From assembly GCA_964036195.1 (NCBI GenBank), contig OZ038459.1, positions 18,907,206 through 18,971,205 of the forward strand: a stretch of 64,000 bases of DNA, in the 5' to 3' direction. Position 1 is the stretch's first letter. The number at the start of each line of letters is the position of its first letter. Source of the stretch: Sphaerolaimus hirsutus. Its lineage: Eukaryota; Nematoda; Chromadorea; Monhysterida; Sphaerolaimidae. The notes under the pieces were generated by a model. That model saw only the letters and a program-made list of their open reading frames with translations, had not been told where the DNA came from and made no database searches. Shown here piece by piece: positions 1 to 64,000 of this stretch. The position numbers and the translations under genes are program-made.

Positions 1-66
1 CACGACACTACATGATAGTTGACATTCTACACGACACTACATGATAGTTGACATTTTACATGACAT
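1..66. repeat. Short direct repeat at window edge
   Basis: A unit of about 29 bp (CACGACACTACATGATAG followed by TTGACATT) occurs twice in tandem. The TTGACATTTTACA motif it carries recurs in the MITE family and the retrotransposon LTR described below. The repeat may extend beyond the window. Confidence 0.5.
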
Positions 67-448
67 ATTTGATATTGCTAGACAGGTAATTCCTTCTCGC
101 AATAAAGACAAACAACAAAACAATCCAGTTAAAATATCCATAGAAAAACCCGGGTCTCGTCAAGTCAATATCCAAACCCCACTTTTAAGGGTGAAGACCG
201 GGCCGACATTTCTCAAGCTGCAGCGCGCGGCAAAAGCGCCCATACGCGTTGACTAGATTATGTGCCGCGCGGCAGTGCGCATTGTGCCCATGCGACCACT
301 TTGTGCCGCGCGGCCGCAACACTGCGGCAGCTTGTTGACAATGCGCGTACTTACTGTATTACTATATTTACAGCGGCGACAAGTTTTGGGCTAACTTTGT
401 GACGCGCGCTTCTATGGTGAGCAGGGTATGTGGCTAAACATGGAACCT

Positions 449-617
449 GGGGCCAGTCCCAGACCCTGTAAAATGTCAAGTGTCATGCAAAGTATCAAAA
501 GTCATTTAAAATGCCCTGGAAAATGGCAAACGAATTCTGCCATTTGACAAATCTTTTACATGACTTTTGACACTTTGTGTGACAGTTGACATTTTACAGG
601 GTCTGGGATTGGAACCT
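449..617. mobile_element. MITE family A copy (introner-type family), intergenic
   Basis: Inverted repeats of the form CCAGTCCCAGACCCTG at the left and CAGGGTCTGGGATTGG at the right enclose an interior built from TGTAAAATGTCAAGTGTCATG-like words on both strands, so the element folds on itself. CCTGG lies at both edges. It belongs to the same family as the intron-forming copies at 38124-38284, 40219-40553 and 48438-48621. It has no coding capacity. Confidence 0.75.
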
Positions 618-621
618 GGTT

Positions 622-1720
622 GAGTGGATATGTTCAAAAGTTGACCTTTGGAGGCGGATAAACATTTTTCAGGTGCGGGCGTGAATAAAAATGCATAGGA
701 AGAAACAGGCATGAACTCACGTCGGTGATGAAAAAAGAAGTTAGAAAAAAAACATCCGGTCGGCTTACATGCATTATATGCAGCCCAATACCACTGAACC
801 AGTTGAGTGAAAACAGAAATATGTACCAAAAAAACTAGCTAAGCTTGACTCGGAGTAATGACGTCATGGTCAAAGATAGAAAGACAAAGTATCAATGAGC
901 TAAACTTTGCGCTCAACGAAAAATCCCCAAAAATAACGCAAAGATAAGATATTCTACCAATTCAAGAACCGCAAAATAAACGCAGGTAAATAAAAAGTAA
1001 TAATCAGGAACATCCACGAAAGTACAATACATTTTCACAATGTCTGAAGCACAATACATTTCCATACCTAACTAAACGGGACACTTTTCGCTCGCACAGC
1101 ACACCATGAACAATTTCCTCCCCAGGGACCACCACTGCATCAAGGAGACACTTTGTGTAAGCAATGCGACACTCGCAGATTTGTCCGTTTGTATTTGGCA
1201 CGGTCCCAATTTTGGGGGGATTTTAAAAAGTATTTTTTGGATTTAAGTTTGTTTGTTGTTATTTTTTCAAAAGTCGAAGTCGGAAAATCGGAAATGGAAA
1301 GTTTACACCATAGATAAAACGTTTTTAAAAGATTTTCGTTTCCCCAAAATTCCTAGATAGACGTTCTTGCATCAATGGGTAAAAGCCTAACAAATGAAAA
1401 GAATATTTCAAAAATCTAGTGAACGCATTAGCGAAATGTCAGTCAGCCAAACTAACAGAAAGTACTACTCAGAAAGATAAATGTAGAGCAGATGCAACAT
1501 TTTGACAGAGAACAAATGAGAAACGTCCCACAGATGTCACTTTATAACGAAATCGTTATTATTGCAAAAAGTGACACAAAAATGAATAAGGCATTTTCCA
1601 TCCAGCGGCGAGTACCGCACCATGTAAAGTATTTACATAGTCGAATGACAAATTTTTGATGACAATTAAAAATCCAGCTACCCATTTCCTCAGGTAAAGG
1701 AATTTAAAATATAGAGCAAA
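622..1720. other. No gene recognised
   Basis: AT-rich sequence. Only short open frames without splice context or recognisable motifs, and no repeat family match seen. Confidence 0.5.
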
Positions 1721-1724
1721 CCTG

Positions 1725-1925
1725 GCTAAGGGTCACTCCCAGACACTGTAAAATGTCAACTGTAGGTGATGAAAAGTGTCAAAAGTCATGTAAAATGCTC
1801 TGTTAACTGACAAATTTCATGCAAAATGTCAAAAGTGATGTAAACTGCCCTGTAAAACGGCAAATATCATCATAATATACAGAACTTTTGACACTTTTGC
1901 ATTTTACAGGGACTGTGGTGAGTGC
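1725..1925. mobile_element. MITE family A copy, diverged
   Basis: CACTCCCAGACACTGTAAAATGT at the left and a TTTTACAGGGACTGTGG end at the right flank several TGTAAAATG/TCATGTAAA words. Its ends are less conserved than in other copies, so the exact borders are uncertain. Confidence 0.5.
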
Positions 1926-1955
1926 CCACAGATCACATCTTCTATATCTGGGGAA

Positions 1956-2400
1956 CAGGGCCGTATCCAGGGGGGGGGCGGGGGGGGGGGGCTGCAGCCC
2001 CCCCCCCCCCCTCCCGGGGCGAGACCAGAAAATGACCGGAAAATGCGACTTTTTCAACGTCAGCGTCAAAAATTTTGCGCGCAAGCGCGCATTCTTCACC
2101 AGACATAAGGTATTGTCATCAGATTTGCTCCATGTGGCCGCAAATCGCTATAAATACACTCAATGTTGAACTTTTCGCTGTTTTGTTATGTATATTTACA
2201 TACATATACCGCATTCCATGGCGCTGGCGCCAACGCCAATGGCGCCATGGCGTGGCGCCTACTAATGGCGCCAGCGCCATGGCGCCATTCAGCCACTATG
2301 TAGCTAAAATTTTCGGGGGGGGGGGGGGCTGAGCCCCCCCCCCTCGCCGGCCTCCGTAAACAAGCAGCCCCCCCGCTCAAAAATCCTGGATACGTCCCTG
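1956..2400. mobile_element. hAT-like MITE family E (poly-G/C type)
   Basis: Termini CAGGGCCGTATCCAGG and CCTGGATACGTCCCTG are flanked by a perfect 8-bp target duplication (CTGGGGAA at 1948-1955 and 2401-2408), the hallmark of hAT transposition. The interior carries long G and C homopolymers, a TTGCGCGCAAGCGCGC palindrome and a run of overlapping GGCGCC/CATGGCG palindromes. The open frames in it are by-products of these repeats. Confidence 0.85.
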
Positions 2401-2408
2401 CTGGGGAA

Positions 2409-2758
2409 TTAAAAATCATGGGGGAACCACGCAAATGCAACACGGGAGTTGCCAAAATTGAATATCTCTGATACCACTGGCCCAATCTGATTGACAAGCC
2501 GGACATTTTCAGTTGCCAATTTTACAGCCAAAACTCCATTTCCCCCGCGCGCTGTCACTGTCGCAACAAGCATGCGAATGGAATATAAGATTATGGAAAA
2601 AGTGAACACCATTTTTGGACTGCTTCATTGTTTGGGTGGGATTGTGATGTTGATTATTGTTATAAAAAGATTTCAGTGTTCAGGGGTAGATGGCGATTGA
2701 ACTGAGAAGCGTTTCTTTGTAAGATCAGGCCCCTGGCCGCAGCGAGAAGATAGATACC
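2409..2758. other. No gene recognised
   Basis: A 69-codon open frame on the plus strand (2491-2700) has no recognisable motif and no clear splice sites. I do not call it a gene. Confidence 0.4.
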
Positions 2759-2974
2759 TACCGTATTACCTCGAAATACCCCCATGGGGGTTTATTATTT
2801 CGCCAGCAAAATTTGAGGGGGGTTACATTGCATACATGACGTATTTATTATATACATGACGTACATCATTCCGAAGAGGAGGGGTATTTCGAGGGGGGGG
2901 GGGGGTATTTCCCCAGCCCATTTTGAGGGGGGGGGGGGTTAATTCAAGGGGGGACAACTCGAGGTCATACGGTA
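2759..2974. mobile_element. Family F element (TACCGTATTACCTCGAA ends)
   Basis: Inverted ends TACCGTATTACCTCG and CGAGGTCATACGGTA enclose G-rich words such as GGGGGTTTATTATTTCGCC. This family is the commonest repeat in the window and clusters at 52.8-56.4 kb. Class not assigned; presumed non-autonomous DNA element. Confidence 0.6.
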
Positions 2975-3120
2975 CCTATATTTATTTTCCCGAACGCCCA
3001 AAACTTGGCTTTTTCGCGGTGACTTGATTTATTATACCTATTTCTCCACGCGATACGCCATATAGAAGGGTAAATAAATACCAGTATACATTGAACCGAA
3101 TATTTACCTCAAACAGAACG

Positions 3121-3500
3121 GCAGGTTTTGGTAATTTTTCACACACACGAAAAAAATAGAACGGCGGCTTCCAATAGACTGGCAAGTAGGCATTATTTTG
3201 GAAGAATGCCAAAACACATCAAAACCACAAAAGCCACAAACACAGATCGAATGCCAAATCACACCAAAAATAGGCAGCGAATCGTTCAGCGACGTTCAAA
3301 TTGGTCAAAACGAAGATAGAGAAGTTTTTATTTGATTTCATATCTGGTTTCGTTTGAATTGATAAAAATTTAATATAAAAATGTTGCTCACATTTCATTG
3401 AAAATCAAACTACGTTCAAATGGAAAAATGAGTGACAATGTTGGTGGAAAAAAAGAACGGCAGCCTTCAATAGAACGACACCTCCGATAGAACGGCATAA
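3121..3500. repeat. Family K repeat (AGAACGGCA words), partial
   Basis: Contains repeated AATAGAACGGCAG/CCTCCAATAGAACGGCA words shared with 17855-17975, 42953-43150, 44195-44298, 54880-54975 and 56793-57105. Borders are not clean here. The sequence just downstream (3520-3660) repeats AAGTGGCAC-type words several times. Confidence 0.5.
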
Positions 3501-4049
3501 TTAAATAGCTAGTAAAGTAGCACAAAATACTCAAGTTTGGCTTGAAAAGTGGCATACTTACAGCAAGTAAAGTGACACAGTTTGGATGAAAAGTGGCACA
3601 CTAGAGCAGCAAGTAAAGTGTCACACTTAGCCAGTAAAGTGGCATAGTCCAGCATGAAAACCGTGAGCTTGACAACCGTAAGGGATGAAAAGTGGAATTC
3701 TCTCGAAAAATCGAAAAACGCTCTTCTATTACAATAAATACGGTATCCGGTACTACACAGAATTTCAGTTCCAGTGAGAGTCACTTCCCACTTCCTAAAT
3801 AAATAAAACTATCGAACATAGTACCAAATATAACACGTAATTACAACATAAAGCCAATGGCCGAAGGAAGTGCCATGTGATAATAACCATGGCAAATGGC
3901 ATCTGCAAAGATCACATGCATCAAGCCCAACTGCCTGAATAATTGCCTCCCAAAGGTGCATTTCAGTTGCCGCCGCGGTCATATGCATATCAATCTGACC
4001 GACTATCAGTTCGCATTATGACTGATGGCGCTCAAATATTAGCATATTG

Positions 4050-5126
4050 TTATGATGTGTGGTATTGTGATATTGTGTCCCCACACCCTATGTTTCCAAC
4101 CGCTTGTCTCTGCACTACTGGGGACACGGTCACCTCCAGTTCAGTCTGTACTTCCCCGACCGTAACATCACTTATTTTTGAATTCGAAACTTCACCACTC
4201 AAAAGTCTGTCCAAACTATACTCAGAAAATACCAAAAACTGCTCATCACAATGCGGCGTCAAACTACCACAGCGCATGCATGAAAAACTACCGTGCCTTA
4301 TGCCAGAATAGTACTTGAAAAACTGCCACGCATAATTGTCAGACACTGAAGAATACCTAGAATCCCTATACTCGTTACTGAAACCTATGCGAACTTTGCA
4401 ACAAAAGTCGTGCGCGCGCCAAACACTGAACAAAGCATTCGCCTCCAAATTGCAAAAATCCCAAATGTCCAAAACAGGAAGTTCCAAAAAACACAAATTA
4501 GACTCAAAAGCCACTTTTTTACCCAAAACTGTCCCATCACTCATCTGCAACTCAGCCCGTTCCTTGTTGATCGTTTTCACAGCCCGTTTCGTTCTCCTCA
4601 CTTTGTTCCTCTTCTTTTGACTCTTGTTGACCGTCGCAGGTGGATCCGACGGAGCCTCGAGTTGTTGTCGCACGCCAAGCCACACCGCCATGGAGTAAAG
4701 TCCGTCGAGAAACCATTCCGCCAGTCCGATCGCCAAAGTCCAAAATCCGCCATTAATTAACGACGACTGGCCATTCGAAGTGTCAAATTTGCTGCTGCCG
4801 GAAATACACTTTCTAGTCGCCCACTGCCACTGTGTCGAAGTGCCCAGACGCCCGTAGAGCCGGATTTTAATTGGTAGGTTCGTTTTTTGCTTGCGGAATT
4901 TTCTAGTTCTGTTTTTCCACTGTCCATAACAATAGGCTGCCAAATGGGCATTGTTCAGACTTTTGTTAGCCGAAATTGGGTTGAATTTGTGGTGGTTGAC
5001 AATGTAATTAGCTCCATACTGGTCGGGGTGTAATTTTTGACTGTAGGATCGATTTATTTCACTCGAAGTTGCATAGAACGCAACTTCTACGCACAGACTC
5101 CACACCACAATGTTTAGTAGCTTCAT
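4050..5126 (-). CDS. LTR-encoded open frame, 3' LTR copy
   Basis: A 358-codon frame starts inside the 3' LTR, and its last few codons read into host DNA before a stop. It is the same frame as the leader of the gag ORF in the 5' LTR, with one Asp/Asn difference. Visible features are a hydrophobic N-terminal signal-like segment, a moderately hydrophobic central stretch, a dibasic RRTKRA site that resembles a furin target, and a Cys-rich segment (CMRCGS...PHC). I do not recognise the family. With the AATAAA at 5053-5058 the normal element transcript would end near the start of this copy, so this 3' copy is probably not expressed from the element's own promoter. Confidence 0.5.
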   Translation of the reverse strand: MKLLNIVVWSLCVEVAFYATSSEINRSYSQKLHPDQYGANYIVNHHKFNPISANKSLNNAHLAAYCYGQWKNRTRKFRKQKTNLPIKIRLYGRLGTSTQWQWATRKCISGSSKFDTSNGQSSLINGGFWTLAIGLAEWFLDGLYSMAVWLGVRQQLEAPSDPPATVNKSQKKRNKVRRTKRAVKTINKERAELQMSDGTVLGKKVAFESNLCFLELPVLDIWDFCNLEANALFSVWRAHDFCCKVRIGFSNEYRDSRYSSVSDNYAWQFFKYYSGIRHGSFSCMRCGSLTPHCDEQFLVFSEYSLDRLLSGEVSNSKISDVTVGEVQTELEVTVSPVVQRQAVGNIGCGDTISQYHTS

Positions 5127-5762
5127 TTGTTAATCTTTCACTTTCCACACCAAAACACACACTAAACTCAAACTTCTTCATAATTTTCCTACCAAAACAA
5201 ATGCCCTTTTGCTTTACATCAAGATCAAAGGTTATCAGATCACTTAAAATACAAAGCTGCGTAAATCCTATTTTTTATAACAGTAAACATGAATCACGTA
5301 TAAAAATTGTTGTTTTTTACGGTAATAATTAAAAACTATTGACATTAAACAATCACTTGACATTTTACATTCAGTTGACATTTTACATATCACTTGACAT
5401 TTTACATTCAGTTGACATTTTACATATCACTTGACATTTTACTTCAGTTGACATTTTACATTAGTTTGACATTACCCATAGTTGACATTTTACACATTTT
5501 AACTGAAAAAAAAAAATAACACGAAAAACTAGATAAAAAAACAAATTACCGCTTTTGTTACTTGATTATTTATATAAAAAATCAATTATCGAAATTTCTG
5601 ACGAAATACACATGTATAACAATAGCACCAAAAAAAAACGTTTGCGTAATAAAAACAAATACTTATAAGTTTCAGCAGAATATCTATATATATACATCAA
5701 TATGTCAATTATACAAATTTTAATTAACTAAAATTCTAATTATTTTTGCCAGAATGGCGACA
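4091..5762 (-). repeat. 3' LTR of the BEL/Pao element
   Basis: Nearly identical to 14105-15777. In element orientation it begins TGTCGCCATTCTGG, directly after a purine-rich tract, and ends GGTTGGAAACA, so it obeys the TG...CA rule. One difference (C at about 5017 against T at about 15031) changes Asp to Asn in the LTR frame; another is the length of a poly-A run. Confidence 0.93.
5338..5494 (-). repeat. TGTAAAATGTCAA array in the 3' LTR
   Basis: Copy of the array at 15353-15509. It lies between the TATA box and the ORF start in LTR order. Confidence 0.8.
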
Positions 5763-5771
5763 CTCCCCACA
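5763..5771 (-). promoter_or_regulatory. Polypurine tract
   Basis: TGTGGGGAG in element orientation directly precedes the 3' LTR start TGTCGCC. It is the expected priming site for plus-strand synthesis. Confidence 0.65.
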
Positions 5772-5829
5772 GAAAGTAAATACAAAAGAACTAAAAATTG
5801 ACTACCTCCTTAAGTTGATTGGACATACT

Positions 5830-7836
5830 TTAGAGTGGTTTCCAGATAAAATTTTCATTACTTAGTACCTGTGATGAGGAAGGGGTTTCCTGACTTCCCA
5901 CTTTAGACTGTGTCAACCCAGTTTCGATTAACTCTCGTGTGGGTGCACTGGCCACCGGTACTTTAGGGTATTGTCTCTGGTATTTTTCATTTCGCTTGAA
6001 TTTTCTCATTATCCAATCTGGCACGCAACTTTTGTCTTGGAACATTCTCATCCGTATCCAATTGAAAATCATAAAACAAGCTCCCACTGTTGCTCCACCA
6101 ATTATCAAAACATTTATAATCAGTTGAATAGGCCCTTTGATTAATTTATCCAGACCTGTGCCTGTGCCTTGAAGTGTTCCTTGTATCACATGTCCCAATT
6201 GTGCTCCCACTCCCTCATAATATGCTCCAATAGCTTCTCCAGTTCCAGCTATTGTTTCTTTTATCACATTGGGATCTAGTGACCAACTGGTTGCATAATC
6301 AGTCAGTTTCTCTGTGACTGATTCTAATTTTGTTAGCCGCTGAAAATGATAATTTGCCTCCCAGAGGTTAAAATTGACATTTGCCAAACTGTCTCGAAAT
6401 ATGCTTGACGCATTCAGTACAAATGCGTTCCACTGATTTCGCCATATTAGTTCCACTGGAATTTCAGTCACATGAACATGTCCTGGCCCATTGTGAGTTG
6501 CCCACTGTCCATTTGCCAATTTGAAATATCTCGGCGTTTGTTGTTGACAATCCTGTGTAGGTGCTTGTTCCACCAAATCCGTGCTGCCAGCACTGATGAA
6601 ATAGATTTTGCCATTTTCTTTCAATTGCACTGGTGTGTATGAGTAACACTTTCCATCTATTTTTCCATCAAAATAGATTTTATAAGGCAATATTTTCTTG
6701 CACTCCCAAAATATAATTGCCTCGCCTGCCCATTCTGCATGCACATTTTCTCGCCCCAATAGAGCTCGCATTCCTAGCGTGGGATTCAATCGCAATAGTT
6801 GTCTGACTGTGTTTAATTGTTGCTGTTTGACTTGACACAACTGTTGCCATATCATTGAAAATTGTCTGCGTTCCATTTGAAGTATTCTCTGCGCTGTATA
6901 TTGTAATTTTCCAAGTCCCAGAGTTGTCAAGGTGGCATATTTCTGTGTGTTTTTTATTTTACTGAGTTTCAATTGTTTAAATCGCGCATTAATTTCTCTT
7001 GTTGAATCCATTATATTTATAAACACAGCCCCTTGGTCTGTATATAGAGCATCTCGAGGCACACACTCTGCGTTTTCTGGTTTTTCATTTATCTGTGTGA
7101 CTGAATATGCGCTTTGTATCTGTTCCACGACTATGTTGTATCCACTGATGCTCCCTGTGAAATGGCCTCTTTGTTCGTAAGCACACTGTTGTCGAAAGGT
7201 TTCTGCTCTCCAGACTGTAGTGGAATGTGTTTGATCATAACAATATCCAGCTTGTGGGACACATCCACTTGTGTCCTGTAAGTCTGAAATTAATTTTCTT
7301 CCGTCCAAAGTAGCCACTTCACCAATTTCAAGCATGAAGTTTGTCGCTGTATTTTCATGATCTTTGCAGCACCAGCTGTAGTCCACTGTCAAAGTGTTGT
7401 TTGTTGTCCATAAATTTTCATTCATTTCTACTAACGTTTGCGTTCCCCACAACTTCAGTTTGACTGCATTCCAGCAATCTTGAACTGTTACTGCTGCTCT
7501 ATTTCTTTTCTCTCCCACTAGCCCTTTTCCACCAAAAAATCCCATGTGTGTCACTATGCTATGTTTTTCTACATAGCATCTATACGCCACTTCTCTTTGA
7601 GGTTGCAATCTTTGTGTCCATATCTCAATTGTCACTTGATCGACTTTGTTCACTGGCGGGAAATCGCATAGAATTTCTTTTGGTACCGCTACAGTGTGTC
7701 CACTTTTTGCAATAGTACACAGTTGAAACTGTTGTACATACTGTTCCTTCCAATTGGTTGCCAAACTTGTTTCCACCAAACACATTGTAACTATTGCAAT
7801 TGTCACGATAAAGAAATCTGTGTAAGATCCCTTCAT
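5830..7836 (-). other. Env-like membrane glycoprotein segment of the BEL/Pao element
   Basis: About 669 codons from an internal Met. It starts with a hydrophobic signal-like segment, followed by a long Cys-containing ectodomain (CXXC and many spaced Cys), a basic KRNRAA stretch that might be cleaved, and a C-terminal transmembrane segment (about 6048-6125) with a basic cytoplasmic tail. It is fused in frame to integrase and is presumably expressed from a spliced RNA. Known BEL/Pao env genes were captured from different viral glycoprotein families. I cannot assign this one by eye, and a structure-based search would decide. No stop interrupts it. Confidence 0.7.
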
Positions 7837-10710
7837 TTTTGTCGTTCTGTCTGGGTTTTTTCTCACTGGTTCATGTACTTTGTCGCTGTCATCTGATTCG
7901 AATTCTGATTCTGAATTTTCCTGTTCACTGTTTTCTGTTTTCGATCGTTTTGGTACTGTCGGTTGAGTTTCATCATTTCTGAGGTCTGCATTGCTTCTCA
8001 CGATTTCCACCACATCCTCCAGTTCGTCTCCATCTGGTATTTCTAGAGGGTACAGCAAATTGATTGGTCTTTCTAGGCTTTTCCTGTTTGGTAAAATAAC
8101 TGTGGCATTTCTGATCCATCCGTCTGCATCCATTTTTACTTTTGATATTTTTCCAATTTTCCACATCCCTCTTGGGGTATTTTCCGCATGGATCAACACC
8201 ACAGTTCCAGATTTCGGTTTTACAGGTGTACTTTTTCTGTTTTTCGGCTTTGTATTAGCTTTTTCTCGCAACATGTCCAAGTAGAGTTTTTGCCACGTTT
8301 TCCACAATAGATCTCTTCTGTTTTTGAAATATTTCCATATTTCCAGGATGTCTTTTCTCTTCTGTGGTGGCAAATATTCAGGGTCCGCATTATCTTGTTC
8401 CTCTGGTTCTTTGAGCATCCATTCTTGTACCCCCAATGCACATGCCCTCCAATCTGCCCACCACTTTCTTTCAGTTACTTCCTCAATGTTTTCTGGTATA
8501 TCCAAACTTTCTGGCAAGATCCAAATTGATTTCACTTCTGGTTCTATTTTCAACTGTGTTACGATGACTGGGCTCTGTGGTCTTCTATCCACTAGAAAAT
8601 CACATGGTCTGATCACTTCTGTATTTTCTAACGTGTCTCCCACATAAGTCAATGGTCTTGAGTTGACTATTGCTTCAATTTCTGCCAGCACTGTCGTCAA
8701 TTCACTCCATGACAAAAGCGCATTCGCTGTTGTGTGTTGTGCTTTCCTCAGCAACTGTTTCACAATGCCAATCATTCTTTCATAAACTCCTCCTTGCCAC
8801 GCTGCTTTGGGAGTAATGAAGTTCCATGTTACATTCGCTTTTGTTTTCTCAGCCATTTGTTTGAATTGTAACGCATTGTCACTCCAAATGTAAGTAGGTA
8901 CACCCCTTCTACTTGCCATTCTGTTAAAAGCTGAAATTGTTTCATTCAGTGCCATGTTTTCAATCAATTCCAGGTGTACCGCTCTCGTGGTTAAGCACGT
9001 GAAAAGTAGCACATATGCTTTCCTGCTTTCAAATTTCACTTTTTTGGTTGTCTTTTTCACTTCAAATTGCAATTTATATTTCAGTGGTCCGAAATAATCA
9101 ACCCCAATGTGCTTGAATGGCCCCCTTTTTTCTGTTCTCTGAAATGGAAGCATTCCATGTGGCGGTTGTTTGTATGGCGTTCCGGTCACTTTTTTACATA
9201 CAACGCATTTGAACAATTGTCTTTGCACAGCTTGTCTCCCCTTAATTATCCAATATCTGGCCCTCAATGTCGCCAGAGTGTGTTGCACTCCACTGTGTTT
9301 CAAATGTTGATGTATTTCTTCGATAATCAAACGTGTGATGTGTCCTCTTTCTGGCAACAATTTTAAAATCTCTTGGTTTCCATTTTCATTCAGCAGTCTT
9401 GTTTTTGCAATCAGAAGCAATAAATCTCTGTCAAATTCAATCGAATGTTGTATGTTGTGTCCCAATTGTCTTTTCATTTCTGTCGTCAAATTTTCATTTC
9501 TCGCTTTTCTATCCACAATATTGCCCATGTGGACTGATTGAGTTATTCTTATCCAATAGGTTTCCGCCTTCCATCGCTCAAGTTCTGTGAATGGTCTGTC
9601 TTCTGTGTTCAAAATAGTGATTTGATTGTGTATTCTTTTCCTCCTCCAATGCCAGACTAATCTGTTCATTCTGATAGTTGTATTTATCAACTTTTTCCAC
9701 GTTGAGAAGCGGCATGGATTTATTCCAAATACGTTGAATCCATTGTCCAAATATCTGTTTTCTTCAGTCTTGTCATCCAAAGTGCTGCCCAGAAATATGG
9801 GTGCTTTGACTGATGTCAACTCTGATTCAAATTCCTGTTTTTCTTCGTCGTTCATTTCACTGGGAGTTATGAACTCATCTGGTAGACTTTGAAAAAACAA
9901 AGGTGGACCACACCACCACAACGAGCTGGACATCAACTCCTCTATTTCCATCCCCCTTGAAGCCATATCTGCTGGATTTTCTCTAGTGCTGACTTTCCCA
10001 TATTTGATTTTATATTCCTCTTGGTATTTTTTCATTTCCAGAATGCGATTCTTCACGAAGCATGCTAACTGTTTTTTTGTATTCAGCCACCACAAACAAC
10101 AAGTGCTGTCTGTCCAGACATAGCACTGTTCAATCGGCCATTCTTTTAACTGTTCCATTAGAAAAACTGTGAGTCTTGTTCCCAACACTAGTCCCATCAG
10201 TTCTAGTCTGGGAATTGTGATTTCTTTATTGTCTGTTTTCGGTGGGGTCAGCCTTGCCTTTGACATAATCAATTGCATGTGCACCTGTTCATTTTGTTGT
10301 CTCAGATATGCTGTGGCTGCATACGCTCTTTTCGAAGCGTCCGTGAAAACGTGTAATTCCAGTCCTTTTGTGACGTCAATCGGTAACAAAGTCCTTGGCC
10401 ATTTGATTTGTGCCAAATTCTGTTGCGTTTGTTTAATTTGTTCCAATTCCATTATCGCTTCTCTTGACAATAGGGCATTCCAATCATCTTTACCCTTTTT
10501 CTTTGTCTCCACACAAACTCTTTGCATTATCATTTTCATAGCAATCGTTATTGGGGTCAAAAATCCCAATGGATCAAAAACAGCTGCAATCACTTGAACC
10601 AAATTTCTTTTGGTTGGATTTTCTGGCAATGCTTGTTCCACTCTTTTCGGCTTTTTGATATTCATGCTGTCAATTTCTGTGTTCCATTCAAGTCCCAACA
10701 CACTCAACAC
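5830..10710 (-). CDS. RNase H + integrase + env-like region (BEL/Pao), frame-shifted from RT
   Basis: A 1626-codon frame continuing pol. Its Met at 10710 is only the first in-frame ATG/alternative start; pol homology extends a little upstream to the break. In order: RNase H (FTDASKRAYAA, then WTDSTCC), the integrase H2C2 zinc region (about 9160-9310), and the integrase core with Asp in GVDYFGPL, Asp in WSDNALQF and Glu in GGVYERMIG, a complete DDE set. A DUF5641 C-terminal domain follows (about 8050-8220). Without a stop it reads into a membrane-glycoprotein-like region from the Met at 7836. Most Pao elements lack env, so this copy has the layout of an endogenous retrovirus-like belpaovirus. 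Confidence 0.9.
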   Translation of the reverse strand: MLSVLGLEWNTEIDSMNIKKPKRVEQALPENPTKRNLVQVIAAVFDPLGFLTPITIAMKMIMQRVCVETKKKGKDDWNALLSREAIMELEQIKQTQQNLAQIKWPRTLLPIDVTKGLELHVFTDASKRAYAATAYLRQQNEQVHMQLIMSKARLTPPKTDNKEITIPRLELMGLVLGTRLTVFLMEQLKEWPIEQCYVWTDSTCCLWWLNTKKQLACFVKNRILEMKKYQEEYKIKYGKVSTRENPADMASRGMEIEELMSSSLWWCGPPLFFQSLPDEFITPSEMNDEEKQEFESELTSVKAPIFLGSTLDDKTEENRYLDNGFNVFGINPCRFSTWKKLINTTIRMNRLVWHWRRKRIHNQITILNTEDRPFTELERWKAETYWIRITQSVHMGNIVDRKARNENLTTEMKRQLGHNIQHSIEFDRDLLLLIAKTRLLNENGNQEILKLLPERGHITRLIIEEIHQHLKHSGVQHTLATLRARYWIIKGRQAVQRQLFKCVVCKKVTGTPYKQPPHGMLPFQRTEKRGPFKHIGVDYFGPLKYKLQFEVKKTTKKVKFESRKAYVLLFTCLTTRAVHLELIENMALNETISAFNRMASRRGVPTYIWSDNALQFKQMAEKTKANVTWNFITPKAAWQGGVYERMIGIVKQLLRKAQHTTANALLSWSELTTVLAEIEAIVNSRPLTYVGDTLENTEVIRPCDFLVDRRPQSPVIVTQLKIEPEVKSIWILPESLDIPENIEEVTERKWWADWRACALGVQEWMLKEPEEQDNADPEYLPPQKRKDILEIWKYFKNRRDLLWKTWQKLYLDMLREKANTKPKNRKSTPVKPKSGTVVLIHAENTPRGMWKIGKISKVKMDADGWIRNATVILPNRKSLERPINLLYPLEIPDGDELEDVVEIVRSNADLRNDETQPTVPKRSKTENSEQENSESEFESDDSDKVHEPVRKNPDRTTKMKGSYTDFFIVTIAIVTMCLVETSLATNWKEQYVQQFQLCTIAKSGHTVAVPKEILCDFPPVNKVDQVTIEIWTQRLQPQREVAYRCYVEKHSIVTHMGFFGGKGLVGEKRNRAAVTVQDCWNAVKLKLWGTQTLVEMNENLWTTNNTLTVDYSWCCKDHENTATNFMLEIGEVATLDGRKLISDLQDTSGCVPQAGYCYDQTHSTTVWRAETFRQQCAYEQRGHFTGSISGYNIVVEQIQSAYSVTQINEKPENAECVPRDALYTDQGAVFINIMDSTREINARFKQLKLSKIKNTQKYATLTTLGLGKLQYTAQRILQMERRQFSMIWQQLCQVKQQQLNTVRQLLRLNPTLGMRALLGRENVHAEWAGEAIIFWECKKILPYKIYFDGKIDGKCYSYTPVQLKENGKIYFISAGSTDLVEQAPTQDCQQQTPRYFKLANGQWATHNGPGHVHVTEIPVELIWRNQWNAFVLNASSIFRDSLANVNFNLWEANYHFQRLTKLESVTEKLTDYATSWSLDPNVIKETIAGTGEAIGAYYEGVGAQLGHVIQGTLQGTGTGLDKLIKGPIQLIINVLIIGGATVGACFMIFNWIRMRMFQDKSCVPDWIMRKFKRNEKYQRQYPKVPVASAPTRELIETGLTQSKVGSQETPSSSQVLSNENFIWKPL

Positions 10711-10727
10711 AGTGTCCTTGCACTTGT

Positions 10728-13700
10728 CTACATCGGCAAAGTCTGATCCAATTCGCCACAGTTAGATTTCCATTCTCTCATGTTCATTTTCACTTGATTG
10801 AACAATTCTTTTGTCTTCTGATAAACATTCTTTCCTCCATCAGCGTCGTCCACACTCATCACCAAATTGTCAACATAGAGACTCTGTCCCACTTTTCTTG
10901 CAAACTCTGTGTCTATGTGCTGTAAGTGATATTGTATGGCTGCTGCCAACAGCCATGGACTTGAATTGACTCCAAATGGCATTCGAACAAATCGATACAC
11001 TTGCAAATTGTTTTCCATGCTCAATACTGTTGGGTCTTTGAACCACCAGAATCTGGTCAAATCCCTATCTGGTTCTTGCAGCACGACTTGTAAAAATGCC
11101 TTTTCGATATCCGCCACCAATGCTGTTTCTCCAGCTCTAAATCTGATCAGTATTCCAATTAAATCTGGCAAAACTACTGGTCCTTTGTGTAAACAGTCAT
11201 TTAAACTCAGAGCTCCCTTGACGCTAGCTGACGCGTCATACACAATTCTGAGTTTTGTTGTTGTTTTTCCGGGTGTCTCAACTGGTTGCAAAGGTAAGTA
11301 ATGTTTCTGGTTTGCATTTTCTTCCCCATAAACTGGTTCAATGACTCCCTTCATTACTTGTTCACTCATTACGTCATGCATTTTCTCTATCAATTTTATC
11401 CCTGTTTCTGATTTTTTACATTTCTGAAGTAGTGATTTTAGTCTTTGTAGTGCCATTGCTTTGTTTTCCGGTAGTTGCGTGATACAGTCTTTTTTAGGCC
11501 ATTGCACATTGATTCTACCTTCTTCATCTTTGAAAGTTGTCAATTCGAAGTGTAACTTTGCTCGGTCATCATCACTTGCTCGCGGATCATCATTTATCCC
11601 TATTGTCTCAAGCGCCCAGAATTCTTGCATTGCTGGAATTTGCACATGTTCACTTTCTGATGACTCAACTGTCAGCTCATACGCTCCGCTCAAAACTGGA
11701 TTCATGCTCGTCAACACACAATTTGTATCTGCTGCGAAAGAGTCTTTCCCATTTACTATGTATCCAAATGCCGTTTTTATGACTTTCATTCCCGAAGGAA
11801 GTGTCACCACTTGGCTGTTGTCCATGAAATCCCACATGTGATCTTGTCCTAAAACCATATCAGGACAAATATTTTTTCCCGTTGATTTCAATTGGTCTCC
11901 AAACTGTTTCTGGGGTTCAGGACCCCATTTCTCTTGCAAGAATGCCATGTCCTTCTTCGATATTTCATGATGTGGTTTGATCGTTGCCAATTGTTCCACT
12001 GCATACACTTCAATTAATTTTTCTTGTTTTTCTCTCGTTTCCAATAACACCTCTGTTAACATAGCTTGCACTGACAATTGTTTTTCTGATCTGAATGTGT
12101 TTAGTCTCATTTTCAAAAATGCTTTCGGTTGAAGTTTCAAATCCTTTGCCATCTTGTTGCTGATAAAAGTCCTCTGTGCCCCTCCATCGATGAATATTTG
12201 AATTTCTGTTTCTCTTTGTTCTCTTGGATTTCTTGCAATTACATTAGCTGTTGACATTCTCACTGAACTCACTGTAGCCTCACTCTGGCACTGTTCAATT
12301 GGTTGATCTGTCTCTGTTGGTGGGTATGTACTATTAAAGAACACTCTGCTTCCCCGACCATCTCCCTGTCGAACATCTGCGGTGGACCAGGCCGCCCTTG
12401 CGTCCCGTGCGGTGGACCAGGCCGCCCTTGCGTCCCGTGCGGTGGACCAGGCCGCCCTTGCGTCCCGTGCGGTGGACCAGGCCGCCCTTGCGTCCCGTTC
12501 GACAGGAGGATAATCGGTGTCCACAGACTGCCCAATAAGTTCCACACCCACCTCCACTTGTTCTTCACTGTTGTCATCGTCTTGTGAGACTACAGTCATA
12601 GTAGAATGTTGTACTCGTAGTGTTGTATTTTCTCCGCTCCTGGCATTTCCCTGATTATTTTGATTGTCTGGAAACTGTTTTCTACACATTGCTGAGTGGT
12701 GTCCATTCATTTTGCAATAAAAACACCTCAAATTCGCTTTACATTCTTTGGCCAAATGTTTCTGACCTGTGCATTTGAAACACTTCTGCACGTCACTCTG
12801 GGCCAGCTGAATCCTTCTCTCATTTGCCGTGCAATATTTGTCACACTCTGTTGAGTAGTGCTTTCCGTCACAGAATGCACATTTTGGTTCTCTTCTACTT
12901 TCTGTAGTTGAATTCGTTGTTGCCAAAGCATTCATGGTTGATTGTTTTTGCTGTGTTTTGACATTTTTCTCTTGATAACGGGATCCTCTCTTTTCATGAT
13001 ACGCTGCATTTTCAGTTGTAGCACTGGAACTCGGAGGATCACATGTTTCTCTTCTCTGTTCAATGACAATTTCCAATTTCTCCATTAATGTCTCCATTGT
13101 CCAATCAGAATTGTCTCCTCTGATCCGAATCATGTCCAGCATGACATTTGATGGGATTTTTCCGCGCACCATTTCGATGGTTGGTAAATTGTCCATGTCT
13201 TCACCTTGTGATTTTAATTGATGCATTATGGCTTGTGCATCAATGAAAAAACCTGATAGACTTTTATAATTGCCCTTGGGGTTCTGGATTTGTTGTAAAT
13301 TTGCATATAGCTGTCTCTTTATATCTTTTGGCCGGCCGTAATTCTTTTTGAGCATCGCTATAGCTTGTGTATAGTTTTCTGTCGTCACTCTGAGTCCCTT
13401 TATCAAATCAAAGGCTTCTCCCTCCACATATTTGCGCAGGTATGTGAATTTTTGTATGGAGTCCAATGAAGTGTCTCTGTGTATGTGATTGTTGAATGCC
13501 TCCCACCACGCGTCCCATTGGATGGAATCACCGTGGTACGGTTCCAGTTCCAATGTGGGCAATTTACATCTTTTTGGCTGTGTTCTGGTCGTGGTCGTTG
13601 AACAACTTGGATTGGTCAATAGATTTATTTCTGCTGGGGCCGAGGTCATCGGTCGATTTGTTGGACGTCCACTTGTTTTGTCAATGTATTCTTCCAAGTC

Positions 13701-15140
13701 TGTGATTGCAGCTTGTATCACCACCATATGTTCCTCCAGAAGTTGAACTAATGCAAAATGCCCCTCAGATGTGTTGAGTGTTTGGGCCCACAAATCTTCT
13801 TCTTGCTGAGCGGCTACTTTTGCTGAGTCGTCTTCTGGATGCTCTTCTGACCAGATTTTCAACTGGTTCATTATTTGCTGCCACTCTGCTTCCACATTCA
13901 AAAGCTTCTCTCTGTGATTGTGAAGTTTATTGCTCAATGTGATCATGTCCATTCTTGCTTTCTTCGCTCGGTGCACATTCGCTTCCGTATTTTCGTCCGG
14001 GTTGGGTTGAAATTGTGGTACTGGCTCTGTCAATGTGTGTCTTGCATTGATTTTGTACAGTGCCAACACCTGTCTCAATCTACCTGATCCTGCCCGCTGC
14101 GCCATGTTTCCAACCGCTTGTCTCTGCACTACTGGGGACACGGTCACCTCCAGTTCAGTCTGTACTTCCCCGACCGTAACATCACTTATTTTTGAATTCG
14201 AAACTTCACCACTCAAAAGTCTGTCCAAACTATACTCAGAAAATACCAAAAACTGCTCATCACAATGCGGCGTCAAACTACCACAGCGCATGCATGAAAA
14301 ACTACCGTGCCTTATGCCAGAATAGTACTTGAAAAACTGCCACGCATAATTGTCAGACACTGAAGAATACCTAGAATCCCTATACTCGTTACTGAAACCT
14401 ATGCGAACTTTGCAACAAAAGTCGTGCGCGCGCCAAACACTGAACAAAGCATTCGCCTCCAAATTGCAAAAATCCCAAATGTCCAAAACAGGAAGTTCCA
14501 AAAAACACAAATTAGACTCAAAAGCCACTTTTTTACCCAAAACTGTCCCATCACTCATCTGCAACTCAGCCCGTTCCTTGTTGATCGTTTTCACAGCCCG
14601 TTTCGTTCTCCTCACTTTGTTCCTCTTCTTTTGACTCTTGTTGACCGTCGCAGGTGGATCCGACGGAGCCTCGAGTTGTTGTCGCACGCCAAGCCACACC
14701 GCCATGGAGTAAAGTCCGTCGAGAAACCATTCCGCCAGTCCGATCGCCAAAGTCCAAAATCCGCCATTAATTAACGACGACTGGCCATTCGAAGTGTCAA
14801 ATTTGCTGCTGCCGGAAATACACTTTCTAGTCGCCCACTGCCACTGTGTCGAAGTGCCCAGACGCCCGTAGAGCCGGATTTTAATTGGTAGGTTCGTTTT
14901 TTGCTTGCGGAATTTTCTAGTTCTGTTTTTCCACTGTCCATAACAATAGGCTGCCAAATGGGCATTGTTCAGACTTTTGTTAGCCGAAATTGGGTTGAAT
15001 TTGTGGTGGTTGACAATGTAATTAGCTCCATACTGGTTGGGGTGTAATTTTTGACTGTAGGATCGATTTATTTCACTCGAAGTTGCATAGAACGCAACTT
15101 CTACGCACAGACTCCACACCACAATGTTTAGTAGCTTCAT
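10728..15140 (-). CDS. LTR leader + gag + protease + reverse transcriptase (BEL/Pao)
   Basis: A 1470-codon frame. Residues 1-345 lie in the 5' LTR. Met346 spans the LTR/primer-binding-site junction (14105-14103) and is the likely conventional gag start. Gag then shows a DUF1759 region (about 13150-13560), three CCHC-like knuckles (about 12690-12880; for example CFKCTGQKHLAKEC) and a 4 x 10-residue tandem repeat. The protease (DUF1758/A17) has FIDGGAQRTFI, that is, DGG where many relatives have D[ST]G. RT has the VADIEKAFLQV motif A; its catalytic box reads YVDN rather than YVDD. The frame stops at 10728 just after RT motif C. Homologous sequence continues in another frame, so pol is broken by a one-base shift. 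Confidence 0.88.
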   Translation of the reverse strand: MKLLNIVVWSLCVEVAFYATSSEINRSYSQKLHPNQYGANYIVNHHKFNPISANKSLNNAHLAAYCYGQWKNRTRKFRKQKTNLPIKIRLYGRLGTSTQWQWATRKCISGSSKFDTSNGQSSLINGGFWTLAIGLAEWFLDGLYSMAVWLGVRQQLEAPSDPPATVNKSQKKRNKVRRTKRAVKTINKERAELQMSDGTVLGKKVAFESNLCFLELPVLDIWDFCNLEANALFSVWRAHDFCCKVRIGFSNEYRDSRYSSVSDNYAWQFFKYYSGIRHGSFSCMRCGSLTPHCDEQFLVFSEYSLDRLLSGEVSNSKISDVTVGEVQTELEVTVSPVVQRQAVGNMAQRAGSGRLRQVLALYKINARHTLTEPVPQFQPNPDENTEANVHRAKKARMDMITLSNKLHNHREKLLNVEAEWQQIMNQLKIWSEEHPEDDSAKVAAQQEEDLWAQTLNTSEGHFALVQLLEEHMVVIQAAITDLEEYIDKTSGRPTNRPMTSAPAEINLLTNPSCSTTTTRTQPKRCKLPTLELEPYHGDSIQWDAWWEAFNNHIHRDTSLDSIQKFTYLRKYVEGEAFDLIKGLRVTTENYTQAIAMLKKNYGRPKDIKRQLYANLQQIQNPKGNYKSLSGFFIDAQAIMHQLKSQGEDMDNLPTIEMVRGKIPSNVMLDMIRIRGDNSDWTMETLMEKLEIVIEQRRETCDPPSSSATTENAAYHEKRGSRYQEKNVKTQQKQSTMNALATTNSTTESRREPKCAFCDGKHYSTECDKYCTANERRIQLAQSDVQKCFKCTGQKHLAKECKANLRCFYCKMNGHHSAMCRKQFPDNQNNQGNARSGENTTLRVQHSTMTVVSQDDDNSEEQVEVGVELIGQSVDTDYPPVERDARAAWSTARDARAAWSTARDARAAWSTARDARAAWSTADVRQGDGRGSRVFFNSTYPPTETDQPIEQCQSEATVSSVRMSTANVIARNPREQRETEIQIFIDGGAQRTFISNKMAKDLKLQPKAFLKMRLNTFRSEKQLSVQAMLTEVLLETREKQEKLIEVYAVEQLATIKPHHEISKKDMAFLQEKWGPEPQKQFGDQLKSTGKNICPDMVLGQDHMWDFMDNSQVVTLPSGMKVIKTAFGYIVNGKDSFAADTNCVLTSMNPVLSGAYELTVESSESEHVQIPAMQEFWALETIGINDDPRASDDDRAKLHFELTTFKDEEGRINVQWPKKDCITQLPENKAMALQRLKSLLQKCKKSETGIKLIEKMHDVMSEQVMKGVIEPVYGEENANQKHYLPLQPVETPGKTTTKLRIVYDASASVKGALSLNDCLHKGPVVLPDLIGILIRFRAGETALVADIEKAFLQVVLQEPDRDLTRFWWFKDPTVLSMENNLQVYRFVRMPFGVNSSPWLLAAAIQYHLQHIDTEFARKVGQSLYVDNLVMSVDDADGGKNVYQKTKELFNQVKMNMREWKSNCGELDQTLPM
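12379..12498. repeat. In-frame 30-bp tandem repeat (4 copies) in gag
   Basis: Four identical 30-bp units encode RDARAAWSTA four times, between the zinc knuckles and the protease. Identity between the units points to very recent expansion, or to an assembly-sensitive region. Confidence 0.9.
14087..14104 (-). promoter_or_regulatory. Primer-binding site
   Basis: The first interior bases in element orientation are TGGCGCAGCGGGCAGGAT. This begins with the TGG complementary to a tRNA CCA end, directly after the LTR terminal CA. The priming tRNA is not identified. The gag ATG overlaps it: A is the last LTR base and TG the first PBS bases. Confidence 0.75.
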
Positions 15141-15352
15141 TTGTTAATCTTTCACTTTCCACACCAAAACACACACTAAACTCAAACTTCTTCATAATTT
15201 TCCTACCAAAACAAATGCCCTTTTGCTTTACATCAAGATCAAAGGTTATCAGATCACTTAAAATACAAAGCTGCGTAAATCCTATTTTTTATAACAGTAA
15301 ACATGAATCACGTATAAAAATTGTTGTTTTTTACGGTAATAATTAAAAACTA

Positions 15353-15509
15353 TTGACATTAAACAATCACTTGACATTTTACATTCAGTTGACATTTTAC
15401 ATATCACTTGACATTTTACATTCAGTTGACATTTTACATATCACTTGACATTTTACTTCAGTTGACATTTTACATTAGTTTGACATTACCCATAGTTGAC
15501 ATTTTACAC
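15353..15509 (-). repeat. TGTAAAATGTCAA array in the 5' LTR
   Basis: About eight copies of TGTAAAATGTCAA, spaced by CTGAA or GTGATA. The same array is at 5338-5494 in the 3' LTR. The unit is the same word that builds the interior of MITE family A. Confidence 0.8.
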
Positions 15510-15583
15510 ATTTTAACTGAAAAAAAAAAAATAACACGAAAAACTAGATAAAAAAACAAATTACCGCTTTTGTTACTTGATTA

Positions 15584-15591
15584 TTTATATA
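15584..15591 (-). promoter_or_regulatory. LTR TATA box
   Basis: TATATAAA in element orientation, about 440 bp upstream of the LTR ORF start at 15140. Transcription from about 30 bp downstream would put the whole leader ORF in the R/U5 part of the RNA. Inferred from sequence only. Confidence 0.45.
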
Positions 15592-15782
15592 AAAAATCAA
15601 TTATCGAAATTTCTGACGAAATACACATGTATAACAATAGCACCAAAAAAAAACGTTTGCGTAATAAAAACAAATACTTATAAGTTTCAGCAGAATATCT
15701 ATATATATACATCAATATGTCAATTATACAAATTTTAATTAACTAAAATTCTAATTATTTTTGCCAGAATGGTGATATTGTG

Positions 15783-15944
15783 TCCCCACACCCTAGTTGA
15801 CATCGACACCAAATGTCAACTGGTGCCGATCCCAATTCAAAGCTCGCTGACGGGTGAACGAACGACGTTCAAACGCAATCTTTGAATAAAGAACGGAACC
15901 AGTTGACATTTGGTGTCGATGTCAACTATCGTGTGTGGGGCCAT
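15783..15944. mobile_element. MITE family G copy, left end at the BEL/Pao insertion
   Basis: Inverted ends CCCACACGCTAGTTGACATC-like (here with CCCTAG) enclose two TGTCAACTGGT/ACCAGTTGACA blocks. Other copies are at 24757-24918, 47504-47658 and 44472-44700. The BEL/Pao element sits at its left border, and the first bases of the MITE (CCCCACACCCTA) also appear on the far side of the retroelement at 4079-4090. Confidence 0.7.
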
Positions 15945-15956
15945 TGTGCCGTGAAT

Positions 15957-16262
15957 CAGAGTTGTTAAAAGTACTGAACTTTTTCGTAAACTGAACTTGA
16001 AGTAAACGTAAACGTAAAGTATTTTCTTTTTACTTACACCTGAGTACAGAAAACGTAAAGTAATTTTTTTCTTCACTTTTATTCTGCGTAAAAGGTGAGT
16101 ATACGTAAATACCAGTATTTTTACTCAGGGAAAACGTAAAAGCGAGTATTTTTTTTAAAAGTACGCGAGTGAGTACCGGTATTTTTCAGGAGGAAACGTA
16201 TTTACGCAGTACTGGAGTATACGTATTTGTCGAGTAAACGTAAATACGTTTTAACAACTATG
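15957..16262. mobile_element. hAT-like MITE family D copy (short)
   Basis: Ends CAGAGTTGTTAAAAGTAC and GTTTTAACAACTATG. The interior is dominated by GTAAACGTAAAGTA words. Flanking 8-mers CCGTGAAT and CAGCGAAT are similar but not identical. Related to 19829-20636 and 59584-60333. Confidence 0.65.
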
Positions 16263-17096
16263 CAGCGAATGGGACCACTCCCGGGCCCGGCCAAGGGCGG
16301 AATATGGCCCCGCGTGCACTCGTCCGCGGTCGAGATTTCGGAAACTGGTAAACTATGCTTTCGATGCACTCGAGTTTACCGGACTAAGGAATCCGTCAAC
16401 TTGTTGACGGAGATCGAAAATGATTCATCCAAGTGAACTCGATTGTCAAACCTAAAAATCCAACATCGACACATATTTTCACACTGAACACAAAAGACGG
16501 CGCAAACCCAAATCCCCCCCCCCTCCAAATTCCCACACTGCCATCTCGCATGTCAATCAAACGCTGAACAGCGCTCGCAATAGTGATAAGCCGCTTTATA
16601 GGCTAACGCTAACAGCTGCCTGGGGAACAAATGGGGCGTGAACCCAAGAGAATGTCGTATCTTCCCATGCGACACTTGATGTGCCGCTGAAATTGCCGCA
16701 CTTAAAAGTACAGTTCTGCAGATAGCGTTTGAAACAAAACGTTTCCGGTGATCGATTTTCTTTTTCTCTAAATTTTCAATGTACGAGATTGGCAAGTACT
16801 CAGCAAAAATGGTAAATTTTCTGAAAGTACACATTGTTTGGGTTGTGTGGGAAGAGGCGTTTTTACATCATTGAATTTCTGAAAATTCTCCATATAGATC
16901 AAAACTTTACTGTGTTATTTCAAACCCCCACTGCAAAAAACATTCTGGAAATATAAATTTTTTTGTCAATTTATTTTGTGACAGTGTTTTTTATTCGATG
17001 TGATGCAGGGCTCTGAACTCCATTCATGGAGATCTGCTGTCGATATTCGATACAACAAATCGTCCAAACCCCGCCGAAATGATATAATATGCCCCT
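16263..17096. other. No gene recognised
   Basis: Mixed-composition unique sequence. Short open frames at 16227-16436 (+) and 16553-16834 (-) have no motifs or splice context. Confidence 0.4.
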
Positions 17097-17405
17097 ACTA
17101 GTGATGGAAAAAGCGCCAGGATTTTTGTGCCAAGTGCCAAAAGCGTCATGGCGCTCTTACGAATCCAAGCGCCAGCGCCAGAAGCGCCATGGCGTTTTTC
17201 ACTTTGGTGCTAGCATCAAGCGCCCGCGCCAGGCGTCCTGTTCATGGCGCCACAGAAAAACAGCCATGACGCTTTGCATTCGTGTGGCGCCAAGCGCCAA
17301 TGGTGCCACGTCAAAACAGTGACGAGCGCCAAAGGCGCCATGGCGCCTTTTCATTTGGCGCTATCGCCAAGCGCCAGCGCCATGGCGCTTTTTCGTCACT
17401 AGTAC
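17097..17405. mobile_element. MITE family J copy (GGCGCC-palindrome type)
   Basis: Ends CTAGTGATGGAAAAAGCGCC and GGCGCTTTTTCGTCACTAG. The interior is a dense run of AAGCGCCATGGCGC-type overlapping palindromes, which opens several meaningless frames. Related copies are at 25976-26203 and around 57175-58682. Confidence 0.75.
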
Positions 17406-17854
17406 CCACCGAGCAGCGGAACACACGAATTTCTGCAGCCTGCATCGCACAGCTTATGCGAATGGCGCGTACTTTTCCCAGCCGCAAAAGTTCACAATGG
17501 GATTTTCGCATGGTTTTTTGGTGGAACCTGGAAGCATGAAACACCCACGCAAAAGACGACTACAAATAAGTTTTGTTTTAAGAATGCATGGGAAGTAAAT
17601 AATGTGCCCCATAGCCGCCTAGCTGAAATAAACAATACGCCCCGGCCATAGAATATGGCACAGATAAATTGACTTGTGCCGCTGTGACGTCATAAAAGTC
17701 AGACATGAATACCAGAATACCACGATGAACAGAGGATTTTGCCAAGACAGACGTGAAAGCCAAGGGGTTGTGAGTAAATCTACTCAAAATTGACAACATT
17801 TTTTTCTTCCGTTTACGTAGTCGTTGCATACCTGGCAAAAAACCCGTATACTTT
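17406..17854. other. No gene recognised
   Basis: Unique sequence with short random frames only. Confidence 0.4.
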
Positions 17855-17975
17855 CTAATAGAACGGCATACCTCCAATATAACGGCACCTCCAACATAAC
17901 GGCAGGTTTTTCCAGCTTTCTACACCCACGAAAACAATAGAACTGTGCTCTTCTACTAGAAGAAATACGGTATAT
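17855..17975. repeat. Family K repeat fragment
   Basis: TAATAGAACGGCATACCTCCAA-type words ending in AGAAGAAATACGGTA. Confidence 0.6.
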
Positions 17976-18411
17976 TTCATGGAAAAATAAAATATTCAGA
18001 GAAAATCGAGTAAAGCTCCAGGCGGCACAGAATGTTCACACCACAAAAACCTGTCCATCTTATATCCACCTTAAATATCAGAATCAACAAAAAACCGACT
18101 ACCGCGTCTGAAAAGAAGCAGCTATGAATTTAGGTACATTTTTGGAGAAACGGCAAAAAAGTAGGTTCGCAAAGAATGAAGCTAAATAAGTATTATATAA
18201 TACATCCACACAACTGGAGGAACTATAGCCGGGGGAAAATGCTCAAAATTCACCGTCTAAAAAGATTTGGGCAGCTGAGCAATGGCGGTATGAAAGCAGG
18301 CGGCCGCTAGGCATTAAAAAAAGAAAGTACAGCCCATTATTTCAGCAGTGTTTGAGCCGAAGGTACAGGCCTGCGTAGTATACAGATGCAGTTGTAGAGG
18401 GATTTATATCT
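17976..18411. other. No gene recognised
   Basis: Nothing supportable seen in this stretch. Confidence 0.4.
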
Positions 18412-18793
18412 ACCGTATACCCTCGAATTTGATTTGATTCGAATACACCATTTGATTTACACCCCCCCCCCCACCTCGAAATACGCCACGTTGAAATGGT
18501 TTCGCACTGGAACCAGTTCCGCAAGTGGCAAAGTACTTTACTCTTTACTCTTAACCTTACTCTTTACTAGTGGCATCTCACAGCACAGACCAATGAAGTT
18601 TTGTAAAATTAAATGCATTTAGATGTATACAAACATAATAGCCATTTTACCGACCCCAATTGATGAATAATTCTTGATCTCAACTCTTGTTGCAAATTGT
18701 TCCACAATGGATTTCTGACACTTACCCCGCCCATTTTCTCTCATCAAATCGATGAAAAATGCACCCGGGGGAGCTATTCGAGGGAATACGGTA
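18412..18793. mobile_element. Family F element with nested fragment
   Basis: Ends TACCGTATACCCTCGAATT and ATTCGAGGGAATACGGTA face each other. A CAGTTCCGCAAGTGGCAAAGTA fragment, like the outer element at 61062-61515, lies inside. Confidence 0.6.
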
Positions 18794-19820
18794 ACTAGGC
18801 GTATTACTATTTACAAATGTACACACACGCACCAACCCGAGGTTTAGAGATTGCACGGTAGTAAATATGTAATGTACATAAACATGTTTATGCAATTGTT
18901 AGAGCTCATGGCTTACTCATGTTTCCACGCAGGGATGCTCAAGAACATTTGGTAAAACATTCGAGTTTTTAAAACGACTGGAAAAATTCATCTAGGTAAA
19001 TATGTATGCGACAGCCCACAATGTATCTTTTTGGATACGAAATAGTTCGGAAACTAGCATATTAAAAATGTTTTTTTTACCTTGCAAAATGTACCATTTT
19101 AGCTAGCCATATTCATGTCAAGCGGCACACAAAAAAGAAGTCAATAATGAAGTGATGCAAATATGCTGCAAAATTACTAATATTCCATGAACACATAAGG
19201 TGGTCCAGAACAAAATAAAAAATAATGACACAAAAATGTCATCACTAAGAACACAGCTGGCTCAAATAATGGACCCATATTAAGATTAGAGCGAATCCAA
19301 ATTCAAAGAAAGTGGGCGTTCATGGTGAAGCCATGCATGCCGGTGTGCATCCAAACGGAAAATCGGGGTGTGAATAAAAATCGATGTCATAGTGACCGCG
19401 GAAAATGAATATCCAGCTATGGGAGAAATGTGTCAGGTAAATATTTTACTTTGTTGACATCTCAATGGTGTTAGGGGGACCATGTCACATTTGAGGCCTG
19501 TATTTATTTCTAAGTGGATAAGTCCAAAAAGTTGCTTTCGAGCAAATTGTCTTTGGGAAAATCAGTCTTAGACTTTATCGACTTTAGACTTAGAATTTAG
19601 AAATCAGTGTCCACAATGAACTTATCGCTTTTTCTGGATACAGCATGGAGATATCGACTCCTTGATGGTTTTTTAGAGATGTTTTCTAATTGTTCCAAAG
19701 TGTCACGTGTGACCCAAAAAGAGGCTAACTGACATTGAATTTTTTAGGAAAATAGTGGAAAACCTGCGGGACCAATTCAGACGAAGTTTCCTGAGCTAAC
19801 TTTATTTTCGAAATTTCGAA
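18794..19820. other. No gene recognised
   Basis: AT-rich sequence with no long frame, repeat end or RNA gene recognised. Confidence 0.4.
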
Positions 19821-19828
19821 GTGATAGA

Positions 19829-20636
19829 CAGAGTTGCGAAAGTGTATTTACACTTACCCGAAATACCCGGGTGAATGGGTATTTATATTTACACTTACCC
19901 GAAATACCCGGGTGAATGGGTATTTATATTTACACTTACACTTACACTTTCATAAAATACCCATACACTTTTTTTACACTTTCCTGAGCAAAATACCCGG
20001 GTACAGAAAGGTTATTTTTTTCTTTCAGATGGCCCTGTTTTATGCTTTTGAGAAAGCATAAAATAGGGTCATGTACAAAAAATAACTGCACAGTGCACAC
20101 ATGCAGTTATGCATTGAATGTAGAAGATATGGCAAATGTACAAACTGGCTTTTGATCTCCAACCTTTGATCAGTACTCATGGTATTCTACAGTTTCATCA
20201 TACTTTTGTAAAAAGGACAAGATCAATGGAAATTCACCAGTTGGACACAAAGTCAACTGGCTTTTGCATTGACATTTCCAATCTTGCATTTAAACAGTGT
20301 GTATCGCATTGCTCAATCAGTAAATTTCAACACTGAAAAAGTGCCATTATTAGTGAACTTCATACCACTACAGTATTTGCTACATTCTGAAATGTTTCAT
20401 AAAAGGCAGTAGAATGTGAAATGATGCATAAAAATATATTGATCTGAAGGTGAAAACAGTGGTGTATTGCTCAAACAAACAAACAGCTCAACTGTGAGAG
20501 CTCTTTCTAAAATTTTTTTTTTACACTTTCCTAGGTATTTTTAAAATACCTTACACTTTTGGTATCCATACTCAAAATTTGGAAAGTGTATTTACACTTA
20601 CACTTTCCAAAAATACCGGTATTTTTAACAACTCTG
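19829..20636. mobile_element. hAT-like element family D, 808 bp
   Basis: Ends CAGAGTTGCGAAAGTG and TTTTTAACAACTCTG, with a perfect 8-bp target duplication GTGATAGA (19821-19828 and 20637-20644). Subterminal TTACCCGAAATACCCGGG repeats are present. No transposase is seen, so it is non-autonomous. Confidence 0.85.
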
Positions 20637-20644
20637 GTGATAGA

Positions 20645-21060
20645 CTCATGTAAGTGGACGCTTCATTTGCCTCATTTGCAGAAAAACTATGTGACTTTCC
20701 CCAGCATATTTCTTTTCACAAAACAAAAATATACACACAACACAAAATACATAAATGACTAGGTACCTACTTATGTATCAGAATGCACCTAGGATTATGT
20801 GAAGATCTACTGTCTTATGTGGAATGAGACTAATACTAAAAATAGGAAGGCAATATAAATGGAGAAATCTGAGACACAATGGTAATTTTGCCACAAATAT
20901 GACGGCAACTCTTGTTGATTAGTTATAATAATGTGATACGTGTCATAGACATTCATTTGAGAATAGTGAAATAAGAGAAATGGTCGACTTAGATTGTTTG
21001 AAGATATTGAATCTAGAACAAATCAAATCCACAAACTTCACGTCAGCATACATAATCGAA
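20645..21060. other. No gene recognised
   Basis: AT-rich with many stops in all frames. Confidence 0.4.
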
Positions 21061-21309
21061 TATACCGTATTTCATCGAAATACCCCCCATCAAAATGGGC
21101 ACTATGAATTTGTGGTCCGGGAAATGCATAACAGACGTTCAAAACACTTACTGTGTTACGTTAGAACATCGTTTATACCATCTTCATCCTTATAAAAGGC
21201 TGTAAAAACTTATAAATGGTGGTTATTGTTGCATTTTTCACGTTTCTCTCTCAAAATTTTCACTCTGAACAAATAAACCCCCGGGGGGTAATTCGAGGAA
21301 ATACTGTAT
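21061..21309. mobile_element. Family F element
   Basis: TACCGTATTTCATCGAAATACC at the left and a GGTAATTCGAGGAAATACTGTA end at the right. It shares the CACTATGAATTTGTGGTCCGGG interior with 59465-59545. Confidence 0.6.
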
Positions 21310-21502
21310 ACACTCAATAATGGGAGGGGATTTATGCAGCTAGTCGGGGATAAAATCCTACACACATTGAATTTCAATCTCACCTCTCAACACTCGAAGT
21401 TTTTCAACACCCAGTTCACTATTCAAACAGCAATACAAGAATAGGATACCTGTGCAGTCCCAATGAAATGAGTTTTTCAATTGATACGCAACACATTGGT
21501 CT

Positions 21503-21777
21503 GTTGCCTGTCCCAGACCCTGTAAAATGTCGTTGTCATGTAAAAAACATGTAAAATGTCATGTGTCATGTAAAAAACCCAGTGAAGTATCATTGAAAAA
21601 TTGATGAAAAATTGTATCCACATCTTAACGTAGGATGTGGATACAAAAACATAAGATTTGAATACTTTACAGGGTCTTCTACATGACATTTGACACTTTA
21701 AAGGGTCCTTAACACGGCATTTACTGCGTTCTTTTCATGACACATGACATCTTACAGGATCTGCGACTGCCCCCTGG
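21503..21777. mobile_element. MITE family A copy
   Basis: TGTCCCAGACCCTGTAAAATG at the left and ATCTTACAGGATCTGCGACTGCC at the right, with TCATGTAAAA words between. A second small inverted repeat (ACATCTTACG) sits in the middle. Confidence 0.65.
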
Positions 21778-22675
21778 TCGCTGGCACTTGATCTAAAAAT
21801 TGGCGCTTACTTCAAACTTTTGAAAAGACGCAGTCAAAAATCGGTACCTGGCAACTGCGGCACACAATTTCGAAGGCACTCGACACTTGGCTTTTTTCTG
21901 GCCGCGACCATACAATTTACCTGTCAACATGTCGGGTAGCCTTTGAAGCTTAAAACGCATAAAGAGTGACATCCGGGAAAAGCCACTCAATCTCAGTATG
22001 TAGGCAAAGGAAGGAAGCTTGCCGGAAATAAAACATTTGGATAACTTGCATTATCGACTTCACCTGAAAAATATTGGCATAAGCTTATGTTTTAAAGGAT
22101 TACTGTGTAGTTTGAGGCCAATTAAGAAAAAAAACTTGTATAATTCTTTTCCTGATGTTGCATAATAGTTGCCTAAAAACACACAGAAAAAAAACTTGAG
22201 CCAAAAATGACAGCTGCTCACATATGACAGAAACCCATAAAAGTTATGATTCCTCAAGCCACACAAAGGTGTGCACAATTGACAGATTGACACTACATAG
22301 CTTTATGACACTAGGATTGACAATGTCAACTCCTAATGCTTTGCAACTCAATACTTCCTTTTATAATAAAAGAAAAAAGATACCTTCTAGCTTACTACAC
22401 ACTGCCACAGCAGACTAATGAAGCATTGAGTAAGTAATAAATAGGTGACCTGAGAATCGCAAACTAACTCAGCTGGATAATGAACACGCAATGGGTTCAG
22501 CGGCCTGCAAAAAAAAGGAAAAAAAGAAATCATTCATGAAAACTACAAAAGCAGAGCGATTACAAAAGAATCCCCATTCAATCCCCGCGTATGGGCGCGC
22601 GCGGGCGGGGGGTGCCATATCGCAAAGTGCAAAAATGTTCCCACTTTCTTCCACTCACATTACCTAGCATAACTA
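21778..22675. other. No gene recognised
   Basis: Short frames on both strands without motifs or splice support. Confidence 0.4.
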
Positions 22676-22979
22676 CCGTATATACTCGAATAAGTCCCCC
22701 GGGGAGTTATTTTTCGTCAGACTTTTTAGAGGGGGGAACTATTCAAGGGGGAATTATTCAAGGGGGGGGGGAATAATTAGTGCGTCAAAAAATTTGAGCA
22801 TATTTCTATTAACTAATCTGATGAAATATACTTCATTTACTAAATAATGTGCAATTTTGGTTCAAATTTGATGCAAAAACTTTATCATATTTCTAAAGGG
22901 GGGTTATTCGAGCGGGGGGGGGGGGTTATTAAAGAGGGGAATTATTCAAGGCGGGGGAATTACTCAAGTATATACGGTA
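22676..22979. mobile_element. Family F element
   Basis: Ends TACCGTATATACTCGAATAA and CTCAAGTATATACGGTA, with a G-rich interior. Confidence 0.65.
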
Positions 22980-23548
22980 TGTACACGTACAGTATTATGA
23001 CAGAGTACATAATATACGGAGCTGCAATGGCGGCTCATTTGATTCCGATACAGTGAAACACAAGTAGCTGCCAGCGGAGCCACTGCGCGCCGCCCTACTT
23101 GGGCGCGGCGTGAGTAACGCACACTTAGTAATTGGGGTGCCGGTTTGATGACACTACACCCCACAAACTGCCCAGCTATCTATCTATCTGGTCATACCAT
23201 TTTATAGATTTTTATTTCCAAAATCACCAGTTCATGTGTCTAACTGCCTATTTTCAGTTATTTTTAGTACTATATGTCCTTCTACACATACTTTGAGCTA
23301 TTTTTCACCTAACATAAGCAATTTTTTTTTCATCCTTCTACACCTTGAACAAGCCCATATATTGAACGATGGAACCCCCCACAACTTTTTTTCAGCTATC
23401 TATTCCTCCAGAGAAGCGGTTTGCTATTTATACAGCGCTGAAGGGTCAAACCCTAGGATACACCAGATCACCATTGTGGCCACACACACTGGTACTCCAT
23501 CAATATTCGGGAACTCATAAATCACAGTTTGCCAGACTCTGTATACAA
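22980..23548. other. No gene recognised
   Basis: Unique sequence. The small frames are unconvincing. Confidence 0.4.
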
Positions 23549-24242
23549 TACGCCCCCCCCCCGCTCAAAAATCCTGGCTACGTCCCTGGAGTAGGGATGG
23601 CCATTTTTTAACTGTCCTTTTTTAAACAAAACAGGGGCATCAAAAACATTTTTTAATGTAAAAAACATCAGCCAATTTTTTTTGCAGTGCACTGGGTATC
23701 CTGCAATATTTAGCGTGTTATCTGTCATACACATCACCATTGGTGGTTGTTTTAATTGGTTTTAAGGCAGTTTTAGTGTGAAAGTTAAAATTAGTTCATG
23801 CTGTGTAATAAAAAGCCGTGATATGTTAGTGTAGTATATAATATCCAACCAATGTGATCCCACATACTTCTACAGTGTGATCAATCACTGTCAATGGATT
23901 AGCCTTCTATCATACCCTTATATAAGTGCTATTACATGTAAAACTTGACTTGAAGTCATGAACATTTGACAATAGGCAATGTATGTAACAAGTCGACAAA
24001 AATTGGATCGTTTTGAAAGAAATCACCACTTATAATGCTATCTCATGGCACCACAGCTATTCTGTGGCTATATATAACATCACAAAGTACTGGCAATTGA
24101 CTGATAATCCTGTATATGTTGACCCATAACCATATTTGGGAGCTTTTTAAAAAAAAACCGTTTTATAATAAAAACATTTAAAAAAGTTTTTTTTAACAAA
24201 CAGGATCATTAAAAAATTTTTTTGGCCATCCCTACCCTGGAG
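23549..24242. mobile_element. hAT-like element family B (23592-24234) inserted at a family E fragment
   Basis: TAGGGATGGCC and GGCCATCCCTA ends with a perfect 8-bp duplication CCCTGGAG (23584-23591 and 24235-24242). The subterminal regions are poly-A/T and the core is about 0.5 kb, shared with 28240-28902, 32777-33482, 40692-41373 and 48902-49552. It landed in the last bases of a truncated family E copy (23549-23588). Non-coding. Confidence 0.85.
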
Positions 24243-24756
24243 CAAATGCATGATAAACCAAAATTGCCAGCCAAGTCTGCACAGCTGAGAAAATACAAGA
24301 CTGTCACATATGGAAAACTACTCCTAGGGATAAATGAAAATACCCAGCCTGTGCTCAGCGCTACTATGCAGCTTACTACACAATGCAGCGTATAATGCTT
24401 ATAATTCCACTTGCTGCTATTATTGACTGAGCAAACTGTTGGCTGAGCGAGAAAATTTCCCACTTTCTGGCTGGTGATTTTGCACGCCGAACGCTCGCGT
24501 ATCATAAATATTTAGGTGAAACGTAACGACGGGCGGACACTAGCCAATAAATCTATAAGAAAACAAATGTTTCAGCTTAAATTTTAGCAACGAAATCTGC
24601 GAGATGCAGGATGCACCGAAGAACTCACCAGCTACGTCATGGCTCTACACAACAAACAATGTGCCCTTCACACACTAGTTTCCAGCCAAAATTTCAAAAA
24701 GTCATAAATCAGTTTCGAACTCATTTGAGTTTACGGAAATGATGTATTGGGCCCCC
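24243..24756. other. No gene recognised
   Basis: Nothing supportable seen. Confidence 0.4.
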
Positions 24757-24918
24757 AGCCCCACACGCTAGTTGACATCGGGACCAAATGTCAACTGGTG
24801 CCGACCCCGATTCAAAGCTTGCTGACGAGTGGTCAAACGACGTACAAACGCAATCTTTGAATTAGGAACGGAACCAGTTGACATTTGGTGTCGATGTCAA
24901 CTAGCGTGTGTGGGGCCA
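24757..24918. mobile_element. MITE family G copy
   Basis: Near-complete inverted repeat from CCCCACACGCTAGTTGACAT to ATGTCAACTAGCGTGTGTGGGG, containing the paired TGTCAACTGGTGCCG and GGAACCAGTTGACA blocks. Confidence 0.8.
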
Positions 24919-25324
24919 CTCCGGTAAAAGCGTTCAAATCAGGTTGGAGTTTTCAAAAATTTTAATCAAGAACTAGCGTGTGCATAGAGCCATTAGTTCA
25001 CTGCCCAAATTTCCTATAAACGTAGTTGACGGAGTAATCATTTCGGTAAACTCAAATGCATTCAAAGCTGATTCATCAGTTTCCGAAATTTCGGCTGTAG
25101 ACTAAATGGTATGCGTGCAGACATCATAGTCTCTCCAGAATTTCACATTCTAAGTAACGAAAGAGACAGAATGCAATTTCGATTTCCACGCACATCCCCA
25201 AAGGTAAACTACAGAGACATTCATTCAAATTCGGTCGGTGTACCTCTAAATACTTAAATCCCAACATACTGCACTTCACTTGTCTCTATTCACTTAATCA
25301 CAGTGAATTGACAGGAGAAACGTC
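24919..25324. other. No gene recognised
   Basis: Contains ACTAGCGTGTGCATAG and TTTCCGAAATTTCGG words that resemble family M ends (58955-59143). Otherwise unique. Confidence 0.4.
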
Positions 25325-25500
25325 CAGGGGGCAGTCTCAAACCCTGTAAAATGTCAAGTGTCATGCAAAGTGTCAAAAGTCATGTAAAACGCCCTCAAAA
25401 AATGGCCCTGTACGTTCGCCATTTTCCACAGCATATCATGAATTTTGACATATTGCACATTTGACAGGGCATTTTACAGGGTCTGGAACTGTCCCCTGGG
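25325..25500. mobile_element. MITE family A copy with symmetric ends
   Basis: CAGGGGGCAGTCTCAAACCC at the left and GGGTCTGGAACTGTCCCCTG at the right. The interior words TGTCAAGTGTCATGCAAAGT and their complements form a hairpin. This copy lacks the GTGCC end used as a splice donor in the genic copies. Confidence 0.75.
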
Positions 25501-25975
25501 ATATGGATACTTCACGATGGACACCCGAGAGAAGCGCGCACTAAGTTAAGGCATGAAGTACTCGCAACTTGCAACTTCAAGTGGATCCATTTGACTAAGT
25601 ATATTGCAGTCAGCGCGGGCAGATTCGAGACACTGAGAAGAGATTGGAGAAGTGTACCTAGTTAGCCTCATAAAGTGCTCGCGCAGATTCGTCCGCTGGG
25701 GGGGGGGGGCGCTAAATATTTGGATACACGGGTGAATTTTAGAGTGATTTGTGTATGTCTCAATGGCAGCCTAACACGAAACTTTTTTATAGAATTTCGG
25801 AAGAATCTCAGATAGCTTAATATTTAAATGCTAAAACATGCTGCTATGGTGGTGAAACGCATTTCTCAGACCGCAGTGTCACCGAAATCAGCAAACAGCC
25901 TAATTCAGAGTAGAAATAAAAAACTACAAAGCAAATGACAGTTTCCACAGTGCGTGAGTGGCGCCTGGCATCCAA
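25501..25975. other. No gene recognised
   Basis: Unique sequence with one G homopolymer near 25700. Confidence 0.4.
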
Positions 25976-26203
25976 CTAGTGATGGAAAAAGCACCGGGAA
26001 ATATGGCACCGCATCGGCACCTCTGCCAGTCCTCAGAAAGGGCACCTGGCACCATGAGTACCGGCCAAACAATGGCACGGCACCGCACCAGTGCTATTCT
26101 GAAAAAAATGGCACCGGCACCGGCTGGGCACCCTCAAAAAAGGGCACAGGTGCCCTTCGGTGCCCAGCACCGAGGCACCGGTGCCTTTCCACCACTACAC
26201 CCA
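25976..26203. mobile_element. MITE family J copy (GGCACC type)
   Basis: Starts CTAGTGATGGAAAAAGCACC and ends GGTGCCTTTCCACCACTA. The interior repeats GGCACCG words instead of GGCGCC. Confidence 0.65.
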
Positions 26204-26780
26204 ACACCCAGTGGCCACGCACACCAGCACACTGTCGGAATTTGGACAACACATAAATCTGTCTTGAACTTATTCGAGTTTACCAGAACTAGTGGTTTTT
26301 GACCGCCACGGCCAGAAGTTGACAGATTTCATTCTCGTCAACTGAAAAGTGTTAAAACCAAATTTTTAACCACCAATTCAGCGCCAAACCCCACACCCAA
26401 ACCCGAGCACCCACAAAACACGTTAGCTAAGCTAATGGGTTTCGCCGCGCGGCAATAGCGGCCGCGTGCAACCCTTCAATCGAGCCGCGCGACACACTGC
26501 GCAATATCACGAGAGAACAGTGATTGATTGAGCTAATCACTTTGCAAACCGGCCGCCGGGAACTGCGCCGCGCGCCTGAAAATAACCGGCAAACGAAAAA
26601 ACATGCCGCCGCGACTTGAGAAGGCTGAAAATGGGCGGCGAGAAGGTTTCGAAGGAGTGTGCAATGCGACTGACGCACGAAGGGATATAAAGGTTGGAGG
26701 TAACAATAAGTGTTTTTTTTGCACCGCTTAGCAATGATTAAAGGAACTAGTAGAAATCAGCCGGTAGCTGGTTGACGACC
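26204..26780. other. GC-rich patch, possible first exon of an unseen gene
   Basis: 26430-26700 is rich in CpG and CGCGCGGC words. A 43-codon plus-strand frame from an ATG at about 26601 (MPPRLEKAENGRREGFEG...) is followed by AAG|GTTGG, a possible donor. There is no downstream partner and no known motif, so I do not call a gene. Confidence 0.2.
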
Positions 26781-26782
26781 AG

Positions 26783-27412
26783 GTGGCAGTCCCGAGCCCT
26801 GTAAAGTGTGTTAAGTGAAGTGAAAAATGTCATGTAAAGTGTCGATCAACGGAAATAATATCTTATTACTGCACTTTGCATGATAAATGACACCTTCCAT
26901 TTAGGGTTCAAATGGGATTGACTTTTCGGGATCGGGATTGTTTTTTTGAGATTTCGGGATCGGGATCGGGATTGGCCGGGATTGGGGTCACGGGATCGGG
27001 ATTGGCATTTTTTCGGGATCGGGATTGGGGTCTTGGGATAGAGATTTTAGCCAATGTTTTGGCATCCACAGTTGTTCATAAAGGTCTAAAAACACTGTTG
27101 GATGCCAGAAACATGGCATAAAATGAACGCTGGGGGTTTGCGTTCACATTTTTGCACGCAAAAACGTCGTTTTTTCACTTTTGATAATTTCCACTAATTT
27201 TTCCGGGATCGGGATCCCGGACTTTGGAGTTTCTCGGGATCGGGATTTGAAAAGTTTCGGGATCGGGACTGCTAAATCCCGGAATTTCACGGGATCCGGG
27301 ATCGGGATCGGGATCCCGTTTGAACCCTACTTCCATTTGAAGTGACAATTGACACTTCATATATTTGATACTTTACTTGACATTTCACAGGGCTTCGGAC
27401 TGCCACCGGGTG
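26783..27412. mobile_element. MITE family A copy split by a family C insertion
   Basis: The outer ends CCAGGTGGCAGTCCC and GGACTGCCACCGGG are a good inverted pair. A complete hAT-like family C element (26902-27329) lies inside, so family A was here first. A further partial A copy follows at 27414-27592. Confidence 0.7.
26902..27329. mobile_element. hAT-like MITE family C
   Basis: Ends TAGGGTTCAAACGGGAT and ATCCCGTTTGAACCCTA with a perfect 8-bp duplication CTTCCATT (26894-26901 and 27330-27337). Most of the element is an irregular CGGGAT hexamer repeat. A core from about 27040 to 27180 is shared with 39580-39978. Confidence 0.88.
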
Positions 27413-27592
27413 GTTAAGTAAAGTAATGTAAAGTTTCAAATGCCATGTAAAGAGTCACAAATTTGTAGGATGTCATGCAAAATGCCATGTAATGTTCCGA
27501 AATAAAACACTTGTTTCTTTACTTTTTATTTATTTTATATTTTCATCGATATTTGATACTTTACTTATTTTACAGGGTGCAGGACTGCCCCT

Positions 27593-28239
27593 AGACCACA
27601 TTGTAGAGACAACTTTGACAGTTATTTTATTGAAAAAGTAACTAAAATAGAGAAAAAAAACCCTAGGAACGTCGGCAACGAAAACCCTAAAGCATCAGTA
27701 GATATTTGGGGAGTTCCATTCTAAAAGTTCACAAGCGCTAAATCCAGAAAAATCGAGTTAAGCGTGGATTTGACTTCCACGTATAGTTTTTCACATTTTA
27801 GAAAAAAAATCAGCGTTATAGTCCATTTCGTTCCCGAGATACAGTGGTACCGATTTTCAGAAAAATCACAATTTTCACATAGAAAGTGCACATATCCATC
27901 TCAGATCCCCTATGAAAAACAAGACTTTCATTTCGTAAGTGCACATATCCATCTCGGACCACCGGAGTTTCATTTCATAAGTGCACATATCCAAAAAATA
28001 GTTTCATTTCCAAAAGTGCACGCGTGCTTCGGCGCGGCCGCGAAGAGCTGGCCGGAATTCCCATACAAAAAAAGTTTGATTTCCAAAAATGCATACATGA
28101 ATTTCCAAATCTATTTTGCACTATAAATCAAATATGCGTGCATATATTGATCTGAAAAATTTAGGTAGAGGTACTTTTAGACACGGGCTTTGCAGTGATG
28201 TGATTCGTTTTATCCTACGATGCACCGTTAAGAAGTTAT
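27593..28239. other. No gene; loose internal repeats
   Basis: GTGCACATATCCATCTCGGA and TTTCATTTCGTAAGTGCACA words recur at least four times between 27880 and 28100. The 120-codon frame at 27764-28126 reads through these repeats and is not credible. Confidence 0.45.
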
Positions 28240-28902
28240 TAGGGATGGCAAGCGCTTTTTTTTTTAAATGCTGCTTTTTTAAAAAAAAAAGCGCTGGCAA
28301 AATTTTTTGTACTCATGCACTAGGTATTTTGCAAATTTTTTTTGCGCGCAAGCACATAATTTCACATGCAAATTGCCATTGGTGGTCGTTTTCATTGATT
28401 TTGTAGCATTTAAGTGGCATTGCTTCTATTCCTGCATGGTATCATGTAATAATAAGTTGAGGAGATATGTCAGTGTAGTAAATAATATCCAGCCAATGTG
28501 CTTCCACTTTTCTACACTGTGAAGCATCACTGTCATGTATTAGCCATCTTTTATAGCCAAATTTAAGCACTATTCCATGCCTAACTTCACTTGCAGTCAA
28601 GAAACATTCAAAAACGGCGATATACATAATTAGTCGACATAAAATTGGAATTTTTTTGGCAGAAATCAGCACTTATAATGCTATCAGATGATTACATAGC
28701 CATTCTATGGTTATATATCATCACAAGTACTGCCACTTGTCTGATATACCTGTATATATTGACTCAGGACCATATTTGGGAGCTTTTTAGGTAACGTCTT
28801 GACAATTTTTTAAAAAAGCGAAAACAGCGCGTTTTTTATTAAAAAAGCGCTTTTTTAAAAAAAAGCGGAGCCGTTAAAAAAAGCGCTTTTTCTCCATCCC
28901 TA
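28240..28902. mobile_element. hAT-like element family B
   Basis: TAGGGATGG and CCATCCCTA ends with an 8-bp duplication GAAGTTAT (28232-28239 and 28903-28910). The A/T homopolymer ends contain AAAAGCGC blocks. Confidence 0.85.
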
Positions 28903-28910
28903 GAAGTTAT

Positions 28911-29618
28911 TTAACATTTAATTTCAAATGTTCAGATTTGTTCCCAATTTTGGGTGACTTACAAAATCTCACATAACTCCCTAAGTATTTCCCGGCCAAC
29001 ACAATTTGTGATTACAAAAATTGTAGAGAAATGTCGGATCTATCTGAAAAGTGCGGGGCAAGCGTCGTCCTCCAAACATAGCGCCGTCGGGCCAGCGTCA
29101 AACTTTAAAATGCGATTTAGAAAAATCGAAAAACTTGGATACCCATATAACTTGGTATATGCATTTTTAGAATGAAACTCCCCATTTACACGACTACAAT
29201 GAAGAGATCACGTGGTGACATTACAAAGTAAAACTTTAAACATTTGTATTTTAACGTGTTTACATGGAGGAAACGGGAAACGTTTTGATAAAAAACATCG
29301 AAAAAACAGATCTCACTGAAACGTTTCAGACACAAAAATACTGCGAAACACAGTGGTTGTTGTTTGAGTGAATTGCGTACGAGCAGCAATAAAAATACTA
29401 ATCTTAATTCTTGAGAAAAAACGATCCATCAGGACAATCAATACACGGCATAAAAAGGAAACTTTTCGTACAACCACCGCGTGAACCCCCAACTTTCTAA
29501 AAAAAACCCTTAAAAACAACAAAACGCAAAAATAAAAACTAGAAATCGCAAAGGCAACAAAACCAAACCACGTTTTAAAAAACCCTCTTAACTCCGCCCA
29601 CAATCCCTCAAACCTCCC
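28911..29618. other. Region 3' of the Argonaute gene
   Basis: No coding signal. It should contain the 3' UTR and polyadenylation site of the minus-strand Argonaute gene; I could not pick a convincing AATAAA. Confidence 0.35.
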
Positions 29619-31169
29619 TCAGCAAAAATAGGGCACAAACTGAAGCCTCTTGGGCATACCCATCAGAAGCTCCGCCTCTTTTGCGAACTGCCTGGTGTCG
29701 AGCCGCTGACCGGAGTCGTACTGGGGCATCAGGTCGGGCCGGCGCTCGTCCGACGCCAACTCTTCCATGCCCGACAGCACGTTGACCAGTTTGACGGACG
29801 ACTGGTTGGATTGGGGGGGGGGGGTTAATGTGAGAATCAGGGGTCTCCCATCGGGGGGGGGGTTGGAGGTGCCCCCCCCCCAAAAAAAAATCGTACGGTT
29901 AAATATCGTGCTATCTATCCCGGAGGAAAATTTTTCAGGATTTCCCGGAGCGATTTTGAAATTTTACCCCAAATCATATTCCAAATAGCTGTTGCGTAGA
30001 AAAAATAGCGGCGTGTGCAATTTACTATGTGTATACACTGCGATCGGAACCAGTTGACATTTAGTGTCACTGTGAACTAGTTGTGTAAATCAGGGGTTTA
30101 GTGGATTTGGACCCCTCCCCCATACTGAACCCCTGGTGTAAATAGAGTAAACATAAAGTTTCACAGGCCCAACCCGCTTCGATCGAAATACCAGCCATAA
30201 AGCCATTAGACAGACAAACAACGCAAGCACACGCCATCGTCCCCAAAAAACCCCCACAACCTCGAAACCCCCCAAACTCGAACCTTCACACTGCCGCTGC
30301 CCTGGCTCTTGGAATCTCCCTCGGCGAGCGCGGTGCTCTTGGTGCTGCTGGCGGACGGGTGCGGCAGCGTGGCCGCGCTCCTGTCCGCCGCCGGCGAGCC
30401 CGTGTCGCCCGCCGCCGACACGCTCAGGTCCACCATTGCCGAGGAGAGCTGCGGGCGGGCGCGAGTGTCTTTAGGGAACTACCGTATCTACCGTACCTAA
30501 TTTTAACAAAAATGGCACGTCATTGTGTTTAAAAAGCATATTTCATCAAATGAATTGAAACATGCTTGAAAATTTTGACGAAATAATCATTCCCTCCCTT
30601 GAATAATCCTAATAATAATGTCTGATGAAAAAATAATCCCCCAGGGGGATTATTCAAGCAAATACGGTAAATATGATTGTGCATACGATATGATCCTGGA
30701 ATCGACGCCGCCACCTCGAAATACCTCGAGTATGAGTGAGCTGGGGGAAATACCCATTCAACTCGAAATAAACCCCTTTGATATTGAAGATAAATTCAAA
30801 CTAGTTTACCGTTGATGACCAGTTGATGAACAAGTTGTTTATAATAAATCACTATTGAAAACTTAAATGCGTTCTAAGCTGACTCGTGAGTCTTCGAAAT
30901 TTCGTGCGAAAACTAGTGTACGCAGGCACATTCTACCACAACACACAATCCATCAACCCAAACCGACCCTCTCAACACCCCTCACACTGGACGCTCCCGC
31001 AGCCGCACTAGCAGCGACACTCTGCTCATCCTCCCCCAAATCGGCCTGCCTATAGGACCCCCCGCTGCCCTCGGTCGCCCCGCCGGACCGCCCGCCGCCG
31101 CTGCCCCCTTCGGCGGCTTCGGCGAGCCCGCCGCCAGCCGCGGCGAGCACTTCGAGCTGGTCGAGACCG
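29619..31169 (-). other. Argonaute C-terminal low-complexity exons 23-25
   Basis: After the catalytic His exon, typical AGOs have about 30-60 residues to the end. Here about 170 residues follow, Gly/Ala/Ser-rich in exons 23 and 24 and ordinary in exon 25, ending RLQFVPYFC, comparable to the terminal ...RTMYFA. Phase is preserved at all three junctions and GC content is high. This may correspond to the phosphorylated Ser cluster loop of human AGO2, greatly expanded. Confidence 0.75.
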
Positions 31170-34100
31170 CTGCGGGGGGGGGGGTGGTTTGAGGTTGAGT
31201 CGATTTTTAAGTTTTCGTAGAAGGTAGATTCAATTTTAAGGTCGAGTAAAATTTTTACGTTTGAATCAAATTTAAAGGTATATAAGGTTAAGTCTATTTT
31301 GTAGGTGTCACGAACTGGGCTTGTAAAACAGCTAGTTTATAAAACGATCACATTACTAAAATTTTCTACAAAAACCTAGGTGGTCTTGGCAAAGGAAACA
31401 AAACTGCAAATTCTAGCGAGCTTTGGCATTTCCTGTCCAGATTTCAACGACCCAGACCCACACAGGGTCGAACCTTAGTAGCACCAACAAAACTCACAGC
31501 GCCTTATACAGCACCTTAGCTCGCTCGGCCGCCAGATGGGCGTACCTCGTGGGCGCGGGCACGGAGATAACGCGCGCGCACCGGTAAAACAGGTGGCACA
31601 TGGAGTACATGAGGCACTCCAGTTCGGACAGGCTGAAGCCGTTCTCGTCGTGCAGAACGGTGAAGTGCACCGGTTTGGACGTGCCCTGAGTGCGAGTATT
31701 AATGAATTTGAAACGCGCACGCTGGTTGACAGTCGAAATTGAGGAAACCGATAAATCAGAGCCACTCTCGGACCCTGTAAATGTCATGTAAAGTATCAAA
31801 ATCAACGTACAACGTAAAGTATCAAAATCAATGTTTACTTACAAACTTACTTTTACTGAGCGTCTGACATATTTCATGACATTTTGCACATTCTTGACAC
31901 TCTGCACGATAAAAGACATTTCGCAGGCCCTGGCACTGGCGCCAGGTTTGAGAGAATTATAGTTCACCGGTATAAAAAGTGTCCGTGAACTATACCGGCC
32001 ATAAAGCACCCTCTTTGTCCACACTTCTAAAACCGCACAACCCCCAAAACCCACCTGAATCCCATAATGCGGGATCATATAAAAGTCCACCAAATCAGGA
32101 TGCGTAATCACATTATCCACAACAGTGCCAGCGGGGGCATTTTGGGCCTTGCCCTGGCCCTGGCGGGGGTCGGCGCAGTACAGCCGCGTGCCGTGGCGCT
32201 TGTTCACCACCACGTAGGTTATCTTGGGCTTGACGTAGCTGGGACGGACGGGCTCTTGGAGTTCGCCTGGTGGGGGGGGGGGTTGTTTGAGGTGAATGGC
32301 ACTGAACATTAGTACACCGCTGAAATTTGGGGAACTCATCAATTTGTTTTGGGAACATTTGAGTTGACCACGATGAGGAGTCGACAGACTACTGTTGTCA
32401 ACTGTCAACTACTGTGACGTCGATCAGAAAAGATTCATTGTGGTAAACTCATATTTGCTCAAAATTTTTTATGAGTTTCCAAACTTTCTTTGGTGTTTTT
32501 ACTAGTGTGGGTGGCCCAATACAGGGTTCGCTCTTTTTGAAGTCGATTTATTTCAAGTTTATACACTCACGCGCTTCGGACTTGGTGATTTTGTTTCCTT
32601 TTCCATCGTCGACCAGATCGCGCTCAGGTTTTTCGCCTGCGAAGAGTACGTAAAGGATGGAAAAACGTTGTTTTTTCAACGACAGTTTAAATAAAAAAAA
32701 CAAGTTTTGCTGTCTTCCAAATAAAAGTTTTTTTTTCGAAAGTTCCCGAATATGAGACAACATATACAGGTATATCTAGGGTTGGAAAAAAAACGTTTTT
32801 TTTTAACTCGATGTTTTTTTTTATAAAAAAACGTTTTTTTTATAAAAAAAACGTTTTTTTTTAATAAAAAACGTTTTTTTTTAAAAGCTCCCAGATATGA
32901 CCTTGTGTCAACATATATAGGTATATCAGACAGTGGCAATACTCTGTGATGTTATATATGACCATATAATGTCTGTGGAGCCATGGGATAGCATTATAAG
33001 TGGTGATTTGTGTCAAAAATATCCATTTTTTGTCGACATATCGTTTGTATATCGCCTTATAGTCGAATGTTCGTGACTTCAGGTAAAGTTTGGCACGGAA
33101 TAGTGATCAAACAAGGTTATAAAACGAGGTTGTTACTTTGGGAGTGAAGTTACACACTGTGGAGGTACATGGAAGCACATTACCTCAATATTATATACTA
33201 CAGCAACATATGACGGCTTATTAACCCATGGTAGCACATAGAAATTGATACTTTGACACTAAAAATGCCACAAAACCAATTAAAACCACCACCAATGTCA
33301 ATTTGTGTGTGAAATTGCGCGCTTGCGCGCAAAAATTTTGCAAAATACCTAGTGCTTAGTACTAAAAATTTCGGTCGATGTTTTTTTTAAAAAAAAAACA
33401 TTTCGGACGTCATGTTTTTTTTTTAAAAAAAACGTTTTTTTTAAATAAAAAAACGTTTAAAAAAAAACATCGGCCAACCCTAGGTATATCAGACAAGCGG
33501 CAGTACTTTGTGATGTTACATGGAGCCATGGGGCAGCATTACAACTAATGATTTCAACAAAAAAAATCCATTTTTATTTCGACAACAAAACCCGCCAGCC
33601 ACTCCAATACCAGCAAAGCATTCACAAATCCCACAATCATACACCATCACACCAAAAAAAAACCCCCAAAACCCCCAAACTCCGCCCACTAACCAATCAT
33701 CGACCTAGACCTCTCCTCATCGCTAGAACTGCTCACATAACTAGGTTGATCCATTCTCAACTGGGGCATGGCCTGTGGCCTTTCAGCGCGCGCGTGCGCC
33801 ACCACAAAAGAGCGGGTCGCTTCCCGGCGGCAGCGAGTGGGCAGGGATACAAATTTGCAGGCTGCTTGTAGGGAGCGGAGTTCTTCGGACAGGACCTGGG
33901 ATTTGAATTGGGTTGAGTGGGTTTGGGAGTGTGGAAGGATGTTACCGTAATTTGGTGAATAAAAGTCAAGAGATCAATTGTGCGCCAAATTCACTCAGTG
34001 GGAGCGATGGGCGATGGAAATTATTTGAGTTTTTTCTGCATAATTCAGGTGGATTACTGTAGACTTCATGTCGTACAAGTTGGTTTTCAGTGGTACAATT

Positions 34101-37100
34101 TGACAAATTGATATTCATAACAGCCTAAAAACGGTGGCTCGGAAAAAATCGATGCCTTACAACGACAGATGCTTCGAGTACCAAATCAATCAGATCGGAT
34201 GCACATTGAAATCATTGAATACAACCAGGGCCGTATCCAGGGGGGGGGGGGGCGGGGGGGGGCTGCAGCCCCCCCCCTCCCGGGCCGAGACCAGAAAGTG
34301 ACCGGAAAATTCGACTTTTTCAACGTCTGCGTAAAAATTTTTGCGCGCAAGCGCGCATTCGTCACCAGAAATAAGGTATTATCATCCGATTCGCTCCATG
34401 TGGCTGCAAATCGTTGTGAATCGTTGTGTTTTTGCTGTTTTGTATGTATATTTACATACATATACAGCGTTCCATGGCGCTGACGCCAACGCCAATGGCG
34501 CCATGGCGTGGCGCCTTCTAATGGCGCCAGCGCCATGGCGCCATTCCGTCACTATGTAGCTAAAATTTTAGGGGGGGGGGGCTGAGCCCCCCCCCTCGCC
34601 GGCCTCCGTAAACAAGCAGCCCCCCCCGCTCAAAAATCCTGGATACGTCCCTGAATACAACGTAATGAGCACACGTTCAAAAATAACAGCAAAAGAAACG
34701 CATCATGCATCATGATCTCAGCAAAATCTTATTAAAACGTTCACCAACTTACCTTCGTATACTCCCCCTCGGAAACCCCATCTCGAATAACCACGATCCT
34801 CTTTGGCAAAGCGCCAGTACTCTCCCAGAACCTCAAAAGCCTCTCCCTGAAAAGATGGCCCCCATAGACAATACTCTCCCTATTAGCCCTCTGCACGCGG
34901 TGGCTGGCGCCCCAGTGCAAACAGTCGCCGGTGACGTTGGCCACGCAGGCGGCGATGGACGCGCCGCGCGTCGACGACAAGCTCGCGCCGCCACCCCCGT
35001 CCGACGAGGCCGTCGAGCCAGACTCCGCCCCCGTGGGGTGGGTGACGTCCAGGGCTGGGGGGGGGGGGGGGTTGGCGTTGTTGTTGGGGCGGAGGGTTTG
35101 GGAGGGGGTTGGGTTTTTTTTTTGGAAACTGTAGTTTGGCGGGAGTGGGAGTTGAGTCACATTTGAGCGATGTTTATGATCAGATTTTTAACTGAATGAC
35201 AAAATAATTTATTTTGCACTCGTAATGCCATCGTGACCGCAAGTTGCTACCGTGTTACGTTCAAAAAACAGCGACTACAGGTTCTATAGCGTTTTTCCTT
35301 GATAACAACTGATATCAGTTTTTTTCATGCAGATCATTATGCACACATTCAAATCGAAAACAGTGCCGAAAATTTAGGCTTTCATTTTCAATCACTTTTA
35401 AAAAACCAACCCATAATCATAGTGCAATCCTTGTCCGGTTTGTTGATGCTGTCGCCCAGGTTCAGTCTGGGAACGGACTTGGGCAACCCAACCAATGGGT
35501 GCGTTTCGCCGCACTGTTCCACGCGCGGGATCATGTTCAACTTCTTGAATCTGTATTAGTGATTAGTTTACGGCTGAAATTTCAGAAACTGATAAAAAAT
35601 CAGTTTCGAAGATTTCAGTTTACCCGAATGAAAAGTTCTTTAACTTGATTGAGATCGACAGTCATTATTCTGGACTCTGGTCATCTCAAATAAGGTAAAG
35701 CTGCCCAGTTGGCGAAATTAAGTATCCAATTTCAACGCGGACAACACAAACAAAAAGTATCCAGAACAATACTCACAATTCCCCGTACGGGCAGCGGGGG
35801 ACGCAGCGTATCGCATTTGGCACGCCGCCCATTTTCGCCACAATTTTCATCATCAAATTTTCGCATGTGACGTTGTTCGGGCGCTCCGCAGCTTTGTTCG
35901 TGGTGCCGATCAACATACACTGAGCGATTATCCCGCACTCTAATTCCGCCACGCGTTTCATTGCCCCTGCGATTGAGATTGGTGTTTTTAAGGGAGTATA
36001 CAATGCGGGGGTTGGGGGGGGGGCATTTGGATGACTACACACCGACCCCCCCCCCGCCCCGGCAAGGACGTATCCAGGGGGGCTGCAGCCGTAGCTGAAA
36101 TTTAGTAGCATTTTTTTTTGGGGGGGGGCGTCAAAGTTTGCGTGGTTATAACACACAAACCACTTCGCGGAATTTGCTGAAAATTGAATGTAATGTGGTT
36201 CCATGTCGGGGCTAACATGAAATCGGAGGCATCTATTTAAGACGCCCTAACCCGAGATAGGGTGGGTCTGACAAAAAGTAAATTTTTCGAGTTTTTTTTT
36301 GGGATGTCGCTTTGACCATGCAAGCTTTGCATCTCAATAACCCAGCTATTTCTCAACCGATTCAAATTGTGGATATACGACTTGCCATATATCGACTTGG
36401 CCCAATTTCAGAAAGCAAAATTTCGAGAAATTTCATAAAACAAATCGGAAAAAAATCTGCAAAATACCAAGCGAATGAGTAACTTTTTGGCTGTGGTTGA
36501 AAAACACTTTCGACGCTTGCGTTTTTAAAAAGAAAACCGTTTAAAAAACCTCCGCCCACCCCCAAAGCCGACCATAAAAATCGGCGCTTTTCGCCTGCAT
36601 CACATAAATCAGCATATTGGGCGCGGTGGGCGACTGCAGTTTGGGCTTGATATTTTCCCGCAAGAATGCATAACTGGCATTCGGGAGCACCATGGGCTGT
36701 TGTCGATTGAGCACGTTGACAATGACGCCCCTGTCGCTCAGCGTTCGCATCAGGTTGTCGATGCACGGCCTGAAAAATAAATGAATTTTGCAATCTTCAA
36801 TTGAGCGTTGGAATCTTTTACATATTTATTTGCAAGGTTCACTTGAGCAGAGGTTGGACCTCTGAGTAGGGTTGGAAAACATTTTTTTTTTCAAACGCCT
36901 TGATATTCAAAAATTGAAATCAGATTTTTTTCAACATCACCCAAAATGGAGCAAAGAGCAAAGTCAAGAAAAAAAGTAGCTGGCAAAAATAGGGATGTGT
37001 TAAGTGTCAAATAATATATTATGTCTATTGTGGTCATATTATGACTGCGAAGTCATGGGATAGCATTATTAGTGGCGATTTCTGCCAACAATATTTTTTT

Positions 37101-40100
37101 TATGTCAACTCGTTACGTATATCACCTTTTGTCGAATATTCGTGACTTCAAGTGAAACCACTCGCTTTAAAAAAAAACTATAAAAAAATTACAAGCCCAC
37201 AACTAACAAAATGCTATTCATCGCATTTGAATTCGTCACATTTGTAACAATGGCGCAGTTGATTTTCTTGGGTGGCCCCCTGAAAATCGGCGCCCTAGGC
37301 AACCGCCAAGTGCCGTCCCTAGTATTCGTGTGGACGGGTTTGTCTGTCGGGTTCAATCTTCCGTACAGCGGCTCCACGGGGCGCATTATTCGGGCGCACA
37401 CCTGAAATTGAGAGGGTTTTTTATGGGCGTAGATTTGGCAGGTGTCGGCGGAATATTTTTTCGCGTCAATGAAGCGGAAATGACCGGTCACATTCAAATT
37501 ATTTTGGAGGTTTCTGGTGAATGTGTGTTGAAAAGACAACGCTGTATCGAATATCGTGGAACCCCGAAAATAATTAGGTGTTACGTTTGCGACAGGTTTC
37601 TGTCCCGAAAAAATGCAGACTTCCTAAGCTTCGGTCTCAGTCTATAAAAACGGTCCAGACGCTCGGCGAAAATTCTGGTTCCGAAAAATTGTCAAATTCC
37701 AAAGCAAAAGATGAAAAAATGAAAAATGACTGTTTGTGCTGAAACATGTGAATTGAAATCTTCATACTGCATTTTCTGCAACTTTTTACATCCAAGTGCA
37801 TTTTTGACATTTTTGTGAAAAATAAGAATCCCTAAATCCCTAACTTTTTAGCCAAAATCCAGATCCAGATCCAGATCCCCCTATCCAGGTTCCCAAGTAA
37901 AAAACAACACCGACCCGGAAAACTCAACCCCCTCGAAACACCCCCCCCCCCGAACCTTCTGCATCTGGCTAGCAACCTTCAAGCCGGCATTCTTCATGAA
38001 CGCGTGCTGCCTGTAGCCGTCCTGCGCGGCGAACATCAAAGCGACTAATTTCTCGGTCAAATTCTTGCGCTCGGGCGCCGGCACAGCCGCCTTCCGGATG
38101 ATGGACGCGTTCAATTCGGGCACCTGGGGGCAGTCCCAGACCCTGTAAAATGTAATGCAAAGTGTCAAAAGTCATGTAAAATGCCCTGCAAAATGGCAAC
38201 TCGGTTGCCATTTTGCAGGGCATTTTCCATGACTTTTGACACTTTGCATGACATTTGACATTTTACAGGGTCTGGGATTGGCACCTGGGGCGTCAGGCGG
38301 CCGGGCAGCCGCTGCGGCACGACCGTGAGCAGTTCGAGCGGCATGTGGATCACGCGACGGCCTGCGATTGGGGGGGGGGGGTAAATGAGGTGGGGGGGGG
38401 GGTGAGACGATGTTTGCGTAGATCAGATATAGAGAGCAGTTTTCAAATGATTTTTTTTCAAAAAAGCCAGAAAGTGGGTTAAAGATAAATTACATATTTA
38501 TCCGCGCAGTGAGGTGTATTGTTGTTATGCAAGGACGTATCCAGGGGGGGGGCGGGGGGGGGGGCTGCAGCCCTGCAGATACGTCCCTGTTGTTATGTCA
38601 TAAATAAATGATGATATCTGCCAAAAAAAACAACTTTTTTGTTTTGGGCATCGGGTCTCGATTTGAACAAGTGAAATTTGACATGAAACAGTGCTTAAAT
38701 ATGCTTAGACCTAAACGAGAAACTTAGTTCATATATCCATATCAAAAATCTCGAAGAAATCCAGAACATCAATTTCAAAAATTCATATCGTCAAACCACA
38801 TTCAGTATTTAGGCGGGGTGGGGGGTAAAAGGAAAAGAGTAACAAACTTTTGCTCTTGCCAAACTGCATCAGCGGCAGGCCCGGGTAGCGTATCGTGAAG
38901 TTGTATTGTTTCTTGTAATAGTCGAATACGCTGACAGTGTGCGTCGACGGCTCGCGCCCTTCCTCGCGACGCGTCCACTCGAAACTTCGAGAAAAAAATT
39001 GGATCAATATCGGAAAGATTGAAAAATATTTTGTGCATAAATAGTATTTTGGGGTTAAATAAAATAAATGGATTGTCAACAAGGACGTATCCAGGATTTT
39101 TGAGCGGGGGGGGGGCTGCTTGTTTACGGAGCCCGGCGAACGGGGGGGGGCTCAGCCCCCCCCCCTAAAATTTTGCCTGTACAGTGACAGAATGGCGCCA
39201 TGGCGCTGGCGCCATTCGTAGGCGCCACGCCATGGCGCTATTGGCGTTGGCGTTAGCGCCAGAAAGCGCTGTAAATGTATGTAAATATACGTACATTCCC
39301 AGCGAAAGGTATATAATTGGGTGCATTTTCTGGTATGTGTGCCACAGGGACCGATATGCAGAAAATGGCATGTGTATAGGGGGCAAATGCGCGCGTGCGC
39401 GCAAAATGTTTGCACACACCGTCGAAAATTTGTACTAAAAGTGGCATTTTCGGGGGGTTTTCATGTCTCACCCCGGGAAGGGGGGGGGCTGCAGCCCCCC
39501 CCCCCCGCCCCCCCCTGGATACGTCCTTGATTGTCAACTAAAGGGCCCTTCAAAAAAGCTAACATTTTCACCCCTCATTTAGGGTTCAAACGGGATTGAC
39601 TTTTCGGGATCGGGATTGGTTTTTTGAGATTTCGGGATCGGGATCGGCCGGGATTGGGGTCACGGGATCGGGATCGGCATTTTTTCGGGATCGGGATTGG
39701 GGTCTTGGGATAGAGATTTTGGCCAATGTTTTGGCATCCACAGTTGTTCATAAAGGTCTAAAAACACTGTTGGATGCCAGAAACGTGGTATAAAATGAAC
39801 GCTGGGGGTTTGCGTTCACATTTTTGCATGCAAAAACGTCATTTTTTCACTTTTGATAATTTCCACTAATTTTTCCGGGATCGGGATCCCGGACTTTGGA
39901 GTTTCTCGGGATCGGGATCGGGACTGCTAAATCCCGGAATTTCACGGGATCCGGGATCGGGATCCCGTTTGAACCCTACCCTCATTCAATAGGTATTTTC
40001 AAAAACGTTTTCAACAAATGGTTATTTTCCATCCGAACAGAAGCAGTCGCCCACAAAATCCATCACACCAACGTTTTCTGCATGGCATTCTCTTCAATCA

Positions 40101-43100
40101 GTTGCGTGCAAGTCCTATGCTGCGGTTTGGAACCCGGGGGCGGAGCCTCATTCGTCATATTCCTCCTGCAAACTTTGAGCCCGGCGATGAACACTTGCAG
40201 GCCGCGCACCACTTGCGGCTGGAGGCAGTCCCAGACCCTGTAACGTGTCCTGTAAAATGTAAAATGTCCTGCAAAGTAGGGGTGGCCGAAAAAGTTTTTT
40301 TTCAACGACAAGGTTTTTTAAAACCCGTTTTTTAAATAATAAAAAACGGTTTCCATAGTCGGGTTATAAAAAAACTACGGTTTTTATTTAAAAACCTTCT
40401 TTTTAAACCCGACCATCCCTAAGTCAAAGTATTAAAAGTCATGTAAATGACAAAGGAACGTTTGCCATTTAACAGGGCATTTTACATGACTTTTGACAGT
40501 TTGCAGGACATTTCACATATTACAGGGCACTTTACAGGGTATAGGATTGGCACCTGGAGCCCGGCGTCGGGCTGCCAGCCGGTCATACGGCGCATGGCCA
40601 GCGCGCCGGCCAGGTAGTGCAGCAAGGGAATCTCGGGCACGTAGGCAGTGTTCGTCACTGGGATTGGTGGGCGGGTTTTTGGTGGAAGGCTTAGGGTTGG
40701 AAAAAAAACGTTTTTTTTTAACTCGATGTTTTTTTATAAAAAAAACGTTTTTTTTTTATAAAAAAAACGTTTTTTTTTAAAAGCTCCCAGATATGACCTA
40801 GTGTCAACATATATAGGTATATCAGACACTGGCAATACTCTGTGATATTAAATATGACCATATAATGGCTGTGGAGCCATGGGATAGCATTATAAGTGGT
40901 GATTTGTGTCAAAAATATCCATTTTTCGTCGACATATTGTTCGTATATCGCCTTATAGTCAAATGTTTGTGAATTCAGGTAAAGTTTGGCACGGAATGGT
41001 GATCAAACAAGGTTATAAAAGGAGGTTGTTACTTTGGGAGTGAAGTTACACACTGTGGAGGTACATGGAAGCACATTACCTCAATATTATATATTACAGC
41101 AACATATGTCGGCTTATTCACCCATGGTAGCACATAGAAATGGATGTTTTGATACTAAAAATGCAACAAAACCAATGAAAACAACCACCAATGTCTATTT
41201 GTGTGTGAAATTGCGCGCTTGCGCGCAAAAATTTTGCAAAATACCTAGTGCTTAGTACTAAAAATTTCGGCCGATGTTTTTTTAAAAAAAAACATTTCGG
41301 ACGTCATGTGTTTTTAAAAAAAAAACGTTTTTTTTCAAAAAAAAACGTTTAAAAAAAACATCGGCCAACCCTAGGAAGGCTATAATAAACGTTTTTAAAA
41401 TTATTTTTTTTTTAATACTAGCTTATCGGGTTCAAACGGAATAGACTTTTCGGGATTGGTATTTTGAATTTTTGGGATCGGGATTTGGGTCACGGGATCG
41501 GGGTTAGTTTTTGGGACTTCGGGATCGGGATTTGGGTTTCGGTATTGAAATTTTGACAAAGTTCTGATTAGGGTTGGCCGATGTTTTTTTANNNNNNNNN
41601 NNNNNNNNNNNNNNNNNNNNNNNNNNNNNNNNNNNNNNNNNNNNNNNNNNNNNNNNNNNNNNNNNNNNNNNNNNNNNNNNNNNNNNNNNNNNNNNNNNNN
41701 NNNNNNNNNNNNNNNNNNNNNNNNNNNNNNNNNNNNNNNNNNNNNNNNNNNNNNNNNNNNNNNNNNNNNNNNNNNNNNNNNNNNNNNNNNNTGGTGGAAG
41801 GCATCAAATAAGGCTAATACAACTACAACGGGTAGGCTCGAACCAGGCACAGAAATTTGACCCCGTTTTTGATGAAATTCAACAGTTTTTTATTAAATAA
41901 AACGTTTTTTAAATTAATTTTTTTTTAAATACTAGTTTATCGGGTTCAAACGGAAAAACATTTCGGAATCGGGATTGGTATTTCGAATTTTTGGGATCGA
42001 GATTTGGGATCGAGATTTGGGTCACGGATCGGGGTTTTTAGGATCGGCATTGGGGTTTCGGTATAGAAATTTTGACAAAGTTCTGATATTCAAAGTTTTT
42101 CTCTAATTTGCAGCAAAAAATGTTCTCAAAATACACCAGAAATGTGGCATCAATTGGAAACTGGAGATTTCGGTTAGATTTCTTGGTGCAAACGTCATTT
42201 AACTCATCGCAAATTTAAGTTTTCAAGTTTTCGGGATCGGGGTTATATGAAAAAATTTTTTCGGGATCGCGATTTCAAAATTTTCGGGGCCGGGATCGGG
42301 CTTAGTTTTTTGAAATTTCGGGATCGGGACCGCAAAATCCCGAAACGTTCCGAGACTCTTCTCAAACAAACAATTAGCATTCATAAACAGTTTCCTCCCC
42401 TCGCCCATCTTCATAGCCACACTGAGCCCGTCGAACAGCTTGCAGTTCATCTCTAGCTGCTTGGTGCTGATACAGGCCAACTGGGGCACTTGGGGGTTGC
42501 CAATGAAGAAAATTCGGCCAGGGGCACACGAGTCGACGGACGGATAAATGGGGCTGCGTAGGTTGGAGGTGAATGTAGATCAGGGGCCAGTCCGCAAATT
42601 GAGAAGTGAAATGGCAAAGGCGAAGTAAAAGCGCAAAGGCGAAGTGAAACGGCAAGTGAATTGGCAAAAGCGAAAAAAAAGAAGTAATTTCTCTTCGCTT
42701 TTGCCATTTCACTTGCCATTTCACTTCGTCTGAAATGGCAAAGGCGAAGTAAAAGCGCAAAGGCGAAGTGAAACGGCAAGTGAATTGGCAAAAGCGAAAA
42801 AAAAGAAGTAATTTCTCTTCGCTTTTGCCATTTCACTTGCCAATTCACTTCGTCTTTGCGCTTTTACTTCGCCTTTGCCATTTCACTTCTCACTTCTCAT
42901 TTTGCTGAACTGGCAACTGGCACATAGATCGTGGTAGTTTGAAGCTATTACTTCTAATGAAACGGCATACCTAAAATAGAACAGTAGGTTTTGGCATTTT
43001 TTCCACCCACGTACACAATAGAACCGGAGGTATATATGAAAAATGTGTGAAACATTTTGGTGAAAAAATAAAACGGCAGTCTTCAATAGAACAGCAGGTA

Positions 43101-46100
43101 AAAAAGTCGACGAAAAACATGGCGCTCTTCTATCAGAAGAAATACGGCAGTTTGATTAAGTATCATTCGCATGTGCAAATACGGCTATGAAAAATCATAA
43201 CCACAAACAAAAATCTAAATGTAAAAGTAATCGCAAAACGCACCGTTCAAATGGGCAGCGGGCATTTTGCGTCATGATGACCTGCATGACTTGGAGCGGC
43301 TGCAGCGACGGGCCCAATTGATCAGGCGCGGCTACGCCGACGCGAGGCTGCGTCAATGCAAGCGCAGGTGGATGCAGGGTCATGGAAGGGAGTCGAATCG
43401 GCGCAGGACCAGTGTACAAGTAAGCCCGGTGCACAAGTTGTCCCGGTGACCAAGTTCTTATACCCCGTGCACAAGTCTACCCGGTGCACAAGTTGAATGA
43501 AGGGTGTCAAAACAATTTTTTTTACAGAAACGGAAACAGAACATTTTTTGCACGTGTCGCAAAACGGACAGCAAAATTTGCACGGAAATGGGAAATAAAA
43601 GTGCAGAAACTTTGCCGGAAAAAAATGTGCAGAAATTTTGCTAGAAACGGGAAAAATAGCATACATTGACATTCGTCCTGCTAAATACCACAAATACCGC
43701 CAACCGCCCCCCGCTAGGATTCAAACGGGATCCCGATCACGAATCCCAAAACTTATCGGAATTCAGCGGTCCCGATCCCGAAATCTGAAAAAAACGAATC
43801 CTGATCGCGATCCCGAATATTTTCAAATCCCAATCCCGAACCCGAAAAGTCAATCCCGTTTGAACCCTACCCCCCGCCCCCAAAAAAAAACAAAAACAAC
43901 AACAAACCTCCTGCTGCCTGGCATTCCTCCCCCCGGGTGCATGCAACCTTATATCCGCCTGCGAAGCCTCCCCATTTCCATTTCCATTAGCCCCATTAGC
44001 GCCGGTGGGGTAGTAGTACTCCAACAAGGTGCGCTGTTTCTCGGCGGAGAAGGGCTCGCAGCCCAAGTGCTGCAGGCGCACTTCGAACTTGCCGGGTCGA
44101 GATTCACCCGTGGGCGTGTGGACGGTGTGGAAGACGGGCTGGGGGGGGGTGGTGGAATTGTTTTGTTGGTTTTAAAAATCGACTGCATTTATTCTAATGA
44201 AACGGCATACATTCAATAGAACGCAACTCCAATAGAACGGCAGGTAAAAGGTTGAACGGAAAAAATAGAACGACGCTTTTCCATTAGAAGAAATGAGAAT
44301 AAAATCCATGTCAATGTGAACTCATTATAAATAATCACCTTTCGTGAACATCCCTAAACAAAAAATCACATTTTGCGAACATTCGTGATCAACATATGAC
44401 CAAAATCTACTTTAATCTCAATAAACGAAATGACCAAATCACTGCACCGTGTAATTTTCCCACATACAAATTCCCAAAGGCGCCACACACGATGGATGTC
44501 AACTGAATTTGTGTCAACTAATTTTAAGTAAATTATGTGATTTCAACTACCCTGGTTCAAAATCTGGTAGAGCATGGTTCATTTTACATCATGACACTTA
44601 ATTTTCATTGTTTCTGTGTGATACTTTAAAAAAATGTGTTTCGTTTTTAGTTGACATTGAGTTGACTCAAATTTCCGATGTCAACTAGCGTGTGTGGGCT
44701 CAAAACCACAAAAAACGCACAGGCGAAGGCAGATTGATCAATTCTAGACTTAGCAGCATGGCGCCGTCGTCGTAGAAACACTGGTACGGGTTGAATCGAA
44801 GCGCCGCGTAATTTTCCTTGATCGTGACCCACAGAATCTCGCGCTTTTCGAGTCTGAATTGGTGACTGGTGAATGTTAATGCGTAAATTTTGCACCATTT
44901 ACATTCATTATGAAGCATTTGTCAATTACTGTGAAGTGGTTATCAAAAGTCCCTGATCGAAGCACAGGTGCTAAGAAAGCCTACCTGCTAATCCCTACCT
45001 TAACATAGCATAGCCACGATGAATAAACATTACAAAGAGTGTTCCTTCTCAATAGGGATTGGACTTGATTTGTCAACTGTTAAAAAATCTGATTTTAAAA
45101 AACCCACATGGTGGCAACTAGGATGTCAACAAAAACTTTTTTTACGGAAAACGAAAACGGAATTTTTTTGCACTTACCAGAAAACGGAAACGCAAAATTT
45201 TTTGCACTTGCCGGAACACGGAGTAAATAAAGGCCGGAAAACGGAAACCGACAAATTTGCTAAAATTCTGCCAGAAACGGATATTCTGCCTCACCCCCAA
45301 ACCCACCTGGACAACTTCCTCCGAACATATCGATCAGTAGAGTCAGCCAAGGCACTGCCAGCTGCAGATTTATCGCCTCCACCCGCATAGGCACCCCTAG
45401 TCTTCAACTCATTAATGGTCACCTGGTAGCGATGCACAATGGGCAAGTCCTTGTTGCCGGAACTTAGCTCGCTGGGGCCCTTCCTCACTTCGTACCAATT
45501 CGCGAGCAAGTCGATCTGGGTGCCGTCGGCGCCGGAGCCGAGCGTGGGGCCCGCCTTGGAGCGGGTGAGCAGCGGCGTGCGGCACGTCTGCGTTTTTGAG
45601 GGGGAAGGGTGATTTTGTTGAATGGATTTAGCTACCGTATTTCCTTGAAATACCACCAGGGCGTTTATTATTTCATTAGATTGTTTTGTGGGGGGGGCTT
45701 AATTTTAGGGGGGTTTGTTATTCCGTCAGAAATTTTGAGGGTGGTGAATTCGAGGGGGTTATTATTTCGTCAGAAGTTTGTAGGATGGTTAATACGAGTG
45801 GGAGGTATTATTTCGGCAGAAATTTTCGTTAAGAGTCGTAGTAAGGAATAGGTTTTTACTTACTAATAATAAATATAAATAATATAAACGTAAACAAAAA
45901 ATATCAGTCAAGGTAATGCGGTAATTGCGTTTCAAATTATAGGTGTGGAACGTACGGCGATTCCCCACAGTTCCTGCAGATCACTTTTATCCTTCTCAAG
46001 CAGCTCCTGACGCCTGCGGCCATCTGCAAACAACAACAACAACATTTTAACAACAATAATATTTTTAACCATCAAAAATTCCGTGAAACCGACATTGAGT

Positions 46101-46805
46101 GGTGGGTTTAACGCGGGAAGCGATAGACTTCTGTCCGTTCGCCGAGCCACTGGGACCCGTGCGCGTGCCAGTGCGATCTTGCGACACGCGCGGCGGGGAA
46201 GCCTGAAAATTTGGTGGTAAATATTGAACGGTTTACGTTGTTTTGCCACAAATTGTCGGATCCATATAAAACGACACAAATTAACGAGCGGTGTGTGGAT
46301 AGGCGTGGGAAGATTTGCACCTATGTCAAGGGTTCAAACGGGATCGCGATCCTGAAACACCAATCGCGAAATTTTAATAAGCCAATCCCGATCTCAAAAA
46401 GACAGTCCCGTTTAAACCCTACCTATATCTCACTGTTTTACCGCACCAATGCACCACAACCGTATAAAAAGTCAGAGAACGCCACGACAACGACATTATC
46501 AACTATTTTCACTAGCACGCCAGGAGCAAACACAGACATGAAAATCTCATCACCCCTTCACAACCTCAAACCCAACCAAAAACACCTGGGGCTGCGTGGG
46601 CGGCGCGGCGGCAGCTTGTTGTTGTTGCTGCTGCTGCTGAGTAGATTCCTGTGCCATGCGCGAACGGCCGCGCGACGTGCCGCGGCCGACCGGCGGCGCG
46701 GCGCCTGAACATTGCGCACGTTGGCACTGTGCCAAAATGGAATTTTAGGGGTGAAAAAAGACGAAACGAACTTCCGCTACTGCTGCCGGCGCCTGATCCG
46801 GACAT
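29619..46805 (-). CDS. Argonaute protein, AGO-like, predicted slicer, 25 exons
   Basis: Small-RNA-guided RNA-binding protein and probable endonuclease. Exons (high to low): 46805-46772, 46704-46586, 46202-46090, 46023-45956, 45587-45307, 44865-44721, 44138-43908, 43347-43244, 42553-42372, 40657-40554, 40218-40069, 38977-38848, 38361-38285, 38123-37956, 37401-37208, 36769-36573, 35966-35777, 35550-35411, 35054-34753, 33895-33694, 32266-32055, 31685-31498, 31169-30986, 30448-30290, 29801-29619. Every junction keeps phase except one within exons 2-4, where a 1-nt conflict remains. The protein would be about 1350 residues, against 850-1000 for typical AGOs. The N, L1, PAZ, L2, MID and PIWI domains follow in order. 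Catalytic Asp (DVTHPTG, 35049-35047), Glu (RANRESIVYG), Asp (IRDGVSEG) and His (PTRYAHLAAERA) are all present. MID has Tyr/Lys in DFYGAMKRV, Gln in IIAQC and two Lys in MKIVAKMGG, matching the 5'-phosphate pocket of human AGO2. PIWI-clade membership is less likely but needs a tree. Confidence 0.93.
30480..30800. mobile_element. Family F fragments in Argonaute intron 23
   Basis: CTACCGTATCTACCGTACC at the left, then CCCCCAGGGGGATTATTCAAG and AAATACGGTAAA. A second fragment with CACCTCGAAATACCTCGAG follows. Confidence 0.5.
31762..31945. mobile_element. MITE family A copy within Argonaute intron 21
   Basis: CACTCTCGGACCCTGTAAATG at the left and AGGCCCTGGCACTGGCGCCAGG at the right. It lies well inside the intron, away from the splice sites, unlike the copies at introns 10 and 13. 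Confidence 0.6.
32777..33482. mobile_element. hAT-like element family B in Argonaute intron 20
   Basis: TAGGGTTGG and CCAACCCTA ends with an 8-bp duplication GGTATATC (32769-32776 and 33483-33490). Ends are AAACGTTTTTTT hairpins and the core is non-coding. Confidence 0.88.
34226..34653. mobile_element. hAT-like MITE family E in Argonaute intron 19
   Basis: CAGGGCCGTATCCAGG and GGATACGTCCCTG ends with a perfect 8-bp duplication AATACAAC (34218-34225 and 34654-34661). Confidence 0.88.
36066..36092. mobile_element. Family E fragment in Argonaute intron 16
   Basis: GGACGTATCCAGGGGGGCTGC, the left end of a family E element, truncated. C and G homopolymers lie around it. Confidence 0.5.
36866..37160. 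mobile_element. Family B fragment in Argonaute intron 15
   Basis: Starts TAGGGTTGGAAAACATTTTTTT and contains the core words GGGATAGCATTATTAGTGGCGA. No right end is seen. Confidence 0.6.
38124..38284 (-). mobile_element. MITE family A copy forming Argonaute intron 13 exactly (introner)
   Basis: In gene orientation the intron is CAG|GTGCCAATCCCAGACC ... GGGACTGCCCCCAG|GTG, 161 bp, all of it family A. CCCAG precedes the element and follows it, as a target duplication would. Exons on both sides join in phase (LTPQ|VPELN). Confidence 0.88.
38525..38592. mobile_element. Family E remnant in Argonaute intron 12
   Basis: CAAGGACGTATCCAGG meets GCAGATACGTCCCTG, so both ends survive with the interior deleted. 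Confidence 0.6.
39080..39529. mobile_element. hAT-like MITE family E in Argonaute intron 11
   Basis: CAAGGACGTATCCAGG and CCTGGATACGTCCTTG ends with a perfect 8-bp duplication ATTGTCAA (39072-39079 and 39530-39537). Confidence 0.88.
39580..39978. mobile_element. hAT-like MITE family C in Argonaute intron 11
   Basis: TAGGGTTCAAACGGGAT and ATCCCGTTTGAACCCTA ends with an 8-bp duplication CCCTCATT (39572-39579 and 39979-39986). Core nearly identical to 26902-27329. Confidence 0.88.
40219..40553 (-). mobile_element. MITE family A copy forming Argonaute intron 10 exactly (introner)
   Basis: In gene orientation CTCCAG|GTGCCAATCC begins the intron and GGGACTGCCTCCAG| ends it, so the donor is the element's end and the acceptor is the second copy of the duplicated TCCAG. 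The exons join in phase (DAGLQ|PQVV). A small family B-like hairpin is nested inside at about 40277-40430 and has lengthened the intron to 335 bp. Confidence 0.88.
40277..40430. mobile_element. Small family B-like hairpin nested in the intron 10 MITE
   Basis: AGGGGTGGCCGAAAAAGTTTTT at the left and CCCGACCATCCCTAAG at the right, mostly A/T homopolymers. Confidence 0.65.
40692..41373. mobile_element. hAT-like element family B in Argonaute intron 9
   Basis: TAGGGTTGG and CCAACCCTA with an 8-bp duplication GGAAGGCT (40684-40691 and 41374-41381). Confidence 0.88.
41430..42352. mobile_element. Family C element interrupted by a family B copy and the assembly gap
   Basis: GGTTCAAACGGAATAGACTTTTCGGG-type sequence at both 41430-41570 and 41940-42350. 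Between them AGGGTTGGCCGATGTTTTTT (41571 on) starts a family B copy that runs into the Ns. Confidence 0.6.
41592..41791. other. Assembly gap (200 Ns)
   Basis: Exactly 200 Ns, so probably a nominal gap size. It lies in Argonaute intron 9 inside a poly-A/T hairpin repeat. Confidence 0.99.
42580..42925. mobile_element. Family H foldback element in Argonaute intron 8
   Basis: CAGGGGCCAGTCC at the left and TTTTGCTGAACTGGCAACTGG at the right. The interior repeats GAAGTGAAATGGCAAAGGCG in both orientations, with one palindrome duplicated in tandem. Related to 58083-58312. Confidence 0.65.
42953..43150. repeat. Family K repeat in Argonaute intron 8
   Basis: TGAAACGGCATACCTAAAATAGAACAG at the left to TCAGAAGAAATACGGCAG at the right. 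Confidence 0.55.
43499..43665. mobile_element. Family N fragment in Argonaute intron 7
   Basis: GAAGGGTGTCAAAACAATTTTTT followed by CGGAAAC/TTTTTGCAC words, as in 45122-45290 and 60401-60594. The right end is unclear. GTGCACAAGT repeats lie just upstream. Confidence 0.5.
43716..43870. mobile_element. Family C short copy in Argonaute intron 7
   Basis: CTAGGATTCAAACGGGATCCC at the left and TCCCGTTTGAACCCTA at the right. Confidence 0.7.
44195..44700. mobile_element. Family K repeat (44195-44298) and family G-like element (about 44472-44700) in Argonaute intron 6
   Basis: Family K words AATGAAACGGCATACATTCAA. Then GCCACACACGATGGATGTCAAC pairs with GATGTCAACTAGCGTGTGTGGG at the right end. The G-like element ends about 20 bp upstream (genomic) of the exon 6 donor. 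Confidence 0.6.
45122..45290. mobile_element. Family N fragment in Argonaute intron 5
   Basis: AGGATGTCAACAAAAACTTTTTTT with ACGGAAAACG words. No right end. Confidence 0.5.
45635..45850. mobile_element. Family F fragment in Argonaute intron 4
   Basis: TACCGTATTTCCTTGAAATACC at the left, then GGGGGTTATTATTTCGTCAG words. Confidence 0.55.
46328..46422. mobile_element. Family C mini copy in Argonaute intron 2
   Basis: AGGGTTCAAACGGGATCGCGA at the left and CAGTCCCGTTTAAACCCTA at the right, about 95 bp. Confidence 0.65.
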
Positions 46806-47307
46806 TGTTTTTCTCGGTTTAAACCGGGTTCGACGAAATTCACAATGAAAAGAGATATATCTCAGAAAATTCACATAGAAACGGGAAAAGAACGGGATGA
46901 GCTTTTTCTTTTTCGCATACAATTCAAACGGACGTGTTTTTTGTACAAACGTGCGGAACGCTTTTTAAACGGACCAATCAGTAACGAGCTATCCCGACGT
47001 TTGCCGCACTTCTAGCTTATCATTTGGCAACTTGCCATCAAGATAAATGGATACGCTTAGAAAGTTAATGTTTATTTCATTGACATTTGTAGCCAAAATG
47101 CATCGCATTCATAGCCTGCTAATCTAACCCATAGTTTCTGAAATTTACCAACATTATTGACTTGATCACTTTTTCAAGGAGTTTTGAACATTTTTCGAAT
47201 ATTTTTCACATTGAAAAGCCTCTTTTCACCGTGTATCCAACTCCTATCCTATTTCGCAACGACTTTGTAAAATAAATTCACGACCCCTCAGGTTTTTTTG
47301 TTGTGAA
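46806..47307. promoter_or_regulatory. Shared intergenic region of divergent Argonaute and Tudor genes
   Basis: Only 502 bp separate the two predicted start codons, so both promoters and 5' UTRs must lie here unless untranslated first exons extend elsewhere. No repeat family copy is seen in it, in contrast to most other intervals of this size in the window. No clear TATA box. Bidirectional promoter function is an inference from spacing. Confidence 0.55.
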
Positions 47308-50300
47308 ATGGCGTCAAAAAGTGAAACCGTTTGGTCGTCGTGGCCGCACGAGCCGAGTGAACAAGCGAAATTAATGAAAAAAGCACGCGCTGAGCAAAAA
47401 CGGAACAAATGCAGGGATTTGGTCCATGTGCCCGACAGGCTGGCTGAAAGATTGGAAAGTTGGTTTGGCAATTTTGTCGGTGTTGTGGTGACTTTGGCCC
47501 CACACGCTAGTTGACATCGACACCAAATGTCAACTGGTTCCGTTCCTAATTCAAAGATTGCGTTTGAACGTCGTTCGTCCACTCGTCAGCAAGCTTTGAA
47601 TCGTGACCGGCACCAGTTGACATTTGGTGTCGATGTCAACTAGCGTGTGTGGGCCCTTTATGAGTTTTTCACAAAAGTAGGACGTTTTTTGCTTTCAGTT
47701 TTACAGCGAAAGTACCCCGACGCGTGTTGGCGATATCCCCCTGCCGAACTGCTAATACCCTTCTACACGCAGCAATTGAAATTGGGAGTGTGTTTCCATT
47801 TTTGGTGGCTGAAAGTGTGTTTTTCTTTATTTTCACTTTTTTACTTTATCGCAGAGGCACTCTGGGTGCTCATCTGCGATGGAAACTTTCTACGCGCTGG
47901 TCAACTTTCATTGTTCGCCATGGGAATTCTATTTACAGGTGATTTTTTGGCGTCAAGTGAAAGCATACATTTTTGAAATGAGTTTCTCGCTTTTCCAGCC
48001 AAAAGCTTTTGAGCCATTGCGAGACCGGCTTTCCAATCAAACGGCAGAAGTTTACGGGGATGACACGATACAGTCGTTTGAACCTGATGATGTTGGTTTG
48101 CTTTGAAAGATGGTTTTAATAACATGGGTTAAATGAGTTTTAGCCATTCGATGGTTAGATGGAATAGCTAGCGATAAATGCATGGGGAATATCGTTTTTT
48201 TATACTTTTAACCAAAAAATCTATATGCGAAAATTTTGAAATTTGAAAAATAACAAAAAATCAGACGCAATTATTGGACATCATTAGTTGCCAAATAACA
48301 AATGTATAGCACTCCATTCCTCAAAACGCTCTAACATACCATTTCACAGCTTGTGTTCTCACCAAAATGCCTCACTTTACAGCTATATCTGGGCTGCCCA
48401 ATAGTGTGCCCATGCCCCTCATCAAGCGCGGAACCAGGTGCCAATCCCAGACCTTGTAAATGCCCTGTAGAATGTCAAATGTCGTGCTAAGTATCAAAAG
48501 TCATGCAAAATGCCCTGAAAAATGGCAACGTACGTTGCATTGCATTTTACATGACCTTTGACACTTTGCACAGCATTTTACATTTTACAGGGCATTTCAC
48601 AGGATCCGGGACTGCCCCCAGAATGTAGTGTCGCTTGGTGCCGCGCGGTCATTCTACGCTTGCCAGCGAACATGGCTTCTGATGATAGCACGGTATTTGT
48701 GCGTTTTGTGGACTGGGGCCACACTGGAATGGTCTGGTCGGCTGAGTGCAAACCGCTTTTGGCCAGGTTTTCTAGATGTCCACCGTTGGCGATTCATTGC
48801 AGGATGTCCAGTGGGTTTTGGGGTTTTGAGGGGTTTTTGAGCTGGTGAATATTATGAGTCACGGTTGTGGTATTTCCTGATTGACAGCACCCAGTACGCA
48901 CTAGGGTTGGAAAAAAACGTTTTTTTTTAACTCGATGTTTTTTATAAAAAAACAACGTTTTTTTAAAAAAAACGTTTTTTTTTAAAGCTCCCAGATATGA
49001 CCTAGTGTCAACATATATAGGTATATCAGACATTGGCAATACTCTGTGATGTTAAATATGACCATATAATGGCTGTGGAGCCATGGGATAGCATTATAAG
49101 TGGTGATTTGTGTCAAAAATATCCATTTTTCGTCGACATATCGTTCGTATATCGCCTTATAGTCGAATGTTCGTGACTTCAGGTAAAGTTTGGCACGGAA
49201 TGGTGATCAAACAAGGTTATAAAAGGAGGTTGTTACTTTGGGAGTGAAGTTACACATTGTGGAGGTACATGGAAGCACATTACCTCAATATTATATATTA
49301 CAGCAACATATGTCGGCTTATTCACCCATGGTGGCACATAGAAATGAATGTTTTGATACTAAAAATGCAACAAAACCAATGAAAACAACCACCAATGTCA
49401 ATAAATTTTGCAAAATACCTAGTGCTTAGTACTAAAAATTTCAGCCGATGTTTTTTAAAAAAAAAAAACATTTCGGACGTCATGTTTTTTTTATAAAAAA
49501 AACGTTTTTTTATTATAAAAAAACGTTTTAAAAAAAACATCGGCCAACCCTAGTACGCACACTAGTTAACGGCCGACATTTCTCATAGATGCAAACGCTG
49601 TTGAAATGTGATCACGATTAATTTTTGTCGATGCTTGTTTGGTCACTTAGAATTTAGAAACATTATTCACAACCCACGCATCACATTGTAGGTATTCACA
49701 CTTCGAATGATTTTACAAATTTCCTTATCAGACATCGACATCAACGATTTGACATCTGACAGAGTGGAAGATTTCATGCAGACAATGTCCGATGTGGCCT
49801 ACCAAGCGCGTGTGCAATTGCTGAAATTTGGTGATCCATTGATTGTAAAATTGTGGCACCCTACTGTGATGGGTGTAGATTTGGGCAAAAGTTTCTATTT
49901 GAATGGACCTAGATACCCTTTGCGAAATGTGCGCTTTTTTATTTAAATGTTTATTTAAAATTCGTTTCATAATTCTGGCATTTTTCTCGCAGGCAGTAGC
50001 TAGACATGGGGAAATTTATTCGGAACGGGACTTGGATTGGAGCAACGGTAGCGGCTCTTCGTCAAGCACTAAGTGTTGGTTACGTTTTCACTCCATCCTT
50101 TCTCAATGTTAAGTTGGCACGTGTGCTTTCAACCAGGGACGTACGCAGGATTTTTGAGCGGGGGGGGGGCGGATTGTATACGGAGCCCGGCGAATGGGCC
50201 CCGCCCCCCCCATAAACTTTGGCCCTATAGCAAAGGAATGGAGCCATGGCGCTGGCGCCATTTGTAGGCGGCAGCGCCATGGCAGTTTTGGTGTTGGCGT

Positions 50301-50732
50301 TGGCGCCAACGTCTACCATATAGGTACCTATTGATACCTATGTATGGTACTAGGTCCGCTTTTTGCACCGTTGGACGCTTTTCTAATGCATTTTGACACC
50401 TGAAAATACATTTTAAAGAATGAGGTGGGGATTTGCGCGCTTGCGCGCAAGAAAATTTTTAAAGTGCCCACAAGTTCGCCTCAGAAAAGTGCCATTTCTG
50501 GCAAATTTTTCTGTCTGGCCAGGGAACGGGGAGGGCGGCTGCCCCCCCCCCCGCCTCCCCTGCGTACGTCCTTGCTTTCAACGTTTTCATAAACGTTGCA
50601 GCAAGTTCGCGCAGCAACGTTGACTCAAAGTTGGACGTAATCACATTTGATAGAGTGTCTAAACCGCCGCGAAATTTTGATATGGATGTTGTGGTCACAC
50701 ACGTGCAGAGCCATAAGATGATTTATGTACAG
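47308..50732 (+). CDS. Multi-Tudor-domain protein (TDRD-like), N-terminal nine exons, 3' part not found
   Basis: Probable germ-granule or small-RNA pathway scaffold that binds methylated arginines. Exons: 47308-47479, 47699-47787, 47855-47938, 47999-48091, 48350-48437, 48622-48810, 49732-49928, 49993-50074, 50602-50732; all junctions keep phase. Exons 3-7 build one extended Tudor domain: entry strand FYALVNFHCSPWEFYLQ, then the core (SVAWCRAVIL ... VFVRFVDWGHTGMVW, with the WxRA and FVDWG motifs) and the staphylococcal-nuclease-like tail (ARVQLLKF...VMGVDL). Exon 9 (MDVVVTHVQSHKMIYVQ) starts a second domain and ends at a good donor (CAG|GTTTGT). The N terminus (KYPDACWRYPPAELLIPFYTQQ) is not recognised. 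Several aromatic-cage positions are Trp or His instead of Tyr/Phe, so methyl-arginine binding by domain 1 is uncertain. The rest of the gene must lie beyond 50.7 kb, across repeats. Confidence 0.8.
47504..47658. mobile_element. MITE family G in Tudor-gene intron 1
   Basis: GGCCCCACACGCTAGTTGAC and GTCAACTAGCGTGTGTGGGCC ends. It sits inside a pre-existing intron; host intron sequence remains on both sides (47480-47503 and 47659-47698). Confidence 0.85.
48438..48621 (+). mobile_element. MITE family A copy forming Tudor-gene intron 5 exactly (introner)
   Basis: ACCAG|GTGCCAATCCCAGACC begins the 184-bp intron and GGGACTGCCCCCAG| ends it. Exon 5 (phase 1) and exon 6 join as CCA G|AA TGT, keeping the frame into CSVAWCRAV. 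The element has the same orientation relative to transcription as the two Argonaute copies. Confidence 0.85.
48902..49552. mobile_element. hAT-like element family B in Tudor-gene intron 6
   Basis: TAGGGTTGG and CCAACCCTA ends with an 8-bp duplication GTACGCAC (48894-48901 and 49553-49560). Confidence 0.9.
50134..50574. mobile_element. hAT-like MITE family E variant in Tudor-gene intron 8
   Basis: CAGGGACGTACGCAGG and CTGCGTACGTCCTTG-type ends with an 8-bp duplication CTTTCAAC (50126-50133 and 50575-50582). The variant ends read ACGCAGG where others read ATCCAGG. Confidence 0.85.
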
Positions 50733-50916
50733 GTTTGTTTGCGATTTTTTCACAAGGACAAAGCAGCAGCGATTGATTTTTTGAGAGAATTTTTTTTGTA
50801 CCTGTTCTTGACAATTGTCTGTGGTGTATGTATTTATACACTAGCGTGCAGAATAGTTGGGACTGCCTGCTGCAGGATAAACATTGCCAAAATTTGAATA
50901 CGTACAATGTTTGTAT

Positions 50917-51595
50917 TAGGGTTGGGACGATATGACTTTTCGATATCGATATTCGATATTTTTTTCTGAAACTCGATATTCGATATCGATACGATATGGA
51001 CCCTCGATATCGATATTCGATATGAAAAAATGGTCGATATTCGATATCGATATTTTTGATATTTTGCTTTTCGTATAGCAGGGCATATCTCATTTGGCAT
51101 ATTGTATTTCCATTTTGTCACAAACCCAATTGATCATCTCTCCTGAAAAGTAGATGATACAAATTTAAATGGCTCACAAGAATCAAAATGAGAAAATGAT
51201 TTTAAAATGTGACAGATGTGGTGATGAAAAGGCCGCCCCCAGCCATGAAATATACCAGCTCTATTTATAGGTGCCATGCCATGGTGCCATTGCTGTTCCC
51301 ATGGTGTAATTAGCTATTAAACACATATATAAGATTTGTGCATTGATACAAGATTTGATGCTGTCGCAAGTGGTGAAACAATAATACCTGTCATCTGAGA
51401 ACTATTTCCTGGCTTATTTGAAGTCAGGCCCAGGGAGGATAGAATATCGAAAATATCGAGGAAAAAATGGTCGATATTCGATATCAATATTCGATATTTA
51501 TTTCAAATTTTTGATATTGATATTCGATATTCGATATGAAAAAATAGTCGATATCTGATATTCGATATTCAATACGATATATCGTCCCAACCCTA
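50917..51595. mobile_element. hAT-like element family I (CGATATTCGATAT type)
   Basis: TAGGGTTGGGACGATAT and ATATCGTCCCAACCCTA ends, with near-matching 8-mers GTTTGTAT and GTTTGGAT outside. Both subterminal regions are GATATCGATATTC repeats. The middle is unique and non-coding. Confidence 0.8.
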
Positions 51596-51692
51596 GTTTG
51601 GATACCATTGGTGGGTACTGGGCTGTTGGCCACATTTACCCGGGATGACCACCCTCAAGTTTGTATGTGCATATATTCTTGGTGCAGTACAC

Positions 51693-52824
51693 CCCCGTTT
51701 ACCTAGGTCCGAACGCTTATGAATTTTTGAAAAACGATCAATTCATGGCCCCCCCTAAACTTTTGGGAAAATTCACCCCATACAAAAGATAGCCCAAAGA
51801 GTTGTCTAAATGATGTATGGTAGTCCCCCCAATATAAGGCCGCGTGGGCCGTGTAAACGGCCCACGCATTTTTTTATACAAAAATGCACTGATCACCTTG
51901 CTCTGAACGTTTCTTTTTATATGCTTATATTCTGTTTTTCAAGGCCAGAATTTGGCCATAATACAGAACAGAGTCCTGGCTTAGTGCCAAATGCCATTTC
52001 GACGGTTTCTTTCCAGGCAGAAATAAGATTAGGATATTTTCAATTTTCACTGTTTTGTATTGCGATCATGATCAGCTGTGATTGTGATCATTTTATCTCC
52101 TAATGTTAGATCTATTAACACAGAAAATGCTTCCACCAGAAAGAGAAATCTTAAGCGGTTTTTTTAAAACCTACACCGCTCAAATTCACCTACCCAAACA
52201 TTAGAATTTGAGGGGCGAATTTTATTAAACATTGTTAAATTTTACTTACTACTAATTTCCTTCCCCGGATGAAATGTACTAAGTTTAATAAATTTCGCCC
52301 CTCAAATTCTAATGTTTGGGTAGGTGAATTTAAGTGGTGTAGGTTTTAAAAAAACCGCTTAAGATTTCTCTTTCTGGTGGAAGCATTTTCTGTGTTAATA
52401 GATCTAACATTAGGAGATAAAATGATCACAATCACAGCTGATCGTGATCGCAATACAAAACAGTGAAAATTGAAAATATCCTAATCTTATTTCTGCCTGG
52501 AAAGAAACCGTCGAAATGGCATTTGGCACTAAGCCAGGACTCTGTTCTGTATTATGGCCAAATTCTGGCCTTGAAAAACAGAATATAAGCATATAAAAAG
52601 AAACGTTCGGAGCAAGGTGATCAGTGCATTTTTGTATAAAAAAATGTGTGGGCTGTTTACACGGCCCACGCGGCCTTATATTGGGGGGCATACCATACAT
52701 CATTTAGACAACTCTTTGGGCTATCTTTTGTATGGGGTGAATTTTTCCAAAAAGTTTAGGGGGGGGGCCATGAATGAATTGTTTTTCAAAAATTCGTAAG
52801 TGTTCGGACCTAGGTAAACGGGGG
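51693..52824. repeat. 1.13 kb palindromic foldback element
   Basis: Two arms of about 540 bp (51693-52230 and 52283-52824) are near-identical inverted copies around a 52-bp spacer. Outer ends are CCCCCGTTTACCTAGGTC. Each arm carries the same 97-codon frame (51810-52103 +, 52410-52703 -) with a few substitutions, which simply reflects arm identity. A shorter palindrome GCGTGGGCCGT/ACGGCCCACGC lies within the left arm. No target duplication was found. Confidence 0.9.
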
Positions 52825-53514
52825 TTTATATACCTGTATATATTTACCATATTTCCTCAAAATACCCCCCTTGAATAAACCCCCCTCGAAATACCCCCAG
52901 GTGTTTTCGAGCTGAGGAAAAAATGGCTCGAATTAGTATAATACATCATGTATACAATATGTATGATGTATTTATTGTTGCGATTTTGCATCGCAGTTAC
53001 ATGTACACGCTAGTTTGTGTAGCGATGTACGTTCATATGTCCCATTGTACCCCATTTGTCCACGTTTATTACCGTTTTCGGGTATGTAAAAGCGTATTCT
53101 TTACTATCAGTTTCCCAAAAATTTCTGACGAAATAATAAACCCCACTCGGATAAGCCCCCCTTAAAATACCCCCCACAAAATTTCCACCCTGAAAAAATA
53201 AACCCCCTGGGGCTGGGGGTATTTCGAGGAAATACGGTATTCATACAACCTCCCTAACGTCATTGGCGTCACTGCGGTATTTGTCGTGTATATTGTCTTT
53301 ACACTAAACTTGGGTGGGGGTATTTCGAGGGTGGGGGTTTATTAGTTCCCCAGCAAAATTTTAGGCGGGGGTATTTCGAGGGGGGCTTAATTCTAGGTAC
53401 ATGATCACAGATCACAATACCTTGAGGTAAATATTTGTGTAAGCAGTTTACAAGAGTTTTCAATAAGTTAAGATACCAGTTGCATTAACTTTTGTAATGT
53501 GCATTCGTACTCAC

Positions 53515-53654
53515 TTTTTTCACACATGACGCTGTCCCATGAAATTTCTCTTTCACACAAATTTTGACTATCTGCCAAAGTTCGTGTAGAAGATATGTAT
53601 CTGTAGAGCTTGCAATCACCAGGATGAATTTTATTTGACAGGAACTTTGGAATG
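53515..53654 (-). CDS. Candidate internal exon, unknown gene
   Basis: Minus-strand 140-bp segment bounded by CCGCTGCAG| and AAA|GTGAGTACG, a strong donor. It is open as IPKFLSNKIHPGDCKLYRY and onward for about 46 residues, with a composition like real protein. No partner exons or family recognised. It may also be chance. Confidence 0.3.
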
Positions 53655-55312
53655 CTGCAGCGGGTGTTGTTAATTACATCAAAAATGGAAATTAGGATAT
53701 CAATTTTAATTGTCCCTACCAATTTCGATATCATTTTTAATTGACCGGCAATACCTTAATTTTTGTCATGTTGTTTCCCAGATATTCCATAAAATTCTGT
53801 ATTTTATTCATATTTTTATGCTGCTACTTTTTGATAAAGTCCCCTTTCATTGGGTGTGTTATCAGAAATATGTCACTTTCCTTTTATGTGAAAACTTACT
53901 TAAACAGAAAAACTTTCATTGGGTTATTTAGGTTTCTTTTGTAAATGGATAAATTGTTAGTGCTCCTTTTCATTTATTGTAATTTACCTAAGTGCAACCT
54001 TGCAGAAACTCACTGTTCAAAATAATTCACAGGAAAATCAGATCCGATCATAAGGTCATCCCTCGAAAAGCGCCAATAGTTATTTGGTGTTTCGCCCGCA
54101 TAACCTGTTATGTTTACACGCCAGAGTGAAGATGGGAAGGTTTATTTGGACATACACCCCGGGGGGAATATTATTTCTCTTGCAAATTTTGAGGGGGGCT
54201 TATTCCAAGGGTTGATTATTTCGCCAGAAATTCTACGAAATTCCATTATTGTTCGTAACATACTCAGACGCAGAAAAATCCCACAAAAACATTGATAGTT
54301 TGTGGAATGAATCGACAGAAACATGCTTGGAAAATTTTGAAATTGGAATAGTAATTTCGCTCCTTGAATTATCCCCCCAAATGGTACTACCTCCTCTGAA
54401 AGTCTTACAAAAAATGATTCCACAGCGGAATTATTCGAGCAAATACGGTAGTTACAAGCACAATTTTAATTATGAACAATACCCTATTTCCTCGAATTAA
54501 CCCCCCCCCCCCACGAATTGAGCCCCCCCCCCCCTCGAAATACCCCAATTGAGTGCTAAGAGAATGTAGATGACAAAACTGCAGTTTGTCATACATGGGA
54601 ACCAGAACACATGTTAAAAACCGTGAATGAGTTGTATTAGTGCATGTATTCCATCGTCTAGTTACTTATATCTTTCGATAGACGCTTATACACATCTCTG
54701 TTATTATTGAATTTCGCTACGTCTGAGTTCCATATTACCTCGAAATACCCCCATGGGGGTTTATTATTTCGCCAGCAAAATTTGAGGGGGGGTAATTCGT
54801 GGGGGGTTATTCGAGGGGGGGTTATTATTTCGTCAGAAATTTTCGTAAGGATCGTAGTAAATACTGTATATCCTTGAATAAGTCCTCCCCCTTGAACGGC
54901 ACCTCTAATAGAACGGCAGGTAAAAAAGTTGACGAAAAAAAATAGAACGGCGCTCTTCTATTAGAACAAATACGGTAGCAGTAAAATATACATCATGTAC
55001 ATTGCATGCATGACGTGTTTATTACAAACATGACGTACATCATTCCGAAGGGGGGGGGGTATTTCGAGGGGGAGTCTATCATTTCCCCAGCCCTACTGAA
55101 ATGATCTATGAACTGAAATAGTCCATGAACTACCGTATTATCTCAAGATACCGCCATGGGGGTTTATTATTTCGCCAGTAAAATTTTGTTGTTTTTTTTG
55201 GGGGGGGGGTTATTCGAGGGGGGTTATTATTTCGTCAGAAATTTTCGTAAGGATCGTAGTAAATAGTAGGCATTTGTGTACCCAAAACAGGTAATAAATG
55301 TGTCCAAACAGG

Positions 55313-56192
55313 GTACCGTATTACCTCGAAATACCCCCAGGGCGTTTACTTTTTCGCCAGCAAAATTTGAGGGGGGGATAATTCGAGGGGGGGGGGTATA
55401 TTATTTCGCCAGAAATTTTCGGAAATTCCCCATACTCGGACGTAGAAAAATCGAACAATCACATAGATGTATATGTCTTTATAGGTATATATAACTGTAT
55501 ATATACACATATACCCTTCCCTAACATCACTCAATCTTCAGTTTTAACGTGTGTTCTGCATTGTACAGATCACAAACTGCGGTATTTGTCATGTACGTTC
55601 TCTTTACACTCAATGTTAGGGGGGGGGGTATTTCGAGGGGGGGGGGGGGGGTTATTATTTCCTCTACCGAATTTTAGGGGGGGTATTTCGAGGGGGGGGG
55701 TTAATTCAAGAGGGGATAATTCGAGGTAATACGGTATATTTGAACATAAAAACGTAGATACCGTATTACCTCGAATTATCCCCCCCCCTTGAATTAACCC
55801 CCCCCCCTCGAAATACCCCCCCTAAATTTCGGCTGAGGAAATAATAAACCCCCCCCTCGAAATACCCCCCCCTAAAATTAGGTGTAACGTGAACGTACAT
55901 GACAATACCGCAGTTTGTAATCTGTACTATGCAGAACAAACGTTAAAACTGATGATTAAGTGACGTTAGGGAACAGTTTTTGTGTATATACAGTAATATA
56001 TGCCTATAAACACATATAAATCTATGTGATTGTTCGATTTTTCTACGTCTGCGTATGGGGAATTTCCGAAAATTTTTGGCGAAATAATAGACCCCCCCCC
56101 TCGAATAAACCCCCCCCCTCGAATTATCCCCCCTCAAATTTTGCTGGCGAAATAATAAACCCCCTGGGGGTATTTCGAGGTAATACGGTAGC
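55313..56192. repeat. 0.88 kb inverted repeat made of two family F copies
   Basis: 55313-55736 and 55757-56192 are inverted copies sharing an interior (TCGAACAATCACATAGAT, CTGCATTGTACAGATC and so on), separated by about 20 bp. The arms have diverged by small changes and homopolymer length, more than the foldback at 51693-52824. Confidence 0.7.
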
Positions 56193-56366
56193 TAAACAAA
56201 CTGGTCTATGCGTAGCTGTAATGTCAACTAGCGGTAACAAAGTACATCATGTGAAAAGATTGCATACATGATGTACATCATTTCGGGGGGGGGGGGTATT
56301 TCGAGGGGGGGTAATTCGAGGGGGGGGGGGTTATTTCAAGAGAGGAAATACGGTATTTACTGTTCA

Positions 56367-56600
56367 AGGGTATTCACAAGATTTCGATCGAGTTTTGAAA
56401 TGGGAACCATCAAAACTAGCTTGGGTGGCACCACTGTTGTTTGAGATCGAAAAATGTGTGATTATTTAAAAATATTTATTTACCAAGTACAAAAGTGTGT
56501 ATAAAATAAAATGCATATGACCAACCTATGCTTAGGTATCCTGTGGCTGTGCCATCAGTGGAGTTCATATTGGTTGATCCAAATTTTGTCCACTGAAATA
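56367..56600 (+). CDS. Candidate exon pair, unknown gene (low confidence)
   Basis: An open stretch DFDRVLKWEPSKLAWVAPLL between GTTCAAG| and AAAT|GTGTGA, then after CTTAG| a second stretch (YPVAVPSVEFILVDPNFVH) ending TGA with AATAAA overlapping the next bases. The phases of the two do not obviously join. It could be a distal Tudor-gene or unrelated exon, or chance. Confidence 0.2.
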
Positions 56601-56792
56601 AAATGATTTCCAAACATCAAGATTTCACAAGAGCAACCCTACAACCTACAATTTAGATTCCAAAAATGACTTATTCTCAGAAACAAAGATAAAATATTAT
56701 CTCAGAAAAAAGAAAATTGAATATTTCCGGAAAAACATGAAAAAATATGCATACCGAGTAATCCAGGAGTTTCATATACATAACATATTTCT

Positions 56793-57105
56793 CCAAATAG
56801 AATGGCATACCTCTAATAGAAAGGCAGAGGGGGCTTATTTACATAGAATGGCAAGTTTCGGCTCTTTTGATACTCATGAAAAAATAGAACGGCAGCCTCC
56901 AATAGTACGGCAGGTAGCAATTTCCAAAACCGGCACACTTCCGTCTTCCGCATATAATTGTTGCTGCCGCAGACTGCCGTTCAATTGGAGGGTGCCGTTC
57001 TACTTTTTTCGAGACTGCAAAGACATGGCAAAAATTGTCGTTCTACTGAATTGGAGGAATTCTGTAAGAGGTATGCCATTCAATTAAAAGAAATACGGTA
57101 ATTGA
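56793..57105. mobile_element. Family K element
   Basis: Starts AATAGAATGGCATACCTCTAA and ends TAAAAGAAATACGGTA. AGAACGGCAGCCTCCAATAG and its complement CGTTCAATTGGAGGGTGCCG form internal inverted repeats. Confidence 0.6.
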
Positions 57106-57353
57106 AGCCTTGTAATGTAACTTCGATAATTTTGTGTGCGAAAATGCAACTAGAGCATTACGGTTAGGCTTAGTGATGTGAAACGCGCCAGAACTTTGGC
57201 GCCAAGCGCCAAGAGCGCCATGGGCGAATGGCGCCAGAGCAAAATGGCGCCAAGCGCCAGAAGTGCCATAACGATTTTTGCTTTGGCGCTAGCGCCAAGC
57301 ACCAGCGCCAGGCATTTTGTTCCTCGCGCCGCTTTTCATGGGCATGGCGCCAC

Positions 57354-58640
57354 TAACGATGGCAAAAAAACATTCGAAAATTCGAAAACATTTTCGAATT
57401 TTCGAATTTTTTCGGAATTTTCGAATTTTTATTCCACCCCTGAAAAAAAACACTTAAAAATCGATTTTTTTCGAAAATTCGATAATAATTTTCGAATTTT
57501 TCAGGGAATTCAAGTCCACAAAACGCATTCTTACATTACCAATAAATTGAACCTGAACCAATCATAAATTTTCCCCGTTAAAAAAGCTTGAAATTAAAAT
57601 TTCTCAGCCGTGAACAGTTTTCACTTTTATTAAATGTGATAATTCAATCATCATTTGATATGAGGTGCGTCTGAAAAACAGTAATGTCAAGATGAAAAAC
57701 GTCAAAAAGCGTTGAAATGGTGTCCATGGTGGACCTGACAGATCCATTGAGGAATGCACCCAGCATACTGATGTTGAGTGGTTGAGATACTTCTGATAAA
57801 ACAGACACCACTCAGTCAAAAAATTGGTCTTGAGTTGCTGTTGCAAGTTGTTGAACTGTCCGAAAAGTCCATCAGTTGCCACTTCCAGTTCCAGATTCTG
57901 TAAAATGCCCTGTAGAATGTCAAATGTCAAGCAAAGTGTCAAAGTTGTGGAAAATGCTCTGGATAATGGCAAACTTACTTGTGCAAAATTTACTAAACTA
58001 TACCAAATTACAGTGAAAATACCATGTTTCACCGAAATACCCACTCAGAGGGTTTATCTTTTCAGAGTGGACACTCAGACCTGGTGCCAGTTTCACAAAA
58101 TGAGAAGTGAAATGGCAAAGACAAAGTAAAAGAGCAAAGGCGAAGTAATTTCTCTGGCTTAATTAAAAAGTAAATGGCTTAATAAAAAATAAAAAAAAGT
58201 AATTTCTCGTCACTTTTGCCATTTGACTTGCTGTTTCACTTCGCCATCGCGCTTTTACTGTGTCTTTTCCATCTCACTTCTCACTGCTCATTTTGCTGAA
58301 CTGGCCCCTGGGGGTAAATATTTTGAGGGGAAGGGGATAATTTGAGGGAGGTGGGGGTATTTAGAACAAATACAGTGAGTTTAAAAAGTGATCCAAACAT
58401 GAAAACAGCCCAAATACTGTTTTTAAAGCTTCAATTTCAATATTTTTCCAAAAATTTCGAAAATTATTTGAAAAAAATTGGAAAACTACCTAGCCAAAAA
58501 ATTCAAAAATTCAAAAATTCGAAAATTAAATTCAACATTCGTAAATTAATTGAAGGAAAAATTCGAAAATTCGAAAATTCATTTTGGAAAAAAACACATG
58601 AAAATTGAAATACTTTTTTTCGGGGGGTTTGCCATCGTTA
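57354..58640. mobile_element. hAT-like element family L, 1287 bp, with captured sequence
   Basis: TAACGATGGCAAA and TTTGCCATCGTTA ends with a perfect 8-bp duplication GGCGCCAC (57346-57353 and 58641-58648). Subterminal AATTTTCGAATTTTCG repeats. The interior holds unique sequence (57604-57890), a partial family A copy (about 57893-57965) and a family H copy (58083-58312). A 146-codon minus frame (57604-58044) crosses these and resembles no transposase. Confidence 0.8.
58083..58312. mobile_element. Family H element nested in family L
   Basis: CCTGGTGCCAGTTTCACAAAA at the left and CATTTTGCTGAACTGGCCCC at the right. The interior AGTGAAATGGCAAAG words occur in both orientations. Confidence 0.65.
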
Positions 58641-58954
58641 GGCGCCACAGCAAAAAAGCGCCATGGCGCTTTTACATCAGTAGTCAGGCTTAGCGATTGT
58701 GAAGAGCGTTATGCCCGGATTTCGGAAACGCGCTACACTGCGTTTCAATCACAAATGTGAAACGCATGTAACGCCAGGTTCGAAATCGCCAAAAATAGAA
58801 GAAAAAATCCTAAAAATAAGTACCGTATTTCTGCTAATTAGAGGGCCCCCACTATTTTTTCCGTCGACTTTTTACCCGCCCTTCTAAGGCAGACGCCCTT
58901 CTATTTCGTCGCCATTTTTTCAGCCAAGGTATTCGAATGTGTTACAGTGGCCCT

Positions 58955-59143
58955 GCGCACACTAGTTTTCACACCAGATTTGGAAAACTCATAAATGAGC
59001 TTTAAACGTGTTTGAGTTTTCCACAATAGTCATTTTTGATCTACGTCAACTGTAGTTGATGACTACCTCATTGTAGAAAACTCAAATGCGTTCAAAGCTG
59101 GTTTATGAGTTTCCGAAATTTTGTGCAAAAACTAGTGTGCGCA
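58955..59143. mobile_element. MITE family M
   Basis: TGCGCACACTAGTTTTCACAC and GTGCAAAAACTAGTGTGCGCA ends enclose paired AACTCATAAATGAGC/AAAACTCAAATGCG blocks. Similar fragments occur at about 24700, 25010-25130, 30860-30920, 32290-32460 and 35540-35640. Confidence 0.65.
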
Positions 59144-59315
59144 GCGCTCAAAGGCGATTCCGTAATTTACAGTGGTTGCAGTGAGAACGCCCTCCGTGGA
59201 CAGCGCATAAAGCACTGGATACGTGTAAGCGTGAGCTATTCGGCTGCCACTCAATATTTCGTCACACTCTTGCCAACTCTGTGCCCTGAGTTTTGCGTTT
59301 AAAATGTGGTCAGTG

Positions 59316-60391
59316 TACCGTATTTCTCCGTGTAAACCGCCCGGGCATTATACAAAACCAAGGCACTAATCAGCAACCTTTTTTAAACTTGTATAACGCT
59401 CGGTCGTTAAATCATTGGGAGGGGGGGGGCGTTATTCACGGCAACTTTTTGCCTAAATATTTGCATACCGTTTTTCCTCGAAATACCCCCCCCCCCTCAA
59501 AATGGGCACTATGTATTTGTGGTCCGGGAAATGCATAACAGAAGTTCAAAACACAAAACAAAACAAGTTCAAGCTGTATAATCCAGAGTTGCGAAAGCGT
59601 ATTTACGCTTACCCGAAATACCCGGGTAAATGGGTATTTATATTTACGCTTACGCTTACGCTTTCATAAAATACCCATACGCTTTATTACGCTTTCCCGG
59701 CCGAAATACCCGGGTACTAAAAGCGTAAAAAACGTTTCACACATTGCAGTTTTACGCTTTTGAAAAAGCGTAAAACCACAAAAAAAAAGAAAGTGAACGA
59801 GAAGCGAACGAGGAGGCGTACTAAAAAAATGACTGCGTGCGTGCAATAATGCACTGAACATAGCGGCACATGTAAAAAATGTCTTGCAACACAAATGTCT
59901 GGTGAAATTTGTGCTGTCAAGCATGCTTTATATTAGGAATATTGGGTGCAATTTAGGATTACGACAACGAATTTTTCACCGTCGACAGGACTTAGTCTGA
60001 GTTAGAAGGTGAAGCATTTTCTGGGGGGGTGGCTGAGTGTCTGGGTTTCTGGGAATCAATAGGTAGCTGAGCCTCAGGAGGATCGATAGCTGAGCAACCT
60101 CTGGGATAAAAAGTTGGGTTTGGGCATTTTATTTGGGCAACCCACAATCCCCCTACTAGACTGCTCAACAGCAAGACCACTTCATAAAAATTTTTTACGC
60201 TTACGCTTTTTTTTACGCTTTCCTAGGTATTTTAAAAATACCTTACGCTTACAGTATCCACACTCAAAATTTGGAAAGTGTATTTACGCTTACGCTTACG
60301 CTTTCCAAAAATACCTGTATTTTAACAACTCTGGTATAATCCCCGGGCATTGTGCACAGGCCAGGGGCGGTTTACACAGAGAAATGCGGTA
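59316..60391. mobile_element. Family F-like element carrying a nested family D element
   Basis: TACCGTATTTCTCCGTGTAAAC at the left and GGTTTACACAGAGAAATGCGGTA at the right are an inverted pair. Another family F fragment (59465-59545) and the complete D element lie within. Confidence 0.6.
59584..60333. mobile_element. hAT-like element family D, 750 bp
   Basis: CAGAGTTGCGAAAGCG and TTTTAACAACTCTG ends with an 8-bp duplication GTATAATC (59576-59583 and 60334-60341). GCTTACGCTT words replace the ACTTACACTT of the copy at 19829-20636. A Pro-rich 62-codon minus frame (59992-60180) in the middle is unique to this copy. Confidence 0.85.
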
Positions 60392-60400
60392 GGTGAGAAC

Positions 60401-60594
60401 TAGGGTGTCAACTTTCCATTTTCCGTTTCTGTCTTTCCATGGAAAATGTTTTATCGTTTCGCTTTCTATTTTCCGGCAAGTGAAATTTTTTTTACCTTTT
60501 CGTTTCCCGGCAAGTGAAAAAATTTTACTTTTCCGTTTTCAGCAGAAAATTTTGTTACCTTTCCTGTTTCTGTAAAAAAAATTGTTACACCCTA
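60401..60594. mobile_element. hAT-like MITE family N
   Basis: TAGGGTGTCAACTTTCCA at the left and AAATTGTTACACCCTA at the right; flanking 8-mers GTGAGAAC and GTGAGAAA differ by one base. Confidence 0.75.
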
Positions 60595-60602
60595 GTGAGA
60601 AA

Positions 60603-61060
60603 AGAATGGCGCGATAAAAACATTCCAATGGCATTACACTTAGCATGCGCAGTCATTTATGTCTTACGTTGGAAGCGGGCCAATGATAATTAAAGCATGC
60701 GATTTGTGTGGAAAGATGAAAACATTTATCATTGTGAACATCATTACATCAATTAATTGTGTTAATCTTTTATAAAAACTACATGCCTTTAAAATTGTTG
60801 GCACGCTTCCAGCATTAACCATGCGTGCAAGGTGTAAAGTCACTGGAGTTGGTATACATATTTATAACTTACCAGTCAAATCCATACAAATCACCAGTGA
60901 AGTAACAACTGTTCTCTATCATTGTTCTCTTAATATTGTCTGGTATATCTTTGCACATCTGATTAATCTCATTTCGGATATCTGATTAAGATTTAGGTGG
61001 ATATATCGTTTCCTTACATCTTCACCCCCCATTTAAATTTAAAACATCGAAGTAAATACA
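60603..61060. other. No gene recognised
   Basis: AT-rich unique sequence. Confidence 0.4.
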
Positions 61061-61061
61061 C

Positions 61062-61515
61062 CAGGGGGGCAGTTCCGCAAGTGGTAAAGTAAAAAAAATT
61101 TACTCTTCACTTGTCACTTTACTCTTTACTCTACAATTTACTTTTTACTTTATTCTTAATTTTCCACTGGTGGAACCCACACCAGGGGCAGTCTCAAAAT
61201 GTCAACTGTGTATCCAAATTTTATATTGTTGTTTTTTTGTATCCAGATCTTATGTTTTTGTATCCAGATCTTATGTTTTTGAATCCAAATATTATCAAAA
61301 AACATAAGATTTGGATACCAAAAAGATATCAGGATACAAAAAAAAAATTTTTTGGATACACAGTTGACACTTTGGGATAGCCCCCTGGTGCTACTTACAC
61401 AAGTGGAAAATGAAAGACTAAAGTAAAAAGTAGAGTAAAGAGTAAAGTGAAGAGTGAAGAGTAAAGTTTTCCTTTTTTACTTGTGGAACTGTACCACCTG
61501 TGGAACTGGCCCCAG
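61062..61515. mobile_element. Two nested foldback elements related to family A/H ends
   Basis: Outer: CCAGGGGGGCAGTTCCGCAAG and TGTGGAACTGGCCCCAGG, with AAAGTAAA/TTTACTCTTTACT words. Inner (about 61183-61386): ACCAGGGGCAGTCTCAAAATG and AGTTGACACTTTGGGATAGC, with CATAAGATTTGGATAC palindromes. All share the CCAGGGGCAGT-type terminus of family A. Confidence 0.65.
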
Positions 61516-61756
61516 GTAAGTAGGTAGATCATCCATTTTGCTATTCTCATTTAAAATTCTATTAAAAAATGCTATTCTCATTGTAGGCAACTTTGCTTTT
61601 TTTGGAAATTTTTTGTGCCTTTATCTTTTTGAAATATTTTTTTGTTAAAGTGCATGTGCATGCATATATGTATCCTGCTTGAGCATTATTGACAAAGACA
61701 TAAGTAAATTTGGAAGCATACTTTGCGGTCTGCCTAGTACAGTATCAACTTTTAAT

Positions 61757-62875
61757 ACCCAGTTAGCGTTCCAAAAATTGGCTGATTTTGAAAAATATAA
61801 TTAAATATAATCTCAGAAAATCTCTCTACAAATAAAATATCATTAAATCTCTCATGTCATTTGGAAAATATGGTTAAATCTCCCATGCCTGAAAAAATCT
61901 CAAAAAATCTCCCTGCTGGAATTTGAGTTTTATATGATATTTCAAGGTGTTTGGACAACACAGTGTAAATATGTATTCAATAAGCTCTACTGTGTTGCTT
62001 CAACAGTTTTTTTAAAATTACAAACAACTGAAACAACAATATAATTTTCAAAAAGAGTCATGTGAAACAATGAAATGTCACAAATGTTACTTCAGCACTA
62101 TCTTCAAAGACATATTGTGCCACAAAGTCTTTTCACTCAAATTCAAACACATATTTGTCACAACTGAGGTCTGGCTGAAAAGTTGCTCTGCACTAGCAGC
62201 ACTTCAAGGTATACAGAGTACATTCAGCCCAAAATGTCGGATGGATGATGATGGTAATGATGGGCTGCTTGATTGTTCTGGCAGCAGAACTTACCAAACA
62301 ATGACATCTCCCTCTGAAACCTCAGAATTCACTGAATTTTCACTTTCAATGATTTTACCATTCAAATTTTATCTCTTGTTTTCCAAAGTTGCAAAAACAT
62401 ACTTGTTTTCTAAAAAACTGTACACTCAAGTTTACTGAGTAAATATGTTCGCATTTCGCTGAAAAACTACCTGTACTCACTTTCATATATATACTTTTTG
62501 ATACTACCTAATCAAGTACAGAAGATGTATTTCAGGTATATCTTTATGTAAGCTTTTTCAAGGCATAAAAGGAAAAAAATGGCCAAATATAAATAAGCAC
62601 ATGTAAAGCCAAAGATGGAAAAAAGCATGGATTGTAGAAGATTTGAAGGTGAAAATGGGCAAAAAAGTATGAAAATTGGGGCAAATCTTGCAAAAAGATA
62701 ACTTCAGAGAGATTTTTTTATATTTTCTCCCACAGCAATAAAAAATATGTCAAATTAAATCTCTCTGAAAAATTGAAGAAATATAAATATAATTAAATGG
62801 CTATTTAATTATATTTTCTGAGATTTTTTAAATATGAATTTCCCAGAGATTTTTAGAACGCTATACCCAGTTTAA
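61757..62875. mobile_element. Probable hAT-like element of about 1.1 kb
   Basis: CCCAGTTAGCGTTCCAAAAAT at the left and ATTTTTAGAACGCTATACCCAG at the right, with TTTAATAC and TTTAAATA outside. AATCTCTCTGA and AATATAATTAAAT words occur near both ends. A 122-codon plus frame (62070-62438) and a minus-strand GTAAGT donor near 62293 lie inside, but no known domain is seen. Confidence 0.45.
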
Positions 62876-63273
62876 ATACAGTAAAAGTCTGCAGAAGTCT
62901 GTCCTAAATAACAATAAGAAATGTAGGATTTTCAAAATGCCAAACCTGATGGCGATGGGATAATTAATGATGCCGCAAAATAACAGCTTACTGAAATTAT
63001 TAAAATAGAAATAGTATAACCACAATTCATTTTCACTTTAGTCATTAGATGGTTTTTGAAAAAGTTGTTTCCTTTCATGCATCACACATTTCTATTTAGG
63101 GCAGTAAAAAGACAGCAGAATGCGAAAGCTGTGCTTGTTTTAAGAAGTGCTCAGATTTGTGACCCGCACTTATCTGTGATAGATGTTCCTGTAAATATGA
63201 ATGGTCACAGTTGCCATGGTGCACATTAATCCTACAGCAGTATCCCGCCCTTGAACAGTGCCCCACAGATAAC
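62876..63273. other. No gene recognised
   Basis: Unique AT-rich sequence with a weak minus-strand frame only. Confidence 0.35.
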
Positions 63274-63500
63274 GATGGCAAACCCTCCAAAAAAAAGTAT
63301 TTAAATTTTTAAGTGTTTTTTCCAAAATGAATTTTCGAATTTTCGAATTTTTCCTGACATTAATTTTCGAATTTCGAATTAAATTTTCGAATTTTTGAAT
63401 TTTCGAAAATTTTTTGGCAATTTTCGAATTTTTTGGGCTATTTTTCGAATTTTTTCAAATAATTTTCAAATTTTTTTTGGAAAAATATCGAATCTGAAGC
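63274..63500. mobile_element. Family L fragment
   Basis: AACGATGGCAAACCC at the left and AATTTTCGAATTTTTTCC-type repeats as in 57354-58640. No right end found. Confidence 0.6.
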
Positions 63501-63620
63501 TTTAAACGCAGAATTTGGACTGTTTTGGAAGTGGGTGACACACTGAGTGTACTCAGTGCATACAGTGCTAACTTCACAAGATATGGTTACTTCTCAAACC
63601 AATACTCGAAACCACTCTTA

Positions 63621-63810
63621 TACTCCAGCGACATTACACCTTACAATGAAATCTACCATATCCTATCTGAATAAAAGGACAAACATAACATTTTTTAAAT
63701 TATATTTATCAAATTGCTTTGATAAATATGATGATTTTTTTTAAATTTTGGTTCTTTTATTCAGATGCGATGTGGTAGATTTCATTGTAAGGTGTGATGT
63801 GGCTGGAGTA
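63621..63810. repeat. Short inverted repeat, about 70-bp arms
   Basis: TACTCCAGCGACATTACACC pairs with GGTGTGATGTGGCTGGAGTA, and AATGAAATCTACCATATC with GATGTGGTAGATTTCATT, so the arms fold with mismatches around an AT-rich loop. MITE or small hairpin RNA source; undetermined. Confidence 0.6.
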
Positions 63811-63859
63811 TATCTTTGATCACATCCCTTTTACTTATAAATATGTGCAGTTCCTATGG

Positions 63860-64000
63860 GCAGTACCAGACACCTGTAAAATGCTCTGTGAAATGTCAAG
63901 TGTTATGCACATTGTCTAAAGTCATGGAAATGCTGTGGAAAATTTCAAATATGTTAGCCATTTTCCAGGGGATTTTCATAACTTTTGACACTTGCAAGAC
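63860..64000. mobile_element. MITE family A copy, cut by the window end
   Basis: GGGCAGTACCAGACACCTGTAAAATG at the left, then TGTCAAGTGTTATGCACA and ACTTTTGACACTTGCA. Confidence 0.6.

Follow-up and report, generated by a model that had tools for sequence, protein, structure and literature searches.

Introners are families of similar introns in which the similarity extends up to both splice boundaries, and many of them carry target duplications and terminal repeats, as set out in the sections of Gozashti et al. 2022 (PMC9860276) that describe them. In the same sections, an introner family of Chrysochromulina is reported to carry its own 5′ splice site and to take its 3′ site from the duplication, which is 4 bp long and, according to the figure legend, accompanied by no evident terminal repeats; introners are recorded there in only two animal groups, with copepods named. 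The NuwaI group of PHIS (PIF/Harbinger-related) transposons is animal-derived, makes a 3-bp CWG target duplication and has termini that usually begin GGG (PMC4482050). The family described here resembles the Chrysochromulina introner in drawing the 5′ site from the element and the 3′ site from the duplication, but differs from it in having a 3-bp CWG duplication and terminal inverted repeats. It shares the 3-bp CWG duplication with NuwaI, whereas one of its termini begins GTGCC and the other GGGGC (the reverse complement of GCCCC), and the description of NuwaI in PMC4482050 makes no mention of intron formation, unlike our reading of the present family.

In the window (the whole 64,000-nucleotide stretch of Sphaerolaimus hirsutus DNA that was analysed), two introns of an Argonaute gene (A1 and A2) and one of a Tudor gene (A3) are very probably introner copies, that is, copies of a short non-autonomous DNA transposon (MITE) that turns an exon insertion directly into a spliceosomal intron. 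In gene sense, with hyphens marking the element boundaries, they read CCCCAG-GTGCCAAT...ACTGCCCC-CAG (A1), CTCCAG-GTGCCAAT...ACTGCCTC-CAG (A2) and AACCAG-GTGCCAAT...ACTGCCCC-CAG (A3), all three being copies of one MITE with the common boundary pattern CAG-GTGCC...GCC(C/T)C-CAG. On the minus strand, element A1 (158 bp, 38127–38284) is the Argonaute intron minus its downstream CAG; the upstream target copy (38285–38287) forms the final bases of the upstream exon and the downstream copy (38124–38126) supplies the acceptor AG, both being CAG in gene sense. Element A2 (332 bp including a nested insertion, 40222–40553, also on the minus strand) is likewise an Argonaute intron minus its downstream CAG (40219–40221), with its upstream CAG at 40554–40556, and on the plus strand element A3 (181 bp, 48438–48618) is the Tudor gene intron minus its downstream CAG (48619–48621), with its upstream CAG at 48435–48437. 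These assignments were made from boundaries and reading frame. Including the downstream CAG, the introns are 161, 335 and 184 nt long for A1, A2 and A3, respectively; each would introduce stops in all three frames if retained, and taking out the element with one CAG leaves the reading frame open through each junction. The preliminary description had claimed that the element end gives GT, that the second target copy gives AG and that the exons rejoin in phase, all of which agrees with these sequences. It had also presented the three introns as family elements from end to end; the positions and ends stood, and comparison among family copies placed the similarity up to both splice boundaries in each, but A2 does not consist of a single clean element. 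Bases 1–129 and 277–335 of A2 match A3, whereas bases 130–276 (approximately 40278–40424 of the window, minus strand) do not, and this segment, delimited by the A2/A3 comparison and by reading of the sequence, looks like a second, palindromic insertion nested in A2.

Joined Argonaute exons matched human AGO1 (4kre, E = 1.9e-7) and a further exon of the gene matched Piwi (PF02171, 8.2e-14), while the exon after A3 matched Tudor (PF00567, 1.4e-7) in an alignment that starts five residues past the A3 junction. Among A1–A3, a homologue alignment passes through the junction at A1 only, where the query, immediately past the junction, has three residues (VPE) that AGO1 lacks; Pfam searches of the A1 join alone and of the A2 join alone gave no match. 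Since no homologue alignment crosses the A2 and A3 junctions, the case for these two comes from the reading frame and from the boundaries of the element. The search for an Argonaute paralogue free of introns returned only three exon matches, all within the Argonaute gene itself, and a protein search aimed at its transcripts or near relatives gave only distant proteins (26–36% identity) among the 120 of 539 matches listed. Remnants of the element family were also seen in other Argonaute introns, away from the exon edge (31780–31940). Argonaute and Tudor genes are of kinds often involved in transposon silencing, and it may be coincidence that the elements hit these two.

Genome-wide, the 16-base element end GTGCCAATCCCAGACC had 1,266 exact occurrences, compared to none for its reversed control. 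The family consensus is 189 bp long and folds back over its whole length, with termini GTGCCAATCCC and GGGGCAGTCCC and the CWG duplication. Short, with terminal inverted repeats, a target duplication, many copies and no transposase of its own, the family has the features of a MITE. Two further copies were found in the window, one at 447–615 on the minus strand that reads CAG-GTTCC...GCCCC-CAG in its own orientation and has no gene shown around it, and a more diverged one at 25327–25496, outside any shown exon. Our sample comprised 84 copies outside the window for which both ends could be located; 8 of 23 non-redundant loci and 21 of 90 C1 loci yielded no second end and were dropped before the counts, and two of the 69 kept C1 loci (L040 and L055) have doubtful far ends. 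Sampled copies were 2–37% off the consensus. The preliminary description had called the family an active or recent intron-gain transposon; orientation bias and GT-AG boundaries (see below) fit an introner, but "active" was not borne out, as the closest sampled pairs are ~5% apart. An autonomous partner of the NuwaI type would encode a DDE transposase and a Myb/SANT protein and have the same ends as the family. The genome has at least 163 DDE_Tnp_4 matches (150 of 306 candidates scored), and a search for a transposase partner that covered these domain matches themselves linked none of them to the ends of the family.

CWG was present on both sides of 58 of the 84 sampled copies, and the other 26 were excluded from the flank comparison. 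Among the 58, selected because CWG flanks both ends, the base at position −4 was the same on either side in only 30 and that at −5 in only 14, and the duplication is therefore 3 bp, CWG. The extra Cs beside it are thus attributed to target preference together with the element end, the preferred target context being roughly A-C-CWG-G. The short direct repeat ending in CAG that had been noted earlier (CCCAG, TCCAG, CCAG) does contain a duplication, but one of 3 bp rather than 4–5. Zebrafish Harbinger3 and its MITEs have a target around ACCWGGT, which is close to this preference; to our knowledge they are not introners.

Scores of codon usage over the joined flanks, trained leave-one-out, did not have the power for strand calls (7 plus and 2 minus at a score ≥8), and Pfam and PDB matches were therefore used instead. 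By these matches, 14 of the 84 sampled copies sit in exons, either above the Pfam cut-off (L038, L062, L079, L051, L048, L095, L106 and L112), with a Pfam match below it (L022, L061, L029, L059 and L011) or with support from PDB only (L084); L061 and L062 are 1.3 kb apart and probably in one gene. Left out were copies judged coding by eye that had no database match, namely L021 (peroxidase-like), L076 (which we take to be SETD3-like), L043, L085, L102, L107 and L108, as well as L092 (a membrane segment with matches below the cut-off only) and L110 (CAG/CTG, with the element just upstream of an FMO exon). The GTGCC end was 5′ in gene sense in 13 of the 14 supported copies (P = 0.0018), and 11 of 14 had GT-AG at the element boundary (P = 4e-5 versus one quarter); in a strict set of nine (above the Pfam cut-off, or PDB 6e-12), eight were forward (P = 0.039) and six had GT-AG (P = 0.010). 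Both the earlier claim that the single GTGCC terminus fixes orientation relative to transcription and the coincidence of copies with candidate splice sites beyond the window were thereby supported. The sole reversed copy, L084 in CTR9, reads CAG-GTGGCAG...GGCAC-CAG in gene sense, its other terminus having changed to GT; it was spotted by eye in the list of minus-strand ORFs and then confirmed by a PDB search, the only minus-strand ORF so searched. None of 58 minus-strand ORFs across junctions scored above the Pfam cut-off, these being ORFs of ≥50 residues at loci still without an assignment (13 assigned loci, three of them in the window, were left out except L048), and copies ending GCCAC, which are potential reverse introns, showed no bias (9 and 9). 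Three of the 14, all forward, were CTG/CTG without a boundary AG (L048, L051 and L112). Because homologue or family alignments cross 8 of the 14 junctions (L011, L022, L048, L051, L084, L095, L106 and L112), the exon sequence at these sites is ancestral.

The family is best read as an introner whose CWG target is PIF/Harbinger-like (of the NuwaI type). A transposase, presumably PIF/Harbinger-like of the CWG (NuwaI) type, would insert the element at CWG in its A-C-CWG-G context and duplicate three bases; both target and duplication are read from the sequence, as is the donor, C(A/T)G-GT, that the GTGCC terminus would create at the end of the upstream exon in one orientation. Where the gene-sense target is CAG, the downstream copy would place an acceptor, CAG, at the end of the element, and splicing would restore the frame exactly. 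Insertions at CTG would lack an acceptor, and some may gain one later when the T of the downstream copy mutates to A, as the CTG/CAG excess described below suggests.

RNA structure may assist this process. The predicted hairpin of A1 had a z of −17.5, and the predicted fold is a long hairpin in which internal GUAAAA and UUUUACAG are paired together while the outer GU and CAG are unpaired and close together, an arrangement that would favour the outer sites. Hairpin energy per base was −0.680 in an exonic set (n = 19, including A1, A3 and three members judged by eye) versus −0.515 in low-GC copies (n = 31; P = 0.003), a contrast that carries no weight because the two sets may differ in age. In the account of euglenid introns in PMC4770533, nonconventional and intermediate introns fold into a stable RNA structure in which the two intron ends come close, and the nonconventional ones have variable borders and a removal mechanism given as unknown; the present family would share the structure, here as a prediction, but its borders are GT and mostly AG.

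It is highly improbable that A1–A3 were older introns into which the MITE later inserted or which it replaced. The family remnants in other Argonaute introns are in keeping with such a history, but in A1–A3 the similarity reaches both splice boundaries and one copy of the CWG duplication closes the exon while the other closes the intron; across many unrelated genes, secondary insertion would neither leave both boundaries coinciding with element ends nor prefer one orientation. There is similarly little chance that the elements sit unspliced in exons as plain MITEs, in damaged alleles or pseudogenes. The three conserved exons that hold forward CTG/CTG copies point that way and do not fit the simple model; damage, however, predicts no bias in orientation or target, against the 13 of 14 forward and 11 of 14 GT-AG copies observed, and reversed L084 has acquired a GT terminus.

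End-exact copies genome-wide (upstream/downstream) were CAG/CAG in 427 cases, CTG/CTG in 285, CTG/CAG in 142 and CAG/CTG in 44, and the difference between the mixed classes (P = 3e-13) was present both in A-type copies (76 vs 23, P = 9e-8, the 23 having been counted by eye and including near-identical copies on small contigs) and in the rest (66 vs 21, P = 1.4e-6). This excess suggests a route by which copies inserted at CTG become introns, namely a T to A change downstream. It is conceivable, though rather unlikely, that the CTG/CAG class instead reflects CAG insertion followed by A to T in the exon end, or some feature of transposition: both routes reach the same end state, mismatched W pairs are present in non-coding sampled copies too, and a looser sample, with mixed classes of 9 and 7, did not show the genome-wide excess. 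Neutral change, on the other hand, predicts equal numbers of the two mixed classes, and the W codon at the junction (TG-G) of the putatively SETD3-like L076 protein would fit an original CTG. Loss of a competing internal AG in acceptor-completed CTG/CAG copies was true in two of four (L059 and L076, not L022 and L043), too few to use. As a tentative and somewhat doubtful extension of the acceptor-repair reading, the family may be a W-gated, hairpin-assisted introner, in which about half of insertions (CAG) would be complete introns at birth and the CTG half would be half-introns, kept forward in coding exons and removed by a GT-TG or other hairpin-assisted route until a downstream T to A completes the acceptor; the asymmetry of the termini (GTGCC vs GCCCC) would keep the splice sites outside the hairpin, so that the transposon ends would be shaped for splicing.

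The origin of new introns is an old question, and mass intron gain has been documented in few animal groups. Introners are already known; the CWG gate and the acceptor-completing signature look new. Transposition can apparently make new introns in this genome, where copies of a single family seem to form a graded series made up of complete introns, of insertions in which just the acceptor base is missing and of copies that have apparently been repaired. If this series is true, one could measure directly what a missing splice site costs and how fast it is repaired. A simple rule for how a transposon family can become an introner is also suggested, namely a 3-bp CWG target beside a GT terminus.

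Three introns in the window (C15:18907206-18971205 in the assembly of 348 Mb and 762 contigs) had been described as elements of one MITE family from end to end, two in an Argonaute gene (A1, 38127..38284, and A2, 40222..40553, both on the minus strand) and one in a Tudor gene (A3, 48438..48618, plus strand). In gene sense, the boundaries (marked ^) read CCCCAG^GTGCCAAT...ACTGCCCC^CAG for A1, CTCCAG^GTGCCAAT...ACTGCCTC^CAG for A2 and AACCAG^GTGCCAAT...ACTGCCCC^CAG for A3. These ends were as proposed, but part of A2 (~40278-40424) had no match to A3 and looks like a second insertion. Each unspliced stretch contained stops in 3/3 frames, and all three junction frames were open once the element and one CAG were taken out, in agreement with the claim that the exons rejoin in phase. 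The Argonaute gene was identified by matches to AGO1 (4kre, E 1.9e-7) and Piwi (8.2e-14), and the A3 gene by a Tudor domain (1.4e-7). The AGO1 alignment spanned the A1 junction, with three extra query residues directly after it, and stopped short of A2; the Tudor match started just after the A3 junction. A protein search with the Argonaute returned no close relative among the matches listed.

Other repeats were also observed. An Argonaute intron holds family remnants (31780-31940) that end in GCGCCAG and do not meet a clean exon edge, and an inverted repeat in the Argonaute gene region (42597-42895; 135-nt arms, 87% complementary) appeared by eye to have no relation to this family. A different repeat, 300 nt or longer, has three copies, 91-100% similar, near or in the Argonaute and Tudor genes (32834-33133, 40730-41029 and 48934-49233). 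An inverted repeat at 51749-52764 has 487-nt arms, 97% complementary, with 42 nt between them. Direct repeats at 4090-5760 and 14104-15775, 100% identical and 10 kb apart, flank long ORFs (5830-10761 and 10728-15143); together these look like a recently inserted retroelement (4090-15775), which we take to be BEL/Pao-type.

A genome search with A1 gave at least 82 matches (40 of 528 candidates scored), many of which pair up as opposite strands of one palindromic copy, and the 16-base end GTGCCAATCCCAGACC occurred 1,266 times, cf. 0 for its reversed control. The working sample comprised 84 copies with both ends: 69 of 90 fetched from the first 100 end occurrences listed, all on contig C1, and 15 of 23 non-redundant loci outside the window from the A1 search. 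The consensus, from 59 A-type copies of 160-200 bases, was 189 bases. C(A/T)G (CWG) stood on both sides of 58/84 copies, with a tendency towards the context A-C-CWG-G, and farther out the two flanks agreed no more than composition gives; the target duplication is thus 3 bp, CWG. The flanking direct repeat of the preliminary description was therefore present and ended as stated, but was not longer than these three bases. A second subfamily with ends CAATCCCAAGCCCTGTAAAGTGTAAAG and a clearly separate interior is found genome-wide (e.g. C1:1383544-1383741).

With the element and a single CWG removed, the flanks of each copy were joined and their translations searched against Pfam and PDB, which supported 14 exonic copies outside the window. 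Matches ran through the junction in eight: over the Pfam cut-off, the CBS of AMPK gamma (L051; PDB 2.7e-34), chondroitin GalNAc-transferase (L048; PDB 2.4e-10), an ABC transporter (L095; PDB 2.7e-37), trypsin (L112) and intermediate filament (L106); under it, VPS11 (L022, 1.2e-9) and amnionless (L011, 4.2e-5); and, by PDB only, CTR9 (L084, 6.1e-12). In the other six the match was on the same strand but to one side of the junction: LRR (L038), FAT4-type cadherin (L062) and calpain (L079) over the cut-off, and cadherin (L061, 3.8e-5), IBR (L029, 8.7e-5) and C2H2 (L059, 0.0024) under it. Restored protein read LDQ^NDNAPQF (cadherin), RIALA^RALYLKPSILLLDE (ABC protein), KL^VVFDT (AMPK gamma) and IVGGDEAEPHSYP^WQV (trypsin). 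The FAT-type cadherin, amnionless, chondroitin synthesis and intermediate filament genes are indicative of an animal genome. Immediately before the first exon matched (Pfam FMO-like) in a gene for a flavin monooxygenase stands a further copy, L110 (CAG/CTG, upstream/downstream target), perhaps in the leader.

The common orientation relative to transcription noted for the window introns extended to these copies, as the GTGCC end was 5' in gene sense in 13/14 (P = 0.0018). L061 and L062 are 1.3 kb apart and may belong to one gene; counted once, 12/13 were forward (P = 0.0034), as were 8/9 of a strict set over the Pfam cut-off or in CTR9 (P = 0.039). The sole reversed copy, in CTR9, reads CAG^GTGGCAG...GGCAC^CAG in gene sense, its other terminus being changed so that GT and AG again stand at the boundary. 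GT-AG was at the element boundary in 11/14 supported copies, cf. 1/4 expected if orientation and W were random (P = 4e-5), and in 6/9 of the strict set (P = 0.010). Of 58 junction-crossing minus-strand ORFs from unassigned loci, all scanned singly, none was over the Pfam cut-off and two matched weakly (E 0.0076 and 0.039); CTR9 was missed by Pfam too. The 76 plus-strand junction ORFs were scanned in part.

Among end-exact copies (145-175 bases between end patterns, whole genome, duplicate contigs included), 427 were CAG/CAG, 285 CTG/CTG, 142 CTG/CAG and 44 CAG/CTG. Equal mixed classes are expected without selection, whereas these were unequal (P = 3e-13), both in A-type copies (76 vs 23, the latter counted by eye; P = 9e-8) and in the remainder (66 vs 21; P = 1.4e-6); CWG flanks and this excess are common to the CAATCCCAAGCCCTGTAAAGTGTAAAG subfamily. 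The likeliest reading is that CTG insertions acquire the missing AG through a T-to-A change in the downstream target copy. Mixed classes of 9 and 7 in a looser sample count against such acceptor gain, and would restrict the excess to copies with intact ends. CAG/CAG also exceeded CTG/CTG (P = 1e-7); by arithmetic on the counts, returning the ~100 excess mixed copies to CTG/CTG brings CAG and CTG insertions close to equality, the prediction for a palindromic target. The main puzzle is the CTG/CTG copies in conserved exons. The three supported copies without boundary GT-AG (L048, L051 and L112) are all forward CTG/CTG. The L051 tail is one base shorter, so that use of the internal acceptor would lengthen the product by 18 nt and keep the frame; from the sequence, it would add 19 nt in L048 and L112, shifting the frame. 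Splicing as GT-TG could account for these copies, as could partial function or damaged alleles.

A1 folded at -110 kcal/mol, cf. -38.7 on average for shuffled sequences (z -17.5; 0/200 as good), and the consensus (-160.7) as one long hairpin whose four 5'-terminal bases (GUGC) and seven 3'-terminal bases (CCCCCAG) remain unpaired. The first four were unpaired in 15/19 exonic copies folded, and GU in 17/19. Internal GUAAAA and UUUUACAG are paired to each other within the predicted stem, and we infer from these models that the hairpin would conceal internal sites and draw the outer sites together.

A literature search by title and abstract opening, in a collection lacking many subscription papers and preprints, yielded neither a CWG gate with an acceptor-completing signature nor a broken terminal symmetry keeping both splice sites outside a near-perfect hairpin. 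The 3-bp CWG duplication is common to this family and the PIF/Harbinger-related NuwaI group (PMC4482050), of which the family is a candidate member. The genome has at least 163 DDE_Tnp_4 matches, including a large, nearly uniform family (e.g. C7:5776843-5777475) with four in-frame TGA in the match region of most copies listed, which may reflect decay of the copies, an intron or a problem with the frame. In Gozashti et al. 2022 (PMC9860276), introners comprise 548 families spread over 175 genomes, animals being represented by two groups. Some families there bring one splice site with them and obtain the second from the duplication; one carrying the 5' site with a duplication-derived 3' site resembles the present family. 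By its sequence, the S. hirsutus family is probably an introner of this known one-site-carried kind, with predicted splicing.
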